Notes under the pieces: generated by a model
The model's input: the letters and a program-made list of their open reading frames with translations, nothing else
Database searches by the model: none
What the model was told of the DNA's origin: nothing
Assembly: GCF_002205675.1 (NCBI RefSeq)
Contig: NZ_NISK01000002.1
Coordinates: forward strand, 186,001-250,000
Direction of reading: 5' to 3'
DNA: 64,000 nucleotides
From: Sphingopyxis bauzanensis
GTDB taxonomy: Bacteria > Pseudomonadota > Alphaproteobacteria > Sphingomonadales > Sphingomonadaceae
Position numbers and translations under genes: made by a program
Shown: positions 1 to 64,000 of the stretch, in pieces
How positions within the stretch are numbered: the first letter of the stretch is position 1
Layout of the letters: every line of letters begins with the position of its first letter

Positions 1-906
1 GCGCTCGTGCGCGGCGATGTCTATCACAGCGACGAAAACCTGCTTACCCCGATCCCTGGTTATCGCGGCAAATCGGGCTGGCAGGGGCGCGGCATCGCCG
101 CGGTCGCCGCCGACATGCGCTGGCCTTTTGTCGGTGAATTTGCGGGTGGCACCCAGACGTTAACCCCGCGCGTCCAGATCGTCGCCACCCCGCCGCTCAA
201 GAACCTCGACATTCCGAACGAAGATTCGCGCGCCTTTGATCTGGAAGACAGCAACCTGTTCGCGATCAACCGCTTCAACGGATACGACCGGTTCGAGGAT
301 GGCGCGCGCATCACTTACGGCGTCGAATGGAATTACAGCCGCCCCGGCTTCAATATCAGCAGCAGCGTCGGCCAAAGCTATCGCCTGTCGGACAAGCCGA
401 GCCTGTTTCCCGACGGCACCGGGCTCACCGACCGCACGTCGGACATCGTCGGGCGGACGACGATCGCCTACCGCGACTTCCTGCGCCTGACCCACCGCTA
501 CCGGCTCGACAAGGATGATTTCGCGATCCGCCGTAACGAGTTTGACGCGACGATCGGTAGCCGCTCGACCTATGCCGTGCTCGGCTATTCACGGCTCAAC
601 CGCGACATCCTGCTGCTTGGCGAAGACTTGCAGGACCGCGAGGAAGTGCGCGTCGGCGGGCGGGTGAAGGTGGCGCAATATTGGTCGGTCTTCGGCTCGG
701 CGATTGTCGACCTGACCAAACAGCGGGATGACCCCTTGAGCACCGCCGACGGTTTCGAACCGATTCGTCACCGCCTGGGGGTTGCCTATGACGACGACTG
801 CCTGTCGATCGCGCTGACCTGGCGCCGCGATTATGCCGACACTGGCGATGCGCGTCGCGGCAACAGTTTCTCGTTCCGCGTCGCCTTTCGCAACCTGGGG
901 TTCTGA
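1..906 (+). CDS. lptD: LPS-assembly outer-membrane protein LptD, C-terminal part
   Basis: The frame is open from base 1, so the gene starts before the window; about 301 residues remain. LptD is the outer-membrane beta-barrel that, with the lipoprotein LptE, inserts lipopolysaccharide into the outer leaflet. The visible part is the C-terminal barrel, with alternating beta-strand composition, many R/Y/F/D residues and a final strand ending in phenylalanine (FRVAFRNLGF), as outer-membrane proteins do. surA follows after 134 bases, the usual alphaproteobacterial lptD-surA-pdxA-rsmA order, which supports the call. The N-terminal LptA-like domain and the conserved cysteines lie outside the window. 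Confidence 0.9.
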   Translation, partial: ALVRGDVYHSDENLLTPIPGYRGKSGWQGRGIAAVAADMRWPFVGEFAGGTQTLTPRVQIVATPPLKNLDIPNEDSRAFDLEDSNLFAINRFNGYDRFEDGARITYGVEWNYSRPGFNISSSVGQSYRLSDKPSLFPDGTGLTDRTSDIVGRTTIAYRDFLRLTHRYRLDKDDFAIRRNEFDATIGSRSTYAVLGYSRLNRDILLLGEDLQDREEVRVGGRVKVAQYWSVFGSAIVDLTKQRDDPLSTADGFEPIRHRLGVAYDDDCLSIALTWRRDYADTGDARRGNSFSFRVAFRNLGF

Positions 907-1040
907 ACGCGTCGCTCAGCCTAGGTTCAGCGTCGCTTCGCTACCGGCAGACTTCAAACAGGTCTGGATGGTGGATTGCACTGGACCATCGGGCGTCTCC
1001 GCTGATACGGAGCGTCCGGACCTTCTCGAATAGGGTAAAG

Positions 1041-2381
1041 ATGACCAAATTTTCGACCATGATTGGCCTGATCGCCGTGACCGCCGCCGGAATGACGCCT
1101 GTGCTGGCGCAGACTGTCGGCGACGACGAAGTTCCGACGACCAGCCTCAACATTCCGGGCAATGTTCAGATTTTCGGCGATGCCAACAGGAATGTCTATC
1201 GCCCGTCGGCGACCGTAAACGGCGAGATCATCACCGCGACCGATATCGAGCAGCGGATGGCGCTGATCCGTATCGCCAACAACGATGTCGCCCTGCCGCC
1301 CGAAGAACTGCAGCGGCTGCGGCAGCAGGTTTTCAGCAACCTGATCGACGAAAAGTTGCAGATTCAAGAGGCTAAGGCCGCCGACATCACGATCGACGAG
1401 AATGTCGTCAACGACCAGTTCGCACGGCTCGCGCTTCGCTTCAAGCAGACGCCCGAACAGTTTACGACCTATCTTGCCAGCAAAGGCTCGTCTGCGGCGG
1501 CGGTCAAGCAACAGATCCGTGGCGAATTCGCCTGGGATCGCCTGCTGTCGCGCAACATTCAGTCGACAACCAATGTATCGACCGACGAAGTGGAGTCGGT
1601 GGTCCAGCGGATGAACGATTCCAAGGGTCAGGATGAGTTTCATCTTGGTGAAATCTATCTGTCGGCGCCCCCCGAAAATGTCACTGCGGTCACCGAAAAC
1701 GCGCAAAAAATCATTCAGTCGTTGCAGGCGGGGGGCAGCTTCGCCGCCTATGCTCGCCAGTTCTCGGAAGCATCGACCGCGGTCGTCGGTGGCGACCTGG
1801 GCTGGGTGAAGGCTGGCCAGTTACCGGCATCGATGGCCGAGGCGGCAATGACGATGCAGCCGGGCCAGTTGGTCGGGCCGATCCAGGTTCCCGGCGGCGT
1901 GTCGATCATGCTGATGATCGACCGGCGCCAGGTGCTGACCGCCGACCCGCGCGATGCGGTGCTCAGCCTCAAGCAGATCTCGCTCGATTTCCCGGCCGGG
2001 ACGACGCAGGCGCGGGCATCCGAGCTTGCCGGTCAATTCGCCGAAGCGACGCGCAATATCGCAGGTTGCGGGGGCGCCGATGCGGTTGCGGCGCAGCTTG
2101 GCGCCAATGTGGTCTCGCGTGACAATATCGAAATGCGGGCGTTGCCCGCACCGCTGCAAAATACGTTGACCAGTTTGCAGATCGGCCAAACCACCCAGCC
2201 CTTTGGCGCGGCGAACGAGGGCGTCAGCGTTTTGGTGCTTTGCGGTCGCGACATGCCACAGACCGCGACCGCGCCGAACCTTGAGCAGATCGAGGCGCGC
2301 CTGCTCGAAGAAAAGGTCAACAAGCGGGCTCAGCGTTATTTGCGCGATCTCCGCCGGGATGCCGTGATCGAATATAGCTAA
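1041..2381 (+). CDS. surA: Periplasmic chaperone / peptidyl-prolyl isomerase SurA
   Basis: 446 residues. Residues 1-23 form a Sec signal peptide ending in VLAQ. An N-terminal SurA chaperone domain follows (about 50-180). A parvulin-type PPIase domain covers about 195-300, with GGSFAAYARQFSE and GGDLGWV as the usual parvulin landmarks. A second, diverged parvulin-like repeat covers about 305-410. SurA escorts unfolded outer-membrane proteins, including LptD, through the periplasm, which fits its position beside lptD. The ATG at 1041 is chosen because the signal peptide starts there. The stop codon shares one base with the pdxA start (TAATG), so the two are translationally coupled. Confidence 0.94.
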   Translation: MTKFSTMIGLIAVTAAGMTPVLAQTVGDDEVPTTSLNIPGNVQIFGDANRNVYRPSATVNGEIITATDIEQRMALIRIANNDVALPPEELQRLRQQVFSNLIDEKLQIQEAKAADITIDENVVNDQFARLALRFKQTPEQFTTYLASKGSSAAAVKQQIRGEFAWDRLLSRNIQSTTNVSTDEVESVVQRMNDSKGQDEFHLGEIYLSAPPENVTAVTENAQKIIQSLQAGGSFAAYARQFSEASTAVVGGDLGWVKAGQLPASMAEAAMTMQPGQLVGPIQVPGGVSIMLMIDRRQVLTADPRDAVLSLKQISLDFPAGTTQARASELAGQFAEATRNIAGCGGADAVAAQLGANVVSRDNIEMRALPAPLQNTLTSLQIGQTTQPFGAANEGVSVLVLCGRDMPQTATAPNLEQIEARLLEEKVNKRAQRYLRDLRRDAVIEYS

Positions 2382-3400
2382 TGCCGTATCCCGAACTTCG
2401 ACAGCCGGTAGCGGTCACCATGGGTGACCCGGCCGGCGTCGGACCCGAAGTCACCGCGCGGGCCTGGGCGGCGCGCCGCGAAAACCACCTGCCCCCCTTC
2501 GTCGCGATCGGTGACGCCGCGGCGATCGCCGCAGTTTGGGATGGCCCGATCGCCCGGGTCGGTGACATGGATGAGGTCCAGCGGACGTTCAACGATGCCC
2601 TGCCCGTCTGGCATCTGGAAGACAGCGGGCCGCTGACGCCTGGCATACCTACCGCGGCGGGCGCAACCTGCGCGCTCCATGCGCTCGAAACCGGCATCGG
2701 GCTGACCCGCAACCAGGCGAGTTCGGCGCTGGTCACCGGATCGGTGTCGAAATTCGCGCTGCACAGCATTGGTTATACCCATCCGGGCCAGACCGAGTTC
2801 ATCGCCGAACGCTGCGGCGTGACCGCGACCAACGCCGTCATGATGCTCGCGGGGCCCTCGCTCCGCGTCGTTCCGCTCACCGTCCATATTCCGCTGATCG
2901 AAGTCTCAGGGCGGCTGACGGTCGAGCTGATCGTGGCCAAAGCGCGGATCGTCGTGCGCGGGCTGAAACGCGATTTCGGCATCGAACACCCGCGCATCGC
3001 GCTGGCGGGCCTGAACCCCCATGCCGGCGAAAGCGGCCAGCTTGGCGACGAAGAAGAGCAGATCATGGTGCCCGCGGTCGCCCAGCTCGCCGAGGAGGGC
3101 ATCATCGTCGATGGCCCGCTCGCCGCCGACAGCCTGTTCGCGCCCGCCGTCCGCGCGCGTTATGACGCGCTACTCTGCGCCTATCACGATCAGGCCCTGA
3201 CCCCGTTCAAGGCGCTGCATTTCCACGACGGGGTCAATCTGACCCTCGGCCTGCCGATCATCCGCACCTCGCCCGACCATGGCACCGCGTTCAACATCGC
3301 CGGTAGCGGGGTAGCCGACCCCGGTCCGACTATCGCGGCAATCGCAATGGCCGCCCAGCTGGCGATGGCGCGCGAGCGCCGCTGCGCGTCAGCGAAGTGA
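2381..3400 (+). CDS. pdxA: 4-hydroxythreonine-4-phosphate dehydrogenase PdxA
   Basis: 339 residues, normal family length. PdxA oxidises 4-phosphohydroxy-L-threonine with NAD in the DXP-dependent pyridoxal phosphate pathway. Landmarks are the N-terminal VTMGDPAGVGPE, the metal-binding histidine in YTHPGQTEF (near residue 131), the second in AYHDQALTPFK (near 269), and GTAFNIAG near the C-terminus. It starts on the last base of the surA stop codon, and its own TGA overlaps the GTG start of rsmA, so surA-pdxA-rsmA is one coupled operon. Confidence 0.96.
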   Translation: MPYPELRQPVAVTMGDPAGVGPEVTARAWAARRENHLPPFVAIGDAAAIAAVWDGPIARVGDMDEVQRTFNDALPVWHLEDSGPLTPGIPTAAGATCALHALETGIGLTRNQASSALVTGSVSKFALHSIGYTHPGQTEFIAERCGVTATNAVMMLAGPSLRVVPLTVHIPLIEVSGRLTVELIVAKARIVVRGLKRDFGIEHPRIALAGLNPHAGESGQLGDEEEQIMVPAVAQLAEEGIIVDGPLAADSLFAPAVRARYDALLCAYHDQALTPFKALHFHDGVNLTLGLPIIRTSPDHGTAFNIAGSGVADPGPTIAAIAMAAQLAMARERRCASAK

Positions 3401-4236
3401 CGGCGCGGGCCGCTCCGCATCTGCCGCCGCTGCGCGAGACGGTTCGCGCGCATGGCTTGCAGGCGAGCAAGGCGCTGGGCCAGAATTTTCTGTTCGACGA
3501 ACAATTGCTCGATCGCATCGCTGCAGTTCCGGGCGATCTGAACGGCGCCACGGTGTTCGAGGTCGGCCCCGGCCCCGGCGGACTGACCCGGGCGCTCCTC
3601 CGCGCCGGGGCAAAGGTGATCGCGGTCGAACGCGACGACCGCTGCCTGCCGCTGCTCGGCGAGCTCAGCGAAGCGTTTCCGGGCCAGCTGACGGTGATCG
3701 CCGACGACGCGATGGCAGTCGACGTCGATGCGCTGACCGGCGGGGCGCCCTATCATATCGTCGCCAATCTGCCGTACAATGTCGGCACCGCCCTGTTCAC
3801 GCGCTGGCTGGAGCCGGCGGGTTGGCCGCCGCGCTGGTTATCGCTGACATTGATGTTCCAGCAGGAAGTCGCCGAACGCATTGTCGCGCCGGTCGGAAGT
3901 AACGCCTATGGGCGGCTCGCGGTGCTGGCGCAGTGGCGATCGACCGCGAAGATCGCCATGAAAGTCCACCGCTCAGCCTTCACCCCGCCGCCCAAGGTGA
4001 TGTCGGCGATTGTCCATGTCGTACCGGCCGAGCAACCCGACGGCGTCAATCCGAAATTGCTGTCGAAACTGACCGAGAAGGGGTTCGGGCAGCGGCGCAA
4101 GATGCTGCGCCAGAGCCTGAAGGGCTTGGAAGGCGCGGTTGCCGCGGCGGAGGTGCTCGGCATCGACCCGACGCGCAGAGCCGAGACGGTCAGTGTTGCG
4201 GAATGGACAGCGTTGGCGCGGGCGCTGGGGCAATAG
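3397..4236 (+). CDS. rsmA: 16S rRNA (adenine1518/1519-N6) dimethyltransferase RsmA (KsgA)
   Basis: 279 residues. The enzyme dimethylates two adjacent adenines in the 3'-terminal helix of 16S rRNA, using S-adenosylmethionine, during late 30S assembly. Visible landmarks: LGQNFLFDEQLLDRI at the N-terminus, the SAM-binding motif I EVGPGPGGLT, the acidic loop with VERDDR, and the catalytic NLPYNVGT motif. The C-terminal helical domain has GFGQRRKMLRQ. The start is a GTG at 3397 that overlaps the pdxA stop (GTGA), and no better start lies downstream before LGQNF. It is convergent with the TPR gene at 4276. Confidence 0.96.
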   Translation: MTARAAPHLPPLRETVRAHGLQASKALGQNFLFDEQLLDRIAAVPGDLNGATVFEVGPGPGGLTRALLRAGAKVIAVERDDRCLPLLGELSEAFPGQLTVIADDAMAVDVDALTGGAPYHIVANLPYNVGTALFTRWLEPAGWPPRWLSLTLMFQQEVAERIVAPVGSNAYGRLAVLAQWRSTAKIAMKVHRSAFTPPPKVMSAIVHVVPAEQPDGVNPKLLSKLTEKGFGQRRKMLRQSLKGLEGAVAAAEVLGIDPTRRAETVSVAEWTALARALGQ

Positions 4237-4275
4237 CGGGCCAACAGTCGGCCCTGCCTTCGCGGGGGGCGACGG

Positions 4276-4803
4276 TCAATTCTTGCTCGTCGTACCCACC
4301 GTCGCGACGACCGGCTTCGGCACCAAAGCCTCCGCAGCGACGACGCGCTTCGACGCGCTCGATGAGATCGTTTTTTCCAGCGCCGCCACTTGTGGGCATT
4401 TGTCGCTGCAAACCCGCTGCGCTTCGGCGAGTTTCTGACGCGCCAGTTCCAGCGCGCCCTTGTCGGCCAAAGCTTCGCCCTGCCCGGTCAGCGCGACGAT
4501 GTCGTTGGGTTCGAGCACAAGGGCTTCACGATAGAGGCCGATCGCCTTGCCCGGCAGACCCTGTGCGCGCGCGACCTGCGCCAGCGCGATGATCGCCGAA
4601 CGGTTGCGCGGGTCGGCGGTGAGCGACGACTCATAGAAGTCGACCGCAAGGTTCAGATCGCCGGCTTCCTGCGCCGCTTGGCCTTGCTGCTGAAGCGCGA
4701 TCGAGCGCGGGAAAATGTCGTTATCGGCGCGCTGGGCATCCGATGCCGTGGGCAGGCTGGCAAGGATCAAACCCGCAGATAGAGCCAGAAAACTGACGCG
4801 CAT
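4276..4803 (-). CDS. Exported tetratricopeptide-repeat protein
   Basis: 175 residues from the ATG at 4803. That ATG is preferred over the one at 4824 because GGGAG lies six bases upstream and the product then begins directly with a signal peptide (MRVSFLALSAG, with a predicted cut after SDA). The mature part holds about three TPR-like helix pairs (QAAQEAGDLNLAVDFYESSL, then ARAQGLPGKAIGLYREAL, then ADKGALELARQKLAEAQ). A tail with two cysteines spaced VCSDKC follows, then a Ser/Thr/Lys-rich end. A periplasmic scaffold role is inferred; no partner is evident. It lies 31 bases downstream of rsmB on the same strand. Confidence 0.8.
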   Translation of the reverse strand: MRVSFLALSAGLILASLPTASDAQRADNDIFPRSIALQQQGQAAQEAGDLNLAVDFYESSLTADPRNRSAIIALAQVARAQGLPGKAIGLYREALVLEPNDIVALTGQGEALADKGALELARQKLAEAQRVCSDKCPQVAALEKTISSSASKRVVAAEALVPKPVVATVGTTSKN

Positions 4804-4834
4804 CGCATTCTCCCATCGCTTCATTGCAGGGATG

Positions 4835-6025
4835 CTAACATGGCGCTGTCAGTCGTGCGAGGAAAAATCCGTCGCATCCGTCGTGCTTTGGGGTGAGCAG
4901 AAAACCACGGCCCGCGGCGCGGCCAATGCCGCCTGGCAAATAGCCGGTATCGGCGGTCCAGCCGCGATGACGGGTCAGAAAATCATCCACTTGTGCGCGC
5001 CCCTCGCGAGCGATGATCGAGCAGACAGCATAGAGGAGTTTGCCGCCCGGCGCCAGCAGCGCCGCGCCGATGTCCATCAGTTTCGCCTGATCGGCGACAT
5101 GGCGGTCGAGCCGCGCCGGGGTCGAGCGCCAGCGCAGTTCGGGGCTGCGCCGCCAGGTGCCGCTGCCCGAACAGGGGGCATCGACGATGACGTGGTCGGC
5201 CTTGCCCATCTGGTCGGCGAGCATCGCGCGTTCCTGTCCTGGGTTGAGCAGCAGCGTTTCGATGCTGGTCGCGCCCGCGCGGTGCGCGCGCGGCGCCAGT
5301 TGTTGCAGCCGTGCGCGGTTGGTGTCGCAGGCGAGAATTGTGGCTTCGTCATTGGTTGCCGAAGCGATGGCGAGCGTCTTGCCGCCGGCGCCCGCGCACA
5401 GATCGATGACCACCTGCCCGGCGTCGGCGGCGAGCGCGGCGGCGGCAAATTGACTCGCCGCATCCTGCACCTCGAATTGCCCCTCGGCATAGGCCGGGTT
5501 CTGGACCGCGGCGGTTTCGCCCGGCAGGCGCCAGCCGTCGGTGAGGCCGTTGATCGCTTCGCCGTCGGGGAAAATCATCGCCAGCTCATCGCGGCTCGAG
5601 CGCAGGCGGTTGGCGCGCAGGTCGAGCGGGGCGCGGGCGAGCATCGCGGCGTGCTCCGCCTTGGTGACCAGCGGGTCGAACAATTTTATCAGCGCGGGGG
5701 TGGCGAGCCCGGTTTCGGCGCGCGGATCGTCGGCGGTGATCGCGGCGGGGCCATAGGAAGCACCGTCGAACAGCGCGGCGAGCTGCGCGTCGCTATCAGC
5801 GAGCGCGAGCATCGCGGCGCGGCCCGACGCGGGCACCGAACGCACGCGGCGGATCGTATCATAGACGAGACCGCGGATCGCGCGGCGGTCCTTCGAGCCG
5901 GCATAGCGGCGGGCGCGCATCGCCTCGGCAAAGATCGCATCGGCGGGAGCGCCGCCATCGCGCGCTGAGGCGGCGATGACGTCGAGGATCTCGATCGCGG
6001 TTTGAACGCGGGCAGCGGGGGTCAT
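4835..6025 (-). CDS. rsmB: RsmB-type 16S rRNA (cytosine-C5) methyltransferase
   Basis: 396 residues. An N-terminal NusB-like RNA-binding domain (about 1-130) is followed by a class I SAM methyltransferase. Landmarks are the SAM motif DLCAGAGGKTLAIA, motif IV DAPCSGSGTWRRSPE, in which the Pro-Cys cysteine releases product, and the motif VI cysteine in YAVCSI, which is the catalytic nucleophile in this family. It methylates a 16S rRNA cytosine (C967 in E. coli). It is oriented against rsmA and is followed by the TPR gene. A palindromic repeat lies between its start and guaB. Confidence 0.9.
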   Translation of the reverse strand: MTPAARVQTAIEILDVIAASARDGGAPADAIFAEAMRARRYAGSKDRRAIRGLVYDTIRRVRSVPASGRAAMLALADSDAQLAALFDGASYGPAAITADDPRAETGLATPALIKLFDPLVTKAEHAAMLARAPLDLRANRLRSSRDELAMIFPDGEAINGLTDGWRLPGETAAVQNPAYAEGQFEVQDAASQFAAAALAADAGQVVIDLCAGAGGKTLAIASATNDEATILACDTNRARLQQLAPRAHRAGATSIETLLLNPGQERAMLADQMGKADHVIVDAPCSGSGTWRRSPELRWRSTPARLDRHVADQAKLMDIGAALLAPGGKLLYAVCSIIAREGRAQVDDFLTRHRGWTADTGYLPGGIGRAAGRGFLLTPKHDGCDGFFLARLTAPC

Positions 6026-6044
6026 GGATTCAGCCTTTCTTCCC

Positions 6045-6127
6045 CGTCATTGCGAGGAGCGAAGCGACGAAGCGTTCCAGGGCAGTGGATAGCCGCTCTA
6101 GATTGCTTCGCTATGCTTGCAATGACG
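6045..6127. repeat. REP-like palindromic intergenic repeat
   Basis: The ends are inverted copies: CGTCATTGCGAG... at 6045 and ...GCTTGCAATGACG ending at 6127. Inside there is a second inverted pair built on GAAGCGA/GCTTCGC. The whole 83-base unit can fold into one long hairpin. It fills the gap between guaB (3' end) and rsmB (5' end). Elements with these ends recur in sphingomonad intergenic regions (from memory); only this copy is seen in the window. Confidence 0.75.
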
Positions 6128-6137
6128 ACTGGGCAGA

Positions 6138-8668
<2,531 letters not shown>

Positions 8669-8727
8669 GCCATTCCTTGCTCTGCCGCCGCCCTACCCCA
8701 GCGACCCGACATCGACAAGGCAAGGTC

Positions 8728-8761
8728 GGGAGAGGGAGCGGTGCCCGCGCTCCCTCTTCCC
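8728..8761 (-). terminator. Hairpin downstream of the TonB receptor gene
   Basis: An inverted repeat (GGGAGAGGGAGCG paired with CGCTCCCTCTTCCC, one bulged base, loop of about seven bases) lies just past the receptor stop codon and before the regulator gene. It can form a stable GC-rich stem. There is no U-run, so intrinsic termination is uncertain; mRNA 3'-end stabilisation is an alternative. Confidence 0.5.
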
Positions 8762-8774
8762 TGGGGAGAGGCCG

Positions 8775-11063
8775 CTAGAAGCGCCCCGTCAATTGCACCG
8801 CAATTGTCCGCGGGCGATCGACGATGCCGTTATACGCGTTGCCGGCGTTGCGCGTGATCGTCGTTGCCAGCGGCATCGAGCTGGCGGTTTGCAGAATGCG
8901 CTGGTTGGTCAGGTTGCGCCCGATCAGCGCCACTTCCCAGCGATTGTCGATCTGCCCCAGCGCCAGCCTGGCCCCCAGCTTGACATAGCCGTCCTGATGC
9001 GTGCGCGGATCAAGGTTCGCCGACGCGATATAGGAGGAGGAGAAGTCGGCGTTGAGGTTGAACGCCACCTTCATGTCGCTGCTGATCGGGGTCGTATAAT
9101 CGAGGTTGAGGTTGCCCGACCATTTCGGCGACAGCGCGTTGCGCAGCCCGGTATAGTCGCAAAATCCTCCCGGCCCCGGGACTTGCAGATAATAGCATTG
9201 GCCCGATGTGAAGTTGGTGAATTTGAAATCGAGATAGGCAACCGCACCGCTGATCGTCAGTCCGTCGGCGATCGCAGCGCGGAAGTCGGCCTCGACTCCC
9301 TGCGTGCGCGCGCCCGCAGCGTTGGCGACGTTGAAGTTCAGCGTGCCGTCGAAGATGTTGACCTGCAGATCCTTGTAGGTGGTGCGATAGAGCGACAGGT
9401 TGAAGGCGACATTGCGCCCCTTGTATTTCAGCCCCGCTTCGAAATTGTCGGCGTTTTCATCTTCGAACTCGAAAGCGCCGGGCTTTGCGACGGTGGTCGA
9501 GCCCGGCAATGAATTCGAGCGGATGTCGAAACCGCCCGCCTTGGTGCCGCGCGCGAACGAGGCATAGAGCATCAGCTCGTCGGTGGCGTCGAACTGGACG
9601 TTGACCATCGGGTTGAAGCTGTCTTCGCTGAGCTTGCCCGATATGCTGTGGGCTTCGATATTGAGCGCGCGGAAGGTTCCGGCGACGACAAGCGGGTTGA
9701 AGGTGTTGAGCGGGCCCTGGACGATCCGCAGATCGCGGCTGCCGCTTTTCTTCTCATGGTTGAAGCGCGCCCCAGCCGTAATCCTGAACCGCTCGCTCAG
9801 CGCCAGCTCGCCCTGCGCGAACACGGAAATCAGGTCCGATTTCTGCGAATAGACGCGATCATTGCGGGTATCGCCGAGCGCGTTGAACGGCGGCCCCAGG
9901 GCCAGGAAGGTCGAGTTGAACAAGACTTGATCGTCAACATCGAGCTTGGCGTGCTGATAATAGGCACCGGCGATATAGTTGAACGCCTCACCGCCCGGTG
10001 ACGCCAGCCGCAGCTCCTGCGAATATTGCCGGTAGTCTTCCTGCAAATTGGTCCCGTCGAGAAAGCTGATGCCCGAGAAATCGACATCGACAATCTCACG
10101 TGTCTTGTAATCGAGCAGCGAGGTGACCGACGTCAGCGTATGCTCGCCGATCTCCAGATCGGCGTTGAGCGTCGCGCCGAACACCTTGTTGCGGCTTTCA
10201 TAGCCATTGTCCTCGCGGACATAATCGGGGTCGGTGCTGACAAAGAACGGACCCTGGAAGACCGTATTGTAATTGCCGACCGCCCCGAACACGTCGCGCG
10301 GCTGACCCTTCATTTCGAAGTCGGCATATTCGAGCTTGAGCTCGGCCGCAAAAGGTCCGCCGCGATCGAACTCGAGCTTGCCGCGGAAATATTTCTCGTC
10401 GACGTTCGGCTCGTCGCGGTCGAGCTTCGCGTTGTAGAAATAGCCATCCATCTTGCGATAATAGCCGACGACCCGCGCCTCTACGCCTTCGCTCAGCGGA
10501 CCGGACAACACGCCGGTCAGCTGCAATTCCTTGTGGTTGAATTCATAGAGGCCGCTCACCGACCCTTCGAACTCGTCGGTCGGGCTGCGCGTCGTGATGT
10601 TGACCGCGCCCGCAATCGCATTCTTTCCGAACAGCGTCGGCTGCGGCCCACGTAGCACCTCGACGCGTTCCATGTCGACGAGCGGCAGGCGCGACAGCTG
10701 GTCGCGGCCATAATAGACGCCGTCGACGAACATCGCGACCGACTGTTCGAAGCCCTTGTTGTCGCCCGACGCGATGCCGCGGATCGCGATGCGGTTGGCA
10801 ATCGCGGTCTGGGTGATTTTCAGGTTGGGGACCGACGAGGAGATTTGTTCGAGGTTGGTCTGGCCATAGTTTTCGACCTGCTTGCCGCTGATCGCCGAAA
10901 TCGAGATCGGCACGTCCGACAGCCCTTCGGCGCGTTTCTGCGCGGTAACGATGATTTCCTCGAGCCCGCCCTGATCGTCAGCCGGGGCCGCGTCCTGCGC
11001 AAAAGCCATACCGGGGCTCGCGAGCGCCGATGCAGCGAGCAGCGCAACAAAATAGCTCTTCAT
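8775..11063 (-). CDS. TonB-dependent outer-membrane receptor
   Basis: 762 residues from the ATG at 11063, which has a strong GGGAGG site nine bases upstream. A signal peptide (1 to about 23, ending GMAFAQ) is followed by a TonB box (EEIIVTAQKR) and a plug domain (about 45-165 with VPNLKITQ, IRGIASGD and VEVLRGPQPTLFGKNAIAGAVNI). A 22-strand barrel then ends ...TIAVQLTGRF, with the terminal phenylalanine that the BAM machinery recognises. It is transcribed divergently from the dioxygenase/thiolase operon across 120 bases that contain a palindrome. The substrate is unknown; the neighbours suggest a hydrophobic compound rather than a siderophore. Confidence 0.92.
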   Translation of the reverse strand: MKSYFVALLAASALASPGMAFAQDAAPADDQGGLEEIIVTAQKRAEGLSDVPISISAISGKQVENYGQTNLEQISSSVPNLKITQTAIANRIAIRGIASGDNKGFEQSVAMFVDGVYYGRDQLSRLPLVDMERVEVLRGPQPTLFGKNAIAGAVNITTRSPTDEFEGSVSGLYEFNHKELQLTGVLSGPLSEGVEARVVGYYRKMDGYFYNAKLDRDEPNVDEKYFRGKLEFDRGGPFAAELKLEYADFEMKGQPRDVFGAVGNYNTVFQGPFFVSTDPDYVREDNGYESRNKVFGATLNADLEIGEHTLTSVTSLLDYKTREIVDVDFSGISFLDGTNLQEDYRQYSQELRLASPGGEAFNYIAGAYYQHAKLDVDDQVLFNSTFLALGPPFNALGDTRNDRVYSQKSDLISVFAQGELALSERFRITAGARFNHEKKSGSRDLRIVQGPLNTFNPLVVAGTFRALNIEAHSISGKLSEDSFNPMVNVQFDATDELMLYASFARGTKAGGFDIRSNSLPGSTTVAKPGAFEFEDENADNFEAGLKYKGRNVAFNLSLYRTTYKDLQVNIFDGTLNFNVANAAGARTQGVEADFRAAIADGLTISGAVAYLDFKFTNFTSGQCYYLQVPGPGGFCDYTGLRNALSPKWSGNLNLDYTTPISSDMKVAFNLNADFSSSYIASANLDPRTHQDGYVKLGARLALGQIDNRWEVALIGRNLTNQRILQTASSMPLATTITRNAGNAYNGIVDRPRTIAVQLTGRF

Positions 11064-11130
11064 AAGGATCCTCCCACGCATCATCGTCTTGGCGACCACC
11101 GCCCGCGATGTTTTTCTTGCCTTGCGACTC

Positions 11131-11153
11131 ATAACGGCTTTAAGTATCGTTAT
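11131..11153. promoter_or_regulatory. 23-bp imperfect palindrome, candidate operator
   Basis: ATAACG and CGTTAT form perfect 6-bp arms around an 11-base AT-rich core, in the divergent gap between the TonB receptor (start 11063) and the nitronate-monooxygenase-like gene (start 11184). The position suits a regulator controlling both directions. The nearby tandem HxlR protein is the obvious candidate to bind it; this is inference only. Confidence 0.45.
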
Positions 11154-11183
11154 GCAAGTCAGATAATTTGAGAGAGGATAACG

Positions 11184-12152
11184 GTGCTGCAGAACGGCCT
11201 TCCCCCCGCGCTGACGCGCAATTTGCGCCTGCCAGCCATTGCCGCGCCGATGTTTCTTGTTTCGGGACCAGAGATGGTGATTGCGGCATCGCGCGCGGGA
11301 GTGATCGGCAGCTTCCCTGCCCCCAATGCGCGCACCTCGGCCGATCTGGAGGATTGGGTGAGCCGCATCGACGCGGCGCTGTCGCACGATCCCGATGCTG
11401 CCGCATGGGCAGTCAATCTGGTCGTCCATCCGTCGAACAGCCGGTTGCCCGAGGACCTCGCCTGCGTCGTGCGCCACAAGGTGCCGCTGGTGATCACCGC
11501 GCTCGGCAGCCCGGCAAGGGTGGTCGAGGAAATTCATAGCTATGGCGGGCTGGTGTTCGCCGACGTCAATTCGGTCGGCTTTGCCCGCAAGGCCGCCGAC
11601 GCCGGGGTGGATGGGCTGGTGCTCGTCGCCGCGGGCGCGGGCGGGCATACTGGCGCCACCGCTGGCTTTGCATTTGTCGAGGAGGTGCGGCAGTTCTGGG
11701 ATGGGCCGCTGGTGCTCGGCGGCGCGATCTCCACCGGCCATGCCGTGCGCGCGGCCGAGATTTTGGGCGCCGACCTCGCCTATCTCGGTACGTCGCTGAT
11801 CGCCTGCGCCGAGAGCATGGCGGTGCCGCGCTACAAGGACATGATCGTCGCCGCAGGCGCCGAGGATATTGTGCCGTCGAAGGGCATCACCGGGGTCACC
11901 GCCAACTGGCTGAAACCGAGCCTGATCGCCGCGGGTTACGACCCCGCCAACATGCCCGAGGACAAACGACCCAATTTTGCCGACGCGCAGGACGAGGCGA
12001 AGGCGTGGAAGAATGTCTGGTCCGCCGGGCAAGGCGTCGGCGCAGTGCGCGGTGTCGAGCCGGTGGCGACAATCGTCGACCGCCTTGTTTTTGAATATGA
12101 TGCCGCTGCCGCAAGGCCGCGCTTTACCCCCGCCGAAGGAGTCCTCGCATGA
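11184..12152 (+). CDS. Nitronate monooxygenase-like (NPD/NMO family) flavoprotein
   Basis: 322 residues. It belongs to the FMN TIM-barrel family of 2-nitropropane dioxygenase/nitronate monooxygenase: APMFLVSGPEMVIAASRAG at the N-terminus, the central VAAGAGGHTGATAGFAF with the histidine that is catalytic in class I enzymes, and the FMN-phosphate segment LGGAISTGHAV. The family also contains enoyl reductases and dehydrogenases, so the true substrate need not be a nitro compound. The start is GTG at 11184 after GAGAGGA. The stop overlaps the next ATG (ATGA), so it is coupled to the dioxygenase gene. It probably provides a redox step in the same pathway. Confidence 0.85.
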   Translation: MLQNGLPPALTRNLRLPAIAAPMFLVSGPEMVIAASRAGVIGSFPAPNARTSADLEDWVSRIDAALSHDPDAAAWAVNLVVHPSNSRLPEDLACVVRHKVPLVITALGSPARVVEEIHSYGGLVFADVNSVGFARKAADAGVDGLVLVAAGAGGHTGATAGFAFVEEVRQFWDGPLVLGGAISTGHAVRAAEILGADLAYLGTSLIACAESMAVPRYKDMIVAAGAEDIVPSKGITGVTANWLKPSLIAAGYDPANMPEDKRPNFADAQDEAKAWKNVWSAGQGVGAVRGVEPVATIVDRLVFEYDAAAARPRFTPAEGVLA

Positions 12153-13645
12153 CCGCCCAGCTTGTCGAGACCATTGAAACGACGATCCAGCCGAACGACC
12201 ATCCCTATATGAAGGGCGCGTGGCGACCGACCTACAACGAGTGGAACGCGATCTTCGCCAATGGCGATGCCGAGGTGATCGGAAATATTCCGACCGACAT
12301 CGACGGCGTCTATGTGCGCACCGGCGAGAACCAGATCCACGAACCGATCGGCCGCTATCACCCGTTCGATGGCGACGGTTTCATCCATGCCATCTCGTTC
12401 AAGGACGGCCGTGCGAGCTATCGCAGCCGATTTGTCCGCACCAAGGGGTTCGCAGCCGAGAAGGAAGCGGGACGGTCGCTTTGGGCCGGCCTCATGGAAC
12501 CGCCGCACAAATCGACCCGCCATGGGTGGGGGGCGCAAGAGTGGCTCAAGGATAGCAGCTCGACCGATGTCGCGATCCATGCGGGCAAGATCATCTCGAC
12601 CTTTTATCAATGCGGCGAGGCGTACCGGCTCGACCCGTTCACGCTCGAACAGCATGGCACCGAAAGCTGGGTGCCGCTCGACGGCATTTCGGCGCATTGC
12701 AAGGTCGACCTTGCGACCGGAGAATTGATGTTTTTCAATTACTCGAAGCACGCACCTTACATGCATTATGGCGTCGTCGGGCCGGACAATAAGCTCAAAC
12801 ATTATATCCCTGTGCCGCTGCCCGGACCGCGCCTTCCGCACGACATGGCATTCACCGAAAACTACACGATCCTCAACGACATGCCGCTCTATTGGAACGA
12901 GGAATTGCTCGAAAAACGGCTGCATGTGGTGCAATTTCACCCCGACCAGAAGACGCGCTTTGCGATCATCCCGCGCCATGGCCAGCCGGAGGACATCCGC
13001 TGGTTCGAGGCCGCGCCGACCTACACGCTGCATTGGCTCAACGCTTGGGAGGAAGGCGACGAGATCATCCTCGACGGCTATTATCAGGAAGAGCCGATGC
13101 CCAAATCCTATCCCAACGCGCCCGACGGGTTGGAGCGAATGATGGCCTATCTCGACCAGGGGCTGCTCAAGCCGCGTCTCCACCGCTGGCGCTTCAATCT
13201 GGTGACGGGCCAGACCAAGGAAGAACGCCTCGACGATCGCGACCTCGAATTCGGCATGTTCAACCACCGCTATGCGGGCAAGCCTTATCGCTACGCCTAT
13301 AGCGCGATCCCCGAGCCGGGCTGGTTCCTGTTCCGCGGGCTGGTCAAACACGACCTCAATGCGCGCACGAGCGAGGAATATGCGTTCGGCCCGGGCCGCT
13401 TTGGCAGCGAGGCGCCCTTTGCGCCGCGGATCAACGCGAAGGATGAGGATGATGGCTATCTCGTCTCCTTCATCGCCGACCTCGAAACCGACAAATCCGA
13501 ATGCGTACTGATCGACGCCAAGAATATCGCCGCAGGGCCGGTGTGCCGGATCATGCTGCCCGAGCGCATTTGTTCAGGGACGCACAGCGTGTGGGCGAGC
13601 GGCGACGATATCGGCATGGGCGGTAACAGCGTACTGGCCGCCTGA
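12149..13645 (+). CDS. Carotenoid/lignostilbene cleavage dioxygenase family protein
   Basis: 498 residues, the normal length for the RPE65/CCO seven-bladed propeller family. Four histidines that should hold the non-haem Fe(II) are at His183 (SAHCK), His231 (LPHDM), His295 (LHWLN) and His479 (GTHSVW). Acidic second-shell residues are nearby (AWEEGDE). These enzymes insert O2 across a C=C bond of stilbenes, apocarotenoids or carotenoids and give two carbonyl products. The protein has no signal peptide and is therefore cytoplasmic. Overlap with the preceding gene (ATGA) and one base to the following ligase show one operon. The substrate is unassigned. Confidence 0.88.
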   Translation: MTAQLVETIETTIQPNDHPYMKGAWRPTYNEWNAIFANGDAEVIGNIPTDIDGVYVRTGENQIHEPIGRYHPFDGDGFIHAISFKDGRASYRSRFVRTKGFAAEKEAGRSLWAGLMEPPHKSTRHGWGAQEWLKDSSSTDVAIHAGKIISTFYQCGEAYRLDPFTLEQHGTESWVPLDGISAHCKVDLATGELMFFNYSKHAPYMHYGVVGPDNKLKHYIPVPLPGPRLPHDMAFTENYTILNDMPLYWNEELLEKRLHVVQFHPDQKTRFAIIPRHGQPEDIRWFEAAPTYTLHWLNAWEEGDEIILDGYYQEEPMPKSYPNAPDGLERMMAYLDQGLLKPRLHRWRFNLVTGQTKEERLDDRDLEFGMFNHRYAGKPYRYAYSAIPEPGWFLFRGLVKHDLNARTSEEYAFGPGRFGSEAPFAPRINAKDEDDGYLVSFIADLETDKSECVLIDAKNIAAGPVCRIMLPERICSGTHSVWASGDDIGMGGNSVLAA

Positions 13646-13646
13646 G

Positions 13647-15338
13647 ATGATCGTCGCGGGAGAGGACAAGCGGCGGGGGCATCGGACAAGCGGCTGGTGG
13701 GGCGACCAGACCTTTGCCGACCTGTTCGCGGCCAATGCGGCGGCGCATCCCGAACGGCTTGCACTGGTCGATGCGCCGAACCGCAGCGACTTCGCGTTCG
13801 GCGAGCCGCAGCGGCTGACCTATGCCGAGCTTGAGGCCGAGATCGACCGGATCGCGGGCGCGCTCATCACCGCCGGGATCGGCAAGGACGATGTGCTGCT
13901 CGTCCAGCTTCCCAACATCAGCGAATTTGTCTCCCTCTATTTCGCGGCGGCAAAGATCGGCGCCATCGTCAGCCCCGCGGCGGTGCAATATCGCAGCCAC
14001 GAACTGAAAGGCATGATCGGCGTTGTCGAACCCAAGGCCTTTGTCTGCGCGACCAAGGTCAAGGGCTGCGACCATGTCGGCGTTGCGGCTCCCCTGCTGG
14101 GCGACATCGCGCTGATGACCTTCGGCCCCGATGCTCCCGCCCATGCGCTCGACCTCTCGAGCGCAGCGGGAGACGCTGACGCCCTCGCTGCCCACGTCGC
14201 CGCGAACCCGGTCGATGCCGACGACATTTTCACCATCTGCTGGACCTCGGGCACCACTGGCGTCCCGAAGGGCGTTCCGCGCAGCCACAACCACTGGATC
14301 GCGGTCGCCGCCGCGGGTTACGAGGCGATGAAGGTCGGGCCGGGCGACGTGCTGCTCAACCCCTTCCCACTGATCAACATGGCGAGCATCGGCGGCATCA
14401 CCATGTGCTGGCTGACCAGCGCGGGCACGATGGTGCTGCATCATCCCTTCGATCCCGGCATCTATCTCAAACAGATCGCGACCGAGCGACCCAGCCTGAC
14501 GATCGCGCCGCCCGCGGTGCTCAACATGCTGCTCCGGAACGAAGCGCTGCTGGCCTCGGTGGACATCTCCAGCCTGCGCGTCATCGCCTCGGGCTCGGCG
14601 CCGCTCGCGCCCGCGATGGTGCGGGGCTTTCAGGAAAAGCTCGGCATCATCATCGTCAACGTCTTCGGATCGAACGAGGGAATGAGCTTCATCACCGGTG
14701 CGGGCGACATGCCCGACCCCGACAAGCGCGCGAGCCTGTTCCCGCGCCGCGGCCAATATCCGCCGCCCTATGGCGAGGGCCGCGCGCCCAATATCGAAAG
14801 CCGCCTCGTGTCGCCGGGCGGCGGTGACCCGATCGAAGTGGATGGCGTGTCAGGCGAACTGCAGATCCGCGGCCCGAGCCTGTTCGAGGGTTATCACAAC
14901 GCTCCCGAACAGACCGCCGCCGCCTTCACCGACGACGGCTGGTTCCGAACCGGCGACCTGTTCGAAATCGCCGAGGGCGGCGACTTTTACCGCTTTGTCG
15001 GGCGCTGCAAGGATCTGATCATTCGCGGCGGGGTGAACATCTCGCCCGAAGAGATCGACCAGCTTCTCGGCGGACATCCGCTGCTCGCGGAAGCCTGCGT
15101 CTTTTCGCTCCCCGACCCAACGATGGGCGAGCGCATTGGCCTCGCCTATGTCCCGCGCGGCAATGAAGATGTCGGCTTGGGCGATGTCACCGACTATCTG
15201 CGCGGACACGACCTCGCGGTGTTCAAACTGCCCGAACGCCTGTTCCGCTTCGACGCTTTGCCGCGCAACGTCACCAACAAGGTGATGCGCAGCGAAGTGC
15301 GCGAACAGGCGCTCGTCACTCTCGAAAAGGAAGCCTGA
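13647..15338 (+). CDS. AMP-dependent acyl/aryl-CoA ligase
   Basis: 563 residues of the ANL superfamily. Landmarks are the P-loop-like TSGTTGVPKGVPRSHNH (A3, about 205-221), the A5 region VFGSNEG, A7 FRTGDLFE, A8 GRCKDLIIRGGVNISPEEID and the C-terminal lysine segment NVTNKVMR. It should form an acyl-adenylate and then the CoA thioester of a carboxylic acid. In this operon that acid probably derives from the dioxygenase cleavage product after aldehyde oxidation; no aldehyde dehydrogenase is encoded here, so that step must come from elsewhere. It sits one base after the dioxygenase stop. Confidence 0.92.
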   Translation: MIVAGEDKRRGHRTSGWWGDQTFADLFAANAAAHPERLALVDAPNRSDFAFGEPQRLTYAELEAEIDRIAGALITAGIGKDDVLLVQLPNISEFVSLYFAAAKIGAIVSPAAVQYRSHELKGMIGVVEPKAFVCATKVKGCDHVGVAAPLLGDIALMTFGPDAPAHALDLSSAAGDADALAAHVAANPVDADDIFTICWTSGTTGVPKGVPRSHNHWIAVAAAGYEAMKVGPGDVLLNPFPLINMASIGGITMCWLTSAGTMVLHHPFDPGIYLKQIATERPSLTIAPPAVLNMLLRNEALLASVDISSLRVIASGSAPLAPAMVRGFQEKLGIIIVNVFGSNEGMSFITGAGDMPDPDKRASLFPRRGQYPPPYGEGRAPNIESRLVSPGGGDPIEVDGVSGELQIRGPSLFEGYHNAPEQTAAAFTDDGWFRTGDLFEIAEGGDFYRFVGRCKDLIIRGGVNISPEEIDQLLGGHPLLAEACVFSLPDPTMGERIGLAYVPRGNEDVGLGDVTDYLRGHDLAVFKLPERLFRFDALPRNVTNKVMRSEVREQALVTLEKEA

Positions 15339-15339
15339 T

Positions 15340-16569
15340 ATGGCGAAAGACGTCTTCATCCTCGGCGGCGCGCAGAGCGATTTTGCGCGCAACATGGAGC
15401 GCGAGGGGGGCGGGCTGTTCGAGCTGTTCCGTGATGTTGCCGAAGCGGCTTTCGCAGCAACCGGGATCGAACCCAAAGAGGTCGAGACCGCGCATGTCGG
15501 CAATTTCGTCGGCGAATTATTTGCCGGACAAGGCCAGCTCGGCGGCTTTTTTGGCCATGTCCACCCCGACCTCGCGGGCGTTCCCGCCTCGCGCCACGAA
15601 GCCGCCTGCGCGTCAGGCAGCATAGCCATTCTCGCGGCGGCGGCGGAAATCGAGGCCGAACGCTACGGACTTGCCCTGGTCCTCGGGATCGAGCTGATGC
15701 GCAACGTCCCCGGCCAGCGCGCCGCCGAATATCTCGGCGCCGCTGCCTGGGCGGGGCGCGAGGCGCAGGAAGCGCGCTATCTGTGGCCGTGGATGTTTGC
15801 GCGCGTTGCCGAGGAATATGACGAACGCTTCGGGCTCGACCGCGCGCATCTGCGCGGGATTTCGGCGAATAACTTCGCCAATGCAAAGAAAAACCCCAAT
15901 TCGCAGACGCGCGGCTGGGCGGTGACCGACGATCATCTGGGCGAGAATGACGAGGTCAATCCGCTGATCGAGGGCAGCTTGCGCAAGTCCGATTGCGGAC
16001 AGGTCACCGACGGCGCCGCGGCCATCTTCCTCGCCTCACGCGAGGTTGCCGAGGCTTATGCCAAACGCCGCGGCATCCCGTTCGGCGCCATCCCGCGCAT
16101 CAAGGGTTGGGGCCATTCGACCGCCCCCCTGCTCTATTCGACCAAGGTCGCGGGCAGCCGCGGCGAGCCTTATGTCTTCCCCAGCGTGCGCAAGGCGATG
16201 ATGGACGCGCTGCGCCGCGCGGAAATGCCCGATGTCTATGCGTGCGATGGGGTCGAGGTGCATGATTGTTTCTCGATCACCGAATATATGGCGATCGACC
16301 ATTTCGGCATCACTCCGCCCGGCGAAAGCTGGCGCGCGATCGAAGACGGCACGATTGCGCTCGGCGGCAAGCTGCCGGTCAATCCGTCGGGCGGGCTGAT
16401 CGGGCTCGGCCATCCGGTCGGCGCTACCGGGGTGCGGATGCTGCTCGACAGCTGGCGGCAGGTCACCGGCAATGCGGGTGATTATCAGGTCGAGGGCGCC
16501 AAGAATCTCGCGACCTTCAACGTCGGCGGCAGCGCGACCACCGCGGTCAGCTTCGTCGTCGGCACCTGA
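15340..16569 (+). CDS. Thiolase, SCP-x/acetyl-CoA acetyltransferase type
   Basis: 409 residues. The nucleophilic cysteine is Cys90 (EAACASGS). The catalytic histidine is in GLGHPVGATG near residue 353. HDCFSITEY replaces the usual NEAFA loop, as in SCP-x-like thiolases that act on branched or bulky side chains. The C-terminus has NVGGSATTAV in place of the CxG loop, again as in the SCP-x group. It would cleave a 3-ketoacyl-CoA produced from the ligase product. It begins one base after the ligase stop and ends one base before the TTG start of the second thiolase. Confidence 0.9.
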   Translation: MAKDVFILGGAQSDFARNMEREGGGLFELFRDVAEAAFAATGIEPKEVETAHVGNFVGELFAGQGQLGGFFGHVHPDLAGVPASRHEAACASGSIAILAAAAEIEAERYGLALVLGIELMRNVPGQRAAEYLGAAAWAGREAQEARYLWPWMFARVAEEYDERFGLDRAHLRGISANNFANAKKNPNSQTRGWAVTDDHLGENDEVNPLIEGSLRKSDCGQVTDGAAAIFLASREVAEAYAKRRGIPFGAIPRIKGWGHSTAPLLYSTKVAGSRGEPYVFPSVRKAMMDALRRAEMPDVYACDGVEVHDCFSITEYMAIDHFGITPPGESWRAIEDGTIALGGKLPVNPSGGLIGLGHPVGATGVRMLLDSWRQVTGNAGDYQVEGAKNLATFNVGGSATTAVSFVVGT

Positions 16570-16570
16570 T

Positions 16571-17731
16571 TTGGCCGACGTCTATCTTTACGACGCCGTT
16601 CGTACCCCGCGCGGCAAGGCGCGGCCCGACGGCGGGCTCGCCGGACTGAGCCCGCAGGAACTGGTGCGCCAGCAGGTGGCGGCGCTCGCGGCGCGATGCG
16701 GCGATAAGGCAGCAAACCCCGATGCGCTGTTGCTCGGCTGCGTCACGCAGAGCGGCGCGCAGGGCGGGCATATCGCGATGCTGGCCAAGCTTCATGCGGG
16801 TCTGCCCGACACCGCGGCCGCGCACAGCATCAACAATTATTGTGCATCGGGCCTGTCCGCGATCGGTCAGGCGGTAGCGAAGATTGCTAGCGGCGAAGCC
16901 AGCTGTGTTCTTGCGGGCGGCGTCGAGTCCATGAGCGGCACGCTCTTTTTGAGCGACGGCGCGGCGTTCTATGCCAATGACGAACTGCCGCCCCGCGCAC
17001 GCTTCGTGCCGCCGGTGCTCGCCGCCGACCGGCTCGCCAACGCCGAGGGAATCACGCGCGCCGAACTCGACGCGGTCGCTCTCGCCTCGCAGCAAAAGGC
17101 AGCGGCGACTGACGCGGACGCCGCGCTCCAGCAATCGCGCATCGCCGCCGGACCGCTCGCCAGCGAGGAATGTATCCGTCCGCAAACCTCAGCGGAGTCG
17201 CTCGCCGCCGCCTCGCCTGCGTTCGGCGACCTGCAACAGCAATATGCGGGCGCGCTCGAAGGCGCGACTTTTGCGCCGCTGCACAGCATCGCGCACGCCC
17301 CGCCGATATGCGACGGCGCGGGTTTGGCGCTCGTCGGCGGTGCAGATCTTGGCGCTCACCCACGCGCCCGCGTTGTGGCATTTGCCGAAAGCGGCGGCGA
17401 TCCCGCCGCATCGCTGACCGCCGGTTTCGCCGCGATGGACAAGGTCTTGGCGCGGACCGGACTGACGCTCGCTGATATCGACCAGATTGAGTTCATGGAG
17501 GCGTTCGCGGTCACCATCGCCAAATTCCTGCGCGACCGCGACGTCGATCCGGCGCGGGTCAATGTATCGGGCGGGCATCTGGCCAAGGGGCACCCGATGG
17601 GGGCGAGCGGTGCAATCCTGACCTCGACGTTGCTCGACGCGCTCGATGCAAGTGGTGGACGATACGGCCTGGTCGTGCTGACCGGCGCGATGGGGGTTGG
17701 CGCGGCGATGGTGGTCGAGCGGGTCACCTGA
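16571..17731 (+). CDS. Thiolase family protein lacking the second catalytic cysteine
   Basis: 386 residues from the TTG at 16571, giving the canonical N-terminus MADVYLYDAVRTPRGK; the open frame continues upstream but inside the previous gene. The nucleophile is Cys91 (NNYCASGLSAIG) and the histidine motif is GGHLAKGHPMGASG. Where degradative and biosynthetic thiolases have a second cysteine (LCIGGGxG), this protein reads VVLTGAMGVGAAM, so the acid/base cysteine is absent. It may act as a partner subunit to the first thiolase or catalyse a different Claisen-type reaction. It is the last gene of the operon; a palindromic repeat follows. Confidence 0.85.
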   Translation: MADVYLYDAVRTPRGKARPDGGLAGLSPQELVRQQVAALAARCGDKAANPDALLLGCVTQSGAQGGHIAMLAKLHAGLPDTAAAHSINNYCASGLSAIGQAVAKIASGEASCVLAGGVESMSGTLFLSDGAAFYANDELPPRARFVPPVLAADRLANAEGITRAELDAVALASQQKAAATDADAALQQSRIAAGPLASEECIRPQTSAESLAAASPAFGDLQQQYAGALEGATFAPLHSIAHAPPICDGAGLALVGGADLGAHPRARVVAFAESGGDPAASLTAGFAAMDKVLARTGLTLADIDQIEFMEAFAVTIAKFLRDRDVDPARVNVSGGHLAKGHPMGASGAILTSTLLDALDASGGRYGLVVLTGAMGVGAAMVVERVT

Positions 17732-17739
17732 AAATCCGC

Positions 17740-17863
17740 CCTGTCGCGAAGTGATGGGGCGGAGGCAGCGCGAAGCGCTGCCGGAAGGGCCCTTGCCGCG
17801 ACGTTGCCGCCCCTCCACCACGCTCTTCCGGCGCGGTCCCCCTCCCCATCGCTTCGCGACAGG
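17740..17863. repeat. Long palindromic intergenic repeat
   Basis: Twenty-base arms (CCTGTCGCGAAGTGATGGGG and its complement with one mismatch) enclose a second hairpin (GGCAGCGC/GCGCTGCC), so the whole 124 bases can fold as nested stems. It lies directly after the thiolase operon and before the cobalamin riboswitch. It could act as a transcription terminator or as a mobile REP/MITE-like element. It is different in sequence from the repeat at 6045. Confidence 0.7.
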
Positions 17864-17948
17864 CAGGATCATTGATACAAATGACGATTGCGCAAAACCG
17901 CCACTCCGCTATGGGCGGCGCGTGCGGGGCTTGCCCCGCGCAGATCGC

Positions 17949-18145
17949 GCCGGTGCCCGAAAGGGCTTAAAATGGGAACGCGGTAAGGGAGTTCGTCCTG
18001 AACCCCCGAAGCCGAGGCTGTCCCTGCAACTGTAAGCGGCGAGCAAGATGCACCGATCCGAAGCTTTCGGATCAGCCACTGGGGCAACCTGGGAAGGCGT
18101 GCATCAAGCTTTGACCCGCGAGCCAGGAGACCTGCCGGCGTGGGT
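17949..18145 (+). promoter_or_regulatory. Cobalamin (adenosylcobalamin) riboswitch
   Basis: The segment has the class I cobalamin-riboswitch signature in order: the P1/P2 start GCCGGTGCCCGAAAGGGC with TTAAAATGGGAA, then CTGTCCCTGCAACTGTAAGCGG, GCCACTG and GGGAAGGC, and finally the B12 box GAGCCAGGAGACCTGCCGGC at about 18119-18138. About 185 bases separate it from the btuB ATG and hold the expression platform. It should repress the downstream btuB operon when cobalamin is abundant. The exact edges are approximate. Confidence 0.93.
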
Positions 18146-18329
18146 CGCTCACTGCCAAGGCCCAGGGAAAGGCCGCGGCACGGACGATTCCGTCGAGCGA
18201 CGACCAAGCGGTGGAACCGCTTCGGTGCCGGGGCCGCAGGCATTTACGCCACTTGCGACGCCAGCATCGGTCGATCGCGTGCGCGTTTCGGCAGGCTCCG
18301 CCTTCGTTGCCGGCGTGCGGGAGTCTCCC

Positions 18330-20183
18330 ATGTTGAAATATTCGAGCATTTCTCTTCTCGCCCTTGTCGCCGCGGCACCCGTCGCCGCGCAGGAAAACTC
18401 CCGTTTCGACGACATCGTCGTCACCGCATCGGGCATCGAACAATCGCGCGATGAGGTCGGCCAGGCGATCACCGTCATCGATGCCGACACCATCGAAAAA
18501 CGCCAGGCGACCGATGTCGTCGACCTGCTCGCGACCACCCCCGGCATCCGCTTCAACCGGTCGGGCAGCACCGGTTCGGTGGCGGGCATCTCAATCCGCG
18601 GGGCGGAAACGACGCAGACTTTGGTGCTGATCGACGGGGTGAAGATCAACGATCCCAGCGGTATCGGTGACGGTTATGATTTCGGTCATTTGCTGACCGG
18701 CAACATCAGCCGCATCGAAGTGCTGCGCGGATCGAACTCCGTCGTCCACGGCAGCCAGGCGATCGGCGGCGTGGTCAATCTGATGACCGCAGCCCCCGAA
18801 GCAGGCTTTGCCGCCCGCGCGTCGGCCGAATATGGCTACAGCGATACGGTGAACGCCAAGGCCGATCTGTCGGGCACTGCCGGGGCCGTGTCGGGCGGTA
18901 TCGGCGGCGCCTATTTCCGCACCGACGGCATTTCGTCGGCGGCGATCGGCACCGAGAAGGACGGCTACAAGAATTTCGCGGGCAACGCGCGGCTGAAGAT
19001 TGCGTTCAGCGACGCGCTCAGCCTTGACCTGCGCGGCTATTACATCAACGCAGACCTCGATTATGACAGCTTTTTCGGCGCCCCGGCCGATAGCGGCGAC
19101 GTCGCAAAACTCGACCAATATATCGGCTATGCGGGACTCAATCTCGGGCTGTTCGACGGCCGTTTCACCAGCCGCGCCGCGGTGACGTGGATGCGCAACG
19201 AGCGCGACTATTTCTTCGTGCGCGGGACCGCCCCCGACTATGGCTACAAGGGCACGAACCTGCGCTTCGAATATCAGGGCGTCGTGGCCCCCGCCGACAC
19301 CGCCAAGCTTGTGTTCGGCTACGAGCATGAACGCCCCGATTATGATTTCTTCGGTTTTGGTTCGACCGACAGCCAGCGCGCCAATATCGACAGCGTCTAT
19401 GCACTGGCTCTTCTCCAGCCGGTGACCGGGCTGTCGCTGACCGGCGGGGTTCGCCATGACGACCACAGCCAGTTTGGCGGCGCGACCACCCTGGGCGCCA
19501 ACGCCAATTATTCGCCCAACAACGGCGCGACCAATGTCCGGCTGAGCTATGGCGAAGGCTTCAAGGCGCCATCGCTCTACCAGCTTTACGACAGCTTCAG
19601 CGGCAATGCGGCGCTGCGCCCCGAAGAGTCGAAAAGCTATGACGTCGGCATCGACCAGAGCCTCGCCGACGGGCGGGCGTTGATCTCGGTGACGGCGTTT
19701 CTGCGCAACACCGTCAACCAGATCAATTACGACAATGCGACCTTCACCTATGGCAATATCGACCGCACCCGCGCCAAGGGGGTCGAGGCGATGCTGGCGC
19801 TGCGCCCCGTCGATGCGCTGAACGTCACCGCGTCCTACAGCTATATCGACGCGCGCGACCGGTCGGGCCGCCCGGCGTTCGACGGCAAGCGCCTGCCGCG
19901 CCGCGCCGAACAGGCGGTCAGCCTGTCGGCAGACTATGACTGGTCGTTCGGGCTGTCGACCGGCGCGACGATCACGATGGTCGGCGACAGTTTCGACAAT
20001 GCGGCGAACACGGTGCGGCTCGACGGTTATGCAATCGCCGGGGTGCGCGCGTCCTTCGCCATAACCGAGCGGGTCGAAATGTACGGACGTGTCGATAATC
20101 TGTTCGGCGCCGATTATGCGACGGCATTCAACTATGGCACCTATGGCCGCGCCGCCTATGGCGGGGTTCGGGCGCGGTTCTGA
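18330..20183 (+). CDS. btuB: TonB-dependent vitamin B12 receptor BtuB
   Basis: 617 residues from the ATG at 18330; the longer frame upstream reads through the riboswitch and is not real. A signal peptide (1 to about 20, ending VAAQE), a TonB box (DDIVVTASG), a plug (about 30-140 with TPGIRFNR, SIRGAETTQTLVLIDGVKINDP and IEVLRGSNS), and a barrel ending in RARF. The compact length of about 600 residues is typical of BtuB rather than siderophore receptors. Riboswitch control and the transporter genes that follow make cobalamin (or cobinamide) the substrate. Confidence 0.93.
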   Translation: MLKYSSISLLALVAAAPVAAQENSRFDDIVVTASGIEQSRDEVGQAITVIDADTIEKRQATDVVDLLATTPGIRFNRSGSTGSVAGISIRGAETTQTLVLIDGVKINDPSGIGDGYDFGHLLTGNISRIEVLRGSNSVVHGSQAIGGVVNLMTAAPEAGFAARASAEYGYSDTVNAKADLSGTAGAVSGGIGGAYFRTDGISSAAIGTEKDGYKNFAGNARLKIAFSDALSLDLRGYYINADLDYDSFFGAPADSGDVAKLDQYIGYAGLNLGLFDGRFTSRAAVTWMRNERDYFFVRGTAPDYGYKGTNLRFEYQGVVAPADTAKLVFGYEHERPDYDFFGFGSTDSQRANIDSVYALALLQPVTGLSLTGGVRHDDHSQFGGATTLGANANYSPNNGATNVRLSYGEGFKAPSLYQLYDSFSGNAALRPEESKSYDVGIDQSLADGRALISVTAFLRNTVNQINYDNATFTYGNIDRTRAKGVEAMLALRPVDALNVTASYSYIDARDRSGRPAFDGKRLPRRAEQAVSLSADYDWSFGLSTGATITMVGDSFDNAANTVRLDGYAIAGVRASFAITERVEMYGRVDNLFGADYATAFNYGTYGRAAYGGVRARF

Positions 20184-20190
20184 TGACAGG

Positions 20191-20218
20191 GGCGCTGCCG
20201 GTGCAGATCGGCAGCGCC
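20191..20218 (+). terminator. Perfect GC hairpin between btuB and the btuF-like gene
   Basis: GGCGCTGCCG and CGGCAGCGCC form a perfect 10-bp stem with an 8-base loop, beginning eight bases after the btuB stop. No U-run follows. It may partially terminate or stabilise the btuB message and so set the receptor-to-transporter ratio. Confidence 0.55.
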
Positions 20219-20238
20219 GTCTGGACGGGAGGCAAGGC

Positions 20239-20292
20239 ATGACCGTTACGCAAATCGATCGCGGCGCGATCCTCCGGGCAACGCCGCGTTGA
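20239..20292 (+). CDS. 17-residue leader ORF coupled to the btuF-like gene
   Basis: A short frame (MTVTQIDRGAILRATPR) starts at an ATG preceded by GGGAGG and ends in TGA. That stop overlaps the TTG start of the next gene (TTGA). The ribosome site here is far better than anything directly ahead of the TTG, so the peptide probably exists to load ribosomes and re-initiate on the transporter gene. No known peptide family was recognised. An alternative is the decayed end of a lost gene. Confidence 0.5.
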   Translation: MTVTQIDRGAILRATPR

Positions 20293-21149
20293 TCGCATCG
20301 GCCCGCCTTTTTGTCAGTGCGGCGGCGGCGTCGGTGGCGGTCGCAGGCGCGCTGTCCGCTGCCTCGACCAGCCGCACGCCGACGCCGCCCGCCACGCCCA
20401 AGCGCATCTTGTCGATGAACCTGTGCTCCGACCAGCTCGTGCTTGCGCTCGCCGACCGTCAGCAGATCGCGGGACTGACGCGCAACGCCGTCGATCCCGG
20501 GATGTCTGACGAAGCCCCAGCGGCGCGCGGCCTGCCCCTGCTCAGCAACTCGGCCGAACAGATTTTGGCCATCGATCCCGATCTGGTTGTCGGCATGCCG
20601 GCCAGCGGCAGCGCGGCACTGGCGGTTGCTCCCGATCGTTATTCGCTGCTCGATCTGGAAACCGCGAACCGGCTCGAGCAAATCTATCTCACCATCGGCC
20701 AGACCGCTGCCGCCGTCGGCCATCCCGCGCGCGGTGCGGCGCTCATCGCGCGGATGAAACAGGATATTGCCGACCTGCCCCGGCCGGGCCGTGGCCGCGT
20801 CGCCGCATATTATCAACGGCGCGGCTACATGACCGGCACCGGGACGCTCGTCGACGACATGATGACGCGCGTCGGGCTGGTCAATCTGGCGGGCAAGCTT
20901 GGCAAGCCGCCGCTGTCGCAATTGAGCCTCGAGGAAATGGTCGCCGCCCGCCCCGATTTCCTGATCGTCGAACGCGCCACGACGATCATCGACGATCAGG
21001 GGAGCGAAATGCTCCATCACCCCGCCCTGTCCGGCATCCCGCGGATTGTGGTGCCCGAAGCCTGGACAGTGTGCGGCAGCCCCGCCTATACCAAGGCGGC
21101 GCGCAGCATCGCCGCGCAGATCGCGCAGTACGACGGGACGGCGCGATGA
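20289..21149 (+). CDS. btuF: BtuF-like cobalamin ABC transporter substrate-binding protein
   Basis: 286 residues, helical-backbone metal/cobalamin-binding fold (PF01497). A hydrophobic signal sequence covers 1 to about 25, then RILSMNLCSDQLVLALA, EQILAIDPDLVV and IDDQGSEMLHHPALSGIPRIVVPE. It starts with TTG at 20289, overlapping the stop of the 17-codon leader; there is no good ribosome site immediately upstream, so translation is likely coupled. The stop overlaps the permease ATG (ATGA). Location under the cobalamin riboswitch, and not sequence alone, is what separates B12 from iron-siderophore binding. Confidence 0.85.
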   Translation: MIASARLFVSAAAASVAVAGALSAASTSRTPTPPATPKRILSMNLCSDQLVLALADRQQIAGLTRNAVDPGMSDEAPAARGLPLLSNSAEQILAIDPDLVVGMPASGSAALAVAPDRYSLLDLETANRLEQIYLTIGQTAAAVGHPARGAALIARMKQDIADLPRPGRGRVAAYYQRRGYMTGTGTLVDDMMTRVGLVNLAGKLGKPPLSQLSLEEMVAARPDFLIVERATTIIDDQGSEMLHHPALSGIPRIVVPEAWTVCGSPAYTKAARSIAAQIAQYDGTAR

Positions 21150-22144
21150 ACCGCCCGATCCCCCGGCCCCTGCTGCTCGGGGTCCTAGCAACACTGGCAG
21201 TCATAGCCGCAATTGCTTCCCTTTTGTTCGGCGCCGTCGACCTGTCGCTCGTCCGGCTATTCGCTGCCGCGACCGGCGACGGCGACCGCACCGCGTCGAT
21301 CATCCTCTTTGACCTGCGGCTGCCGCGCGCACTGCTTGCGCTTGCCGTCGGAGCAATCCTCGGCCTCGCGGGCGCGGCATTGCAGGGCTATTTGCGCAAC
21401 CCGCTCGCCGAACCGTCGGTGCTCGGCACATCGAATGCCGCGGCCTTGGGGGCTGTGGCAGCGCTCTATTTCGGCCTCGCGCAGGTCCATCCGGCGGTGC
21501 TGCCGCTGCTCGCCATCGGCTGCGCCTTGCTCTCGCTCGGTCTGCTGTTCCTGCTCACCGGCGATGCCGAAAGCCCGCTCACCCTCATCTTGGCCGGGCT
21601 CGCCGTCGCGACGCTGGCGGGCGCGGGGATCAGTCTGGCGCTCAACCTGTCGCCCAACCCGTTTGCGGCGATGGAGATCATGACGTGGCTGCTTGGCAGC
21701 CTGGAAAACCGCTCGTTCGACCATCTGTGGATCGCCCTGCCCTGCATCGTCGTTGGCGGTGCGCTGCTGCTGTGGAACGGCCGCGCGCTCGACGCGCTAA
21801 CCTTGGGCGAGGACGCCGCGCAGGCGCTTGGCACCGACCTTAAGCGCACGCGGCTGCGCCTGCTGCTCGGCACCGCCATCGGCGTCGGCGGCGCGGTGTC
21901 GGTGGCGGGCGCGATTGGCTTTGTCGGGTTGATCGTGCCGCACCTGATCCGCCCGCTGACCGACCGCAGTCCTTCGGCAATCCTCCTTCCCTCCGCAATT
22001 GGCGGCGCCGCGCTGCTGACCCTCGCCGACCTTGGCGTGCGCCTGATCCCGACCACCAGCGAACTTAAGCTCGGCGTCGTCACCGCCTTTCTCGGCGTCC
22101 CCGTCTTCCTGCTCCACCTGATGCGGGAGCGGCGACTGTGGTGA
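21146..22144 (+). CDS. btuC: BtuC-like cobalamin ABC transporter permease
   Basis: 332 residues from the ATG at 21146, which overlaps the previous stop; the upstream extension is coding sequence of the btuF-like gene. About ten membrane helices of the FecCD/BtuC family are visible, with the conserved RLPRALLALAVGAILGLAGAALQGYLRNPLAEPSVLGTSN split across helices 2-3, GAIGFVGLIVPHLIRPL and the coupling region before it, and ELKLGVVTAFLGVPVFL at the end. The start of the ATPase gene lies inside its last codons. Confidence 0.9.
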   Translation: MNRPIPRPLLLGVLATLAVIAAIASLLFGAVDLSLVRLFAAATGDGDRTASIILFDLRLPRALLALAVGAILGLAGAALQGYLRNPLAEPSVLGTSNAAALGAVAALYFGLAQVHPAVLPLLAIGCALLSLGLLFLLTGDAESPLTLILAGLAVATLAGAGISLALNLSPNPFAAMEIMTWLLGSLENRSFDHLWIALPCIVVGGALLLWNGRALDALTLGEDAAQALGTDLKRTRLRLLLGTAIGVGGAVSVAGAIGFVGLIVPHLIRPLTDRSPSAILLPSAIGGAALLTLADLGVRLIPTTSELKLGVVTAFLGVPVFLLHLMRERRLW

Positions 22145-22914
22145 TGATCGTCGCCCAACAGGTCGGCGTGACGCTGGGCCGACGCTCCGTGCTCCACGAC
22201 GTCGATGCGGCGTTCGCGCCCGGTACGCTGACGGCGATCGTCGGCCCCAATGGCGCGGGCAAATCCACCCTCGCGCGCGCGCTGCTCGCGCTCGTCCCGA
22301 TCTGCGGCCACGTCCGCATCGATGGCGCCGACGTCGCCGCGATGCCGCGCGCTGAACTCGCGCGGCGCGTCGCCTATGTCCCGCAGGGCCAGACGCTGCA
22401 CTGGCCCCTCAGCGTCGAGCGGCTGGTCGGGCTGGGCCGCCTGCCGCACCTCGCGCCGATGTCGCGGATCAGCGCCGCCGACACCGCCGCAATCGAAGGC
22501 GCGATGACGCGCGCCGATGTGCTCGATCTGCGGGACCGGATCGCGACCGAATTGTCGGGCGGCGAGCGCGCCCGCGCCCTGTTCGCGCGCGCGCTCGCGG
22601 TCGAGGCACCGGCCCTCATCGTCGACGAACCGCTCGCCAGCCTCGACCCCGGCCACCAGATCGACGTCATGGACCTGCTCCGCGCCGAAGCTGCGGCGGG
22701 CGGTACGGTGATCGCAGTGCTCCACGACCTGACGCTCGCGGCGCGCTATTGCGACCGGCTGCTGCTGATCGACAAAGGGCGTGTGGTGGCCGACGGCGAA
22801 CCCGCCGCCGTCCTGACCGCAGACCGGCTACGGGCCGTCTATGGCATCGAAGCGCGCGTCGAAACCGGCGGCGCCTGGCCGACGATCACGACGCTTGGCC
22901 GCTCAGGCCGGTGA
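22138..22914 (+). CDS. btuD: BtuD-like cobalamin ABC transporter ATP-binding protein
   Basis: 258 residues or a few fewer: GTG 22138, GTG 22141 and ATG 22144 are all possible starts. Walker A is GPNGAGKST (about 38-46), the signature is LSGGERAR, Walker B is ALIVDEPLASLD, and the switch histidine is in VLHDLTLA. It energises the BtuC-like permease. The 3' end overlaps by 12 bases the convergent SMR remnant. Confidence 0.9.
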   Translation: MVMIVAQQVGVTLGRRSVLHDVDAAFAPGTLTAIVGPNGAGKSTLARALLALVPICGHVRIDGADVAAMPRAELARRVAYVPQGQTLHWPLSVERLVGLGRLPHLAPMSRISAADTAAIEGAMTRADVLDLRDRIATELSGGERARALFARALAVEAPALIVDEPLASLDPGHQIDVMDLLRAEAAAGGTVIAVLHDLTLAARYCDRLLLIDKGRVVADGEPAAVLTADRLRAVYGIEARVETGGAWPTITTLGRSGR

Positions 22915-23175
22915 CGACCATTTCACCAGCACAAGACCGCTGACGATGAGGAGCGCCGCGACGATCCGCATCGCGCTCGCCTGTTCGCCCAGCACCGCGA
23001 TGCCGACGATCAATGCGCCGACCGCACCGATCCCTGTCCAGACGGCATAGGCGGTGCCGAGCGGCAGCGATTTCATCGAGGGCGCCAGCAACGCAAAACT
23101 GGCGATCATGGCTGCGATTGTGACCAGCGACGGTCCCAGTTTCGAAATACCGACGCCCGCCGTCCATAGGCAACC
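22903..23175 (-). pseudogene. Truncated SMR (SugE/EmrE-type) efflux gene
   Basis: The readable frame encodes the last about 90 residues of a small multidrug resistance protein: GPSLVTIAAMIASFALL, LPLGTAYAVWTGIGAVGALIVG and LLIVSGLVLVKW. An in-frame TGA at 23178-23176 stops it upstream. The first membrane helix, with the essential glutamate near residue 13-14 that couples drug and proton, is missing. No start codon exists before an internal ATG at 23109, which would give only 68 residues. I read it as a remnant beside the atypical amidohydrolase. Confidence 0.75.
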
Positions 23176-23272
23176 TCATAGGCATCTGCGCAAGCGTTCA
23201 AGATTGATGACAGCGCCGCGCGGCGGGGATACGCCAGCTTGGAAATTCACGCGCTATTCACGGAGAAAATCG

Positions 23273-24976
23273 ATGGCATCCCAGCGACAATTTGCATTTT
23301 CCCTGCTGCTTGTGAGCGGTTCGGTGGCGCTTGCGGCAACCGTAAACGCACAGCCCCCTTCGCCCACCTACGATCTGATCATTCGCGGCGGCACGCTGTA
23401 CGACGGATCGGGCCAGCCGCCCGTGGTCGGCGACGTGGCGATCAACGGTGATCGCATCGTGGCGGTGGGCAAAGTGGATGGCCGGGCCCGCACGGAAATT
23501 CCGGCGCGCGGCATGGCGATCGCGCCAGGTTTCATCAACATGCTGAGCTGGGCGACCGAATCCCTGCTCGCAGACCCGCGCAGCCAGAGCGATATCCGGC
23601 AGGGCGTGACACTTGAGGTCATGGGCGAAGGCTGGTCGATGGGACCGCTCAATGCGACGATGAAGGCGAAGGAATTAGAGCGCCAGGGAGACATCAAATA
23701 TGCGATCGAATGGACCAGCCTCGGCGACTATCTGAACCATCTGGAAAAGCGCGGCGTGGCGACCAATGTTGCAAGTTTCGTCGGCGCAGCGACAGTGCGC
23801 ATCCACGAATTGGGTGAGGACGATGTTGATCCGACGCCTGGACAGTTGGCCCGAATGCGCCGGTTGGTCCGCAGCGCGATGAACGAAGGGGCGCTCGGGG
23901 TTGGAAGCTCGCTCATCTATGCACCGGCTGCTTATGCCGAAACTGATGAGCTGGTCGCGCTGGCCAGCGAAGCGGCAAAATGCGGCGGCATGTATATCAG
24001 CCATATACGGTCTGAGGGCGATCGGCTGGAGGAAGCAATCGACGAGCTGATCGACATCTCGCGCCGATCGGGCGCGCCTGCCGAGATTTATCACCTCAAG
24101 ATGGCCGGGCGCAGCAACTGGACTAAGCACGCAGCCGTGATTGCGAAGATCGAAGCAGCGCGTGCCGCGGGGTTACGGATTACCGCCGACATGTACACCT
24201 ATACCGCCGGGGCGACGGGGCTTGATGCCGCGATGCCGACATGGGTGCAGGCCGGCGGCCTCGAGGCCTGGATCGCAAGGCTGAAGGACCCGGCGACACG
24301 CGCCCGGGTCGCCGCCGAAATGAAAAGCCCTGGCGGAGACTGGGAGAATTATTTTCTCGGAGCCGGCCCCGACCAAATCCTCCTCGCCGGTTTCAAGAAT
24401 GATGCGCTGAAGCCGCTTTCCGGCAAAACGCTGGCCGAGGTTGCGTTGCTCTGGAACAAATCGCCCGAGGATACCGCGATGGACCTCGTTGTCCAGGACG
24501 GGTCGCGCGTCAGCACCATCTACTTTCTGATGTCGGAAGAGAATGTGCGCGCTCAGATCAAGCTGCCCTGGATGAGCTTTGCGTCCGACTCCCCGTCGCA
24601 GTCCACCGAGGGCGTGTTCCTCAAATCGAGCGCACATCCGCGCGCCTATGGCACTTTCGCCCGCCTGCTCGGGCGGTATGTGCGCGACGAAAAGCTGATT
24701 TCGCTAGAAGAGGCGGTCTACCGGCTCACTGCGCTGCCTGCGGCCAACCTCGGCCTCAGCGAACGAGGCGCATTGAAACCGGGCTATTTTGCCGATGTCG
24801 TCGTCTTCGATCCGGCGGCGATCGCTGATCGTGCGACCTTCGAGAAGCCGCACCAATATGCGGTGGGGATGCGCGACGTGTTCGTCAACGGCGTCGCCGT
24901 GCTGAGGAATGGCGAGCTCAGCGGCGCGCTCCCGGGACGATTCATTACCGGCCAAGGGCGTGGCCGGTGTCCCTGA
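23273..24976 (+). CDS. D-aminoacylase-like amidohydrolase, exported, with altered metal site
   Basis: 567 residues from the ATG at 23273 (GGAGA seven bases upstream). A signal peptide ends near TVNAQPP. The body matches the amidohydrolase/N-acyl-D-amino-acid deacylase family (YDLIIRGGTLYDGSG, AINGDRIVAVG, PGFIN). The usual HTHxD after PGFI is replaced by NMLSWATE (residues 89-96), and the usual NCG cysteine loop reads MGEGWS. The later ligand candidates remain: YISHIRSEGD, IYHLKMAG and FASDSPSQ. It may use a single metal or be non-hydrolytic. Periplasmic location is inferred from the signal peptide. Confidence 0.85.
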   Translation: MASQRQFAFSLLLVSGSVALAATVNAQPPSPTYDLIIRGGTLYDGSGQPPVVGDVAINGDRIVAVGKVDGRARTEIPARGMAIAPGFINMLSWATESLLADPRSQSDIRQGVTLEVMGEGWSMGPLNATMKAKELERQGDIKYAIEWTSLGDYLNHLEKRGVATNVASFVGAATVRIHELGEDDVDPTPGQLARMRRLVRSAMNEGALGVGSSLIYAPAAYAETDELVALASEAAKCGGMYISHIRSEGDRLEEAIDELIDISRRSGAPAEIYHLKMAGRSNWTKHAAVIAKIEAARAAGLRITADMYTYTAGATGLDAAMPTWVQAGGLEAWIARLKDPATRARVAAEMKSPGGDWENYFLGAGPDQILLAGFKNDALKPLSGKTLAEVALLWNKSPEDTAMDLVVQDGSRVSTIYFLMSEENVRAQIKLPWMSFASDSPSQSTEGVFLKSSAHPRAYGTFARLLGRYVRDEKLISLEEAVYRLTALPAANLGLSERGALKPGYFADVVVFDPAAIADRATFEKPHQYAVGMRDVFVNGVAVLRNGELSGALPGRFITGQGRGRCP

Positions 24977-25029
24977 GTCAGCCTCGCTAGCTTTGTCGCG
25001 AAGCTGGGCGCCGAGGAGCAGGGGCCGTA

Positions 25030-25221
25030 GGATGCAGCTTCGATGACGTGGTCGATGTCACGACATTCCATACCGATCCCGAAGCGCAGTTCGAGATCAT
25101 CATGGAAGTGCGCAACGAAGAGATCCGCGTGGCGCCCTATCCAAACTGGACGGCAGTCGGCGTCAACTGGCTTGCCGCGTTCGATTTCGAGATCAAGGTG
25201 ATCGCGCGAATTCCCGATTGA
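25030..25221 (+). pseudogene. RidA/YjgF-family C-terminal fragment
   Basis: A frame of about 63 residues beginning GCSFDDVVDVTTFHTDPE and ending IKVIARIPD matches the C-terminal half of RidA-family enamine/imine deaminases, including the VVDVTTF strand. An in-frame TAG lies at 24988 and there is no start codon until an internal ATG, so the N-terminal half has been lost. It sits between the amidohydrolase and the end of the convergent SDR fusion gene. The bases from 25222 to 25364 hold no gene I can see. Confidence 0.75.
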
Positions 25222-25364
25222 GTTGGCCTTGTGCCGCCCCGACGAAGGGCGCTACCTCACCTATCAGTCGAGCCTGTTTCTCCGCGCCTTTCAGGGCGAT
25301 GTGGCGGGGGCGCCGCTGCGCCCGCGCTCGCGGCGTTCACGAGCGAAGCCGAGGGTCAGCGCAG

Positions 25365-27827
25365 TCAAGCTGCGCCGGACGCGAACCCGTAGCGCTCGCG
25401 GACAGGTCCGCGCCGAAGGGCGAGTACCGCGATCGCGGCGCCTGCAACCAGATTGGCGATCAGATGATCCACCGATGCGCCGAGCAGCATGGGCGCCGCG
25501 GCCACCGCGACGCCGCACGGGATCAGCAGGAAGCGAGCGATCCGGCTAATCTCCGCCGCCGCAAGCGCGACGATCGTCAGACTGACTAATCCCAAAGCAT
25601 GATCGGCGTGCGCTGCGGAGCCTTCGGCGCCCCAGGTCAGTGGCGTGAACAGCAAGGATGCCCCGATCAATCCGGCAGCAAGCAAGTTCCACGGCAGATT
25701 GACGCCGCCGCCCAGCATATCGCGTGCGATCGCTCCCGGACGACGCGCGAATTCGTCAGCGTCGTCTCGCGATCCCGCCGCATCGGCATCGCCGAACAGG
25801 AAGACACGCAGCCAGCTTTGCCCCTGCCCAGCGCGGCGGCGCACGAACTGGATGGTCGCGACGAGCTCATCGACCGCATAGGGTATTTGCAGCAGCATCG
25901 CCGCGGCCGCGACGAGGGTCAGCGTGGCCCAGGTCCCGATGACGATCGGCTGGATGATGACGAATGAAATCGACACGATGCTCAGCGGTACGATCATCAG
26001 TCCGAACAGGAACACCAGCCAGGGCATGGTGCGCCAGCGGGCGCGCGACCCGACGATCCCGGTGACGATTTCGAGCGCATAGGTATAGCCGCCGAGAGCG
26101 GCATCGGGGATCGGAAAACTCTCTGAAACGAAGGAGGTGATGACCGCCTCGGTACCATTCTTGGCCGGTTCTTCGGGCAGGCCGGCAAAAAAGGGATCCC
26201 AGACGCTGTCGATCTGGCCGAGCTGATAGGCGGTGAGATAGCGCGCGATCACCAGCCCGATCAGGGCAAGCAGGATGATCGGAATGCGCTGGCTCCAGGC
26301 CGAGGGATTGTACGACCAGCCGGCGGGCACGCTCGACCGGTCGGTAGCCGCCACCATCGACGGACCGGGTTCGGGGCGTCCGCCCACGGCAAAGGAAAAG
26401 ACCAGCATGCCGATCAGCGTGTCGGAAAGAAACGCCGCTGCGTTGCCGGTCCAGAACACAAAGGGCGCGGCCATCAGCAGCGCGCCTACGCCGGCGGACG
26501 CCCAGCGCGCCCAGATCATGCGCCAGGACAGCGCGAACGCGGCGAACAACATCAAGGCGGCCCCGAGGATAAGCTCACTCCATAACAGCAAGGGCTCGGT
26601 GACCTGCAGAATGAACGGCTGGGTAAAGATCCAGAAGCCAAGGCCGATATTGGCGAAGTGCATCCAACGGGTGCCAGCATGATCGGCGCGCCGCGCCGCT
26701 TCATAGTCGCGCCGCAAATTTTCCGGATCCAGACCCGCCGCCCCCGCCTCCTCGACGAACGGCGGCGGGGTGATGCGGTTGGCGGCGTACCAGGCGGCGG
26801 GATCGGCCTTCAACTTCGCTACGATCCCGGGCAGTTCGTCCGCCAGCCGATGGCGCGGCCGCCAGCCCAGCAGTTGTCGCGCGCGGCGAATATCAAGGGC
26901 ATAATGATCGCTCGCCATCCGGGTCATGAACGGCTGGATGAAGGGCCGTTCGCCGGCGTCGATCGCATCGGGAACCAGCGGTTCCGCCTTGTCCTGCAGC
27001 CATGCCCCCGCCGCGGCGGCAGATGCCGGCAAGCGAAGGGTAGCCCAGTCTTCTTCGCCGTGGATCAGGGCTCCCAGGCGGTCCTGCAACGCGCCATAGC
27101 CGAGCGCCTCCTCCTCGCCGATCAGGATCGCGGTTTCTCCGGGGAGCGATTGCCGGCGGTCGATGGTCCGTACGAACGCATCGACCAGATCCTCGCGGTG
27201 GACCATCGCCTGCCCGGCGTCGGTGTCGCCCGAATAAAAATGGCTCTGCAGGTCGCGTTCGTAAATGCGGGCGATCTGCTGCGCGAAGGTTGGGACCGAC
27301 GTATCGGAGTCATAGAGGCCCGCAAGGCGCAGCAGCACCAGCGGCGTGTCGCCGCGCTCCGCGCGAAGTACCTCCTCCGCTGCGGCTTTCGAGCGCGGAT
27401 ATGCCCATTGCGGGTCGATCGACGTCGTCTCGTCGATCCGCTCGCCGGGCGCACCCGGCGCATGGACGAGCATCGTGCCCGCATAGACGATCTGCTCGAC
27501 CTCGAAATCGCGCAAGGCGCGCAGCAGATGCCGGCTGCCGTCGACATTCACGGCTTGATATTGCGGTTTGTCCTCGCCGCTGAAATCGAAAAAGGCGGCG
27601 AGATGCACCACGCAGGCCAGCCGATCGCCAAAATCGCTGCGCACCCGCGCCAGCGCATCGGCCGTATCCTGCACATCAGTCAGATCGATCGCATAGATCG
27701 GAAAGCCCAGATCCGGCGTGTCGGTGTCGAGGCCGACGACGGTATAGCGGTCGCGCAGCGCCGCGGCGATCGAGCGCCCAAGATTGCCGGCAGCGCCCGT
27801 GATCAGCACGATGGGTTTGTCTGTCAT
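25365..27827 (-). CDS. SDR-SPW-VKOR-like three-part fusion membrane protein
   Basis: 820 residues. Residues 1 to about 300 are an extended NAD-dependent epimerase/dehydratase: ITGAAGNLGRSIA, then VVHLAA, then YPRSKAAAEE with the Tyr-x3-Lys pair. Residues about 385-480 carry two SPW-type helical hairpins (GLGFWIFTQPF, GALLMAAPFVFW). Residues about 520-690 resemble the VKOR-like membrane domain of such fusions (DAALGGYTYALEIVTG, SRARWRTMPWLVFLFG). The segment expected to carry CTLC reads GTWATLTLVAAAAMLLQIPY, so the redox cysteines are gone. A final helical region of about 100 residues follows. Function unknown; disulfide chemistry is unlikely. Confidence 0.75.
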   Translation of the reverse strand: MTDKPIVLITGAAGNLGRSIAAALRDRYTVVGLDTDTPDLGFPIYAIDLTDVQDTADALARVRSDFGDRLACVVHLAAFFDFSGEDKPQYQAVNVDGSRHLLRALRDFEVEQIVYAGTMLVHAPGAPGERIDETTSIDPQWAYPRSKAAAEEVLRAERGDTPLVLLRLAGLYDSDTSVPTFAQQIARIYERDLQSHFYSGDTDAGQAMVHREDLVDAFVRTIDRRQSLPGETAILIGEEEALGYGALQDRLGALIHGEEDWATLRLPASAAAAGAWLQDKAEPLVPDAIDAGERPFIQPFMTRMASDHYALDIRRARQLLGWRPRHRLADELPGIVAKLKADPAAWYAANRITPPPFVEEAGAAGLDPENLRRDYEAARRADHAGTRWMHFANIGLGFWIFTQPFILQVTEPLLLWSELILGAALMLFAAFALSWRMIWARWASAGVGALLMAAPFVFWTGNAAAFLSDTLIGMLVFSFAVGGRPEPGPSMVAATDRSSVPAGWSYNPSAWSQRIPIILLALIGLVIARYLTAYQLGQIDSVWDPFFAGLPEEPAKNGTEAVITSFVSESFPIPDAALGGYTYALEIVTGIVGSRARWRTMPWLVFLFGLMIVPLSIVSISFVIIQPIVIGTWATLTLVAAAAMLLQIPYAVDELVATIQFVRRRAGQGQSWLRVFLFGDADAAGSRDDADEFARRPGAIARDMLGGGVNLPWNLLAAGLIGASLLFTPLTWGAEGSAAHADHALGLVSLTIVALAAAEISRIARFLLIPCGVAVAAAPMLLGASVDHLIANLVAGAAIAVLALRRGPVRERYGFASGAA

Positions 27828-27986
27828 AGCCTCCGTCCGCCGGGCCCGACCTCGTCCGTGTAACGCGGCCGATCTTTCCGATTAACGGGCCGTGCGGCCA
27901 AAGGGTCCGCCACACCGCCCAAAAAATTCTGATGAACGTGGTGCGGTGCCTGCCAACGATGTTGGAGCGTCTCGCTCCCCTCTGCT

Positions 27987-28012
27987 GGAACCCTTGCCCG
28001 CCACCTGTCGTT
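27987..28012 (+). promoter_or_regulatory. EcfG-like general-stress promoter for the oxidase operon
   Basis: GGAAC at 27987-27991 is followed after 18 bases by GTT at 28010-28012, with C before it, i.e. GGAAC-N17-CGTT. This is the published consensus form for the PhyR-controlled sigma factor EcfG of alphaproteobacteria. It lies about 50 bases upstream of the ctaG ribosome site and favours a start downstream of 28012 over the ATG at 27932. Confidence 0.6.
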
Positions 28013-28063
28013 TGCACCGGTATCGGGCGCCGGGGCGCCAATCTGTCGGTCAAGGAGGGAAAA

Positions 28064-28786
28064 ATCGCACTGCGCGTGCCCTATTGCGGACCTCCGCCAC
28101 CGCCAGCCGACCTGCTTGGCCAGTGGAATTTCGATCCGCTGCTGCTGACCGCGCTGGCAGCGGGTTTGCTGCTGGTTCTGGCAGCCGCGCGCGATCAACG
28201 CCTGATCGGCACGCTTGCCATTGCGGCGCTGGCGGTGATCTTCGTTTCCCCCTTATGCGCGGCGGGCAGCGCGCTGTTTTCGGCGCGCGCCGTGCATCAC
28301 GTCCTGCTGGTGACCGTCGCCGCACCGCTTTTTGCCCTGCTCGGCGAGAAAAGCCGCACAAATGGGACTGCGCTTGCGCTGCTGGTGTCGACGATCGTTC
28401 TGTGGGCCTGGCACATCCCCGCTCTCTACACTGCCGCCCTCAACAACCACGCGGTCTTCTGGCTGATGCAATTGTCCTTGCTGATCAGTGCGACCTGGTT
28501 CTGGCGCGCGTTGTTCGCGGCGCAACCCGACCTGCCCGCAGTCTTTGCGGCGCTGGTCGCCGCCGCAGGGCAGATGGGGCTGCTCGGGGCGCTCCTGACC
28601 TTCACCCCGCGCGCGCTCTATCCCCACCATTTGATCGCGCCGTTCGCTTACGGGCTCGACCCGCTGCGCGACCAGCAGCTGGCGGGGCTGATCATGTGGG
28701 TCCCCGCGATGCTGCCCTATGCGCTCATCGCCGCTGTACTGGCGCGCCGCGCCTGGTCCGGCGGACATCTCGGTCCGGCCCGGTGA
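28064..28786 (+). CDS. ctaG: CtaG-type (caa3_CtaG) cytochrome oxidase assembly membrane protein
   Basis: About 240 residues with six or seven membrane helices. Family marks are YCGPPPPPADLLGQWNFDP at the start, HHVLLVTVAAPL, WAWHIPALYTAAL and LYPHHLIAPFAYGLDPLRDQQLAG; the conserved histidines are thought to handle copper. The start is unsettled: AAGGAGG at 28052 sits five bases before an in-frame ATC (28064), eleven before CTG (28070) and seventeen before GTG (28076). The ATG at 27932 lacks a ribosome site and precedes the promoter. Its stop overlaps the next ATG (TGATG). It probably supports copper insertion into the oxidase encoded downstream. Confidence 0.8.
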   Translation: MALRVPYCGPPPPPADLLGQWNFDPLLLTALAAGLLLVLAAARDQRLIGTLAIAALAVIFVSPLCAAGSALFSARAVHHVLLVTVAAPLFALLGEKSRTNGTALALLVSTIVLWAWHIPALYTAALNNHAVFWLMQLSLLISATWFWRALFAAQPDLPAVFAALVAAAGQMGLLGALLTFTPRALYPHHLIAPFAYGLDPLRDQQLAGLIMWVPAMLPYALIAAVLARRAWSGGHLGPAR

Positions 28787-29283
28787 TGTTTGCAATTCCC
28801 CTGGTCAAAGGCCTCCATATTGCCGCCATCCTGTTCTGGGCCGCCGGCCTGATCGCGCTGCCACTGCTGTTGTCGCAGCACCGGCCCGGCCACGATCAGA
28901 GCGGTTACCAGCGCGTCCGCCGCTTCACCCATTATGGCTACACGCATTTGCTGACCCCGGCTGCCGTCGTTGCGGTCGCCGCCGGAACCGTGCTGCTATT
29001 TCTTCGCGGTGTCTTCGTCCCCTGGATGTTCGCCAAACTGGTTCTGGTTGGCGGATTGGTGGCGCTGCACGCCTGGATCGGCACGCAGGTCGTGCGCATG
29101 GGGGAACATGCCAACCGGCGCCAACCATCGCCGAGCTGGCCGCTGATCGCGATCGCCATCACCCTGCTCGCCGCGGTCTTCATCCTGGTGCTGGCGAAAC
29201 CGGCCGCGGATGGGATCGAAATTCCCGACTGGCTCGCTACCCCGCGCGGCCGTCAGCTCCCCGTCGAAGATGTCCCGATATGA
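28786..29283 (+). CDS. CopD-like small membrane protein
   Basis: 165 residues, four membrane helices (about 5-25, 48-70, 78-98, 118-140). The histidines in KGLHIAAILFW, FTHYGYTHLL and VALHAWIG resemble the copper-resistance D/haem-membrane family. It starts on the last base of the ctaG stop, so it is co-translated. A role in copper supply or haem binding for the neighbouring oxidase is inferred. Its last 31 bases overlap the convergent DUF2231 gene. Confidence 0.75.
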   Translation: MFAIPLVKGLHIAAILFWAAGLIALPLLLSQHRPGHDQSGYQRVRRFTHYGYTHLLTPAAVVAVAAGTVLLFLRGVFVPWMFAKLVLVGGLVALHAWIGTQVVRMGEHANRRQPSPSWPLIAIAITLLAAVFILVLAKPAADGIEIPDWLATPRGRQLPVEDVPI

Positions 29284-29765
29284 TAATCGAACACAAGCTT
29301 CCCGCCATGCCAGCCGGCGAAGCCGACGAAGATGGCCGAGAGCAGCGACAGCAGCAGACCATAGGGCAGCACCGCCGTTTCATAGCCCGAAAGGCGATAG
29401 CCCCAATTGGCGCCGAGGATGCCGAGCAGCATCATTGCCACGATGAAATGCGTCCAGCTGGCGGCGCGCGCCCGGATCCCCGGCACGCTGAACAATTCGA
29501 TGGTGCCGGACAAGCCGGCCAGCAAACCCATGAGGAAGGCCATGGCCGTGCTCCACAGCGCCGCGCGCGCCCAGAACCCATCGCCGGTCCACCAGTAGAA
29601 CAGATCGGCTCCCAGCGCGCAGACCGCGAGGCCGATCGGAAAGGAGACCAGCATCGCGTGAACCGGATGCCCCGACACCGCGACCTTCGATTCCGCGTCG
29701 TCGAACGCCGGATCGGCGCTGATCGGATCGGTCAGCTGATCCTCGCGCTGCCGCGTCGTTACCAT
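29253..29765 (-). CDS. DUF2231 membrane protein
   Basis: 170 residues. The family motif GHPVHAMLVSFPIGLAVCALGAD (about 32-54) is followed by three further membrane helices with GTIELFSVPGIRARA and HFIVAMMLLGILGANWGYRLS. The conserved histidines suggest a haem- or metal-linked membrane role, but the function is unknown. It is inserted antisense inside the oxidase operon, between the CopD-like gene and coxII, with a 31-base tail-to-tail overlap with the former. Confidence 0.85.
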   Translation of the reverse strand: MVTTRQREDQLTDPISADPAFDDAESKVAVSGHPVHAMLVSFPIGLAVCALGADLFYWWTGDGFWARAALWSTAMAFLMGLLAGLSGTIELFSVPGIRARAASWTHFIVAMMLLGILGANWGYRLSGYETAVLPYGLLLSLLSAIFVGFAGWHGGKLVFDYHIGTSSTGS

Positions 29766-29786
29766 CGTCTTCCTTTCTCCGGCCGC

Positions 29787-30458
29787 TTGCTCAGAGGAGT
29801 AACGCTTGGCGCGACATTTGTTTCATCGGGTTGCAGCACAGATTATTCGACGCTCGCCCCGGCGGGGCCCGCCGCCGCGGCCATTGCGCCATTGTGGTGG
29901 GTCATGCTCGCCGGCGCTGCCGCAATCTTCGGCCTGGTCTGCGCGCTGCTGCTGCTCGCGTTCCGGCGCCGCGGCGCGGACCAGCCCGTGTCGGCGACAG
30001 CCTGGATCGTGGGCGGCGGGCTGCTATTTCCGATCGCGACGCTTAGCGCGCTGCTTGGCTATGGCCTGATCGTCGGCGAACAATTGCTGCCGCGCGCCGA
30101 TTCGGCGACGCTCCGCGTCGGCGCGGAAGCGCGCCGCTGGCAGTGGACCTTCACCCAGCCTGGCACGGCCGGGCCGATCCGCACCCGCGATGTGCTCCAT
30201 GTCCCCGCCGGGCGCCCGATCGATGTCGAGCTGACGACGCGCGACGTGATTCACGCCTTCTGGGTACCGCGGCTTGCCGGCAAGATGGACGCCATCCCGG
30301 GTCGGCCTAATGTGCTGCGCATCGAAGCGCACCGCCCGGGCGTCTATCATGGCCTGTGCGCCGAGTTTTGCGGCGCCGGCCACGCGCGGCACGGATTTCG
30401 CGTCGTCGCGCATGACGCGGCGGGATGGGCGCGCTTTCAGGCGGGCGAAGCACCGTGA
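29787..30458 (+). CDS. coxB: Cytochrome c oxidase subunit II with altered CuA ligand
   Basis: 223 residues from the TTG at 29787, the only start giving a lipoprotein-like leader (lipobox VSSGC). Two membrane helices (about 28-50 and 65-90) precede a cupredoxin domain. CuA residues are His156 (VIHAFW), Cys191, Glu193, Cys195 and His199 in CAEFCGAGHARH. The methionine normally found three residues after that histidine is replaced by His202. The gene ends overlapping the GTG start of subunit I (GTGA). No cytochrome c domain is fused. Confidence 0.85.
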   Translation: MLRGVTLGATFVSSGCSTDYSTLAPAGPAAAAIAPLWWVMLAGAAAIFGLVCALLLLAFRRRGADQPVSATAWIVGGGLLFPIATLSALLGYGLIVGEQLLPRADSATLRVGAEARRWQWTFTQPGTAGPIRTRDVLHVPAGRPIDVELTTRDVIHAFWVPRLAGKMDAIPGRPNVLRIEAHRPGVYHGLCAEFCGAGHARHGFRVVAHDAAGWARFQAGEAP

Positions 30459-32899
30459 AGGCGCTGCGACTCCACCGCGCCTTCGAGGCGATCTGGGGTA
30501 CGCCGGCGGGCTGGCGCGGCTCGCTCGCGACGGTCAATCACAGCACGCTCGGCGTGCGCCTGATGGTGACCGCCTTTGTGTTTTTCCTGATCGGCGGTGT
30601 GCTCGCGATGCTGATCCGGGCGCAGCTTGCGACCCCTGGCAGTGCCTTCGTTGGCCCCGAAATCTACAACCAGCTGTTCACGATGCACGGCAGCATCATG
30701 ATGTTCCTGTTTGCGATACCGATGTTCGAGGGGTTCGCGATCTACATGCTACCCAAGATGCTCGGGGCGCGCGATCTCGCCTTCCCGCGCATGACGGCCT
30801 ATGGCTGGTGGTGCTATCTGTTCGGCGGCTCGATGCTGCTCGTCTCGATGTTGCTCGGCATCGCGCCCGATGCCGGCTGGTTCCTGTACACACCGCTGTC
30901 TTCCAAGCCCTATTCGCCCGGGATCAATTCCGATTTCTGGCTGCTCGGCATCACCTTTGTCGAAATTTCCGCGATCGTCACCGCGGTCGATATCATCGTT
31001 TCAATCCTCAAGCTGCGCGCACCGGGTATGTCCCTCGACCGCATGCCGCTATTCGCCTGGTACATGCTGGTAACCGCGGCGATGATGCTGATCGGGTTTC
31101 CGCCGCTCATCCTCGGCTCGATCCTGCTCGAGCTCGAGCGCGCCTTCGGCTGGCCCTTTTTCGAGGCCGCCCGCGGCGGCGATTCGTTGCTGTGGCAGCA
31201 TCTGTTCTGGCTGTTCGGCCATCCAGAGGTCTATATTATCTTCCTGCCGGCCGCCGGCGCCGTGTCGACGATCATCCCCGTCATGGCGCGCACCCCGATC
31301 CTCGGATACGGCTGGATCGTTGCCGCGATCCTCGCGCTCGGCTTTCTGAGCTTCGGGCTTTGGGTGCACCATATGTTCACCGTCGGCATTCCGCACCTGG
31401 CGCTGGCATTCTTTTCCGCCGCCTCTACCCTCGTCGCGGTTCCGACCGGCGTGCAGATCTTCGCCTGGCTCGGCACCCTGTGGGCGGGCCGACCGCAAAT
31501 GCATCTGCCGATGCTCTACCTCATCGGCTTTCTCGTCACTTTTGTCCTCGGCGGCCTGACCGGCGTGATGGTGGCGATGGTGCCGTTCGACTGGCAGGCG
31601 CACGACACCGCCTTCATCACCGCGCATCTTCATTATGTCCTGGTCGGCGGCTTCGTGTTCCCGATGCTCGCGGCGGCCTATTATTGGCTCAGCCATTTCA
31701 CCGGCCGGCGCTACAGCTACACGCTCGGCAAGGCGGCGTTCTGGCTGATCTTCATCGGCTTTCACCTCACCTTTTTCCTGATGCACCTGACCGGGCTGCT
31801 CGGTCAACCGCGGCGCATCGACACCTACCCCGAAGGCGTCGGCTGGACCCTGTACAATCTCCTGTCCTCGGTGGGGGCGTTCGTGATGGCGACGGGCATC
31901 GCGCTCTTCATCATCGATGTCCTGCTGCAATTGTTTCACGCCCCGCGCGCGCCGCGCAATCCCTGGCGCGCCGGCACGCTCGAATGGGCAATGATGCAGC
32001 CGCCGCCCTCCTATAATATTGCCAGCCTGCCGCAGGTGCACGATCGCGAGCCGCTCGAGACGGCGCCCGATCTGGCGCTCTCGCTGGCGCGCGGCGAGGG
32101 CTATCTGGCCCTCCCCCGCAACGGCTGGCGCGAGACACTCGCCGTCGACACCAAAAGTGGCCGGATCGACCATATTGTTGTCCTCCCGGGCAACAGCCTG
32201 TTGCCGCTGGGAACCGCCCTCGTGACGGGCAGTTTTTTCCTGCTGGTGCTGCTCAAGCTCTATCCATGGACGCTGTTGCCCCTCGCCGGGCTCGTCGTTT
32301 TGGGCTGGCGCTGGGCCTGGGTACTTGGCGACAAACACGCCCATGGCGAGCTTCCCATCGGCCGCGGCGATCATGCCCCGATTCATGCCGAAGTCCGCGA
32401 TTCGCCAGGTTGGTGGGGCAGCGTTTTCCTGTCGATCGCCGACGGCAGCCTGTTTGCCGCGCTGATCTTCGGCCACGCCTATTTGTGGACGGTCGCCCCC
32501 AACTGGCCGCCGCCCGCCCTCGTCACAGCCTCGCTCCCCGTCGTGATTGCGGGCCTGCTCGGCGCCGCACTCGCTGCGCGCCGCAGCTCCGGTGTGACGG
32601 TCACCGGCGCGGGTCTGGGCCTGCTGCTGACGGCCCTGCTGCTGACCGCTTTTCGGCTCGCCCCGTCGCCGACCAGCCATGCCTATGGCGCGGTGGTGGC
32701 GGTGCTCCTCGCCTATGCCGCGCTGCACGCCGCGCTGGCGCTGGTGATCTGCTGTTTTGCTCGCGCGCGGCGCCGAGCTGGTTATATCGCTGCGATCAAC
32801 GGCGCCGAGCCGCGGATCGCGCGGCTGTGGACCGACTATGCCGTCGCTGCCGGCGCCATCGCGCTCGCCTGCACGCATTTGCCGGCGCTGCTGTCATGA
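30455..32899 (+). CDS. Cytochrome c oxidase subunit I-III fusion
   Basis: 814 residues from the GTG at 30455. Subunit I (about 1-540) has all metal ligands: His78 and His393 for low-spin haem, His391 for the high-spin haem, and His256, His305 and His306 for CuB, with Tyr260 in GHPEVY for the His-Tyr crosslink and Glu258 of the proton path. About 600-814 is a short subunit III (WWGSVFLSIADGSLFAALIFGHAYLW). The two are joined by a 60-residue linker. The enzyme reduces O2 to water and pumps protons. The ATGA overlap couples it to the small membrane protein that follows. Confidence 0.93.
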   Translation: MKALRLHRAFEAIWGTPAGWRGSLATVNHSTLGVRLMVTAFVFFLIGGVLAMLIRAQLATPGSAFVGPEIYNQLFTMHGSIMMFLFAIPMFEGFAIYMLPKMLGARDLAFPRMTAYGWWCYLFGGSMLLVSMLLGIAPDAGWFLYTPLSSKPYSPGINSDFWLLGITFVEISAIVTAVDIIVSILKLRAPGMSLDRMPLFAWYMLVTAAMMLIGFPPLILGSILLELERAFGWPFFEAARGGDSLLWQHLFWLFGHPEVYIIFLPAAGAVSTIIPVMARTPILGYGWIVAAILALGFLSFGLWVHHMFTVGIPHLALAFFSAASTLVAVPTGVQIFAWLGTLWAGRPQMHLPMLYLIGFLVTFVLGGLTGVMVAMVPFDWQAHDTAFITAHLHYVLVGGFVFPMLAAAYYWLSHFTGRRYSYTLGKAAFWLIFIGFHLTFFLMHLTGLLGQPRRIDTYPEGVGWTLYNLLSSVGAFVMATGIALFIIDVLLQLFHAPRAPRNPWRAGTLEWAMMQPPPSYNIASLPQVHDREPLETAPDLALSLARGEGYLALPRNGWRETLAVDTKSGRIDHIVVLPGNSLLPLGTALVTGSFFLLVLLKLYPWTLLPLAGLVVLGWRWAWVLGDKHAHGELPIGRGDHAPIHAEVRDSPGWWGSVFLSIADGSLFAALIFGHAYLWTVAPNWPPPALVTASLPVVIAGLLGAALAARRSSGVTVTGAGLGLLLTALLLTAFRLAPSPTSHAYGAVVAVLLAYAALHAALALVICCFARARRRAGYIAAINGAEPRIARLWTDYAVAAGAIALACTHLPALLS

Positions 32900-33213
32900 C
32901 CGCCCTGCTGCGCGCGGCGGCAGGCCTGATCATCTGGGCCATCGTCTTCGCGTCGCTCTACGCGCTGCAAGGGCTGGCGTGCGCCCTCGGATGGGACAAA
33001 TGGCAGATCGCAGAAGCCAGCCTGGCGCGGCTCGTCCTGCTTGCCGTCTATACCAGCGGCATCGGCGTGCTCGCTCTGCTCTGCTGGCGTTACCGCCCGC
33101 GCGTCTCGCGACGCCAGTTTCTCGATCGACTGGCTTTTGCCGGCGCCGCGGCCGGACTGTTCAGCCTGATTTATACCGGCCTGCCCGTCGTCGCAGCGTC
33201 GATTTGCCGATAA
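32896..33213 (+). CDS. Small membrane protein of the oxidase operon
   Basis: 105 residues with three hydrophobic helices (about 7-30, 44-62 and 79-100). It starts at an ATG that overlaps the coxI-III stop (ATGA), so it is translated with the oxidase. No family was recognised. By position and size it may be a subunit IV-like or assembly protein. Confidence 0.75.
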   Translation: MTALLRAAAGLIIWAIVFASLYALQGLACALGWDKWQIAEASLARLVLLAVYTSGIGVLALLCWRYRPRVSRRQFLDRLAFAGAAAGLFSLIYTGLPVVAASICR

Positions 33214-33291
33214 AGCGGCGAGGATGGCTGATCCCGTTGGCCCATCCCGTCGGCTCATACTGCCGGCGGCCGGTTCGCAAGGCGAAGGATA

Positions 33292-33459
33292 ATGCGTGAA
33301 AAGGAGCATGAGCTTCGCGATTGGTCGCAGTGGCTCGGTGTCAGCGAGGCGCGACTGAAGCCAGCGGTCTAGCGGATCGGAAATCTCGTCTATGACGTTC
33401 GCGCCTATCTGCTGTCGGGCCGGGAGCAGGACGACGCGGCGGACGATGACGGCCGATAG
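33292..33459 (+). pseudogene. DUF3606 small protein gene with an amber codon
   Basis: The frame reads EHELRDWSQWLGVSEARLKPAV, then TAG (33370-33372), then RIGNLVYDVRAYLLSGREQ and a second stop at 33457. Both halves match the DUF3606 pattern (helix-turn with W...GVS...L..AV, then VG..V..V..YL). A single C-to-T change of a CAG codon would explain the break. It is the only gene-like content between 33214 and 33548. Confidence 0.7.
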
Positions 33460-33548
33460 CCGGTGCTCGCACGCTGCCGGCGGGCAGCCGGAGATTAATC
33501 TGAATTAAGGCGGTGGAACCGGCCCGAGCCCCGTTCGTAGAAGCGTCG

Positions 33549-33785
33549 ATGCGACGATATTTCTTCAACGTGCATAATGATCTCGACACGATCGATCATG
33601 AGGGCATGGAATTCGCCGATCTCGGCGCCGCTATTGCGCATGCCCGAATAGCGGCGCGGTCGCTGGCTGCCGACACCGTCCGGCAAGGGCATCTCATTGG
33701 ACATCATCGCGTCGAAATCGTCGATGGCGATGGGACGCTGCTGCACTGCGTGCGCTTCGACGAAGCGATCGATATCCAACCTTGA
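33549..33785 (+). CDS. DUF6894 small protein
   Basis: 78 residues from the ATG at 33549. The family pattern is visible: RRYFFNVHND, then DHEGMEFADLGAAIAHARIAARSLAADT, then HHRVEIVDGDGTLLHCVRFDEAI. Such one-domain proteins are abundant in rhizobia and sphingomonads and have no known function. Related sequences occur at 33974 (fragment) and 62470. Confidence 0.8.
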   Translation: MRRYFFNVHNDLDTIDHEGMEFADLGAAIAHARIAARSLAADTVRQGHLIGHHRVEIVDGDGTLLHCVRFDEAIDIQP

Positions 33786-33973
33786 GCGACCCGCTTCCCA
33801 GCAGCTTTGCGTAAAACAGGACCGCGATCGCCGGCCCCCGCCACGGCGAATGCGACGAAGCGGAGGGAATATCGGCGACTTCGGTCCCGCTTGTGCATAG
33901 GCAGGTCATCGCCGCGCAATGTTTTGGTCGCAGTGACTTTGAGACCGAATTGCTCCCCCTCCGCGAGGAGCCG

Positions 33974-34066
33974 ATGATCGACCGATATTTTCTCCACTTG
34001 CGCAACGGAACCGATGACGTGCTGGACGAGGAGGGTGTCGGGCTCGGCGCGATGGCGGCGGCATGA
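33974..34066 (+). pseudogene. Truncated DUF6894 paralogue
   Basis: The 30-residue frame (DRYFLHLRNG, then DEEGVGLGAMAAA, stop) is the N-terminal third of a DUF6894 protein. In the +1 frame the next codons read DRASMA and then stop, which continues the family pattern, so a frameshift followed by truncation is likely. It is a decayed duplicate of the gene at 33549. Confidence 0.6.
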
Positions 34067-34098
34067 TCGAGCCAGCATGGCATAAAACAGAGACCCAA

Positions 34099-34308
34099 AT
34101 GCCTCGATATTTACTGCGTTATGCGGCGCCCGGATCGAACGGCGAGGTGACTGAGCTGTTTGCAGCAGCAAGTGCTCCGGCGGCCTTCTTGCTGATCGAG
34201 GAGAAGACCATCGGCGCGCGCGCTATTCTCTATCAAGATGGGCAGGAGCTGTGCCGCCGGGGATGGGGCGGCACAGGATATAAGCATTGCTGGATTTTGA
34301 GCCGTTAG
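34099..34308 (+). CDS. Hypothetical small protein (MPRYLLRY start)
   Basis: 69 residues from the ATG at 34099 (an in-frame ATG at 34063 would add 12). The N-terminus resembles the RYF start of DUF6894 proteins, but the rest (ELFAAASAPAAFLLIEEKTIG, then LYQDGQELCRRGWGGTGY) does not fit that family. Codon third positions are GC-rich, as in real genes here. Function unknown. Confidence 0.5.
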   Translation: MPRYLLRYAAPGSNGEVTELFAAASAPAAFLLIEEKTIGARAILYQDGQELCRRGWGGTGYKHCWILSR

Positions 34309-34332
34309 GGCCGTGGGCTGTCCGTCAGGCAT

Positions 34333-34554
34333 TTAACTGAGCCGCAGGGATAGACGCGACCGCTGAATCGCTGCGTTGCTCGACCCCGGCGCCAGGCTGC
34401 TGCGGACGGCGCGCCAGAATGCCACCTCTTCGGACGCACCTCTTGCTTCGGACCAGCCGATTTGGCGCTCAACCACCACTTCGGTCGCATCGCCGTAGCG
34501 CTGACGCGCATCGCCGGCACATCTGGCGATCGTATTTCTAGAATAAAGCAGCAT
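34333..34554 (-). CDS. Hypothetical small protein with a strong ribosome site
   Basis: 73 residues from the ATG at 34554, which is preceded by GGAGGG at six bases; upstream in-frame ATGs lack one. The sequence has ATEVVVERQIGWSEA and is arginine-rich toward the end; no family was recognised. A CCAGGTTAA motif lies in the same orientation about 120 bases upstream (34675-34683). Confidence 0.6.
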   Translation of the reverse strand: MLLYSRNTIARCAGDARQRYGDATEVVVERQIGWSEARGASEEVAFWRAVRSSLAPGSSNAAIQRSRLSLRLS

Positions 34555-34776
34555 GGCGACCCTCCATTTTCTTGTCGATTGGACCTCGATTCGCTGTGGA
34601 TCCACCCTACGCAAGGTCGTCGCCGGAAAAGCTAAACCATGTTGCAAAATCGCCGCGCAACCTGCCGCCTCTTGTTAACCTGGGTCAGCGTTGCAGGGCC
34701 TCCCGCCAAGCGTCGACAAATGAAGACGATATCTGCCCGCGGCCGAACCTTCGCGGCGCGCGCGCGTTTCGCCGAT

Positions 34777-36387
34777 ATGAACAGCCCTCCGAGCACCGAA
34801 GACAAGGCGCGGCCCTGGTGGGCAACCGGCGTCATCTATCAAGTTTATCCCCGTTCGTTTCAAGACAGCAGCGGCGACGGCGTCGGCGACCTCGACGGCA
34901 TCCGCGAGCGGCTGGACTATATCCAGACGCTCGGCGTCGATGCGATCTGGCTGTCACCGATCTTTCCCTCGCCAATGGCGGACTTCGGCTATGACGTTAC
35001 GGAATTTTGCGACATCGATCCTATGTTCGGCGACCTTGCCGCCTTTGATCAATTGCTTCGGGAGGCGCACGCCCGCCGCCTCCGACTACTGCTTGATCTT
35101 GTCCCCAACCACAGTTCGATCGAGCATCCCTGGTTCAAGGAGAGCCGCGCCTCGCGCGACAGCGCGCGGCGCGACTGGTATTTCTGGCGCGACCCGGCAC
35201 CCTGTGGCGGCCCGCCAAACAACTGGATGAGCGACATGGGCGGCTCGGCATGGGAATATGATGCGGCGACGGGCCAATATTATCTCCACAGCTTTCTCAA
35301 GGAGCAGGCCGACCTCAACTGGCGCAATGAGGAGGTGCGCGCCGCGATGACCGACGTCCTTCGCTTCTGGTTCGATCGCGGCATCGATGGCTTTCGTATC
35401 GACGTATTGTGGCACTGCATCAAGGCAGCAGACCTGCCCGACAACCCGCCCAACCCCGCCTTTTCGTCCGACCAAGGCGAGAAGTTCATGGTACTTCAGC
35501 AGCATTCGACGAACCAGCCCGAGATCCATGAGATCGCGCATGCGTTTCGCACCCTCGCCGACAGCTATGGGGAGCGGCTGCTTGTCGGTGAAATCTGCCT
35601 GCCGCTCGATCAGCTCATGACCTATTATGGCCAACCCGATACGCCGGGCGTCCATCTACCTTTCAATTTCCAGCTGTTGGACGCGCCTTGGGATGCGAGA
35701 GTGATCGCGCAACTTGTCCAGAATTATGAAGCGGCGCTCCCCGACGGGGCCTGGCCAAACTGGGTGCTCGGCAGCCACGATGCGCCGCGCATTGCCGGCC
35801 GCCTCGGTGAAGCGCAGGCGCGTGTTGCAGCCATGCTGCTGCTGACCCTGCGCGGTACGCCGACCCTGTATCAGGGCGATGAACTGGGCATCGGCCGCGT
35901 GGCGATCCCGACTGACCGCATCCGCGATCCGCAGGATTTGCGCCAGCCGGGGCTCGGGCTCGGCCGTGACGGCGCGCGGACCCCCATGGCCTGGAATAAC
36001 CAGATAAACGCCGGGTTCAGCGATACCGAACCCTGGCTGCCACTGCACGATGACTGGCCGAGCCGGAATGTGCGCGCGCAGGCGGCAGACCCGCACTCGA
36101 TGCTGAACCTTTATCGACAGTTGCTTGCGCTGCGGCGTGTCCATCCCGCGCTTGCCGCCGGCCATTTGCGGATCCTGCCTTCCGGGGAGGAGGTCCTGCA
36201 ATATGAACGCCGTATCGGTGATGACTGGCTGATGGTCGCGCTCAATTTCGGCGCGCGCGCCCGCGACGTCCGGTGCGAGCAGGATATGAGATCATATCGC
36301 CTGCTGCTCTCGACGGTCGAACGCAGGACGTTTGACGGCAAGCTCCGGCCAAATGAAGGCGTTCTCCTTGCACGGCGGGCTCGATAA
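34777..36387 (+). CDS. GH13 alpha-glucosidase/amylase-family enzyme
   Basis: 536 residues from the ATG at 34777, just before the usual WWATGVIYQVYPRSF; earlier in-frame ATGs at 34639 and 34720 add unlike sequence. The four GH13 regions are present: DLVPNHS, GFRIDVLWH (nucleophile Asp209), GEICL (acid/base Glu272) and SHDAPR (Asp335). The pattern is that of oligo-1,6-glucosidase or alpha-glucosyl-transferring enzymes. No signal peptide, so cytoplasmic. The stop overlaps the GT4 start (TAATG), so both act on the same saccharide; trehalose, sucrose or a glucosyl-osmolyte are possible. Confidence 0.88.
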   Translation: MNSPPSTEDKARPWWATGVIYQVYPRSFQDSSGDGVGDLDGIRERLDYIQTLGVDAIWLSPIFPSPMADFGYDVTEFCDIDPMFGDLAAFDQLLREAHARRLRLLLDLVPNHSSIEHPWFKESRASRDSARRDWYFWRDPAPCGGPPNNWMSDMGGSAWEYDAATGQYYLHSFLKEQADLNWRNEEVRAAMTDVLRFWFDRGIDGFRIDVLWHCIKAADLPDNPPNPAFSSDQGEKFMVLQQHSTNQPEIHEIAHAFRTLADSYGERLLVGEICLPLDQLMTYYGQPDTPGVHLPFNFQLLDAPWDARVIAQLVQNYEAALPDGAWPNWVLGSHDAPRIAGRLGEAQARVAAMLLLTLRGTPTLYQGDELGIGRVAIPTDRIRDPQDLRQPGLGLGRDGARTPMAWNNQINAGFSDTEPWLPLHDDWPSRNVRAQAADPHSMLNLYRQLLALRRVHPALAAGHLRILPSGEEVLQYERRIGDDWLMVALNFGARARDVRCEQDMRSYRLLLSTVERRTFDGKLRPNEGVLLARRAR

Positions 36388-37421
36388 TGCGCATCGCGAT
36401 GCTGGCGCCAATCGCCTGGCGGACCCCGCCGCGGCATTACGGTCCCTGGGAGCTGGTCACCAGCATCCTGACCGAAGCGCTGGTTGCCAAAGGGCTCGAC
36501 GTTACCCTGTTCGCTACGCTGGACAGCGTGACAACCGCCAGGCTCGAGGGGATCGTCCCCGCGCCCTACAGCGAAGACCCGGCGATCGACGCGAAGGTCT
36601 GGGAATATCGCCACCTCGCGCATCTGTTCGAGCGCGCGCACACGTTCGATATCATTCACAATCAGGCTGACTTTCCCGCGCACGCCTTCTCAAGGTTGGT
36701 TGAGACCCCTATTGTCACGACCATCCATGGCTTCTCTTCGGCCCGCATCCTGCCCATGTACAAGCCGTTCGAGGATCGCGTCCATTATGTAGCGATCAGC
36801 GAGGCGGATCGGCATCCGGACTTGCGCTATGCGGCGACCATTCATCATGGCATCGTGCCCGAGGAGTTTCCGCTCGACCTGGTCGGCAGCGAGGATCTCC
36901 TCTACTTTGGCCGCATCCATCCCGACAAGGGCGCAGCAGAAGCGATCGAAGTTGCCCTTAGAGCAGGGCGCCGACTCCATATCTACGGCATCGTCCAGGA
37001 CGAAGAATATCACTTGCGCCATGTCCTGCCCCATGTGGACGGCACGAATATTCTCTATCATGGCCCGGTAGGCGGCGGCGCGCGCGTGGCCGCGCTCGGA
37101 CGCGCGCGCGCCCTTCTGCATATGATCAACTTTGACGAGCCCTTCGGCCTCTCGGTCATTGAAGCGATGGCCTGCGGAACGCCGGTCATCGCGCGGCCGC
37201 GCGGTTCGATGCGCGAGATCGTCGAACACGGCCGAACCGGGTTTCTGGTCGAGGACATCGCATCCGCGGTTCGGGCGGTCGAGGATGTGGGATCCATCGA
37301 CCGTCGCGCAATTTCCGAAAATACCGCACAGCGCTTTTCGGCGCAGCGAATGGCCGACGCATATATTGCCCTCTACCGAAAGATCGGGAACGGCCAACGT
37401 CAGCGACGATCTCGGCCCTGA
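36387..37421 (+). CDS. Family 4 glycosyltransferase
   Basis: 344 residues of the GT-B fold. The N-terminus MRIAMLAPIAWRTPPRHYGPWE is the acceptor side. The donor side has LLYFGRIHPDKGAAEAIEVAL and the nucleotide-sugar motif FDEPFGLSVIEAMACGTPVIA, whose two acidic residues lie in the EPFGLSVIE segment. It is coupled to the GH13 gene through TAATG. The pair may build and trim a glucosylated compatible solute; this is inference. Confidence 0.88.
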   Translation: MRIAMLAPIAWRTPPRHYGPWELVTSILTEALVAKGLDVTLFATLDSVTTARLEGIVPAPYSEDPAIDAKVWEYRHLAHLFERAHTFDIIHNQADFPAHAFSRLVETPIVTTIHGFSSARILPMYKPFEDRVHYVAISEADRHPDLRYAATIHHGIVPEEFPLDLVGSEDLLYFGRIHPDKGAAEAIEVALRAGRRLHIYGIVQDEEYHLRHVLPHVDGTNILYHGPVGGGARVAALGRARALLHMINFDEPFGLSVIEAMACGTPVIARPRGSMREIVEHGRTGFLVEDIASAVRAVEDVGSIDRRAISENTAQRFSAQRMADAYIALYRKIGNGQRQRRSRP

Positions 37422-37841
37422 CAGTGTGGCGACCGCCGGACGATAGCGCACAGATCATGAGGGGCCCCGCGGTACCGAACAGCCCGACGGCATTGCCCTG
37501 CACGGAGGCGATTTTGGCGAAGCGGGGCTCGCCGGACAGTTTGTGGCGCTGGACGGAAACAACCCCAACTCCTCGGGCGACATGCACCGCAGAATTTCAA
37601 ACTGGTCCCGCTTGGCGATATTCTCGCCGCGATGGACCAAAAGCCATAGCGGCGGTGCCCGCTAACGTCGCCCGATCCAGGCCAAGCTCCGATCCGCGCA
37701 AGCGCGCAAGTCCTGGCCGCTCACAGGAAGTCGAAGGACCGGTGCCCAATTTCCTCCAAATTCGGCGATCCGCGGCACCTGCCGGCCGCAGACCCGATCG
37801 TCCTGCGGTGCTTGAAACCCTCCAATTTTTCGGCATTCGGT
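37422..37841. other. 420 bases without a confident gene
   Basis: No frame has a start, ribosome site and recognisable product together. On the plus strand a frame open from 37447 to 37663 without a start codon reads DHEGPRGTEQPDGIALHGGD and has GC-rich third positions; it may be the remains of a small gene. Long opposing frames exist on both strands but look like composition effects. Confidence 0.4.
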
Positions 37842-38222
37842 TCATTGCGAAGCGAACAGCCAGAGCGTAACGGCGAGCGCGGTCGTGGCAGCCACAAGCG
37901 CCCAGGCGAGAAGGCGGATCCGCATGGGTTTGAGAACAGTGACTTTGTGCGGTTGGAGTTTGTCGATGATGCTGCGCGCGCGGCGTTCGGCCGATATAAA
38001 GATGTAAATGGCCGCGAGCAAAAAGCCGGTGGCGATGGCCTTGGGGATCCAGGTCGGCTCCAGCGTCGCGAACAGCGCATTGAAGCCAAGGCCGATGCCG
38101 ACGGCTGCCAGTCCGGTGCGCACCCAGCCCGCAAAGCTTCGCTCATGCGCCAGCACGGTGCGATCCTCGGCCATTTCGGTCCGACTTTCAGCCAGGTCGG
38201 TCCGATCGTCGAGACGTGTCAT
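37842..38222 (-). CDS. DUF202 (YidH-type) membrane protein
   Basis: 126 residues. The N-terminal segment EDRTVLAHERSFAGWVRTGLAAVGIGLGF is the DUF202 hallmark; three membrane helices follow (about 29-48, 60-77, 105-123). Its ATG overlaps the stop of the DUF421 gene, so the two are one operon. Function unknown; such proteins often accompany stress genes. Confidence 0.85.
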   Translation of the reverse strand: MTRLDDRTDLAESRTEMAEDRTVLAHERSFAGWVRTGLAAVGIGLGFNALFATLEPTWIPKAIATGFLLAAIYIFISAERRARSIIDKLQPHKVTVLKPMRIRLLAWALVAATTALAVTLWLFASQ

Positions 38223-38728
38223 GAGCTGTCTCGAACAAGCGGCAAGGCGGAGCGCGAACCGGCGTGCTCATGCGAGATAACACTGAGACTGCCATCGGTC
38301 TCGAGCACGACGGCTGCAATATCGCAAAGGTCGCCAAACCCTTTGCTCCGGATCGCAGACAACACATCCGCGCGGGTGACACGTTCCCGGCGGAGCGCCT
38401 CACAGTCAAACACGCCATCGATCAGCACAGGCCTGGGATCGGATTTTGCCAAACGCTCTGCGACCCGCCAGCGAACTGCCATGGCCGCGATGACATATTG
38501 CAGCGCGATCAGCATCAGTAACGCGGCGAGACCCTCAAGAAGGGTTACATCGCGGCTGAGCACGATGGTCGCCAAGGTCGATCCCAGGGCTACGGTCACC
38601 ACCAGATCGAATGCATTCAGTTTGGCGAGCGTGCGCTTCCCGCTCACTCGCAATAGCGCGATCAGCGCCAGGTAGGCGGCGGCGCCGAGCAGCAGTATTC
38701 GCCATAGCGCGTCCCAGTTGTCGACCAT
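38219..38728 (-). CDS. DUF421 (YetF-type) membrane protein
   Basis: 169 residues from the ATG at 38728; the open frame upstream is not family-like. Three N-terminal membrane helices include the motif SGKRTLAKLNAFDLVVTVALGSTLATIVLS, followed by a soluble part (RPVLIDGVFDCEALRRERVT, then DLCDIAAVVLETDGSLSV) typical of the family. It overlaps the DUF202 gene by four bases. Confidence 0.88.
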   Translation of the reverse strand: MVDNWDALWRILLLGAAAYLALIALLRVSGKRTLAKLNAFDLVVTVALGSTLATIVLSRDVTLLEGLAALLMLIALQYVIAAMAVRWRVAERLAKSDPRPVLIDGVFDCEALRRERVTRADVLSAIRSKGFGDLCDIAAVVLETDGSLSVISHEHAGSRSALPLVRDSS

Positions 38729-38919
38729 TCTGCCTAACCTTTCCGTCGCTCTTTCTTCAATGCACGCGGGCGGCCCGGGTTTCGCCGCAGCGACAATAAA
38801 CCGGGCGATCGTCGTCGCATCACACGGCCAAAGGGCGCGCGGCCTGCGCCGATCCGCTGACCGCCGCGCAGCCTTGTTTTTTTTGGAACCTTCCCGCCCC
38901 CGGCGCGCGTTGAGAGCTG

Positions 38920-40140
38920 ATGGTCTCGACAAGCCCCTGCGGCGAAATGCCCGTATCTCCGCCTGCAACGCGTCGGCGTATCCGGCTAATCAACGCGGCG
39001 CTAGAACGGGCTTGGGCGAAAGGCGCGGCGCAGCGACCTCGCCTCGATCCAGCGGCAATTCTCGCCGCCGCGCAGCGACGGACGGGGACCCGCCGCGACC
39101 GGCTGCCGCGCGATTGGTACGACCGACTGACGCTCCTCACCGAGGACCTCGAGCTCTGCGCACATCTGACCCCGCTTGGCCGGACGATCGCTTTTGGTCA
39201 GCTCGTTTCCGCGTCCGCCAACATGCTTGGCATGCTGGCGCTGTGGAAGCGCCATCCCGAAATCGATCGCGAGAGGATCGAACGTCCGATCATCGTCGTG
39301 GGCCAAATGCGGTCGGGCACCACCCGTATGCAGCGCCTTCTCGCGTGCGACGATCGCTTTCGGTATACCCGCTTCTACGAGAGCTGGAATCCCTTGCCCC
39401 GCATCGCCGCGAACCGATATTTCGATGATCGCAAATGGCGGACGCGCGCCGCACTTCTCGCCGCGAATTTTCTCAATCCCGATTTCCGGACAATGCACCC
39501 CACCGGCGCACTTGCCGCCGACGAAGAGATCGGCTTCTTCAACATGCTCATGACGCCCGCGGCCTTTGAAGCGCAGTGGCGGTTACCGAATTTCGTCCGT
39601 CATTGCGAGGCGATGAACAGCGACGCGGTCTACCGCCATTTCAAGCACATGCTCAAAACGGTCAGCTGGCTAAGACAAAGCCTCGATCAAGGGCCATTCA
39701 TCCTCAAGGTGCCGCAATTTGGCGAGGACCTCGATGCGTTGCTCACCGCATTTCCCGATGCGCGGATCGTCCACGTGACGCGCGACGAAGATGCCGTTCT
39801 CGCCTCATCGGCATCGCTCGTTTTCTCCCAGATGGCCATGCAATCGGACTGCGTCGATCCCACCGCGATCGGTCAGGAATGGTCGCGAAAGCTGAGGTTG
39901 CGCCAGGATCGAACAGCCAAGTCGCTTGCGCGTACCGCGGTGCCGCGGATCGAGATCGCTTACAGCGATGTCGAGCGCGACTGGCGCGGAGCGATGACCA
40001 GTCTCTACGCGATGTTGGCGATGCCTTTGACCGCGCGGGCCGAACGCCGGATGGAAGCCTATCTTCGCGCCAGCCGCAGCGCCGGACTACACGCACGTCG
40101 CCATCATCCGAGCCATTTTGGGCTAGCGGCAAACACTTGA
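38920..40140 (+). CDS. Sulfotransferase-family protein
   Basis: 406 residues (or 397 from the ATG at 38947). The PAPS 5'-phosphosulfate loop is PIIVVGQMRSGTTRMQRLLA (about 123-142), and the 3'-phosphate region is ARIVHVTRDEDAVLASSASLV, where the arginine is the expected contact. Proteins of this class sulfate small alcohols, phenols or lipids in the cytoplasm; no acceptor can be named. It is transcribed away from the DUF421/DUF202 pair. Confidence 0.82.
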   Translation: MVSTSPCGEMPVSPPATRRRIRLINAALERAWAKGAAQRPRLDPAAILAAAQRRTGTRRDRLPRDWYDRLTLLTEDLELCAHLTPLGRTIAFGQLVSASANMLGMLALWKRHPEIDRERIERPIIVVGQMRSGTTRMQRLLACDDRFRYTRFYESWNPLPRIAANRYFDDRKWRTRAALLAANFLNPDFRTMHPTGALAADEEIGFFNMLMTPAAFEAQWRLPNFVRHCEAMNSDAVYRHFKHMLKTVSWLRQSLDQGPFILKVPQFGEDLDALLTAFPDARIVHVTRDEDAVLASSASLVFSQMAMQSDCVDPTAIGQEWSRKLRLRQDRTAKSLARTAVPRIEIAYSDVERDWRGAMTSLYAMLAMPLTARAERRMEAYLRASRSAGLHARRHHPSHFGLAANT

Positions 40141-40220
40141 TGCCGCGCGGCCTTCCGCCCTCGGACAATGCGTCCGATACAGGCGGGCGAAAAACCTGCG
40201 TTAGTCCGACACGATTAACC

Positions 40221-40526
40221 TCACTCGGCCCCGCGCGGTCCCTCGTCTTCATCGCCGCCAGGCCCCAGCAGTCCACTCTCGTCGTCATCGCTGCGTTCAC
40301 CGCGAAAAGCATCGAGATCGATTTGGCCCGAGCGCTCCATTTGCCGCATGTGATCGACGAGATCCTGCACGTCGTCGGTTTCATCGACAGCCGGCGTTTT
40401 ATCGCTATCGGCGAGTTTTTGGTTGCGCATCGCATCGGCGCTGACGGTCTGCGCCTGCGCGTCTTCGTCTTCCTGCTCCTGATTGATAGCTTCGGGTGCT
40501 TCGGCGTCGCGGGGAGGAACAATCAT
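40221..40526 (-). CDS. Small acidic hypothetical protein
   Basis: 101 residues from the ATG at 40526. The product is very acidic and unstructured in appearance (INQEQEDEDAQ, DETDDVQDLVDHM, ESGLLGPGGDEDEG). A near-perfect EcfG-type promoter lies 35 bases upstream, so it is probably a general-stress protein. No function known. Confidence 0.7.
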   Translation of the reverse strand: MIVPPRDAEAPEAINQEQEDEDAQAQTVSADAMRNQKLADSDKTPAVDETDDVQDLVDHMRQMERSGQIDLDAFRGERSDDDESGLLGPGGDEDEGPRGAE

Positions 40527-40560
40527 CGGTGGGCGTCCTGCAAAAAGTTGGTGTGCAGAC

Positions 40561-40586
40561 AACGCCAAAGTCGGCACCGAAGTTCC
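40561..40586 (-). promoter_or_regulatory. EcfG-like promoter upstream of the acidic protein
   Basis: On the minus strand GGAAC (40586-40582) is followed after 18 bases by GTT (40563-40561), with C before it: GGAAC-N17-CGTT. The distance to the ATG at 40526 is normal for a short leader. Confidence 0.6.
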
Positions 40587-40731
40587 GGTGCGCCGGCCTG
40601 TTTGATCGCTGGCTGCGCGGAAACCATACCGGCCCGGCTGCGGGCAGACAGGCAGCGGCCGACTGGCTTCTGTGATCATGGGGACTGACCGGGCGCTGCA
40701 GCCAGTCTGAAACTGTGCGCGGCTGAAAGCT

Positions 40732-41769
40732 CTATTCGGTGGCTTTGTCCGACCTTTGAGCCGACTCAGCCGCGCCTGGCACGTTGGGGTCGTCCGTCTC
40801 GTACGCGGCGCTCATGTCGGCCACAGTCGCGCCGCGCTTGCCCATTGGCTCCGGGCGACCGGTCGTCGTATCGCGCGCCGTCTGCCGCTCGGTTTCCGCA
40901 TTGATCAGGCCGCCCAGCAGGACCGCATAAGCGGATAGATAGAGCCACAGCAGCAGGACGACGACGGCCCCGAGCGATCCATAGGTTGCGTCATAATCAC
41001 CAAAACGCGTGACATAGAGCCCGAACCCGATGGTAGCTCCCAGCCAGAGCAAGGTCGCCACGCCCGATCCGAGGCTCAGCCATTGCCAGCGGGCATCGGC
41101 CCGGTTCGGCGCAAAACGATAGATGCCGCCAAGGGTGGCGATGCATAGCCCGGCAGCCAGGATCCAGCTCAATATTTGCAGCACCGCCGCGCCCGCAGGG
41201 CCAAGGTCGAAGAACAGGCTGCCGGACAGGCTCAGCATCGACGCCGCTGTCAGCCCCACCACGCCCATGGCAATCGCCCCTGCCGCAAGCGCTGCGGATA
41301 CGAGGGTCCAGCGCAGATAGCTTCGCCGATCCTTCTCTTCGTAGACGATATTGAGCGACGTGATCATGGCGCCCGATGCGCGCGACGCGCCGTAAAGCGA
41401 GACGAGCAAAGCCACCGCGAGACCGATCCCTTTTCGCTCGGCCGCGCTTTGCGTCAATTGCGTCAACTGGCTGTAGATCAGCTCGGCGGCGTCGGCCGGA
41501 ATGAGGTCGATCAGGAGGCGCATATGCGCGGCGACTGACGTCGGGTCGGCAACCAGCCCGTAGGACATGACCAGCGCTGCCAGCAGCGGCACCAAGGACA
41601 AAAAGGCGTAGAAGGCAACCGCCCCTGCGAGCAGGCTGAGATTATGCTCGCTGTTCTTGGCCCAGACGCGGCGCAATATCGCCCACACGGCTCGTGGTGG
41701 ATAGGCGATAGGGCTTTGCGCCGCTGCGCCGAGCTGGTTGCTGCCCCGATGATGGGAAGGACCGTTCAC
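40732..41769 (-). CDS. YihY/BrkB-family inner-membrane protein
   Basis: 345 residues with six membrane helices. Family marks: AGAVAFYAFLSLVPLLAALV, LLVSLYGASRASGAMITSLNIVY, and YGSLGAVVVLLLWLYLSAYAVLLGGLINAE. Once annotated as RNase BN, the family has no established activity. The C-terminal about 50 residues are a polar, acidic tail specific to this protein. Confidence 0.9.
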   Translation of the reverse strand: MNGPSHHRGSNQLGAAAQSPIAYPPRAVWAILRRVWAKNSEHNLSLLAGAVAFYAFLSLVPLLAALVMSYGLVADPTSVAAHMRLLIDLIPADAAELIYSQLTQLTQSAAERKGIGLAVALLVSLYGASRASGAMITSLNIVYEEKDRRSYLRWTLVSAALAAGAIAMGVVGLTAASMLSLSGSLFFDLGPAGAAVLQILSWILAAGLCIATLGGIYRFAPNRADARWQWLSLGSGVATLLWLGATIGFGLYVTRFGDYDATYGSLGAVVVLLLWLYLSAYAVLLGGLINAETERQTARDTTTGRPEPMGKRGATVADMSAAYETDDPNVPGAAESAQRSDKATE

Positions 41770-41844
41770 AAGAACCCTAGCGCGGCGATGCCGCGCCTGA
41801 TCCCGGCAAGCCCAGCAATTTCTGCGGCAGCTGGCCGGGCGACG

Positions 41845-42312
41845 TTACCCGCGGATGACATTTTCGCCCTCACCTTCGGGCAGCGCCGCCCCGGCAAAGG
41901 CTGCCATCATGAGCACCAGCTCGTCGCGTGCCTGCGCGCCGCCCCGGCCAGTGCGCATCGCATCGTCGATAAAGTCCGCCAGAAAGGTCTGCGGCCCGCA
42001 ATAGGCCAAGGACCAATGCCCGAAATGGCGCGACCGCGCGCGGTCGTCGCTCAACACGCGAAGATTCTGATGGCGTCCGTCCGCATGAAGTTTCGCCAGC
42101 AGGGCCTCGAGCGCTGCGTCCGGACCTTCGAGAAACTGGACAAAATGCCGTTCGGTAACCATAAGGGCGCCCGTGATCTGCCGGGCGAAATTATTACGCC
42201 GCGACACCGCGACGATCGTCGCCAGTTCCCGCGCAGCAGTATGGTGCGGCAGCAGCGTGTCGCTGATGTAGAGCAAAGCGCGAAGATCGGTCGGGGCAGG
42301 CAGCACGCGCAC
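41845..42312 (-). CDS. BLUF-domain blue-light sensor protein
   Basis: About 155 residues from GTG 42312 (GTG 42306 is equally possible; no clear ribosome site). The flavin-binding BLUF domain spans about 10-105: the flavin tyrosine in RALLYIS (near residue 15), the asparagines in SRRNN, the signalling glutamine in FVQFLEG, and the HFGHWSLAY strand. The remaining C-terminal helix is short, so it is a stand-alone sensor that must signal by protein contact. It is divergent from the Crp-type regulator at 42358. Confidence 0.88.
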   Translation of the reverse strand: MRVLPAPTDLRALLYISDTLLPHHTAARELATIVAVSRRNNFARQITGALMVTERHFVQFLEGPDAALEALLAKLHADGRHQNLRVLSDDRARSRHFGHWSLAYCGPQTFLADFIDDAMRTGRGGAQARDELVLMMAAFAGAALPEGEGENVIRG

Positions 42313-42338
42313 GGAACGAATGAACCGCTTCAAAAGTT
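42313..42338 (+). promoter_or_regulatory. EcfG-like promoter of the Crp-type gene
   Basis: GGAAC (42313-42317), 18 bases, then GTT (42336-42338), with A instead of C before GTT. It lies 19 bases before the ATG at 42358. The site is also nearly palindromic (GGAAC...GTTTCC), so weak divergent use toward the BLUF gene is possible. Confidence 0.5.
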
Positions 42339-42357
42339 TCCTGAGCAACAGGAGGAA

Positions 42358-43083
42358 ATGGTGTCGGACGCGATATCCACCAAAGGATTCTGGACGTCGC
42401 TCGCGGCAAAAAACGGCTTGTCCCAAGACGATCTGGAAGCGCTGCTGTCCTTGCCTGTCAGGCGCCGCAATCTCGGTGCCGGCGCCTCGGTCGCGCGCAA
42501 CAACTCGCCCGCCAAAAGCTGCAGCTTCCTGCTGTCCGGCTTTGCCTATGCGAGCAAATTGCTGCGCGACGGAGCCCGGCAGATCGTTTCGGTCCATGTT
42601 CCGGGCGATTTCGTGACCCTGAGCGGTGTCTTCGAGGCGCCAATCGTCGACGAGATCCGTATGCTCACGCCGGGTACCGTCGCCAGCGTTGCCGCGGGCG
42701 CGCTGCACCACGTGCTGGCATCGCACCCCGCGATCCAGACCGCCTTGTGGCGGCAGACCGCGATCGACGCATCGATTTTCAGCGAGTGGCTGGCGGCCAT
42801 CGGCCGCAGGGACGCACAAAGCCGGGTTGCCCACCTGTTATGTGAATTTGCGGTGCGGCTCCGCGCCGTCGGGCTCACGAACGGCAAAGCGTTCGACCTG
42901 CCGATGACCCAGGCGCAGCTCGCCGATGCGACAGGGCTGACTGCGGTGCATGTCAACCGGGTGCTCAACGCTTTGCGCCAGACGGGGCTGGTCGCCACCG
43001 ACAAGCGGACCATTGCGATCAACGACTGGCCCGGCCTCGTGGCGCTCGCGGATTTCGATTCCGCTTATCTTGGCATGGATTGA
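42358..43083 (+). CDS. Crp/Fnr-family transcriptional regulator (paralogue 1)
   Basis: 241 residues from ATG 42358 (or GTG 42361, better spaced from AGGAGG). The cyclic-nucleotide-like barrel has CSFLLSGFAYASKLLRDGARQIVSVHVPGDFV; the C-terminal winged helix is MTQAQLADATGLTAVHVNRVLNALRQTG. No Fnr-type N-terminal cysteine cluster is present. It is divergent from the BLUF gene and probably works downstream of stress or light input. Confidence 0.88.
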   Translation: MVSDAISTKGFWTSLAAKNGLSQDDLEALLSLPVRRRNLGAGASVARNNSPAKSCSFLLSGFAYASKLLRDGARQIVSVHVPGDFVTLSGVFEAPIVDEIRMLTPGTVASVAAGALHHVLASHPAIQTALWRQTAIDASIFSEWLAAIGRRDAQSRVAHLLCEFAVRLRAVGLTNGKAFDLPMTQAQLADATGLTAVHVNRVLNALRQTGLVATDKRTIAINDWPGLVALADFDSAYLGMD

Positions 43084-43150
43084 CGACCATCTGAGGCTGG
43101 CGGGGATCCATGCCTCATACCAATTGCAATCGGGTGCAATCCAGACGCAT

Positions 43151-45142
43151 TTACATTGCGGCGCGCGCCACCTCGCGCACCGCGCCTGCCAGTTCCGCCA
43201 CCCGGAACGGCTTGGAAAGGCGCGCGACATTAGCACCGGTCCCGGCGATGTCGGCAAAACCCGTGATCATCAGGATCGGGATGCTCGAGCGAACCTTGCG
43301 CGCCGCGGCGGCAAGCTCGAGGCCGTTCATTGCCGGCATGAGATAATCGGTAATGATCAGGTCGAAGGGCCGGGCGCGAAACAGGTGCAAGGCCGTTTCT
43401 CCCGATCCGGCCTGGACAACCTCATGCCCCATGTCTTCCAATATCGCCGCTGTACTCGACCGCGCCGGTTCCTCGTCATCGACCAGCAGGACCGTCAATG
43501 AGGGCGTGACGGCGATCGCGCGATCAATTTGCGGCGGGGGCGACAGCGCCGCGGCGGCGGCGGCCGGAAGCCAGATCTCGGCGGTCGTGCCGGCGCCTGC
43601 TTCGCTCATGAGACGCAGGCGGCCGCCCGATTGCGCGGCGAGGCCATGCACCATCGACAATCCAAGCCCGGTCCCGCGACCGACCCCTTTCGTCGAATAA
43701 AAGGGTTCCACCGCACGCGCCAGCGTCTGCGCATCCATTCCTCCGCCGCTGTCGCTGACCGCGATGCGCACATATTGCCCGGCGGCGAGTTCAGCATCCT
43801 TGTCGACCGCGACCGCATCGACGGCGATCTGCAGGCGCCCACCTTTCGCCATGGCATCCCGGGCGTTGATCGCCAGGTTGAGCAGCGCCAACTCGAGCTG
43901 ATGGGGATCGACCATCGCCGCCGGGAGTTGGTCCGCAGCCTTGACCTCGAGCGCGATCGTCGGTCCGACAGAACGCTGGATGAGATCTGCCATGCCGCCG
44001 ATCAACGCCGCGACATCGACGGGCAGGGTTTCGAGATTCTGGCGCCGGGCAAAAGCCAGCAGCCGCGCCACGAGGGTGCGGGCGCGCTCGGACGCCTGGA
44101 GGGCGCCGTCGACCAGTTTCAGCAGCCGCTCCTCGGAAATCTTCTGCCGGATCAGATCGAGACTGCCGACGATCGGGGTGAGCAGATTGTTGAAGTCATG
44201 CGCGACCCCGCCCGTCAGCTGACCCAGCGTCTCCAGCTTCTGCGCCTCATGCAACTGCGCCATTGCATCGGCATATTCGCGGGTCCGCTCGGCGACCCGC
44301 TGTTCAAGTTCGGCGGCGAAATTGCGCAAGGTTTCCTCCGCCGTCTTGCGCGCGGTGATGTCCTGGCTGACGCCGGTCAAGCCAAGCACGCCGCCAGCGG
44401 CATCGAACTGCGGACGACCGCGAACCTGCACCCAGTGAAGCGATGCATCGGGCCACCTGCAGCGATATTCGACATCATAATCGGCCCCGGTCGCGAGCGA
44501 GCGACGAATTTCGCTCTTCATCAGCTCCCGGTCGTCGGGATGCACGCAGGCTATTAGATCGTCATAGGTAAAATCGTCTTCGGCGCGCAGGCCATATTGG
44601 GCCTTGCAATCCTTCGAGGCGTCGAGCCGCATGGCCGCGAGATCAAACGACCAGGCGCCGAGTTTGCCCGCCGCGAGCGCGACGCGCAGCTGCTGCGCGC
44701 CCTCGCGAATTTCTTCAAGGCGGGTGCGCGCATCATATTGGCGGCGGCGTCCGCGCAGCGCTGCCTTGGCGGCGCTGATCAGTGACGTGGGATGAAAGGG
44801 CCGCTCGAGAAAGGTGACATTGCCGAGCAGCTCGAGATAACGCCCGGCGGCCGGGTTGCGCTCAATGCTTCCGCCGCGCTCGGTCAGCAAAATGAAGGGA
44901 AAATCCGACCATTCGCCCTGCGCCTGAAGAAATCCGGCGATCCCGCGCAGATCGGCGCCGGCCAGCGCGTCGTCGGTGACCAGCGCAAAGGCAGCGCCGG
45001 CATGAAGCTCCTTCACCAGCTGTGGCAGGGCCAAGGCAGTCACGCTATCGATCGCCGCCTCGCGCAAGATCGCCCCGGCTATGTCCGCGTCGCGTCCGCG
45101 CGGTGCCAGGATGATGGCGCGCTCGGAAAGGGTGGCATTCAT
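43151..45142 (-). CDS. PAS hybrid histidine kinase with C-terminal receiver
   Basis: 663 residues from the ATG at 45142. Order: a degenerate receiver-like domain (about 8-125), a PAS domain with PAC segment (about 150-270, ending GVSQDITARKTAEE), a coiled linker, HisKA with His315 (GGVAHDFNNLL), HATPase (NLAINARDAM, GRGTGLGLSMVHGL), and a receiver (about 545-660) with Asp599 (LIITDYLMP). No membrane helices, so it is a soluble sensor. It overlaps the KaiC-like gene (TGATG), which points to a shared pathway. Confidence 0.92.
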   Translation of the reverse strand: MNATLSERAIILAPRGRDADIAGAILREAAIDSVTALALPQLVKELHAGAAFALVTDDALAGADLRGIAGFLQAQGEWSDFPFILLTERGGSIERNPAAGRYLELLGNVTFLERPFHPTSLISAAKAALRGRRRQYDARTRLEEIREGAQQLRVALAAGKLGAWSFDLAAMRLDASKDCKAQYGLRAEDDFTYDDLIACVHPDDRELMKSEIRRSLATGADYDVEYRCRWPDASLHWVQVRGRPQFDAAGGVLGLTGVSQDITARKTAEETLRNFAAELEQRVAERTREYADAMAQLHEAQKLETLGQLTGGVAHDFNNLLTPIVGSLDLIRQKISEERLLKLVDGALQASERARTLVARLLAFARRQNLETLPVDVAALIGGMADLIQRSVGPTIALEVKAADQLPAAMVDPHQLELALLNLAINARDAMAKGGRLQIAVDAVAVDKDAELAAGQYVRIAVSDSGGGMDAQTLARAVEPFYSTKGVGRGTGLGLSMVHGLAAQSGGRLRLMSEAGAGTTAEIWLPAAAAAALSPPPQIDRAIAVTPSLTVLLVDDEEPARSSTAAILEDMGHEVVQAGSGETALHLFRARPFDLIITDYLMPAMNGLELAAAARKVRSSIPILMITGFADIAGTGANVARLSKPFRVAELAGAVREVARAAM

Positions 45143-46665
45143 CAAGCAGACGGATCCATCTGCATGTCGGGCGCGCCGCTGGTGATGAACTCGGGAACCC
45201 CGCGCAAGACCCCCTGGAAGCCGGTAAGCGGTTCGCCAAGGGTGATGCCCTGCGCACCAATCCGATATTCGCGGATCGTATATTCATGCGCGCCAGTGCG
45301 CTTTTTCATCACCGAAATTGCGCGGCGAACGCGCCCGGCCGCTTCGAAATAGCGCAGGAGCACGACGGTGTCGGCGAGATAGGTTACGTCGACCGGCGAC
45401 TTCATGTCGCCGACCAGCCCGTGCTGCGCGACGGTGAGAAAGGTGACCACGCCCTGACGGTTCAGATATTGGAGCAGTTCATGCATGTGGAGAATGAGGG
45501 CGGTTTCTTCGGGCATCGCAGCCTGGAACCCGTTCAAACTGTCGATGACTACGGTCTTGGCGTCATATTCTTCGACGCAGTGACGCACGCGCTGCGAAAA
45601 TTCGCCGGGGGACATTTCGGCGGCATCGACCTGCTCGATGATGAGGCCGCCGCTGTCGACCATCGCCTGAATGTCGATCCCCAGGCCTTTTGCACGGGCG
45701 AACAGCAGACCGAGTTCCTCATCAAAGACGAACATCGCCGCTTTGCCGCCGCGGCGGATCGTGCTCGCGACAAAACTGAGCGCAAACAGCGATTTGCCGG
45801 TTCCGGATGGGCCGAGGATCAGCGCACTCGATCCGGTCTGGAAGCCGCCGCCGAGCAAAGCATTGAGTTCCTCGCTGTCGGTGGGCGCCGGCTTGCGTTC
45901 GAAGTCGGTCTTGTGCTCAAGCGATACGAGGCGCGGGAAGACGCGAACCCCGCCCGTTTCGATCACGAAATCATGATAGCCGCCGCGAAACTTCTGGCCG
46001 CGATATTTGAGCACCCGCAAGCGTCGGCGTTCGGCGCCATAGTCGGGCGACATCTCCTGCAGGCGGATGACGCCATGGGCAACGCTGTGCACCGTTTTGT
46101 CAGCGCTCTCCGACGTCAGGTCGTCGAGCATCAACACCGTCGCGTCGCGGTGGGCAAAATAATGTTTGAGCGACAGTATCTGCCGCCGATAGCGCAGCGA
46201 GCCCTGCGCCGGCAGCCGGATCTCCGACAGGCTGTCGAGCACCACCCGGTCGGGTTTGACCTCCTCATAGACTTGCAGGATGCGCTTGGTGGTTTCGCCC
46301 AGTTCGAGGTCGGAGGAGTAGAGCAAGCTTTGCTGCTGCTCGTCGTTTAGCAGGGCTTCGGGCGGGACCAGCTCAAAGATATGAAAATTGGTGGGCAGAT
46401 CCCAGCCGTGCGACCTGGCCGTCTCGCGCAATTCGTCTTCGGTCTCCGATAGCGTGATATACAGGCAGCGCTCGCCCGCCTCCGCGCCGGCGAGCAGAAA
46501 CTGGGTGGCGATTGTCGTCTTGCCAGTCCCGGGGTCGCCTTCCATGAGGAAAATGCGGCCGCGGGTGAAGCCTCCTGCGGTGATATCGTCGAGGCCCTCA
46601 ACGCCGGTGAGCGCCTTCGCGGCGCGCCCTGCGCCAATTCCGGCCTGATCCGCTGCTTTTTTCAC
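45142..46665 (-). CDS. KaiC-like double RecA ATPase
   Basis: 507 residues from GTG 46665 (GGGAG ten bases upstream). Two KaiC domains: Walker A GDPGTGKTTIA (about 43-53) and GPSGTGKSLFA (about 285-295), with Walker B-type VVLDSLSE and VVIDSLNG. The first domain keeps an SETEDELRE segment typical of KaiC. No kaiA or kaiB gene is in the window. With the overlapping hybrid kinase it resembles the KaiC-plus-kinase modules of non-photosynthetic proteobacteria that time or tune stress signalling; that role is inferred. Confidence 0.9.
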   Translation of the reverse strand: MKKAADQAGIGAGRAAKALTGVEGLDDITAGGFTRGRIFLMEGDPGTGKTTIATQFLLAGAEAGERCLYITLSETEDELRETARSHGWDLPTNFHIFELVPPEALLNDEQQQSLLYSSDLELGETTKRILQVYEEVKPDRVVLDSLSEIRLPAQGSLRYRRQILSLKHYFAHRDATVLMLDDLTSESADKTVHSVAHGVIRLQEMSPDYGAERRRLRVLKYRGQKFRGGYHDFVIETGGVRVFPRLVSLEHKTDFERKPAPTDSEELNALLGGGFQTGSSALILGPSGTGKSLFALSFVASTIRRGGKAAMFVFDEELGLLFARAKGLGIDIQAMVDSGGLIIEQVDAAEMSPGEFSQRVRHCVEEYDAKTVVIDSLNGFQAAMPEETALILHMHELLQYLNRQGVVTFLTVAQHGLVGDMKSPVDVTYLADTVVLLRYFEAAGRVRRAISVMKKRTGAHEYTIREYRIGAQGITLGEPLTGFQGVLRGVPEFITSGAPDMQMDPSA

Positions 46666-46757
46666 GCCAAATGTCTCCCACAGTCGCACTGCGACAACAG
46701 ATGGATCGAGCAGGCGACGCTAGGTTGAGCCCGCGCGCCGGTCGGCCATTTACTGGG

Positions 46758-47147
46758 TCAAGAATGATTGACCGGCGCTTCGGGTTCCCGGGCAGTGCGT
46801 TCCAGCAGCGGGGCAAGGCCCGACCGCAAATCTTCAAGATTGAAAGGTTTAGCCAGCACGGGCCGCCCGCGCCAGGCGGGCCCCGCCTCTCCGACAAAGC
46901 CGCCCGTGGCGACGAGAAACGGAATTGCACGATCGGCCAGGGCCATTGCGATGGCATCGGCCATCTCGCCATTGGCCAGATGCACATCGACCACGGCGAC
47001 GTCGATCCCGCCCAGCGCGATACGTTCAAGCGCGGCGCCGACGCGATCGACAATCGCGGCGGTTTGATGGCCGAGTATGTCCACAAATTCTTCGAGCAGC
47101 AGGGCGATGAACGCATCGTCTTCCACGATCAGAACCTGCTTGCTCAT
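46758..47147 (-). CDS. Single-domain response regulator
   Basis: 129 residues from the ATG at 47147 (GAGAG upstream); longer frames upstream are not receiver-like. The receiver has the acidic pair VEDD (near 9-11), phospho-acceptor Asp54 (VAVVDVHLAN) and the lysine of LAKPFN. There is no output domain. It lies just upstream of and in line with the KaiC-like/hybrid-kinase genes, so it probably receives phosphate from that kinase. Confidence 0.88.
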   Translation of the reverse strand: MSKQVLIVEDDAFIALLLEEFVDILGHQTAAIVDRVGAALERIALGGIDVAVVDVHLANGEMADAIAMALADRAIPFLVATGGFVGEAGPAWRGRPVLAKPFNLEDLRSGLAPLLERTAREPEAPVNHS

Positions 47148-47352
47148 TTTTTCGTCTCTCCTGTGCGTGGGCCGAAAACCTGGGCCCGACGCGATTGCCG
47201 CACGTTCAAGCGAAAGCGCCGGCGCCGCGAGTGCCATCGCGCGGTCGGCGATCGTCCGATCTACCCGGTCTGCCTCCATGCGCCTGCGACGGCAGTTGCC
47301 GCCGCCTCTTTGCGTCTCCAACATGTTTGTCGAAAAAGCTTCGAGGGCGCAT

Positions 47353-47631
47353 TCAGTTCCCCGGCCGAGCCACATAGGCACGCATTTTTTCGACCAGACA
47401 CCGCTGTTCGGCAATCTTGTCGCGCAGCGCATGCCGCGCGTGCGGCGCCGGGCTCGTTGTCTCGACCGCGATGGCGGCGAGCGCTTGATGGTCCAGGTGA
47501 TGCAGATGCCGCAGCTCAGCTTCGGCGTCGCTCAGAAATTGTTCGAACAGGTTCGATCCACCTTCGCTTGCTGGCGATGGTCGCTGCGAGCTGCGGGGCC
47601 CCATCGGGGCAGGCCGGTTCGGATCAGGCAT
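47353..47631 (-). CDS. Hypothetical small protein after the alcohol dehydrogenase
   Basis: 92 residues from the ATG at 47631, which overlaps the end of the dehydrogenase gene by eight bases. A helical, His-rich segment (FEQFLSDAEAELRHLHHLDHQALAAI) and ALRDKIAEQRCLVEKMRAYV are visible. No family recognised. The stretch from 47148 to 47352 shows no gene. Confidence 0.5.
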   Translation of the reverse strand: MPDPNRPAPMGPRSSQRPSPASEGGSNLFEQFLSDAEAELRHLHHLDHQALAAIAVETTSPAPHARHALRDKIAEQRCLVEKMRAYVARPGN

Positions 47632-48841
47632 CGGCCATGGCGTGCGCGTTCTGAACAATCGTCTTTTCAAGCCCGGGCTTGAGGATGATCTTGGTGTAAT
47701 CATCCTGATCGTCGTGCCAATGCCGGTACATCGCCGCGGCGTCTTCGAGCGGCGCGTGATGCGACACCAGCGAGGTCATGTCGAACTTGCCATCGCGGAT
47801 CATGTCGAGCAGCTCGCCGGTATAGCGCTGCACATGGGTCTGTCCGCTTTTGACGGTGAGACCTTTTTCCATCAGCTGACCGAGCGGAAATTTGTCGGCA
47901 AAGCCGCCATAGACGCCCGGTATCGAAACTCGGCCACCCTTGCGGCAGGCAAGGATCGCCTGGCGCAGGGCGTGCGGTCGGTCGGTGACACTGTAGAACT
48001 GGGCTTTGACCTGGTCGAGGATATTGTCGAGTGTGAAGCCGTGGCTTTCCATGCCAACGCAATCGATGCAGGCGTCGGGGCCGATGCCGCCGGTCATCTC
48101 GTCGAGCGCTTCGCGAACATTGACCTGCCGATAGTCCAGAATCTCGGCACCGAGCGATTTGGCGAGCGCGAGGCGCGCGGGGAAATGGTCGATCGCGATG
48201 ACTCGGTCGGCGCCGAGCAGCCTTGCCGACTGGATCGTGAACAGCCCCACAGGCCCGCAGCCCCAGATCGCAACTGTGTCGCCGGGTTCGATGTCGGCGT
48301 TGATCGCAGCCTGCCAGCCTGTCGGCAGAATGTCGGATAGAAAGAGGACGTCCTCGTCGGCGAGATCGTCGGGAATGATGACCGGGCCGATATCCGAATA
48401 CGGCACACGGACATATTCGGCCTGACCACCGGCATAGCCGCCGGTCAGGTGGGCATAACCGAATGCCGAACCCATCGCATGACCCATGAGAAGTTCGGAG
48501 GCATCCCGCGTTTCGGCGGGGTTGGCGTTGTCACAGGCGCTAAATTGCTGTTTTTCGCAAAAGAAGCACTGCCCGCAGCTGATCGTGAACGGTATGACGA
48601 CGCGCTGGCCCTTCTTCAACGAAGAGCCGGAACCCACGTCCACCACTTCGCCCATGAACTCATGGCCGACGATGTCGCCGGCGCGCATGCCGGGAATATA
48701 CCCATCATAAAGATGAAGGTCGGAGCCGCAGATTGCCGTTGAAGTCACACGCAAAATGGCGTCGCGGGGGTTGACGATTTCGGGATCGGGGACGGTTTCT
48801 ACACTGATCTTATGACGTCCCTGCCAAGTGACTGCACGCAT
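47624..48841 (-). CDS. Zinc-dependent alcohol/formaldehyde-type dehydrogenase
   Basis: 405 residues from the ATG at 48841 (GAGGAG upstream). MDR family: catalytic zinc Cys in AICGSDLHLYDG, GHEFMGEVVDVG, a structural zinc cluster CGQCFFCEKQQFSAC, and the Rossmann motif GCGPVGLFTIQSA. The pattern matches the glutathione-independent formaldehyde dehydrogenase-like group. It probably detoxifies aldehydes. The SRPBCC gene precedes it by 10 bases and is likely co-transcribed. Confidence 0.9.
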   Translation of the reverse strand: MRAVTWQGRHKISVETVPDPEIVNPRDAILRVTSTAICGSDLHLYDGYIPGMRAGDIVGHEFMGEVVDVGSGSSLKKGQRVVIPFTISCGQCFFCEKQQFSACDNANPAETRDASELLMGHAMGSAFGYAHLTGGYAGGQAEYVRVPYSDIGPVIIPDDLADEDVLFLSDILPTGWQAAINADIEPGDTVAIWGCGPVGLFTIQSARLLGADRVIAIDHFPARLALAKSLGAEILDYRQVNVREALDEMTGGIGPDACIDCVGMESHGFTLDNILDQVKAQFYSVTDRPHALRQAILACRKGGRVSIPGVYGGFADKFPLGQLMEKGLTVKSGQTHVQRYTGELLDMIRDGKFDMTSLVSHHAPLEDAAAMYRHWHDDQDDYTKIILKPGLEKTIVQNAHAMADA

Positions 48842-48851
48842 GATGGTCTCC

Positions 48852-49535
48852 TCAAATATGGGGCTGAGTCGGGCGCTCGGACGACCGCGCGGACGGCGAC
48901 GCGTTGCTCGTAACCTCGCCGGTTTCCATGAGCTGCTTGAAACGATGAAGATCGCGCCGGGCCTGAACCTCGGGCTCGCGCTGGAGCAGCTTGGCACCCC
49001 AGCGCCCCAGCGCACCGGCGGGCGGCGCATAGGCGAGGATCAGACTGACATAGGTGCCGCGACCATTTGGCGCGTCGCGAAACCGCACCTCACCGCTATT
49101 GGCAATATCGCTCGCATCCTCGCTCTGCCAATAGATCGCTTCGCCGGGAACGACCCGGGTGATCCGGTTGATCAGAACAACATGGCGTCCCGCTGGCGCC
49201 CGAACGGTCCAGCGCGACACGTCCTTGGCCTGCGGCTCGATGGCGATGACATTTTCCATGAAAGCGGGGAACCGCTCGACCTGCCAGGCATCGAACAGCT
49301 CCTGGCGCGGTCGATTGATCAGCAGGGACTTGCCGAACAGGGCGCGGTCGCTCGGCTTGTCGAGCGTCCAATGCGGCGCGTCGGTCGCTATCATCTCGGA
49401 GGTCCGATCCGTCACGCGTCGCTGGCGCCAGCGCATCAGACCGGCACCGATGGCAGCGACCCCCAAAAGCGATGCCGCCACCAGGGCGGCTCGGGAGGCG
49501 GGCGCGGGATGTGCAGTTGGCAATCTATAAGACAT
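48852..49535 (-). CDS. SRPBCC-family membrane-anchored protein
   Basis: 227 residues from the ATG at 49535. One membrane helix (about 15-36), then a START/polyketide-cyclase-like domain (LLINRPRQELFDAWQVERFPAFMENV, then GEVRFRDAPNGRGTYVSLILAYAPP, then DLHRFKQLMETGEV). Such proteins bind hydrophobic ligands. It lies upstream of the dehydrogenase on the same strand. The frame continues upstream to 50204 but without similarity. Confidence 0.82.
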   Translation of the reverse strand: MSYRLPTAHPAPASRAALVAASLLGVAAIGAGLMRWRQRRVTDRTSEMIATDAPHWTLDKPSDRALFGKSLLINRPRQELFDAWQVERFPAFMENVIAIEPQAKDVSRWTVRAPAGRHVVLINRITRVVPGEAIYWQSEDASDIANSGEVRFRDAPNGRGTYVSLILAYAPPAGALGRWGAKLLQREPEVQARRDLHRFKQLMETGEVTSNASPSARSSERPTQPHI

Positions 49536-49816
49536 GATGAATTCCAGACGGGGTGGATGAGGAGGTTGCGGCGTTTGTCGTGACGACAACTTACCGACGC
49601 GCGGACCGGTGCGATGTTCCGTCGCTGCTTCGACCTCCGTCGCTGCTATGCGGGGCGAGGCTGCGCCGCAGGCTATTCCGGATGGCGCCGAATTCCTTGC
49701 CGCACGGTGCCGGGGACGCGGGGTGCGGGCCAAGGCGATTGCGAAGCGAGCCTTAACGCAGGTTGCTAAATAGCCGCGCTCCGCCAAGCGCGCTGTCCTT
49801 GGATCCGCAGCCCGTT

Positions 49817-50123
49817 TTAAGCCTGCTGCGGCCTGATCGCATGGCCAGCGGCGGACGGCTCGCTTCCGAGCGCCGCCGCTAACCTGTCGCCTTTCGTCTC
49901 GCGATAGCCATGCGCCGCCGCCCGATAAGCAAGACGTCCTTCGTCGAGCGATTGTTCGATCGTGATCAGGCTCATGCCATGATCGGCCACCAGCTTGCGA
50001 AACGCGCTCGGCTCGGGTGCAGGCGCCCGATAGGTGACGGTCAATATGACGATACGGCGCTGCGCCCGCCCCTTTTTTTTCGGCCAGCGTTCCGTAGAGA
50101 TCGAAGGCGATAAGCTGCTTCAT
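49817..50123 (-). pseudogene. Small conserved-looking gene split by an A8 frameshift
   Basis: From the ATG at 50123 (GGAGA upstream) the frame reads KQLIAFDLYGTLAEKK and meets a run of eight A (50080-50073 on the minus strand). Beyond it, the product continues sensibly only in another frame: RRIVILTVTYRAPAPEPS, then ITIEQSLDEGRLAYRAAAHG. Seven A would join both into a 101-residue protein. The break may be a true mutation, a sequencing error or a slippage site. No family recognised. Confidence 0.6.
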
Positions 50124-50324
50124 CGGGCGGTCTCCGGTTTGGGACGAGGATCTGCCGGGCTGACCGCCCACTCCAAAAAAGTCTCGTGAAGAATTGGTTC
50201 CCACAAAGCGGCGGCGCGGGGAACGATCCTTGGCCTCTGCGCTTTGAGCGAGGATGGGGGCCGCAACAAAGCATCAACGGCTGTGCGCAGCGCGGCGCTG
50301 CGTATAGCAACGGAGCAATTGGCA

Positions 50325-51443
50325 ATGGCATTTGCGACCGACAAACTCATTTTCGGGCCCGACGACGTCGATCTTTCCCGATCACCGCTGGCCGGCCACT
50401 TTGCCGCCGAGACTTATGTGCTGGGTGCCTTCAATCCGGGTCTCGCGAGACTGCCCAATGGCAATCTGCTGATGATGGTTCGCGTTGCCGAAGCGCTGGT
50501 GCAGCCGATCGACGACGGTCATGTCCGGTGCATACGCTGGTCGGACGGTCGTTTCAGTCTCGACGCCTGGCCGCTTGCGCTCTGCGATACCGCCGACCCT
50601 CGCAAGTTTCTCGTCCGCGGCGGCGCCTGGCGCGTGATGGCGCTGACATCGCTCTCATGGTTGTTGCCCGTCGAGCTCGCGCCGGACGGGCTTGAGGTGA
50701 TCGCGGTTCACTACGACCGCGCGATCGCGCCGCATGCCGATTTCCAATGCTATGGCATCGAGGATGCCCGGATCAGCCGGGTTGGCGAGCGCTGGCTGAT
50801 GACGAGCTGCTCGGTCAGCCCGGAGCGTCACTCGACCACACTCTACAGTTCACTCGATGGTCTCGACTGGCGCTTCGAGGATATTGTCCTCGATCATCAG
50901 AACAAGGATATGCTGATTTTCGAGGGACAGATCGACGGGCAATATTGGGCCCAGACACGGCCGCTCGGCGATCTGTATTTCGCATATCCCCCCGATTCCC
51001 CCTGGCGGGCGGGGCCGTCGATCAACCTCGCCACCTCGCCCGATGCCCTGCACTGGAAACCGCACCGCCGGCCGGGTATTCGTCCGCACGCCGACACGCT
51101 TGCCACCGCGCGGATCGGTGGCGGGACGCCCCCGATCCTCACCGACGCGGGCTGGCTTACGCTCTGGCACGGGGTCGAGCCGAAGGAGATCGTCGGCATC
51201 TATCGCACCTACTGGTCGCTGCTCGCCGCCGACGACCCGGCGCGGGTACTGCGCACTGATCATGCGCCGCTGCTCGAGGCCAACCCCGTGCTCACGAGGC
51301 CGCTCGAAGACAAGATCTATGTCCGCGATATCGTGTTCAGCACGGGCATTGCCGACGGCGGCGACCATTTCATTATAGCATCGGGCGAAGCCGACCTCGC
51401 CTGCCGGATTACCCATATTCCCAAAGCGCGTTTTGGCCTCTGA
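50325..51443 (+). CDS. GH130-family mannoside phosphorylase/hydrolase-like enzyme
   Basis: 372 residues from the ATG at 50325 (GGAG upstream). Five-bladed propeller of family GH130: FNPGLARLPNGNLLMMVRV, then CYGIEDARISRVGERWLMT with the expected catalytic aspartate, then the QNKDMLIFE strand and GGTPPILTDAGWLTLWHGV. Family members phosphorolyse or hydrolyse beta-mannosides. The protein is cytoplasmic. The cluster of sugar enzymes nearby (GH13, GT4, partial GT) supports a saccharide pathway. Confidence 0.85.
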   Translation: MAFATDKLIFGPDDVDLSRSPLAGHFAAETYVLGAFNPGLARLPNGNLLMMVRVAEALVQPIDDGHVRCIRWSDGRFSLDAWPLALCDTADPRKFLVRGGAWRVMALTSLSWLLPVELAPDGLEVIAVHYDRAIAPHADFQCYGIEDARISRVGERWLMTSCSVSPERHSTTLYSSLDGLDWRFEDIVLDHQNKDMLIFEGQIDGQYWAQTRPLGDLYFAYPPDSPWRAGPSINLATSPDALHWKPHRRPGIRPHADTLATARIGGGTPPILTDAGWLTLWHGVEPKEIVGIYRTYWSLLAADDPARVLRTDHAPLLEANPVLTRPLEDKIYVRDIVFSTGIADGGDHFIIASGEADLACRITHIPKARFGL

Positions 51444-51551
51444 GCGATCAACCGGTCACGGAAATTGCTCCAGGTTAAGGCATTCGCGCGCAACCGCGGC
51501 GGGCCGCGTGCCGTTGCTGCGACACGGGCAGGGCTGAACAAGGAGTGCGAC

Positions 51552-52049
51552 ATGACCAGCAGAACCGATCGCGACGCGACCCATATTCTCGCTACGGACC
51601 ACCGCGAGGTCGAGCGGCTGTTCGACACGTTCGAAAAAGCGCGCGACAGCGACAAAAAGCAGGCAATTGCCGAGCAAATTTGCACGGAACTCAAGATCCA
51701 TGCGCAGATTGAAGAAGAAATATTCTACCCCGCGCTTCGCGGCAAGATCGACGAGGATCTGCTCAACGAGGCTTATGTCGAGCATGACGGGGCGAAAACG
51801 CTGATCAACGAAATCATGGCCGGCGGATCCGACGACGCCTTCTATGACGCCAAGGTCACCGTGCTCAAGGAACAGATCGAGCATCATGTCGAGGAAGAGG
51901 AAAAGATGCGCGGCAATATGTTCCAGCAGGCGCGCGCAGCAGATATCGATCTCGAAGCGCTCGGCGACGCGATGCTGGCGCGAAAACAGGAACTCAAAAC
52001 GCTTGCCGAGAGCGAAGGGCTGCCACCGGCCCAGCCCGTAACCATGTGA
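51552..52049 (+). CDS. Hemerythrin HHE-domain protein
   Basis: 165 residues from the ATG at 51552 (AGGAG eight bases upstream). Four-helix bundle with di-iron ligand candidates in DHREVERLF, HAQIEEEIFYPAL, EHDGAKTLI and HHVEEEEKM. Such proteins bind O2, NO or iron and are often stress-induced. A CCAGGTTAAGG motif lies at 51470-51480. Its TGA overlaps the GTG start of the cinA-like gene (GTGA). Confidence 0.88.
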   Translation: MTSRTDRDATHILATDHREVERLFDTFEKARDSDKKQAIAEQICTELKIHAQIEEEIFYPALRGKIDEDLLNEAYVEHDGAKTLINEIMAGGSDDAFYDAKVTVLKEQIEHHVEEEEKMRGNMFQQARAADIDLEALGDAMLARKQELKTLAESEGLPPAQPVTM

Positions 52050-52636
52050 CAATCATGGTCACCCCGTACCGACGCGATATCGACAATTGCGCCCACGAAC
52101 TGGCGGCGGCCCTCGCGGGCAGCGAATTGCGCATTGTGACGGCTGAAAGCTGCACCGGCGGCCTGCTCGCCGCTCGGCTGGCCGGGGAACCGCGTCTCGG
52201 TCCGCATCTGGACCGCGGTTATATCGTCTATTCGCCGCGTTCGAAGATTGAGGTCCTAGGCGCTCACCCCGCCGAGGTGGCCTGTTCGGACGCGGTGAAC
52301 ATGGCCGTGACCTTGAGCCTTGCGCGCGGGGCGCTCGCACGGAGCGGAGCCGATATTGCCACAGCTGTCACCGGATTTTGCGGCCCGCAACAAGCGCAGG
52401 AAGAGGTGGGCCTGGTTCATATCGCCTGCGTTCCGGAGGCGTCTCCGCCCGAGACGGCGACCTACCATTTCGGCGATATTGGCCGCGAGCATGTGCTCGA
52501 GCGCGCGACGGCGGCGGCACTCGCGCTGACGACGCGCGTGGTGCGGCGGCGCCGCGCTAGCAAGCCGCCGGCCGGCATTCCGGTGTCGCGGTGCGATGCC
52601 CCGGGGCCGCTAGTCCCGCCCCCGCAGCCGTCATAG
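52046..52636 (+). CDS. CinA-type (NMN amidohydrolase) domain protein
   Basis: 196 residues from GTG 52046 (ATG 52055 also possible). The CinA C-terminal domain keeps TAESCTGGLLAARL with the catalytic serine, GYIVYSPRSKIEVLG with the lysine, and AVTGFCGPQQAQEEVGLVHIA. The usual N-terminal MoCF domain is absent, as in PncC-type deamidases of pyridine-nucleotide salvage. The last 80 bases overlap the convergent Crp gene. Confidence 0.85.
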   Translation: MTIMVTPYRRDIDNCAHELAAALAGSELRIVTAESCTGGLLAARLAGEPRLGPHLDRGYIVYSPRSKIEVLGAHPAEVACSDAVNMAVTLSLARGALARSGADIATAVTGFCGPQQAQEEVGLVHIACVPEASPPETATYHFGDIGREHVLERATAAALALTTRVVRRRRASKPPAGIPVSRCDAPGPLVPPPQPS

Positions 52637-53309
52637 GTTCCTCAAGATAATTGGCGTCGAAGGCGGCCATGCGGACGAGGCGCGAAAAATCGACAATACG
52701 CAGGCGGCGGCGGCACAGTTCGATCACCCCGGAATTGCGAAGTTCGCGCAGCGTCCGGCACGCATGCACGGAAGTCATGCCAGTGAAGTCGGCGATGTCC
52801 TGCTGCGAGAGCGGGAAATCGCAGGACGTTTCCCGCGTCTTGCCACGCCGTTCAAGCCGCAAATAAAGCTCGCAGAGAAAATGCGCGATCCGCTCGGCAG
52901 CCGACTTGCACCCGATCGTGACAAGCCATTCGGCCTGCCAGCGCATCTCGGCAAGCGCCTCGCGCGCGAGAGCGAACCCGAGCGCGGCGTCGTTGCGCAG
53001 GCGCGCATCGAGGCGCGTGCGGTCGATGCGGACGGCGCGCAGCGGGGTCAGCGTCATCACCGACTGATCAGCGGCGCCGGCGACGAGCCAGGACAGATCG
53101 CAAATGTCCCCCGGTGCGTAAAAGCGGGAAATATGGCGGCGACCGTCGCGGAGCAGCTTGAAGCGTGCGGACCAGCCATCCTCGATATACCAGACCGCCG
53201 TAGGCAACTCTCCGCGTCGGATCAGCGGCTGCCGCGCCCGAAAACGGAGCGGTTGCGTTTCGGATTTCAGGGGTTCGATCAGATGAAGAACGGATGATAC
53301 GTTGGACAT
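52557..53309 (-). CDS. Crp/Fnr-family transcriptional regulator (paralogue 2)
   Basis: 250 residues from the ATG at 53309 (AGGAG upstream). The sensor barrel (AVWYIEDGWSARFKLLRDGRRHISRFYAPGDICDLSW) is followed by the winged helix LSQQDIADFTGMTSVHACRTLRELRNSGVIE. The C-terminal tail overlaps the cinA-like gene for 80 bases. It lacks an Fnr cysteine cluster. An 18-bp palindromic region lies upstream at 53371-53388. Confidence 0.88.
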   Translation of the reverse strand: MSNVSSVLHLIEPLKSETQPLRFRARQPLIRRGELPTAVWYIEDGWSARFKLLRDGRRHISRFYAPGDICDLSWLVAGAADQSVMTLTPLRAVRIDRTRLDARLRNDAALGFALAREALAEMRWQAEWLVTIGCKSAAERIAHFLCELYLRLERRGKTRETSCDFPLSQQDIADFTGMTSVHACRTLRELRNSGVIELCRRRLRIVDFSRLVRMAAFDANYLEEPMTAAGAGLAAPGHRTATPECRPAAC

Positions 53310-53374
53310 GGGCGCTCCTGGCCCCCCGCTCCTCCGGAACATGCCACCGCATCCACCCTCGTTCCTTAACGCAT

Positions 53375-53384
53375 GTTGGCCAAC
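53375..53384. promoter_or_regulatory. GTTGGCCAAC palindrome, candidate operator
   Basis: A perfect 10-bp palindrome extended by GC at each side (GC-N2-GTTGGCCAAC-N2-GC) lies 62-79 bases upstream of the Crp-type gene at 53309. It could be an autoregulatory site; no other copy was noticed. Confidence 0.35.
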
Positions 53385-53502
53385 GCGCATTTTGTCATCG
53401 GGATCGGGCAGCTCGCCGTTTTTCGGCACGAAGTCTGGCAATTAATCTCGCTCAACAATTTCGTCGCCGCCAATCCTTTTTCTGAAGCGTTACCAGTAAC
53501 GA

Positions 53503-53536
53503 ATAAGTGCGATGGCTGGATAAGTGCGATGGCTGG
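53503..53536 (+). repeat. Tandem 17-bp direct repeat
   Basis: ATAAGTGCGATGGCTGG occurs twice head to tail, about 185 bases upstream of the 741-residue protein. Its first ten bases (ATAAGTGCGA) recur at 56132-56141, upstream of the small protein at 56225. Confidence 0.8.
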
Positions 53537-53720
53537 ATGAAGCGACGTTGATAGGCGATCCTTGCTCTGCCGATTCTGGAAGCGATCGCGGCCGAGCTTG
53601 GCGCCTGAACCGGGGTTACCCCGGCAACGGGCGGTCGTCGAGATTCGGGTCGCCGGCGGGGACCCTGGGCGACCGCTGCCTCGGGCGAAGAGCCCTCACA
53701 TGGCCAAGAGAGGAGACGAC

Positions 53721-55946
53721 ATGAGAGCGCCCGCACGGAGCCAAAGCCAGACTTGCCTGACGCCTGATCTGCTGGCGCTGCGCGACCGGCTGGCGAGCGC
53801 AGTCGGCAAGCCCGAGGAAAGCTTTACCGTCGGCGATTTCGACGTCGAGATACGCCGTCTGGGAGCAGCACTGTGGCTGATCGGGCGTCGGCGCGCCCGA
53901 GGCGGGTTCGCGCTGCGCATCGCCGATTGGCTCGACGCAGCGCCGCTGCGTCGCCTCGCGCCCGCGACGGGAGAAACAGCCAGTTTTGCGGTGTCGAGCG
54001 CACTCGGCGAGCACCTAATTTCGTTCAAGTTCGGCGCCCTCACGCTTGCCTATTTTCGCATCGAGTGGCGCTTCACCCCGGCGGCACCTACCCTCCTGCC
54101 GACCGCGCACCGCGATCTCATTGCCCTTGGCGCGCGCGACGATCCCCTGGCAGCGACCGGACAGGTCCATGCCGTCCAGCGCGGCCCGAACACGGGCCTG
54201 GTTTATTTTGAAATGGAAGCGCCGGTCGCCGACAGCTTTTTCTACTTGCAGAACCTGACCGCGCTCAATGATTATTTCCGGATCACCGAAACCAGTCCGG
54301 CGGAGGTCGTCGGAGGGGTATGGCCCGAACTCGGCCTACGCCTTCCACCCGCCACCACGCACGATACCGAAAGCGCCCGTCCGCTCCCGGCCGGTGAAGC
54401 TGTAACCCTGTCGGACGCCATTCTGCTGGTCCGCCCCGAAAGCCCCCGCGATGAGCGCGAACGCGCGCGCCACTTTCTTCAGATGCTGGGCGGTGCCTAT
54501 CAGTTGCTCGAGCTGCCGCCGACCGAATTTCGCGACTGGATCGCGCGCGCCGAGGCCAGCCTGCGCGACCTCGATCGGGCACCCGAGGCGACCGTTCGCC
54601 ACTATGGCCACCGCTATCTTCATCCTTATACGGCGGCCGAATATCCCGATTCCATGGTCCAGCTGTCCGTCGTCGAAGCGCTTCACGGCTGGGGCCAATG
54701 GACCGGCGCCGCGCACCCGCTCGAGACCGAGTTCAAGGCAGGTCTTTCCCGCTTTTACGATCGCAAGCTTGGCGCGCTGCGCCGCTATCTCCCGAATGTC
54801 GGCGCCGACAAGGATGCCGATGCCGTCGACAGCTGGTATCTGTACCACCCGCTTCTCAACCTTGGAAAACTGGCGCTTAGCGGCGACAAAAGGGCTAAAG
54901 CGCTATTTGTCAAATCACTGGGCTTTGGCATTCGCGCCGCCCGCCATTTCCGCTATAAATGGCCGATCGAATATAAGATCGACGATTTCTCGGTCATCAC
55001 CGATACAGCCGATGCCGATGGGCGTGGGCAGACCGATGTCGGCGGCATCTACGCGTGGGTCATGCTCCAGGCATTTGAGCTGACCGACGAGCCTCATTAT
55101 CTGGACGAAGCGCGCGCCGCGATCGACGCCGCGATCGGGCTCGGTTTCAATATCAATTATCAGGCCAATCTCACCGCGTGGGGTGCAGCAGCCTGCATGC
55201 GGCTCTGGCGAATTACCAACCGCGACGTCTATCTGGAACAAAGCTATGTCTACCTGGCGAGCTTTTTCCACCATTGCGAAATCTGGGAAAGCCGTCTCGG
55301 CCATGCCGTTCACTATCGCAATTTTCTCGGCGCGACGGCGCTGCAGGACGCCCCCTATATGGCGCTGTACGAATGTTTCGAAAGCTTTGCCGCTTTCGAA
55401 CATTATCTGGCCGACAGCGGCCCCGACCTTGATCCCGCCGCGCGCATGCTGGTGTCTGAATATTGCAAATATGCGCTCGACCGCGCGTGGTTCTATTATC
55501 CCGATGCCTTGCCGAAAGAAGCAATTGCCGACGAGCAGCGCGAGAACAACGGCCACATCGACCGGAGTCTCGCGTTTCCGCTCGAAGATCTTTATCCCGA
55601 CGGGCAGCCGGCGGGACAGGTCGGCCAGGAAATTTACGGCGCCGGCGCCGCTTTTGTCTTCGCGACCCGCGCCTTCCACCAGGTCGAGGGTGCGCCGTTC
55701 CTGCTCTACTGCGACCATTTCGTCCGCGCGATCGAGCGGACCGGGTCGCATACGCTGATGCTGAGCCTTGCTGGCGGCGACACATGCACGGCGCGGCTGA
55801 GCTTCGTCCGCAAAAAGCGTCACAAGCTCACTGCCACACGCGTCGCCGCCCCCGATGGGGACATGCTTCGCCCGCACGACATAGGCCGCCACCGGATCGA
55901 TTACCGCGTTCCCGCCAACGGACGGTTCATCCTACAGTGGGAGTAG
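53721..55946 (+). CDS. 741-residue protein, probably an all-helical toroid enzyme
   Basis: 741 residues from the ATG at 53721 (GGAG upstream; ATG 53700 also in frame). I do not recognise a named family with certainty. Residues 1 to about 250 look like beta-sandwich sequence; from about 290 on, repeated helix pairs with aromatic residues (MVQLSVVEALHGWGQW, YLYHPLLNLGKLALSG, DVGGIYAWVMLQAFELTDEPHYLDEARAAIDAAIG) resemble the alpha/alpha toroids of GH and epimerase families. No signal peptide. GH130 and GT genes nearby suggest a sugar substrate. Confidence 0.75.
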   Translation: MRAPARSQSQTCLTPDLLALRDRLASAVGKPEESFTVGDFDVEIRRLGAALWLIGRRRARGGFALRIADWLDAAPLRRLAPATGETASFAVSSALGEHLISFKFGALTLAYFRIEWRFTPAAPTLLPTAHRDLIALGARDDPLAATGQVHAVQRGPNTGLVYFEMEAPVADSFFYLQNLTALNDYFRITETSPAEVVGGVWPELGLRLPPATTHDTESARPLPAGEAVTLSDAILLVRPESPRDERERARHFLQMLGGAYQLLELPPTEFRDWIARAEASLRDLDRAPEATVRHYGHRYLHPYTAAEYPDSMVQLSVVEALHGWGQWTGAAHPLETEFKAGLSRFYDRKLGALRRYLPNVGADKDADAVDSWYLYHPLLNLGKLALSGDKRAKALFVKSLGFGIRAARHFRYKWPIEYKIDDFSVITDTADADGRGQTDVGGIYAWVMLQAFELTDEPHYLDEARAAIDAAIGLGFNINYQANLTAWGAAACMRLWRITNRDVYLEQSYVYLASFFHHCEIWESRLGHAVHYRNFLGATALQDAPYMALYECFESFAAFEHYLADSGPDLDPAARMLVSEYCKYALDRAWFYYPDALPKEAIADEQRENNGHIDRSLAFPLEDLYPDGQPAGQVGQEIYGAGAAFVFATRAFHQVEGAPFLLYCDHFVRAIERTGSHTLMLSLAGGDTCTARLSFVRKKRHKLTATRVAAPDGDMLRPHDIGRHRIDYRVPANGRFILQWE

Positions 55947-56131
55947 CAGCGAGCTGGCTCGAGAATCTTTTGGATGTTCGCGCGCCGCGGATTGAATTCA
56001 TCCTCAGGTTGCGGTCCGCGCGAAGCTAATGCTCGATCCTGCATGCCGCGGTCGACCGCAAAGCGCTCGCTGCCAGCCGACCATTGGTGCTCGCGCAGCG
56101 CGACGATCGGCAAGCCACTTCGTAACCTGTG

Positions 56132-56141
56132 ATAAGTGCGA
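56132..56141 (+). promoter_or_regulatory. ATAAGTGCGA motif
   Basis: The same ten bases start each unit of the tandem repeat at 53503. Here they follow GTAACCTGTG; at 53503 they follow GTAACGA. It lies 84 bases upstream of the ATG at 56225, a plausible promoter or operator distance. The 278-base gap 55947-56224 otherwise shows no gene. Confidence 0.35.
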
Positions 56142-56224
56142 GGTAAAAAAAGCGCTTCGTGGTTCGCCAGGCAGCAACCTCCCGCGCCGCAGCCGGTTCG
56201 TTCACCGGAACTGAGGAGTGAGAT

Positions 56225-56485
56225 ATGGCCACGACCACCAAGCTTATCGGAATCATGACGCTGGGCGCATTGTTCTGGTTCAACCGCCGCCCGGGCCAGG
56301 CTGAACCTGACAAGGCCGAGGGCCATGCGGCCGCCTTTGCCGATAAGGAAACGGAGGCCGAAGCGTTCGACCAGACGCGCAGCGCAGGTCCGCAGGCCAT
56401 GCGGGATGGCGCACGGCACGACTGGGACCGGGTCGACGAGGCAAGCGACGAATCTTTTCCGGCCAGCGACCCACCCTCCTACTGA
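56225..56485 (+). CDS. Small protein with SFPASDPPS C-terminal motif
   Basis: 86 residues. One hydrophobic N-terminal helix (LIGIMTLGALFWF), an acidic middle, and the C-terminus WDRVDEASDESFPASDPPSY, a short motif shared by many small alphaproteobacterial proteins of unknown function. GAGGAG lies seven bases upstream of the ATG. Probably stress-related by position beside the catalase. Confidence 0.8.
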   Translation: MATTTKLIGIMTLGALFWFNRRPGQAEPDKAEGHAAAFADKETEAEAFDQTRSAGPQAMRDGARHDWDRVDEASDESFPASDPPSY

Positions 56486-56497
56486 GGAAATGGGCCG

Positions 56498-56902
56498 ATG
56501 AGAGAGCAAGCTTTCGACCTATCGCTACGGCAGGACGCCAATGCCCCACGCCCGGCGAGGCAATCGGGAATACGCGCGACCTACACGCTGCGTTACGAGG
56601 ATGACGCACTCGGAATTGAAAAACGCATCGAGTTTGAGGCGGTCAGCGCCGCCTACGCGCTCGAGATCGCCCGCGCCGAGGCCGAAGGCCGGCGGGCGCT
56701 TCTCCTCGAAAACGGTCGGCCGCTTTGCCGACTGGTGAAAGCGCTTGCCGGCGACGCGCCTTACTGGATCGTCGCGGACCGGCCGACATTCGACAACCCA
56801 GCCGACCCCAGTGAAGTTGCCAATTCAGCGAGAGGAATGACTTATGGCTCGATCGACGTCCGCCAAAGCCCCGGCCAGCAAGAGCGTGAAGACGCCCCCT
56901 GA
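56498..56902 (+). CDS. Hypothetical protein overlapping the catalase start
   Basis: 134 residues. The middle ([54 protein letters not shown]) looks like a compact alpha/beta domain; no family recognised. The 3' 59 bases overlap the catalase gene, whose ATG is 56844. It is probably co-transcribed with both neighbours. Confidence 0.65.
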
Positions 56903-58985
56903 CGCGGCCTTCGATGAACCGCTTGGTGATGGCGGTGAGACGCACCAGCAGACGAGCGACCCGGGGGCGACGCTCACCACGCAGCAGGGCCATCCCGTCG
57001 CCGACGATCAGAACAGTCTGCGCGCGGGCCCGCGGGGCCCGACGCTCCTCGAGGATGCCATTCTTCGCGAGAAAATCTTTCATTTCGACCATGAGCGTAT
57101 TCCCGAACGGGTTGTGCATGCGCGTGGATATGGCGCGCGCGGCGAGTTCAGGCTGACCAAGTCACTTGCGCGCTATACCCGCGCCGACATTCTCACCGAC
57201 ACCAAGCAGCCGACCGAGGTGTTTGTTCGCTTTTCAACCGTTGTCGGCCGCGCAGGGTCGTTTGATCTGGCCCGCGACGTCCGCGGCTTTGCGGTCAAGC
57301 TGTATACCCGGCAGGGAAACTGGGATCTGGTCGGCAATAATATCCCGGTGTTCTTTATTCAGGACGCGATCAAATTTCCCGATCTTGTCCACGCCGTAAA
57401 GGAAGATCCCGATCGCGCCTTCCCACAGGCCCAGTCGGCACATGACACGTTCTGGGACTTTGCATCGCTCATGCCCGAGAGCTGGCACATGATCATGTGG
57501 CTGATGTCGGACCGCGCCATCCCGCGCTCGTTCCGCACGATGGAAGGCTTTGGTGTGCACAGCTTCCGGCTCGTCAACGCCAAAGGCGAGTCGACCTTCG
57601 TCAAATTCCACTGGAAGCCGCGGCAAGGTCTGCAATCGGTGCTGTGGAACGAGGCCGTGAAGATCAATGGCGCCGATCCCGATTTCCACCGCCGGGACCT
57701 GTGGGACGCGATCGAACGCGGCGATTTTCCGCAATGGGATCTTGGCGTCCAGCTATTCGACGAAGCGACGGCTGCTGCGCTTCCCTTCGATCATCTCGAT
57801 GCCACCAAGCTCATTCCCGAGGAGCTGGTGCCAATCGAGATTGTCGGCACGCTGACCCTCAATCGCAACGTCGACAATTTCTTTGCCGAGACCGAGCAGG
57901 TCGCCTTTTGCACCCAGAATGTGCCGCCGGGCATCGACTTCAGCGACGATCCGCTGCTCCACGGGCGCAATTTCTCCTATCTGGACACGCAGCTCAAGCG
58001 CCTCGGCAGCCCCAATTTCACGCAATTGCCCGTGAACGCGCCGCGCTGCCCGGTCATGCATTTCCAGCAGGATGGGCATATGGCGATGGTCAATCCGACA
58101 GGCCGCGCCAATTACGAGCCCAACAGCTTCGACGCAGGGACGCCGCGCGAAAATCCCGACGTAGGGTTTCGCAGTTTTGCGGCGCCGGTCGATGGCGTGA
58201 AAGCGCGGATCCGCTCCGAAAGTTTCGCCGACCATTATAGCCAGGCGCGGCAATTTTTTGCGAGCCAGTTGCCGATCGAGCAAAAACATCTGGGCGACGC
58301 GCTCGTGTTCGAACTGAGCAAATGCGTGCGGCCGGACATTCGCGCCCGCGCGGTCTCGCATCTGCGCAACATTGATGAGACGCTAGCCAAGTCGGTGGCG
58401 GACGGTCTCGGACTGACGCTTCCGGAGCCCGCGGTTGCAGCGCAGCCGACGCGCGAGCTGGACCGGTCGCCAGCGCTCAGCATATTGGCGAATGGTCCGA
58501 ACGGCTTCAAGGGGCGGAAAATGGGCCTGTTGCTCAGCGACGGCGCTCCTGCGCCGCTGGTCGCCGCGCTGACGTCGGCGGTCGAGAAAGCCGGCGCAAT
58601 CTGGGAGGTGGTGGCGCCGAAGATTGGCGGGGTGCGGCTCGACGACGGCACCATGCTGGCGGCGCAGCAGAAAATAGACGGAGGCCCGTCGGTACTTTTC
58701 GATGCCGTCGCGGTGCTGCTCTCGGCCGAGGGGGCGCAGGCGCTTTCGATCGACGCGGCAGCGAAAGATTTCGTGTCCGACGCATTTGCCCACTGCAAAT
58801 ATATTGCCTTTAATGCCGCAGCAGCGCCACTCTTCGATGCGGCGCGCCTTCCGCCCGACCGCGACGAAGCCGTCGTGCCCGTACAAAAGGAAAAGGACGC
58901 GGCCGCTTTCGTCAAAGCATGCGGTGCGCTTCGCTTCTGGCCGCGCGAGGCCATGGTCGATTATGACAGCGCCGTGTCCAGATGA
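56844..58985 (+). CDS. katE: Large-subunit catalase (HPII/KatE type)
   Basis: 713 residues from ATG 56844 (AGAGG eight bases upstream). Active-site His92 ([14 protein letters not shown]), the haem-ligand Tyr379 ([14 protein letters not shown]), and the haem-pocket [20 protein letters not shown] are all present. The extra C-terminal domain (about 550-710) is the flavodoxin/DJ-1-like part typical of clade 2 catalases. It dismutates H2O2 in the cytoplasm and is a common general-stress target. Confidence 0.95.
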
Positions 58986-58998
58986 GCGGGCCTCCGGG

Positions 58999-59308
58999 TC
59001 AATCGGCGGCTGGCTCTTCGGACCGAATAGGCCGCTGCTGCGCGCGCAGCCAGTTGTGAAGGCGGCTGGCCGCCGTGGCGCCCAGCCGCGACGCTGATCT
59101 GTTCGAGACTGCTCAACACATCGCCCGCCGGAAAGAGGCAGGGACGATCGGCTCGGCAAAAACAGTGGCGGCCAGCCCGCCGTTGGTTTCGGATTCCATG
59201 CCCAGCCGCGCCCGCGACCGGCCGTTGTCGACGATCCGGACGCGGCGGCGGTAGCGCGAGCTAAAGCGCTGGGGTCAGACCCGCCGGTCCCGCCCCGATC
59301 ATCGGCAT
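58999..59308 (-). pseudogene. Internally deleted thioredoxin-reductase-like gene
   Basis: Reading the minus strand from 59308: the FAD motif MIGAGPAGLTPAL, an in-frame TAG, then in a second frame LARYRRRVRIVDNGRSRA. A jump follows to the family C-terminus: CLFPAGDVLSSLEQISVAAG, then (shifted) ATAASRLHNWLRAQQRP. The order is that of thioredoxin-reductase-type flavoproteins, but the middle with the NADPH domain and CxxC is gone and at least two frameshifts are present. The gene is dead. It is convergent with katE. Confidence 0.7.
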
Positions 59309-59384
59309 TTCGTCCAAGCGCCACAAGAGCTTAGGCCGGGCTGCGCCCAGCGCAGCACGGCCCACCCAACAGGTCAGCGGCTTG

Positions 59385-59681
59385 TCAGCGATCCCGGCGA
59401 TTCATGCCGCCGTCTTGCTGTTCCTGGTCGAAGCGCTGACCTGGCTGCTGCTGCCCGGCCTGCCCGGCCTGCCCGGCATCGCCCCGGCCGGCGCCCTGCC
59501 CTTCTTCCTCCGTGCGGCGCCGTTCTTCGTCGCTCTGCTGCTGCTGGCGGCGCTGATTGTCCTCCTGGTCCTGCTGGCCATTGTTGGTCCCGGGCTGATT
59601 TTCGAAGCCTCCCTGCTGCTGGTTCTGCGCTCCGCCTCGATCGTTTCCAGCCTGCGGACGATTTTCTTGATTCTGGGTCAT
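59385..59681 (-). CDS. Low-complexity Gln/Asn/Gly-rich hydrophilic protein
   Basis: 98 residues from the ATG at 59681 (AGAGGA seven bases upstream). Almost entirely Q, N, G, E, D and R (QQDQEDNQRRQQQQ, then AGQAGQAGQQQPGQ), with no hydrophobic core. Such disordered proteins can protect against desiccation or aggregation; this is inference. The plus-strand frame opposite (59382-59726) is its antisense shadow. Confidence 0.65.
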   Translation of the reverse strand: MTQNQENRPQAGNDRGGAQNQQQGGFENQPGTNNGQQDQEDNQRRQQQQSDEERRRTEEEGQGAGRGDAGQAGQAGQQQPGQRFDQEQQDGGMNRRDR

Positions 59682-59728
59682 AAGCTTATCCTCTTCCAGT
59701 CTTCGGCCCGGGAATGGGCTGTCTAAGA

Positions 59729-59754
59729 GACGTGCCACCCGCCGCCACCGTTCC
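59729..59754 (-). promoter_or_regulatory. EcfG-like promoter, one mismatch
   Basis: On the minus strand GGAAC (59754-59750) is followed after 18 bases by GTC (59731-59729) instead of GTT. It lies 48 bases upstream of the ATG of the Gln-rich protein. A GGGGTTAAGG motif follows the same orientation about 20 bases further upstream. Confidence 0.4.
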
Positions 59755-59920
59755 CCGCTGTCCGATCGCCTTAACCCCGATCAACAACAAGATTGCCCAT
59801 CGCTCAGGTCCGGAGGCGGCGGACGATTCGGCCACGGTCGCTTACCGCCATGGATAGATTGCTCCGGACTCAAACTGACCCAGGTTAAGGATTTCCGCAG
59901 ACGCTCTTCACTGCCATCGC

Positions 59921-59945
59921 GGAACCTCGCCGCGCACTTACCGTT
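59921..59945 (+). promoter_or_regulatory. EcfG-like promoter
   Basis: GGAAC (59921-59925), 17 bases, then GTT (59943-59945) with C before it: GGAAC-N16-CGTT. It sits 35 bases upstream of the frameshifted gene at 59980. A CCAGGTTAAGG motif lies 31 bases upstream at 59880-59890. Confidence 0.55.
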
Positions 59946-59979
59946 AGTCGCTGCAGAGGGGGCTTGCAGGAGAGGCGGC

Positions 59980-60137
59980 ATGCCTCGCGGTCAAAAGAGC
60001 GGCTATACTAACGGGCAGGAACGCGGCGCAATGTTCACCGCGGCCGGATATGGCGCGCGGGGGCACGCGAAGCCGACTCCGCTCATGTCGCGCGGGCAAC
60101 CGTCTACGAAGCGTCGCGCCGCGGCAAACGACGTACC
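59980..60137 (+). pseudogene. Frameshifted plasmid-stabilisation-like small gene
   Basis: The first frame reads MPRGQKSGYTNGQERGAM and AAGYGARG, close to the small proteins that begin MPRGDKSKYTDKQ and are annotated as plasmid stabilisation proteins. The match continues only in another frame (READSAHVARATVYEASRRGKRR), after a run of five G at 60059-60063. The gene has its own EcfG-like promoter, so the break may be recent. Confidence 0.55.
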
Positions 60138-60264
60138 CTCCGATCGCTCGGCAGTAATCAAGGGCTTGGGGCCGCCGGCTACCTCGCGACACAGCCTGAC
60201 TGTTATTTCGCCATGTCCCTGCGCCTACGCCCGCATGGAGGGCGCCGGTAGCCGCGCGGGCTGA

Positions 60265-60282
60265 AGAGAGAGAGAGAGAGAG
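60265..60282 (+). repeat. (AG)9 microsatellite in a ribosome-binding site
   Basis: Nine tandem AG units end seven bases before the ATG at 60289 and provide the purine-rich ribosome site of the SDR gene. Changes in unit number would alter spacing and translation rate. Confidence 0.8.
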
Positions 60283-60288
60283 AAGACG

Positions 60289-61044
60289 ATGCTCGACGAA
60301 AAGGATGCGCATACCGAACAGCCCGATCTAAGGGGGCGCCTGGCGGTGGTGACCGGCGGAACAACAGGCATCGGCCGTGCGATCGCCGTGCTTCTTGCCA
60401 GCTATGGCGTGAAGCTGTTCGTCTGCGGACGAAACCCCGACCATCTCGCCGACGCGCTAGAGCGGATCAGAGAAGTAGGCGAAGGCGATGGGATCGCCGT
60501 CGACCTCTCGCTTGCCGAGGATGTCGACCGTTTTTTCGAGGCTGCGCGCGGGTATCTCGGCGATATCGATCTCGCGGTGATCAACGCGGCCGTTCCGGCC
60601 AGCGCCCTTGCTGATGCCGGTGAAAATGAAACGCGGTACCAGCTCGACACCGACCTCACCGCTTATCTCATTTGCGCTCAGGAAGCGGCACGTTGCATGA
60701 AAGCCGGTAGCGACATCATCTTTATCGGATCGATGTCGGCCGTGTCAAAAAGCCCCGGCAGTTCGATCTATGTGGCCGCCAAGGCCGGCATCCAGGGATT
60801 TGTACCGTCGTTCCGCAAAGAGCTCGCCGATCAGGACATTAAGGTGGGCCTGATCGAGCCGGGCTTTACCGGCGCCGATTTTCAGTATCCCGAGTTTCCG
60901 CCCGAGAAGCAGCGCGAACTGATCAACAAGCATCAGATGCTTCGCGCCGAAGATATCGCAGCGGCGGCCCATTTCATGCTCACCCAGCCGCGCCGTACCG
61001 CGGTATCGCTGATGCGCGTCGAAACGCGCCTCGAACACCCCTGA
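60289..61044 (+). CDS. Short-chain dehydrogenase/reductase
   Basis: 251 residues, classical SDR. Cofactor motif TGGTTGIGRA (about 22-31), NAAVP in place of the usual NNAG, catalytic serine in IGSMSAVSKSPGSS and the YVAAK pair (Tyr and Lys four apart). The NADP/NAD preference cannot be fixed; the substrate is unknown. It is followed by a hemerythrin and a Crp regulator on the same strand. Confidence 0.9.
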   Translation: MLDEKDAHTEQPDLRGRLAVVTGGTTGIGRAIAVLLASYGVKLFVCGRNPDHLADALERIREVGEGDGIAVDLSLAEDVDRFFEAARGYLGDIDLAVINAAVPASALADAGENETRYQLDTDLTAYLICAQEAARCMKAGSDIIFIGSMSAVSKSPGSSIYVAAKAGIQGFVPSFRKELADQDIKVGLIEPGFTGADFQYPEFPPEKQRELINKHQMLRAEDIAAAAHFMLTQPRRTAVSLMRVETRLEHP

Positions 61045-61065
61045 GAGGCAGAAAAGGACATTGAT

Positions 61066-61638
61066 ATGAAATATATTTCGGCATCCGAGCATCAACTGAC
61101 CGGGCCCGCCAGACTGGTCGGTGCTGCCGCGGCGGGCTTCCTCGTCGGATTGGCCGCAAACTTCGGCCGCAAGGCGCTGGTGCAAGGCGTTACGGTGGCG
61201 CAAGGTGCGTGGGACGAGGGCCTGAAGGCCGAACATCGCCTGACCCTCAAAATTTTCGGCGCGATCGAAGCCACCGACGCGAAGCAGGTCAAGAAGCGCA
61301 AGGCGCTCCTGCTTCAGTTGCAGCATGCGTTGGCCAAGCACGCGATCGAGGAAGAAAATGTCATTTACCCCGCGATGCGCGATCATGGCCTTGGTCCCGA
61401 AGCCGATCAGCTGGTGCACGATCATGGATATGTGAAACAATATCTTTTTGATCTCGCGGAAATGTCCCCTGCCGATCCGGGCTGGATCATCAAATTGCGC
61501 GACTTTCGGCGGGACATTGAAAAGCACATCCGCGCCGAGGAAGAGGAACTTTTTCCGCGCCTGCGCGAAGTCCTTGGGGAGAAGGGCAATGCGCATGTGA
61601 CGTCGGCGATGAACAAGGCCGGCTTCGCCGCGGCGTGA
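61066..61638 (+). CDS. Hemerythrin HHE-domain protein with N-terminal hydrophobic segment
   Basis: 190 residues. A hydrophobic stretch (LVGAAAAGFLVGLAANF, about 16-33) precedes the four-helix iron domain: AEHRLTLKIFGAIE, KHAIEEENVIYPAMRDHG, VHDHGYVKQYLFDL and EKHIRAEEEELFPRL. A membrane-associated iron or O2/NO sensor role is inferred. It is distinct from the soluble hemerythrin at 51552. Confidence 0.86.
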   Translation: MKYISASEHQLTGPARLVGAAAAGFLVGLAANFGRKALVQGVTVAQGAWDEGLKAEHRLTLKIFGAIEATDAKQVKKRKALLLQLQHALAKHAIEEENVIYPAMRDHGLGPEADQLVHDHGYVKQYLFDLAEMSPADPGWIIKLRDFRRDIEKHIRAEEEELFPRLREVLGEKGNAHVTSAMNKAGFAAA

Positions 61639-61669
61639 CGCCCGCGCCGGTTGCCGCGAAAGGAGCAGG

Positions 61670-62443
61670 ATGAGCGAACCCATATCCAGAATGACAATGC
61701 ACAATGTGGGCGGCGCCGACGGCGGTCGGCTCGACATATTTCTGCGCAAGCTACTCGGTCAATGCCGGCTATCGACGATCGATCAACAGCACTTGCTGGC
61801 GCTCCCATTCCAGCTTCGCGACCTTCCAGCGCAGGCGAGCATATTGCACGAGGGAGACAGCGCCCGCGTCTGTCCGATCCTGCTCTCGGGATTTGCCTAT
61901 CGCTACAAAATTGCAGCCGACGGCGGCCGCCAGATCGTCTCGCTGCGCATCCCGGGCGATCCGCTCGATTTCCAGTCGCTGTACCTGCAAACGATCGACC
62001 ATCATATGCAGGCGCTAACCCCGGTCTCGCTGGCGCTGGTGCCATTGCCCGCGCTCGAGCAGCTCGCGGAGGCGCGGCCATCGATCGCGCGCGCAATCCT
62101 CGTCGACATTCTTATCGAGGCCTCGATCGGCCGCGAATGGCAGCTCAATATCGGGCGGCGCCATGCGCTGCCGCGCCTCGCGCATTTTCTCTGCGAATTT
62201 GTTTACCGCATGCAGCTCATCTTCGCGCATTCGAGTGACGAGATCGAGGTTCCCATTACGCAGGAACAGCTCGCCGATATTCTCGGTCTGACCCCCGTCC
62301 ACGTCAATCGCACCTTGAAAACAATCGAACAGGCAGGCGCCGTGGTCCGAAAGGGCCGCCGCCTTTATACCCGCGATGTCGCAGCACTGGCACAACTGGC
62401 GGATTTCACGCCGCTCTATTTGCACCGCGACAACGCCAATTAG
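61670..62443 (+). CDS. Crp/Fnr-family transcriptional regulator (paralogue 3)
   Basis: 257 residues (AAAGGAG upstream). Sensor barrel ICPILLSGFAYRYKI-like segment with DGGRQIVSLRIPGDPLD; winged helix ITQEQLADILGLTPVHVNRTLKTIEQAG. Strong resemblance to the regulator at 42358 (SGFAY, RQIVS, PGD, VHVNR), so the two are paralogues. It is probably co-transcribed with the hemerythrin gene. Confidence 0.88.
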   Translation: MSEPISRMTMHNVGGADGGRLDIFLRKLLGQCRLSTIDQQHLLALPFQLRDLPAQASILHEGDSARVCPILLSGFAYRYKIAADGGRQIVSLRIPGDPLDFQSLYLQTIDHHMQALTPVSLALVPLPALEQLAEARPSIARAILVDILIEASIGREWQLNIGRRHALPRLAHFLCEFVYRMQLIFAHSSDEIEVPITQEQLADILGLTPVHVNRTLKTIEQAGAVVRKGRRLYTRDVAALAQLADFTPLYLHRDNAN

Positions 62444-62469
62444 GACGCCGACCGGCAAGGAGACCTGCA

Positions 62470-62721
62470 ATGCCCCGCTATTTTTTTCATACCAGCGATG
62501 GCTCTTGCGACCGTGACGATGTTGGCGTCGAACTGGCCGATCCTGCAGCGGCGCGGCGCGAGGCGATCCGCTATGGCGGGAGCCTGTTGCACGACAATCC
62601 CGATATCATCGCGGCAACCAACGGGTTACGGGTCGAAGTCGTGGACGAGCAGGGACAATTTTGCACGGCGGTGCTCATTCATGCCGTCGATGCCGAGCGC
62701 GGTACCCGCGACGCCGACTGA
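62470..62721 (+). CDS. DUF6894 small protein
   Basis: 83 residues (AAGGAG upstream). RYFFHTSDG, then DDVGVELADPAAARREAIRYGGSLL, then GLRVEVVDEQGQFCTAVLIHAVDA gives the complete family pattern. Intact paralogue of the gene at 33549. It follows the Crp gene by 26 bases. Confidence 0.85.
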   Translation: MPRYFFHTSDGSCDRDDVGVELADPAAARREAIRYGGSLLHDNPDIIAATNGLRVEVVDEQGQFCTAVLIHAVDAERGTRDAD

Positions 62722-62799
62722 TCCACTAAGCGGCAGTCGGCAGCCGCATGATCGGGTCCGCCGACCCTACCCGCTGAACCAGCGCAGTCCTCAATCCCT

Positions 62800-64000
62800 T
62801 CAAGTCCTGGCAAAAGCAGGTTCGCTGGCAAGGCGCCGAAGCGGATCTTCCTCCGGCATGCGTTGACGTGCTGCCCAGAAAACCGCCATGTCGGCATGCG
62901 CCAGATGATAGGCGAGCGTCGATTCCGCCCCGACATTCAGATTGACCCCGTGCGGTGTCAGGCCGTCACGGCAACGGCCCGTTTGCGGATCGGCCAGCGC
63001 GACGCGCCGATCGTTGCGCCCGGCGAACCAGCGCCAGGCGGCGTCGGCATGCCCCGCCCAGCGCGGTGATGCGCCGCGCGCAAAAGCCGTCGCGCAGGCG
63101 GCGATCGTCGCCCATGCCTCAAGCGGCTGCTGATCGAAGGGCATTGTTTCGCCCATAAGACCAAAGCCGTCCGAGCCCACCGGCCGAAAATTGCCCTGCT
63201 CGCTAGTCTGGCGATCGCACAGCCAGACGAGCGCGGACAGACCGGCTTCTTCCATCGGAAGCGACTGCAGGCGTCTTCCGGCCCGGATCAGCACTTCGGC
63301 GAGCCGGGCATTGTCATAGGTCAGCCCCGGCTCGAACCAATCCCACGTGGGGCGACGGGCGCTCTTCCACATGGCATGCAATAAGGCGCCCGCGCGCTCG
63401 ACGAGCTGAATTGCGCGCGGATCGGACGGGTGGCGATCGAGGAGCGCGTCGGCGCCCAACGCCGCGAAGGCAATGGCGCGGGGGCTTTTGAAGTTGGCAG
63501 CGATGGCCGCTGTGCGCGCGAACCAATCGGCCGACCAGTCGCGCAGCTCGCCGGTCGCGGCGTGCGCGGCGCCATACCCGAGCGCCCAGAGCGCCCGCCC
63601 ATTGCTGTCTTCGGACCCTGTGGCCTCGAGCCAGCGCCGGTCATAGGCCATGAAATTGCGAAACGCGCGCAGCTCGTCATTCCACGCGTGCTGGATGAAG
63701 CTTGCATAGCGCAGCGCCCAATTCTGGCAATCCGGGTCCCGGCGCAGTTCGCCGCAGTTCATCAGCATGAAGGCGCGCGCATTGTCATCGATACAATAGC
63801 CATGATCCCGGTCGGCAACGGGTCCGCGGCCGTGCTGGAGGATTCCGACGCTGTCGCTCATCGCCCAGATCGCGCCTCGTGATGGTGTCGCACGGCGCAA
63901 GACTCGTTCGCCGCTTCCGCCCTCGATGACGCGGTCGAGCAGGTCTCCGAAGGCGCGCGCGATCACCGGCCACGCCGTTTGCCGTCCGCGCTTGTACGCG
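62800..64000 (-). CDS. Glycosyltransferase with C-terminal helical domain, N-terminus outside the window
   Basis: The frame is open to base 64000, so the gene begins beyond the window. A GTG at 63966 is in frame, but the codons before it (YKRGRQTAWPVIARAFGDLL) look like the end of a GT-B glycosyltransferase, so that GTG is internal. The remaining about 370 residues are an all-helical domain (YCIDDNARAFMLM, GRALWALGYGAAHAAT, WFEPGLTYDNARLAEVLIRAG, GVNLNVGAESTLAYHLAH) as seen fused to such GTs. Function unassigned; it belongs with the sugar enzymes of this region. Confidence 0.75.
   Translation of the reverse strand, partial: AYKRGRQTAWPVIARAFGDLLDRVIEGGSGERVLRRATPSRGAIWAMSDSVGILQHGRGPVADRDHGYCIDDNARAFMLMNCGELRRDPDCQNWALRYASFIQHAWNDELRAFRNFMAYDRRWLEATGSEDSNGRALWALGYGAAHAATGELRDWSADWFARTAAIAANFKSPRAIAFAALGADALLDRHPSDPRAIQLVERAGALLHAMWKSARRPTWDWFEPGLTYDNARLAEVLIRAGRRLQSLPMEEAGLSALVWLCDRQTSEQGNFRPVGSDGFGLMGETMPFDQQPLEAWATIAACATAFARGASPRWAGHADAAWRWFAGRNDRRVALADPQTGRCRDGLTPHGVNLNVGAESTLAYHLAHADMAVFWAARQRMPEEDPLRRLASEPAFART

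Follow-up and report, generated by a model that had tools for sequence, protein, structure and literature searches.

A disabled receiver domain as the candidate partner of a KaiB-less KaiC in a gene pair with a predicted general-stress promoter

The window analyzed here, a 64,000-nucleotide stretch of the Sphingopyxis bauzanensis genome, carries five neighboring genes encoding a BLUF protein, a Crp-type regulator, a hybrid histidine kinase, a KaiC-like ATPase and a single-domain receiver (Table 1). All five had been named in the initial annotation, and domain searches recovered each of them in place. The same holds for the divergent BLUF and crp genes with an EcfG-like promoter before crp, for the PAS-type hybrid architecture of the kinase, whose C-terminal receiver matches Response_reg (E 1.2e-19), for the receiver gene upstream of kaiC, and for the overlap between kaiC and the kinase gene. 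Specifically, the stop of kaiC and the start of the kinase share TTGATG, the kinase starting either at TTG or at the ATG at 45142, which has one base in common with the kaiC stop. Two features lay beyond that first reading: a domain of about 140 residues at the N-terminus of the kinase and the motif GGAAC-N17-CATT directly 5' of kaiC.

Table 1. Genes, domains and promoter motifs of the locus, in window positions.
Feature	Position	Strand	Basis or remark
BLUF blue-light sensor, stand-alone	41845..~42333	-	PF04940, E 1.2e-23; start codon uncertain
EcfG-like promoter motif GGAAC-N18-GTT 5' of crp	42313..42338	+	motif match
Crp/FNR-type transcription regulator	42358..43083	+	divergent from BLUF; adjacent, outside the KaiC unit
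Hybrid histidine kinase	43151..45145	-	pseudo-receiver, PAS_3, HisKA, HATPase_c, Response_reg
Pseudo-receiver domain of the kinase, proposed KaiC-docking part	44723..45142	-	fold model and degraded site
KaiC-like double RecA-type ATPase	45142..46689	-	two PF06745 domains, E 1.5e-76
EcfG-like promoter motif GGAAC-N17-CATT 5' of kaiC	46763..46788	-	overlaps the receiver gene's final codons
Single-domain receiver, SdrG-like	46758..47147	-	motif PFLVATGG; SdrG match, E 1.1e-25

The five genes had been read as one light and time sensing cluster. Proximity lends itself to a single cluster with BLUF and Crp as inputs to KaiC, since only 68 bp separate the end of crp from the kinase gene, with BLUF at a distance of 0.8 kb. 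Among five relatives with an 86-89% identical KaiC, one (G792) also has the divergent BLUF-Crp pair, which is separated from its KaiC by about 8 kb that include a BrkB relative and which, likewise, has GGAAC-N18-GTT 5' of crp. However, BLUF gives no match at E 1e-15 in the remaining four, BLUF matches occur in 5 and KaiC in 9 of 80 genomes of a genus survey, and among 37 other family loci none has BLUF near KaiC and only two (L056 and L069) have Crp there. Weak Crp matches (31-38%) appear in three of the 10 genus loci (L181-L183). BLUF-Crp is a separate divergent pair, and the single cluster was rejected on the grounds that no BLUF match adjoins KaiC at the other family loci and that four of the five closest relatives have none; we regard such a cluster as very improbable. 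What stands of the cluster is the association of KaiC with the kinase and, in part, that of the receiver, which is whole and upstream of kaiC in three of the five close relatives and survives as a C-terminal remnant in a fourth.

The conserved unit is thus smaller than the five-gene cluster and consists of KaiC and the kinase. In 139/139 loci of this KaiC type, the domain of about 140 residues opens the next gene within 500 nt after KaiC, a count from which six distant KaiC proteins (27-31%; L067-L072) lacking such a kinase had been left out beforehand. Of these loci, 122 were picked by KaiC alone (32 from the family, 10 from the genus and 80 from named genomes, the last being the best 80 of at least 429 candidates) and 17 by the domain; removal of three near-duplicates leaves 136 non-redundant loci. 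Searching with the domain gave 36 strong places in the family (E below 1e-28), four of which have no adjoining full KaiC on record: one has a KaiC fragment only (G140), one lies on a 4.5-kb contig with no full KaiC beside it (G097), one has no KaiC in the 12 kb around the domain (G055), and the surroundings of the fourth (G003) were left out of the comparison. Five weak matches from this family search (E 1e-8 to 1e-6) were set aside. A phylum-wide search gave 41 domain places, with neighbors examined at four.

The N-terminal domain is a separate conserved unit with no Pfam match, and its family is marked by the motifs APxGRDA, TEEAL, QPxWSDxP and LERP, in that order. An AlphaFold2 model (pLDDT 90.1) predicts strands and helices alternating in the order of a receiver. 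In agreement with this prediction, nearly all of the matches listed by Foldseek and VIA for the model are receivers, the best with Z up to 15.8 and an rmsd of 2.4 over 128 residues, and a profile of the domain picks up RR468, a receiver, at E 2e-4. The active site is degraded. The column of the receiver Lys holds Arg in 137 of the 139 loci, with one Ser, one gap and no Lys; APxGRD occupies the place of the acidic pair; and the five commonest residues in the phospho-Asp column are Glu (93), Asp (20), Ala (13), Ser (5) and His (3), the window's own domain retaining Asp rather than Glu. By its predicted receiver fold and its degraded site, the domain is a pseudo-receiver. SasA is likewise a histidine kinase that binds KaiC through its N-terminal domain (PMC6378743), but that domain is thioredoxin-like, whereas predicted fold and profile both point to a receiver here. 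CikA and KaiA of Synechococcus offer other pseudo-receivers tied to KaiC, that of CikA on a histidine kinase (PMC6378743, PMC12632262). However, the CikA domain follows its kinase at the C-terminal side and has KaiB as its binding partner, whereas the present one is N-terminal and belongs to a genome without KaiB.

Distances between proteins indicate with which part of the locus the pseudo-receiver has changed. Over the 121 of 139 loci with a usable kinase core (124 if a core outside the same frame is allowed), KaiC and pseudo-receiver distances correlate at rho 0.80, close to the 0.83 between CI and CII, the two halves of KaiC itself, as against 0.28 between KaiC and the kinase core and 0.23 between the pseudo-receiver and its own core. 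With near-duplicates removed (n=122), the contrast stands at 0.80 against 0.27. In the set of 121 loci, the KaiC-core correlation also exceeds all 300 permutations. Because the coding sequence of the pseudo-receiver is closer to kaiC than that of the core, part of this co-variation could come from recombination breakpoints alone. It could be argued that KaiC and the kinase are independent stress genes sharing an operon, that the pseudo-receiver acts on no kinase but its own, as those of ShkA and CikA inhibit theirs (PMC12632262), and that the co-variation is linkage, the core being replaced and the 5' part of the gene remaining with kaiC, which is what intragenic breakpoints would give. Yet a domain acting mainly on its own kinase would be expected to co-vary with it, which the rho of 0.23 argues against, and the pair is kept together in alpha-, beta- and gammaproteobacterial genomes; we consider this alternative rather unlikely.

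The second feature would connect the pair to the general stress response. EcfG promoters consist of GGAAC, a spacer of 16-20 and GTT or a functional -10 variant such as CATT (PMC6599016, PMC7083833), a consensus that the window's GGAAC-N17-CATT fits, and EcfG dependence of kaiC is predicted on this basis. In the 300 nt before kaiC, an EcfG-type motif occurs in the sense direction in 25 of 113 alphaproteobacterial loci (5 antisense, 0.8 expected), is absent from the other 88, and is found in 0/26 beta- and gammaproteobacterial loci, the division being made by organism name at the 80 named loci and, for the rest, by how they relate to the family or class of the window's organism, a class whose assignment to the Alphaproteobacteria derives from named relatives. 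The spacer peak is at 17 (18 sense versus 0 antisense), whereas a spacer of 16 hardly differs between directions (7 versus 5). CATT is a variant reported in PMC7083833 that was admitted to the motif set once the window's site was known, since the first set missed that site, and its addition is therefore post hoc; without it, the earlier set gave 18/113 sense, 3 antisense, 1.1 expected and again 0/26 in beta and gamma loci. All six close genus orthologues, the window's among them, carry the motif, and the other 107 alpha loci still yield 19, the mean per two-spacer bin being 2.1. Transcription fell when CGTT was changed to CATT (PMC7083833), so the window's kaiC promoter may be weak. The proposed link between KaiC and stress control is thus supported by promoter motifs, but mainly as control of kaiC by the stress sigma factor rather than as KaiC feeding the stress response. 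The genome also carries two PhyR-family genes above the model's cut-off.

KaiC itself, 515 aa from a GTG start, retains both PF06745 domains (45931-46608 and 45232-45885). In an alignment, it has T-Y at the positions equivalent to S431/T432 of S. elongatus KaiC, and not the Ser-Thr pair of the KaiABC clock. The 136 non-redundant loci have TY (108), SY (21) or SF (3) at these positions, with four other or unread. The first of the catalytic acid pair in CII is Asp, and the CI B-loop, where cyanobacterial KaiB and SasA bind KaiC (PMC6378743), is replaced by a clade-specific stretch that reads QSLLYSSDLELGET in the window. The absence of kaiB, initially noted for the window, extends to the whole genome, in which a KaiB search gave no match (0/1, E up to 0.1). 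KaiB is not strictly missing from the clade: among 34 genomes that have a KaiC of this type, two carry one (G084 and G134), in both beside a different, distant KaiC. A plasmid search returned 10 records with short pieces and none covering 80% of the query.

These features bear on the idea of an hourglass or proto-circadian timer, also put forward by De Luca et al. (2011), in which slow ATPase activity or phosphorylation of KaiC would measure time and the kinase report it. Retention of both KaiC domains and the T-Y, S-Y or S-F pair in 132/136 non-redundant loci are consistent with it, as is the importance of the KaiC2 phospho-Ser of Methylobacterium extorquens for plant colonization (PMC8069551). 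The genome without KaiB, the Tyr at the second phospho position, the Asp as first CII catalytic acid and a promoter that points to stress rather than time of day nevertheless argue against a timer, which we judge quite unlikely; circadian timing by the pair is possible but unsupported.

The window's receiver resembles the stress regulator SdrG (PDB 5ieb), with 52 of 113 aligned residues identical, whereas the Pfam Response_reg match stays below the cut-off (E 6.6e-4). SdrG of Sphingomonas melonis Fr1 (PMC5898713), the nearest solved relative, is also a single receiver, but the window's protein differs in adjoining kaiC and in its motif, which is one position off the PFxFATG[G/Y] of SdrG-type (FAT GUY) receivers. 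Its three best genus matches (67, 62 and 56%) are those before kaiC; in other genomes, relatives at about 50% are located elsewhere than beside kaiC. No EcfG motif with a spacer of 15-19 to GTT occurs in the 300 nt 5' of the window's receiver gene, and two loci (L180 and L181) have GGAAC-N18-GTT 86 nt before theirs.

Taken together, the evidence suggests that the disabled receiver domain of the kinase is the partner of KaiC and that a general-stress switch turns the pair on. kaiC and the kinase would be co-expressed from overlapping or abutting frames, driven in a share of the Alphaproteobacteria, this genus included, by a general-stress (EcfG) promoter. KaiC, presumably an ATP-driven ring like its family, would bind the kinase through the N-terminal pseudo-receiver, which would do the docking job of the cyanobacterial KaiB/SasA-type thioredoxin domains. 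The nucleotide or phosphorylation state of KaiC would then determine how active the histidine kinase fused to the pseudo-receiver is, a kinase whose sensor and catalytic parts are swapped between lineages, with output through the kinase's own receiver and, probably, in this genus also through the SdrG-like receiver to the stress network. As an overall explanation, a KaiB-less KaiC signaling pair with pseudo-receiver docking and a stress promoter seems to us fairly probable, and energy- or state-dependent gain control of a stress response is its most likely role. It is a more tentative, somewhat doubtful extension that across the Pseudomonadota KaiC is partnered, in place of KaiB, by a pseudo-receiver that docks on its ring, for which the altered CI B-loop may be the site, and that gates any histidine kinase joined to it; in the Alphaproteobacteria the general-stress sigma factor would make the pair, thereby turning a clock-type ATPase into an adjustable brake on, or timer of, the stress response.

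A kaiB-less KaiC-kinase pair is already known; a revised mechanism is proposed for it here. De Luca et al. (2011; PMC3164672) described a kaiC - Nt_HK pair without kaiB, the "second (dark-blue) kaiC context", cotranscribed in Ramlibacter by RT-PCR, and proposed an hourglass role. That context shares with the present loci the TY/SY/SF sites, a specific kinase that regularly comes after kaiC and has a conserved N-terminal domain, and the lack of kaiB; the domain is equated with their RtaNt by context and sites rather than by sequence. They likened it to KaiB and SasA (10 and 16% identity), and at 19% to a receiver, whereas here its predicted fold is that of a receiver, not a KaiB/SasA-like one, and its site is degraded. 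The EcfG promoter, the co-variation and the receiver partner go beyond the relevant section of that paper. In the available portions of the open-licence literature, no paper describes the domain as a pseudo-receiver or places kaiC under EcfG control, and "KaiC" is absent from the main texts of PMC6599016, PMC7083833 and PMC4814048. Similarly, kaiC2-kaiR2 of M. extorquens AM1 places kaiC beside kaiR without kaiB, with UV and temperature phenotypes and one conserved phospho-Ser, a likeness drawn from its description (PMC8069551). KaiC relatives are common in bacteria without KaiA and KaiB. With a defined, easily expressed partner domain of 140 residues, a gene pair that is strictly kept and a stress promoter predicted before it, the question of their signaling target becomes directly testable, and shifts from whether there is a clock to what KaiC tells this kinase. 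In four Methylobacteriaceae loci, the protein carrying the pseudo-receiver is only about 360 aa long.

The KaiC double ATPase and the hybrid histidine kinase form a conserved gene pair. They lie among the five genes (BLUF, Crp, hybrid kinase, KaiC and receiver) that the initial annotation joined into one light- and time-sensing cluster, all of which are found between 41845 and 47147. As that annotation also held, the two genes overlap: the kaiC stop codon and the kinase start codon have bases in common. A search of the 4.26-Mb host genome gave no match to KaiB. A kaiB-less kaiC context with the same kind of gene pair is already described in De Luca et al. (2011; PMC3164672). Within the genus, a KaiC match (E 1e-30 or better) occurs in 9 of the 80 genomes searched, the host genome counted.

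Features of the window and their positions
Feature	Position	Strand	Remark
BLUF	41845-~42333	-	
Crp/FNR-type regulator	42358-43083	+	
Hybrid histidine kinase	43151-45145	-	
KaiC double ATPase	45142-46689	-	
Single receiver	46758-47147	-	
EcfG-like motif before kaiC	46788-46763	-	motif scan; ends CATT
Alpha-amylase and glycosyltransferase	34639-37421		
Zn-dependent alcohol dehydrogenase	47624-48841		
Catalase	56844-58985		
GGAAC-N19-GTT	38885-38911	+	35 nt ahead of a sulfotransferase start
GGAAC...GTT	53336-53365		read on both strands across almost the same 30 bases
820-aa protein	25365-27827	-	epimerase-like domain, SPW repeats and vitamin K epoxide reductase domain
Hemerythrin and CinA genes	51465-52636	+	

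When KaiC was used as query against 149 family genomes, 38 matches in 32 genomes were obtained and the surroundings of all 38 were fetched. In the 32 loci with at least 42% identity (including the window's own), the next gene always begins with the same N-terminal domain of about 140 residues; six distant loci (27-31% identity) lack it, two of which (in genomes G084 and G134) carry KaiB after KaiC. The domain also directly follows KaiC in 10 of 10 further genus loci and in 80 of 80 named genomes of a separate collection, the best 80 of 429 candidates (79 scored by script, locus L158 established separately), which include sphingomonads, rhizobia, Bosea, Brevundimonas, Methylobacterium, Pseudomonas, Caballeronia and Cupriavidus. 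With the domain as query against 289 class genomes, all 17 places outside the family adjoin KaiC. As gene adjacency, the proposed KaiC-kinase association is borne out in 139 of 139 loci (80 of these being the best of 429 candidates), or 136 without near-duplicates. From the domain side, four of 36 strong family places have no full KaiC next to them (G055, G097, G140 and G003, the last counted without its surroundings fetched). At G055 and G140 (loci L091 and L093) lie pseudo-receiver proteins of the same family, the latter just downstream of a fragment of KaiC that matches residues 37-154 at 33% identity. Additionally, the pseudo-receiver protein after kaiC is only ~360 aa long in four Methylobacteriaceae loci (L136, L147, L172, L173), and L068, L070 and L072 hold a KaiC of another, distant type (28-30% identical), after which comes a receiver-like match or a small receiver gene in place of the kinase.

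Pfam gives no match over the N-terminal domain of the window kinase. Its AlphaFold2 model (32-row alignment; pLDDT 90.1) alternates strands with helices, and nearly all rows shown by Foldseek and VIA-align against this model are response-regulator receivers (the best match has Z 15.8, with 128 residues superposed at an rmsd of 2.4), the exception among the Foldseek rows being 8e9g_O, listed as a respiratory complex chain. A profile search with the domain finds RR468 (E 2e-4), whose phospho-Asp aligns opposite the first acid of 'TEEA'. Across the 139 loci, Glu occupies this column 93 times, Asp 20 times (as in the window's own domain), Ala 13 times, Ser 5 times and His 3 times; the conserved receiver Lys is Arg in 137 and Lys in none; the acidic pair is replaced by APxGRD; and a Trp-Ser-Asp motif is almost invariant (W 138, S 136, D 135). 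Because a receiver fold is predicted and the phosphotransfer-site residues are degraded, the domain is, as modelled, a pseudo-receiver. De Luca et al. compared the N-terminal domain of their pair to KaiB and SasA (PMC3164672); the fold predicted for the window's domain differs from the thioredoxin-like domain of SasA.

If the domain mainly served its own kinase, it would change with that kinase, and this is not what is observed. Pairwise distances in 121 loci give a rank correlation of 0.80 for KaiC and domain, close to that between the KaiC halves (0.83), but of 0.28 for KaiC and the kinase core that shares the domain's open reading frame, and of 0.23 for the domain and this core. When the 80 named loci are left out (n = 47), KaiC-domain stands at 0.77, the KaiC halves at 0.72 and KaiC-core at 0.45. 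KaiC-domain and KaiC-core each exceed all 300 permutations, and their difference by bootstrap (124 loci) is 0.53 (0.41 to 0.64). The closeness of the domain to kaiC on the DNA could yield part of this co-variation. The parts behind the domain differ among 32 kinases (HisKA 28, HATPase_c 28, receiver 27, GAF 4, HWE 2, and PAS 1 to 16 depending on the model). Whereas the CI B-loop region of cyanobacterial KaiC is the site for KaiB and SasA (PMC6378743), the KaiC of the pair has another conserved stretch there, ending in ELGET in many members; our guess is that this stretch is the docking site for the pseudo-receiver.

EcfG promoters read GGAAC-N17-20-GTT in Sphingomonas melonis (PMC6599016) and GGAAC-N16-CGTT in Sphingopyxis granuli, with -10 variants including CATT, TGTT and GGTT (PMC7083833); EcfG is confined to Alphaproteobacteria (PMC3892343). 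A scan for GGAAC-N16/17-(NGTT or CATT) over 300 nt upstream of the conserved KaiC start found the motif on the sense strand in 25 of 113 alphaproteobacterial loci and antisense in 5 (0.8 expected from random, mostly coding, stretches of the same loci), and in none of 26 beta- and gammaproteobacterial loci. When spacers of 4-33 were scanned, spacer 17 gave 18 sense and 0 antisense loci, spacer 16 gave 7 and 5, and all others 0 to 4 sense loci; the signal rests on spacer 17. CATT was allowed only after the window's site had been seen; outside the window and its five relatives with 86-89% identical KaiC, the motif occurs in 19 of 107 loci against ~2.1 per two-spacer bin. GGAACC...CATT is present in all five relatives, though the adjacent DNA differs. 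The host genome has two PhyR-family genes above the model cut-off. The stress link drawn in the initial annotation would thus extend to kaiC itself, but is not universal, as 88 of the 113 alphaproteobacterial loci lack the motif in these 300 nt.

The best reading is that stress-induced KaiC docks onto the pseudo-receiver of its own kinase and sets kinase activity. What the analysis shows is the order of the genes, the fold as predicted, the degraded site, the co-variation and the promoter motif; the rest is inferred. Stress would lead, through EcfG, to the production of KaiC, which would bind the kinase via the pseudo-receiver and control its activity, with phosphotransfer presumably following downstream. 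Stress phenotypes are described for kaiC mutants of M. extorquens (PMC8069551) and of Pseudomonas, the latter as retold in PMC11832031. As for timing by KaiC, the kept domains and the phospho-acceptor residues (TY in 108, SY in 21 and SF in 3 of 136 loci) are all that bears on the question either way.

Among proteins of solved structure, the single receiver is closest to S. melonis SdrG (E 1.1e-25; 52/113 identical), a receiver of the general-stress phosphorelay (PMC5898713). Among the five close relatives, it stands whole just before kaiC in three (L177, L180, L181), is reduced to a C-terminal remnant in L179, and is absent before kaiC in L178, where a 48% relative lies past the kinase on the other strand. 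Thus, the receiver noted before KaiC is a feature of the locus as it occurs in the genus, not of the locus in general.

The window BLUF matches the AppA BLUF domain (E 3.7e-11). Its divergent arrangement with crp recurs in genome G792 (Crp 62% and BLUF 43% identical), ~8 kb away from kaiC, and in both genomes crp is preceded by GGAAC-N18-GTTTC, a site found 7 times in the fetched sequence, which amounts to 4.0 million strand-bases with repeated counting where loci overlap. No such Crp lies within 1.5 kb either side of three other genus BLUF genes found or of the host genome's two further BLUF copies. A cAMP-binding (Crp-like) protein is among the top EcfG-regulated genes of S. melonis (PMC6599016). 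The divergence and EcfG-like site of the initial annotation stand, but BLUF-Crp is taken as a second, possibly stress-linked unit neighbouring KaiC-kinase rather than part of one cluster.

Around the cluster lie alpha-amylase, glycosyltransferase, alcohol dehydrogenase and catalase genes; similar gene names appear among the top EcfG-regulated genes of S. melonis (PMC6599016), and this part of the window may be a neighbourhood of general-stress genes. GGAAC-N17-20-GTT does not occur within 450 nt before these genes. Two members of the genus (L177 and L178) likewise have relatives of the hemerythrin and CinA genes close to kaiC.
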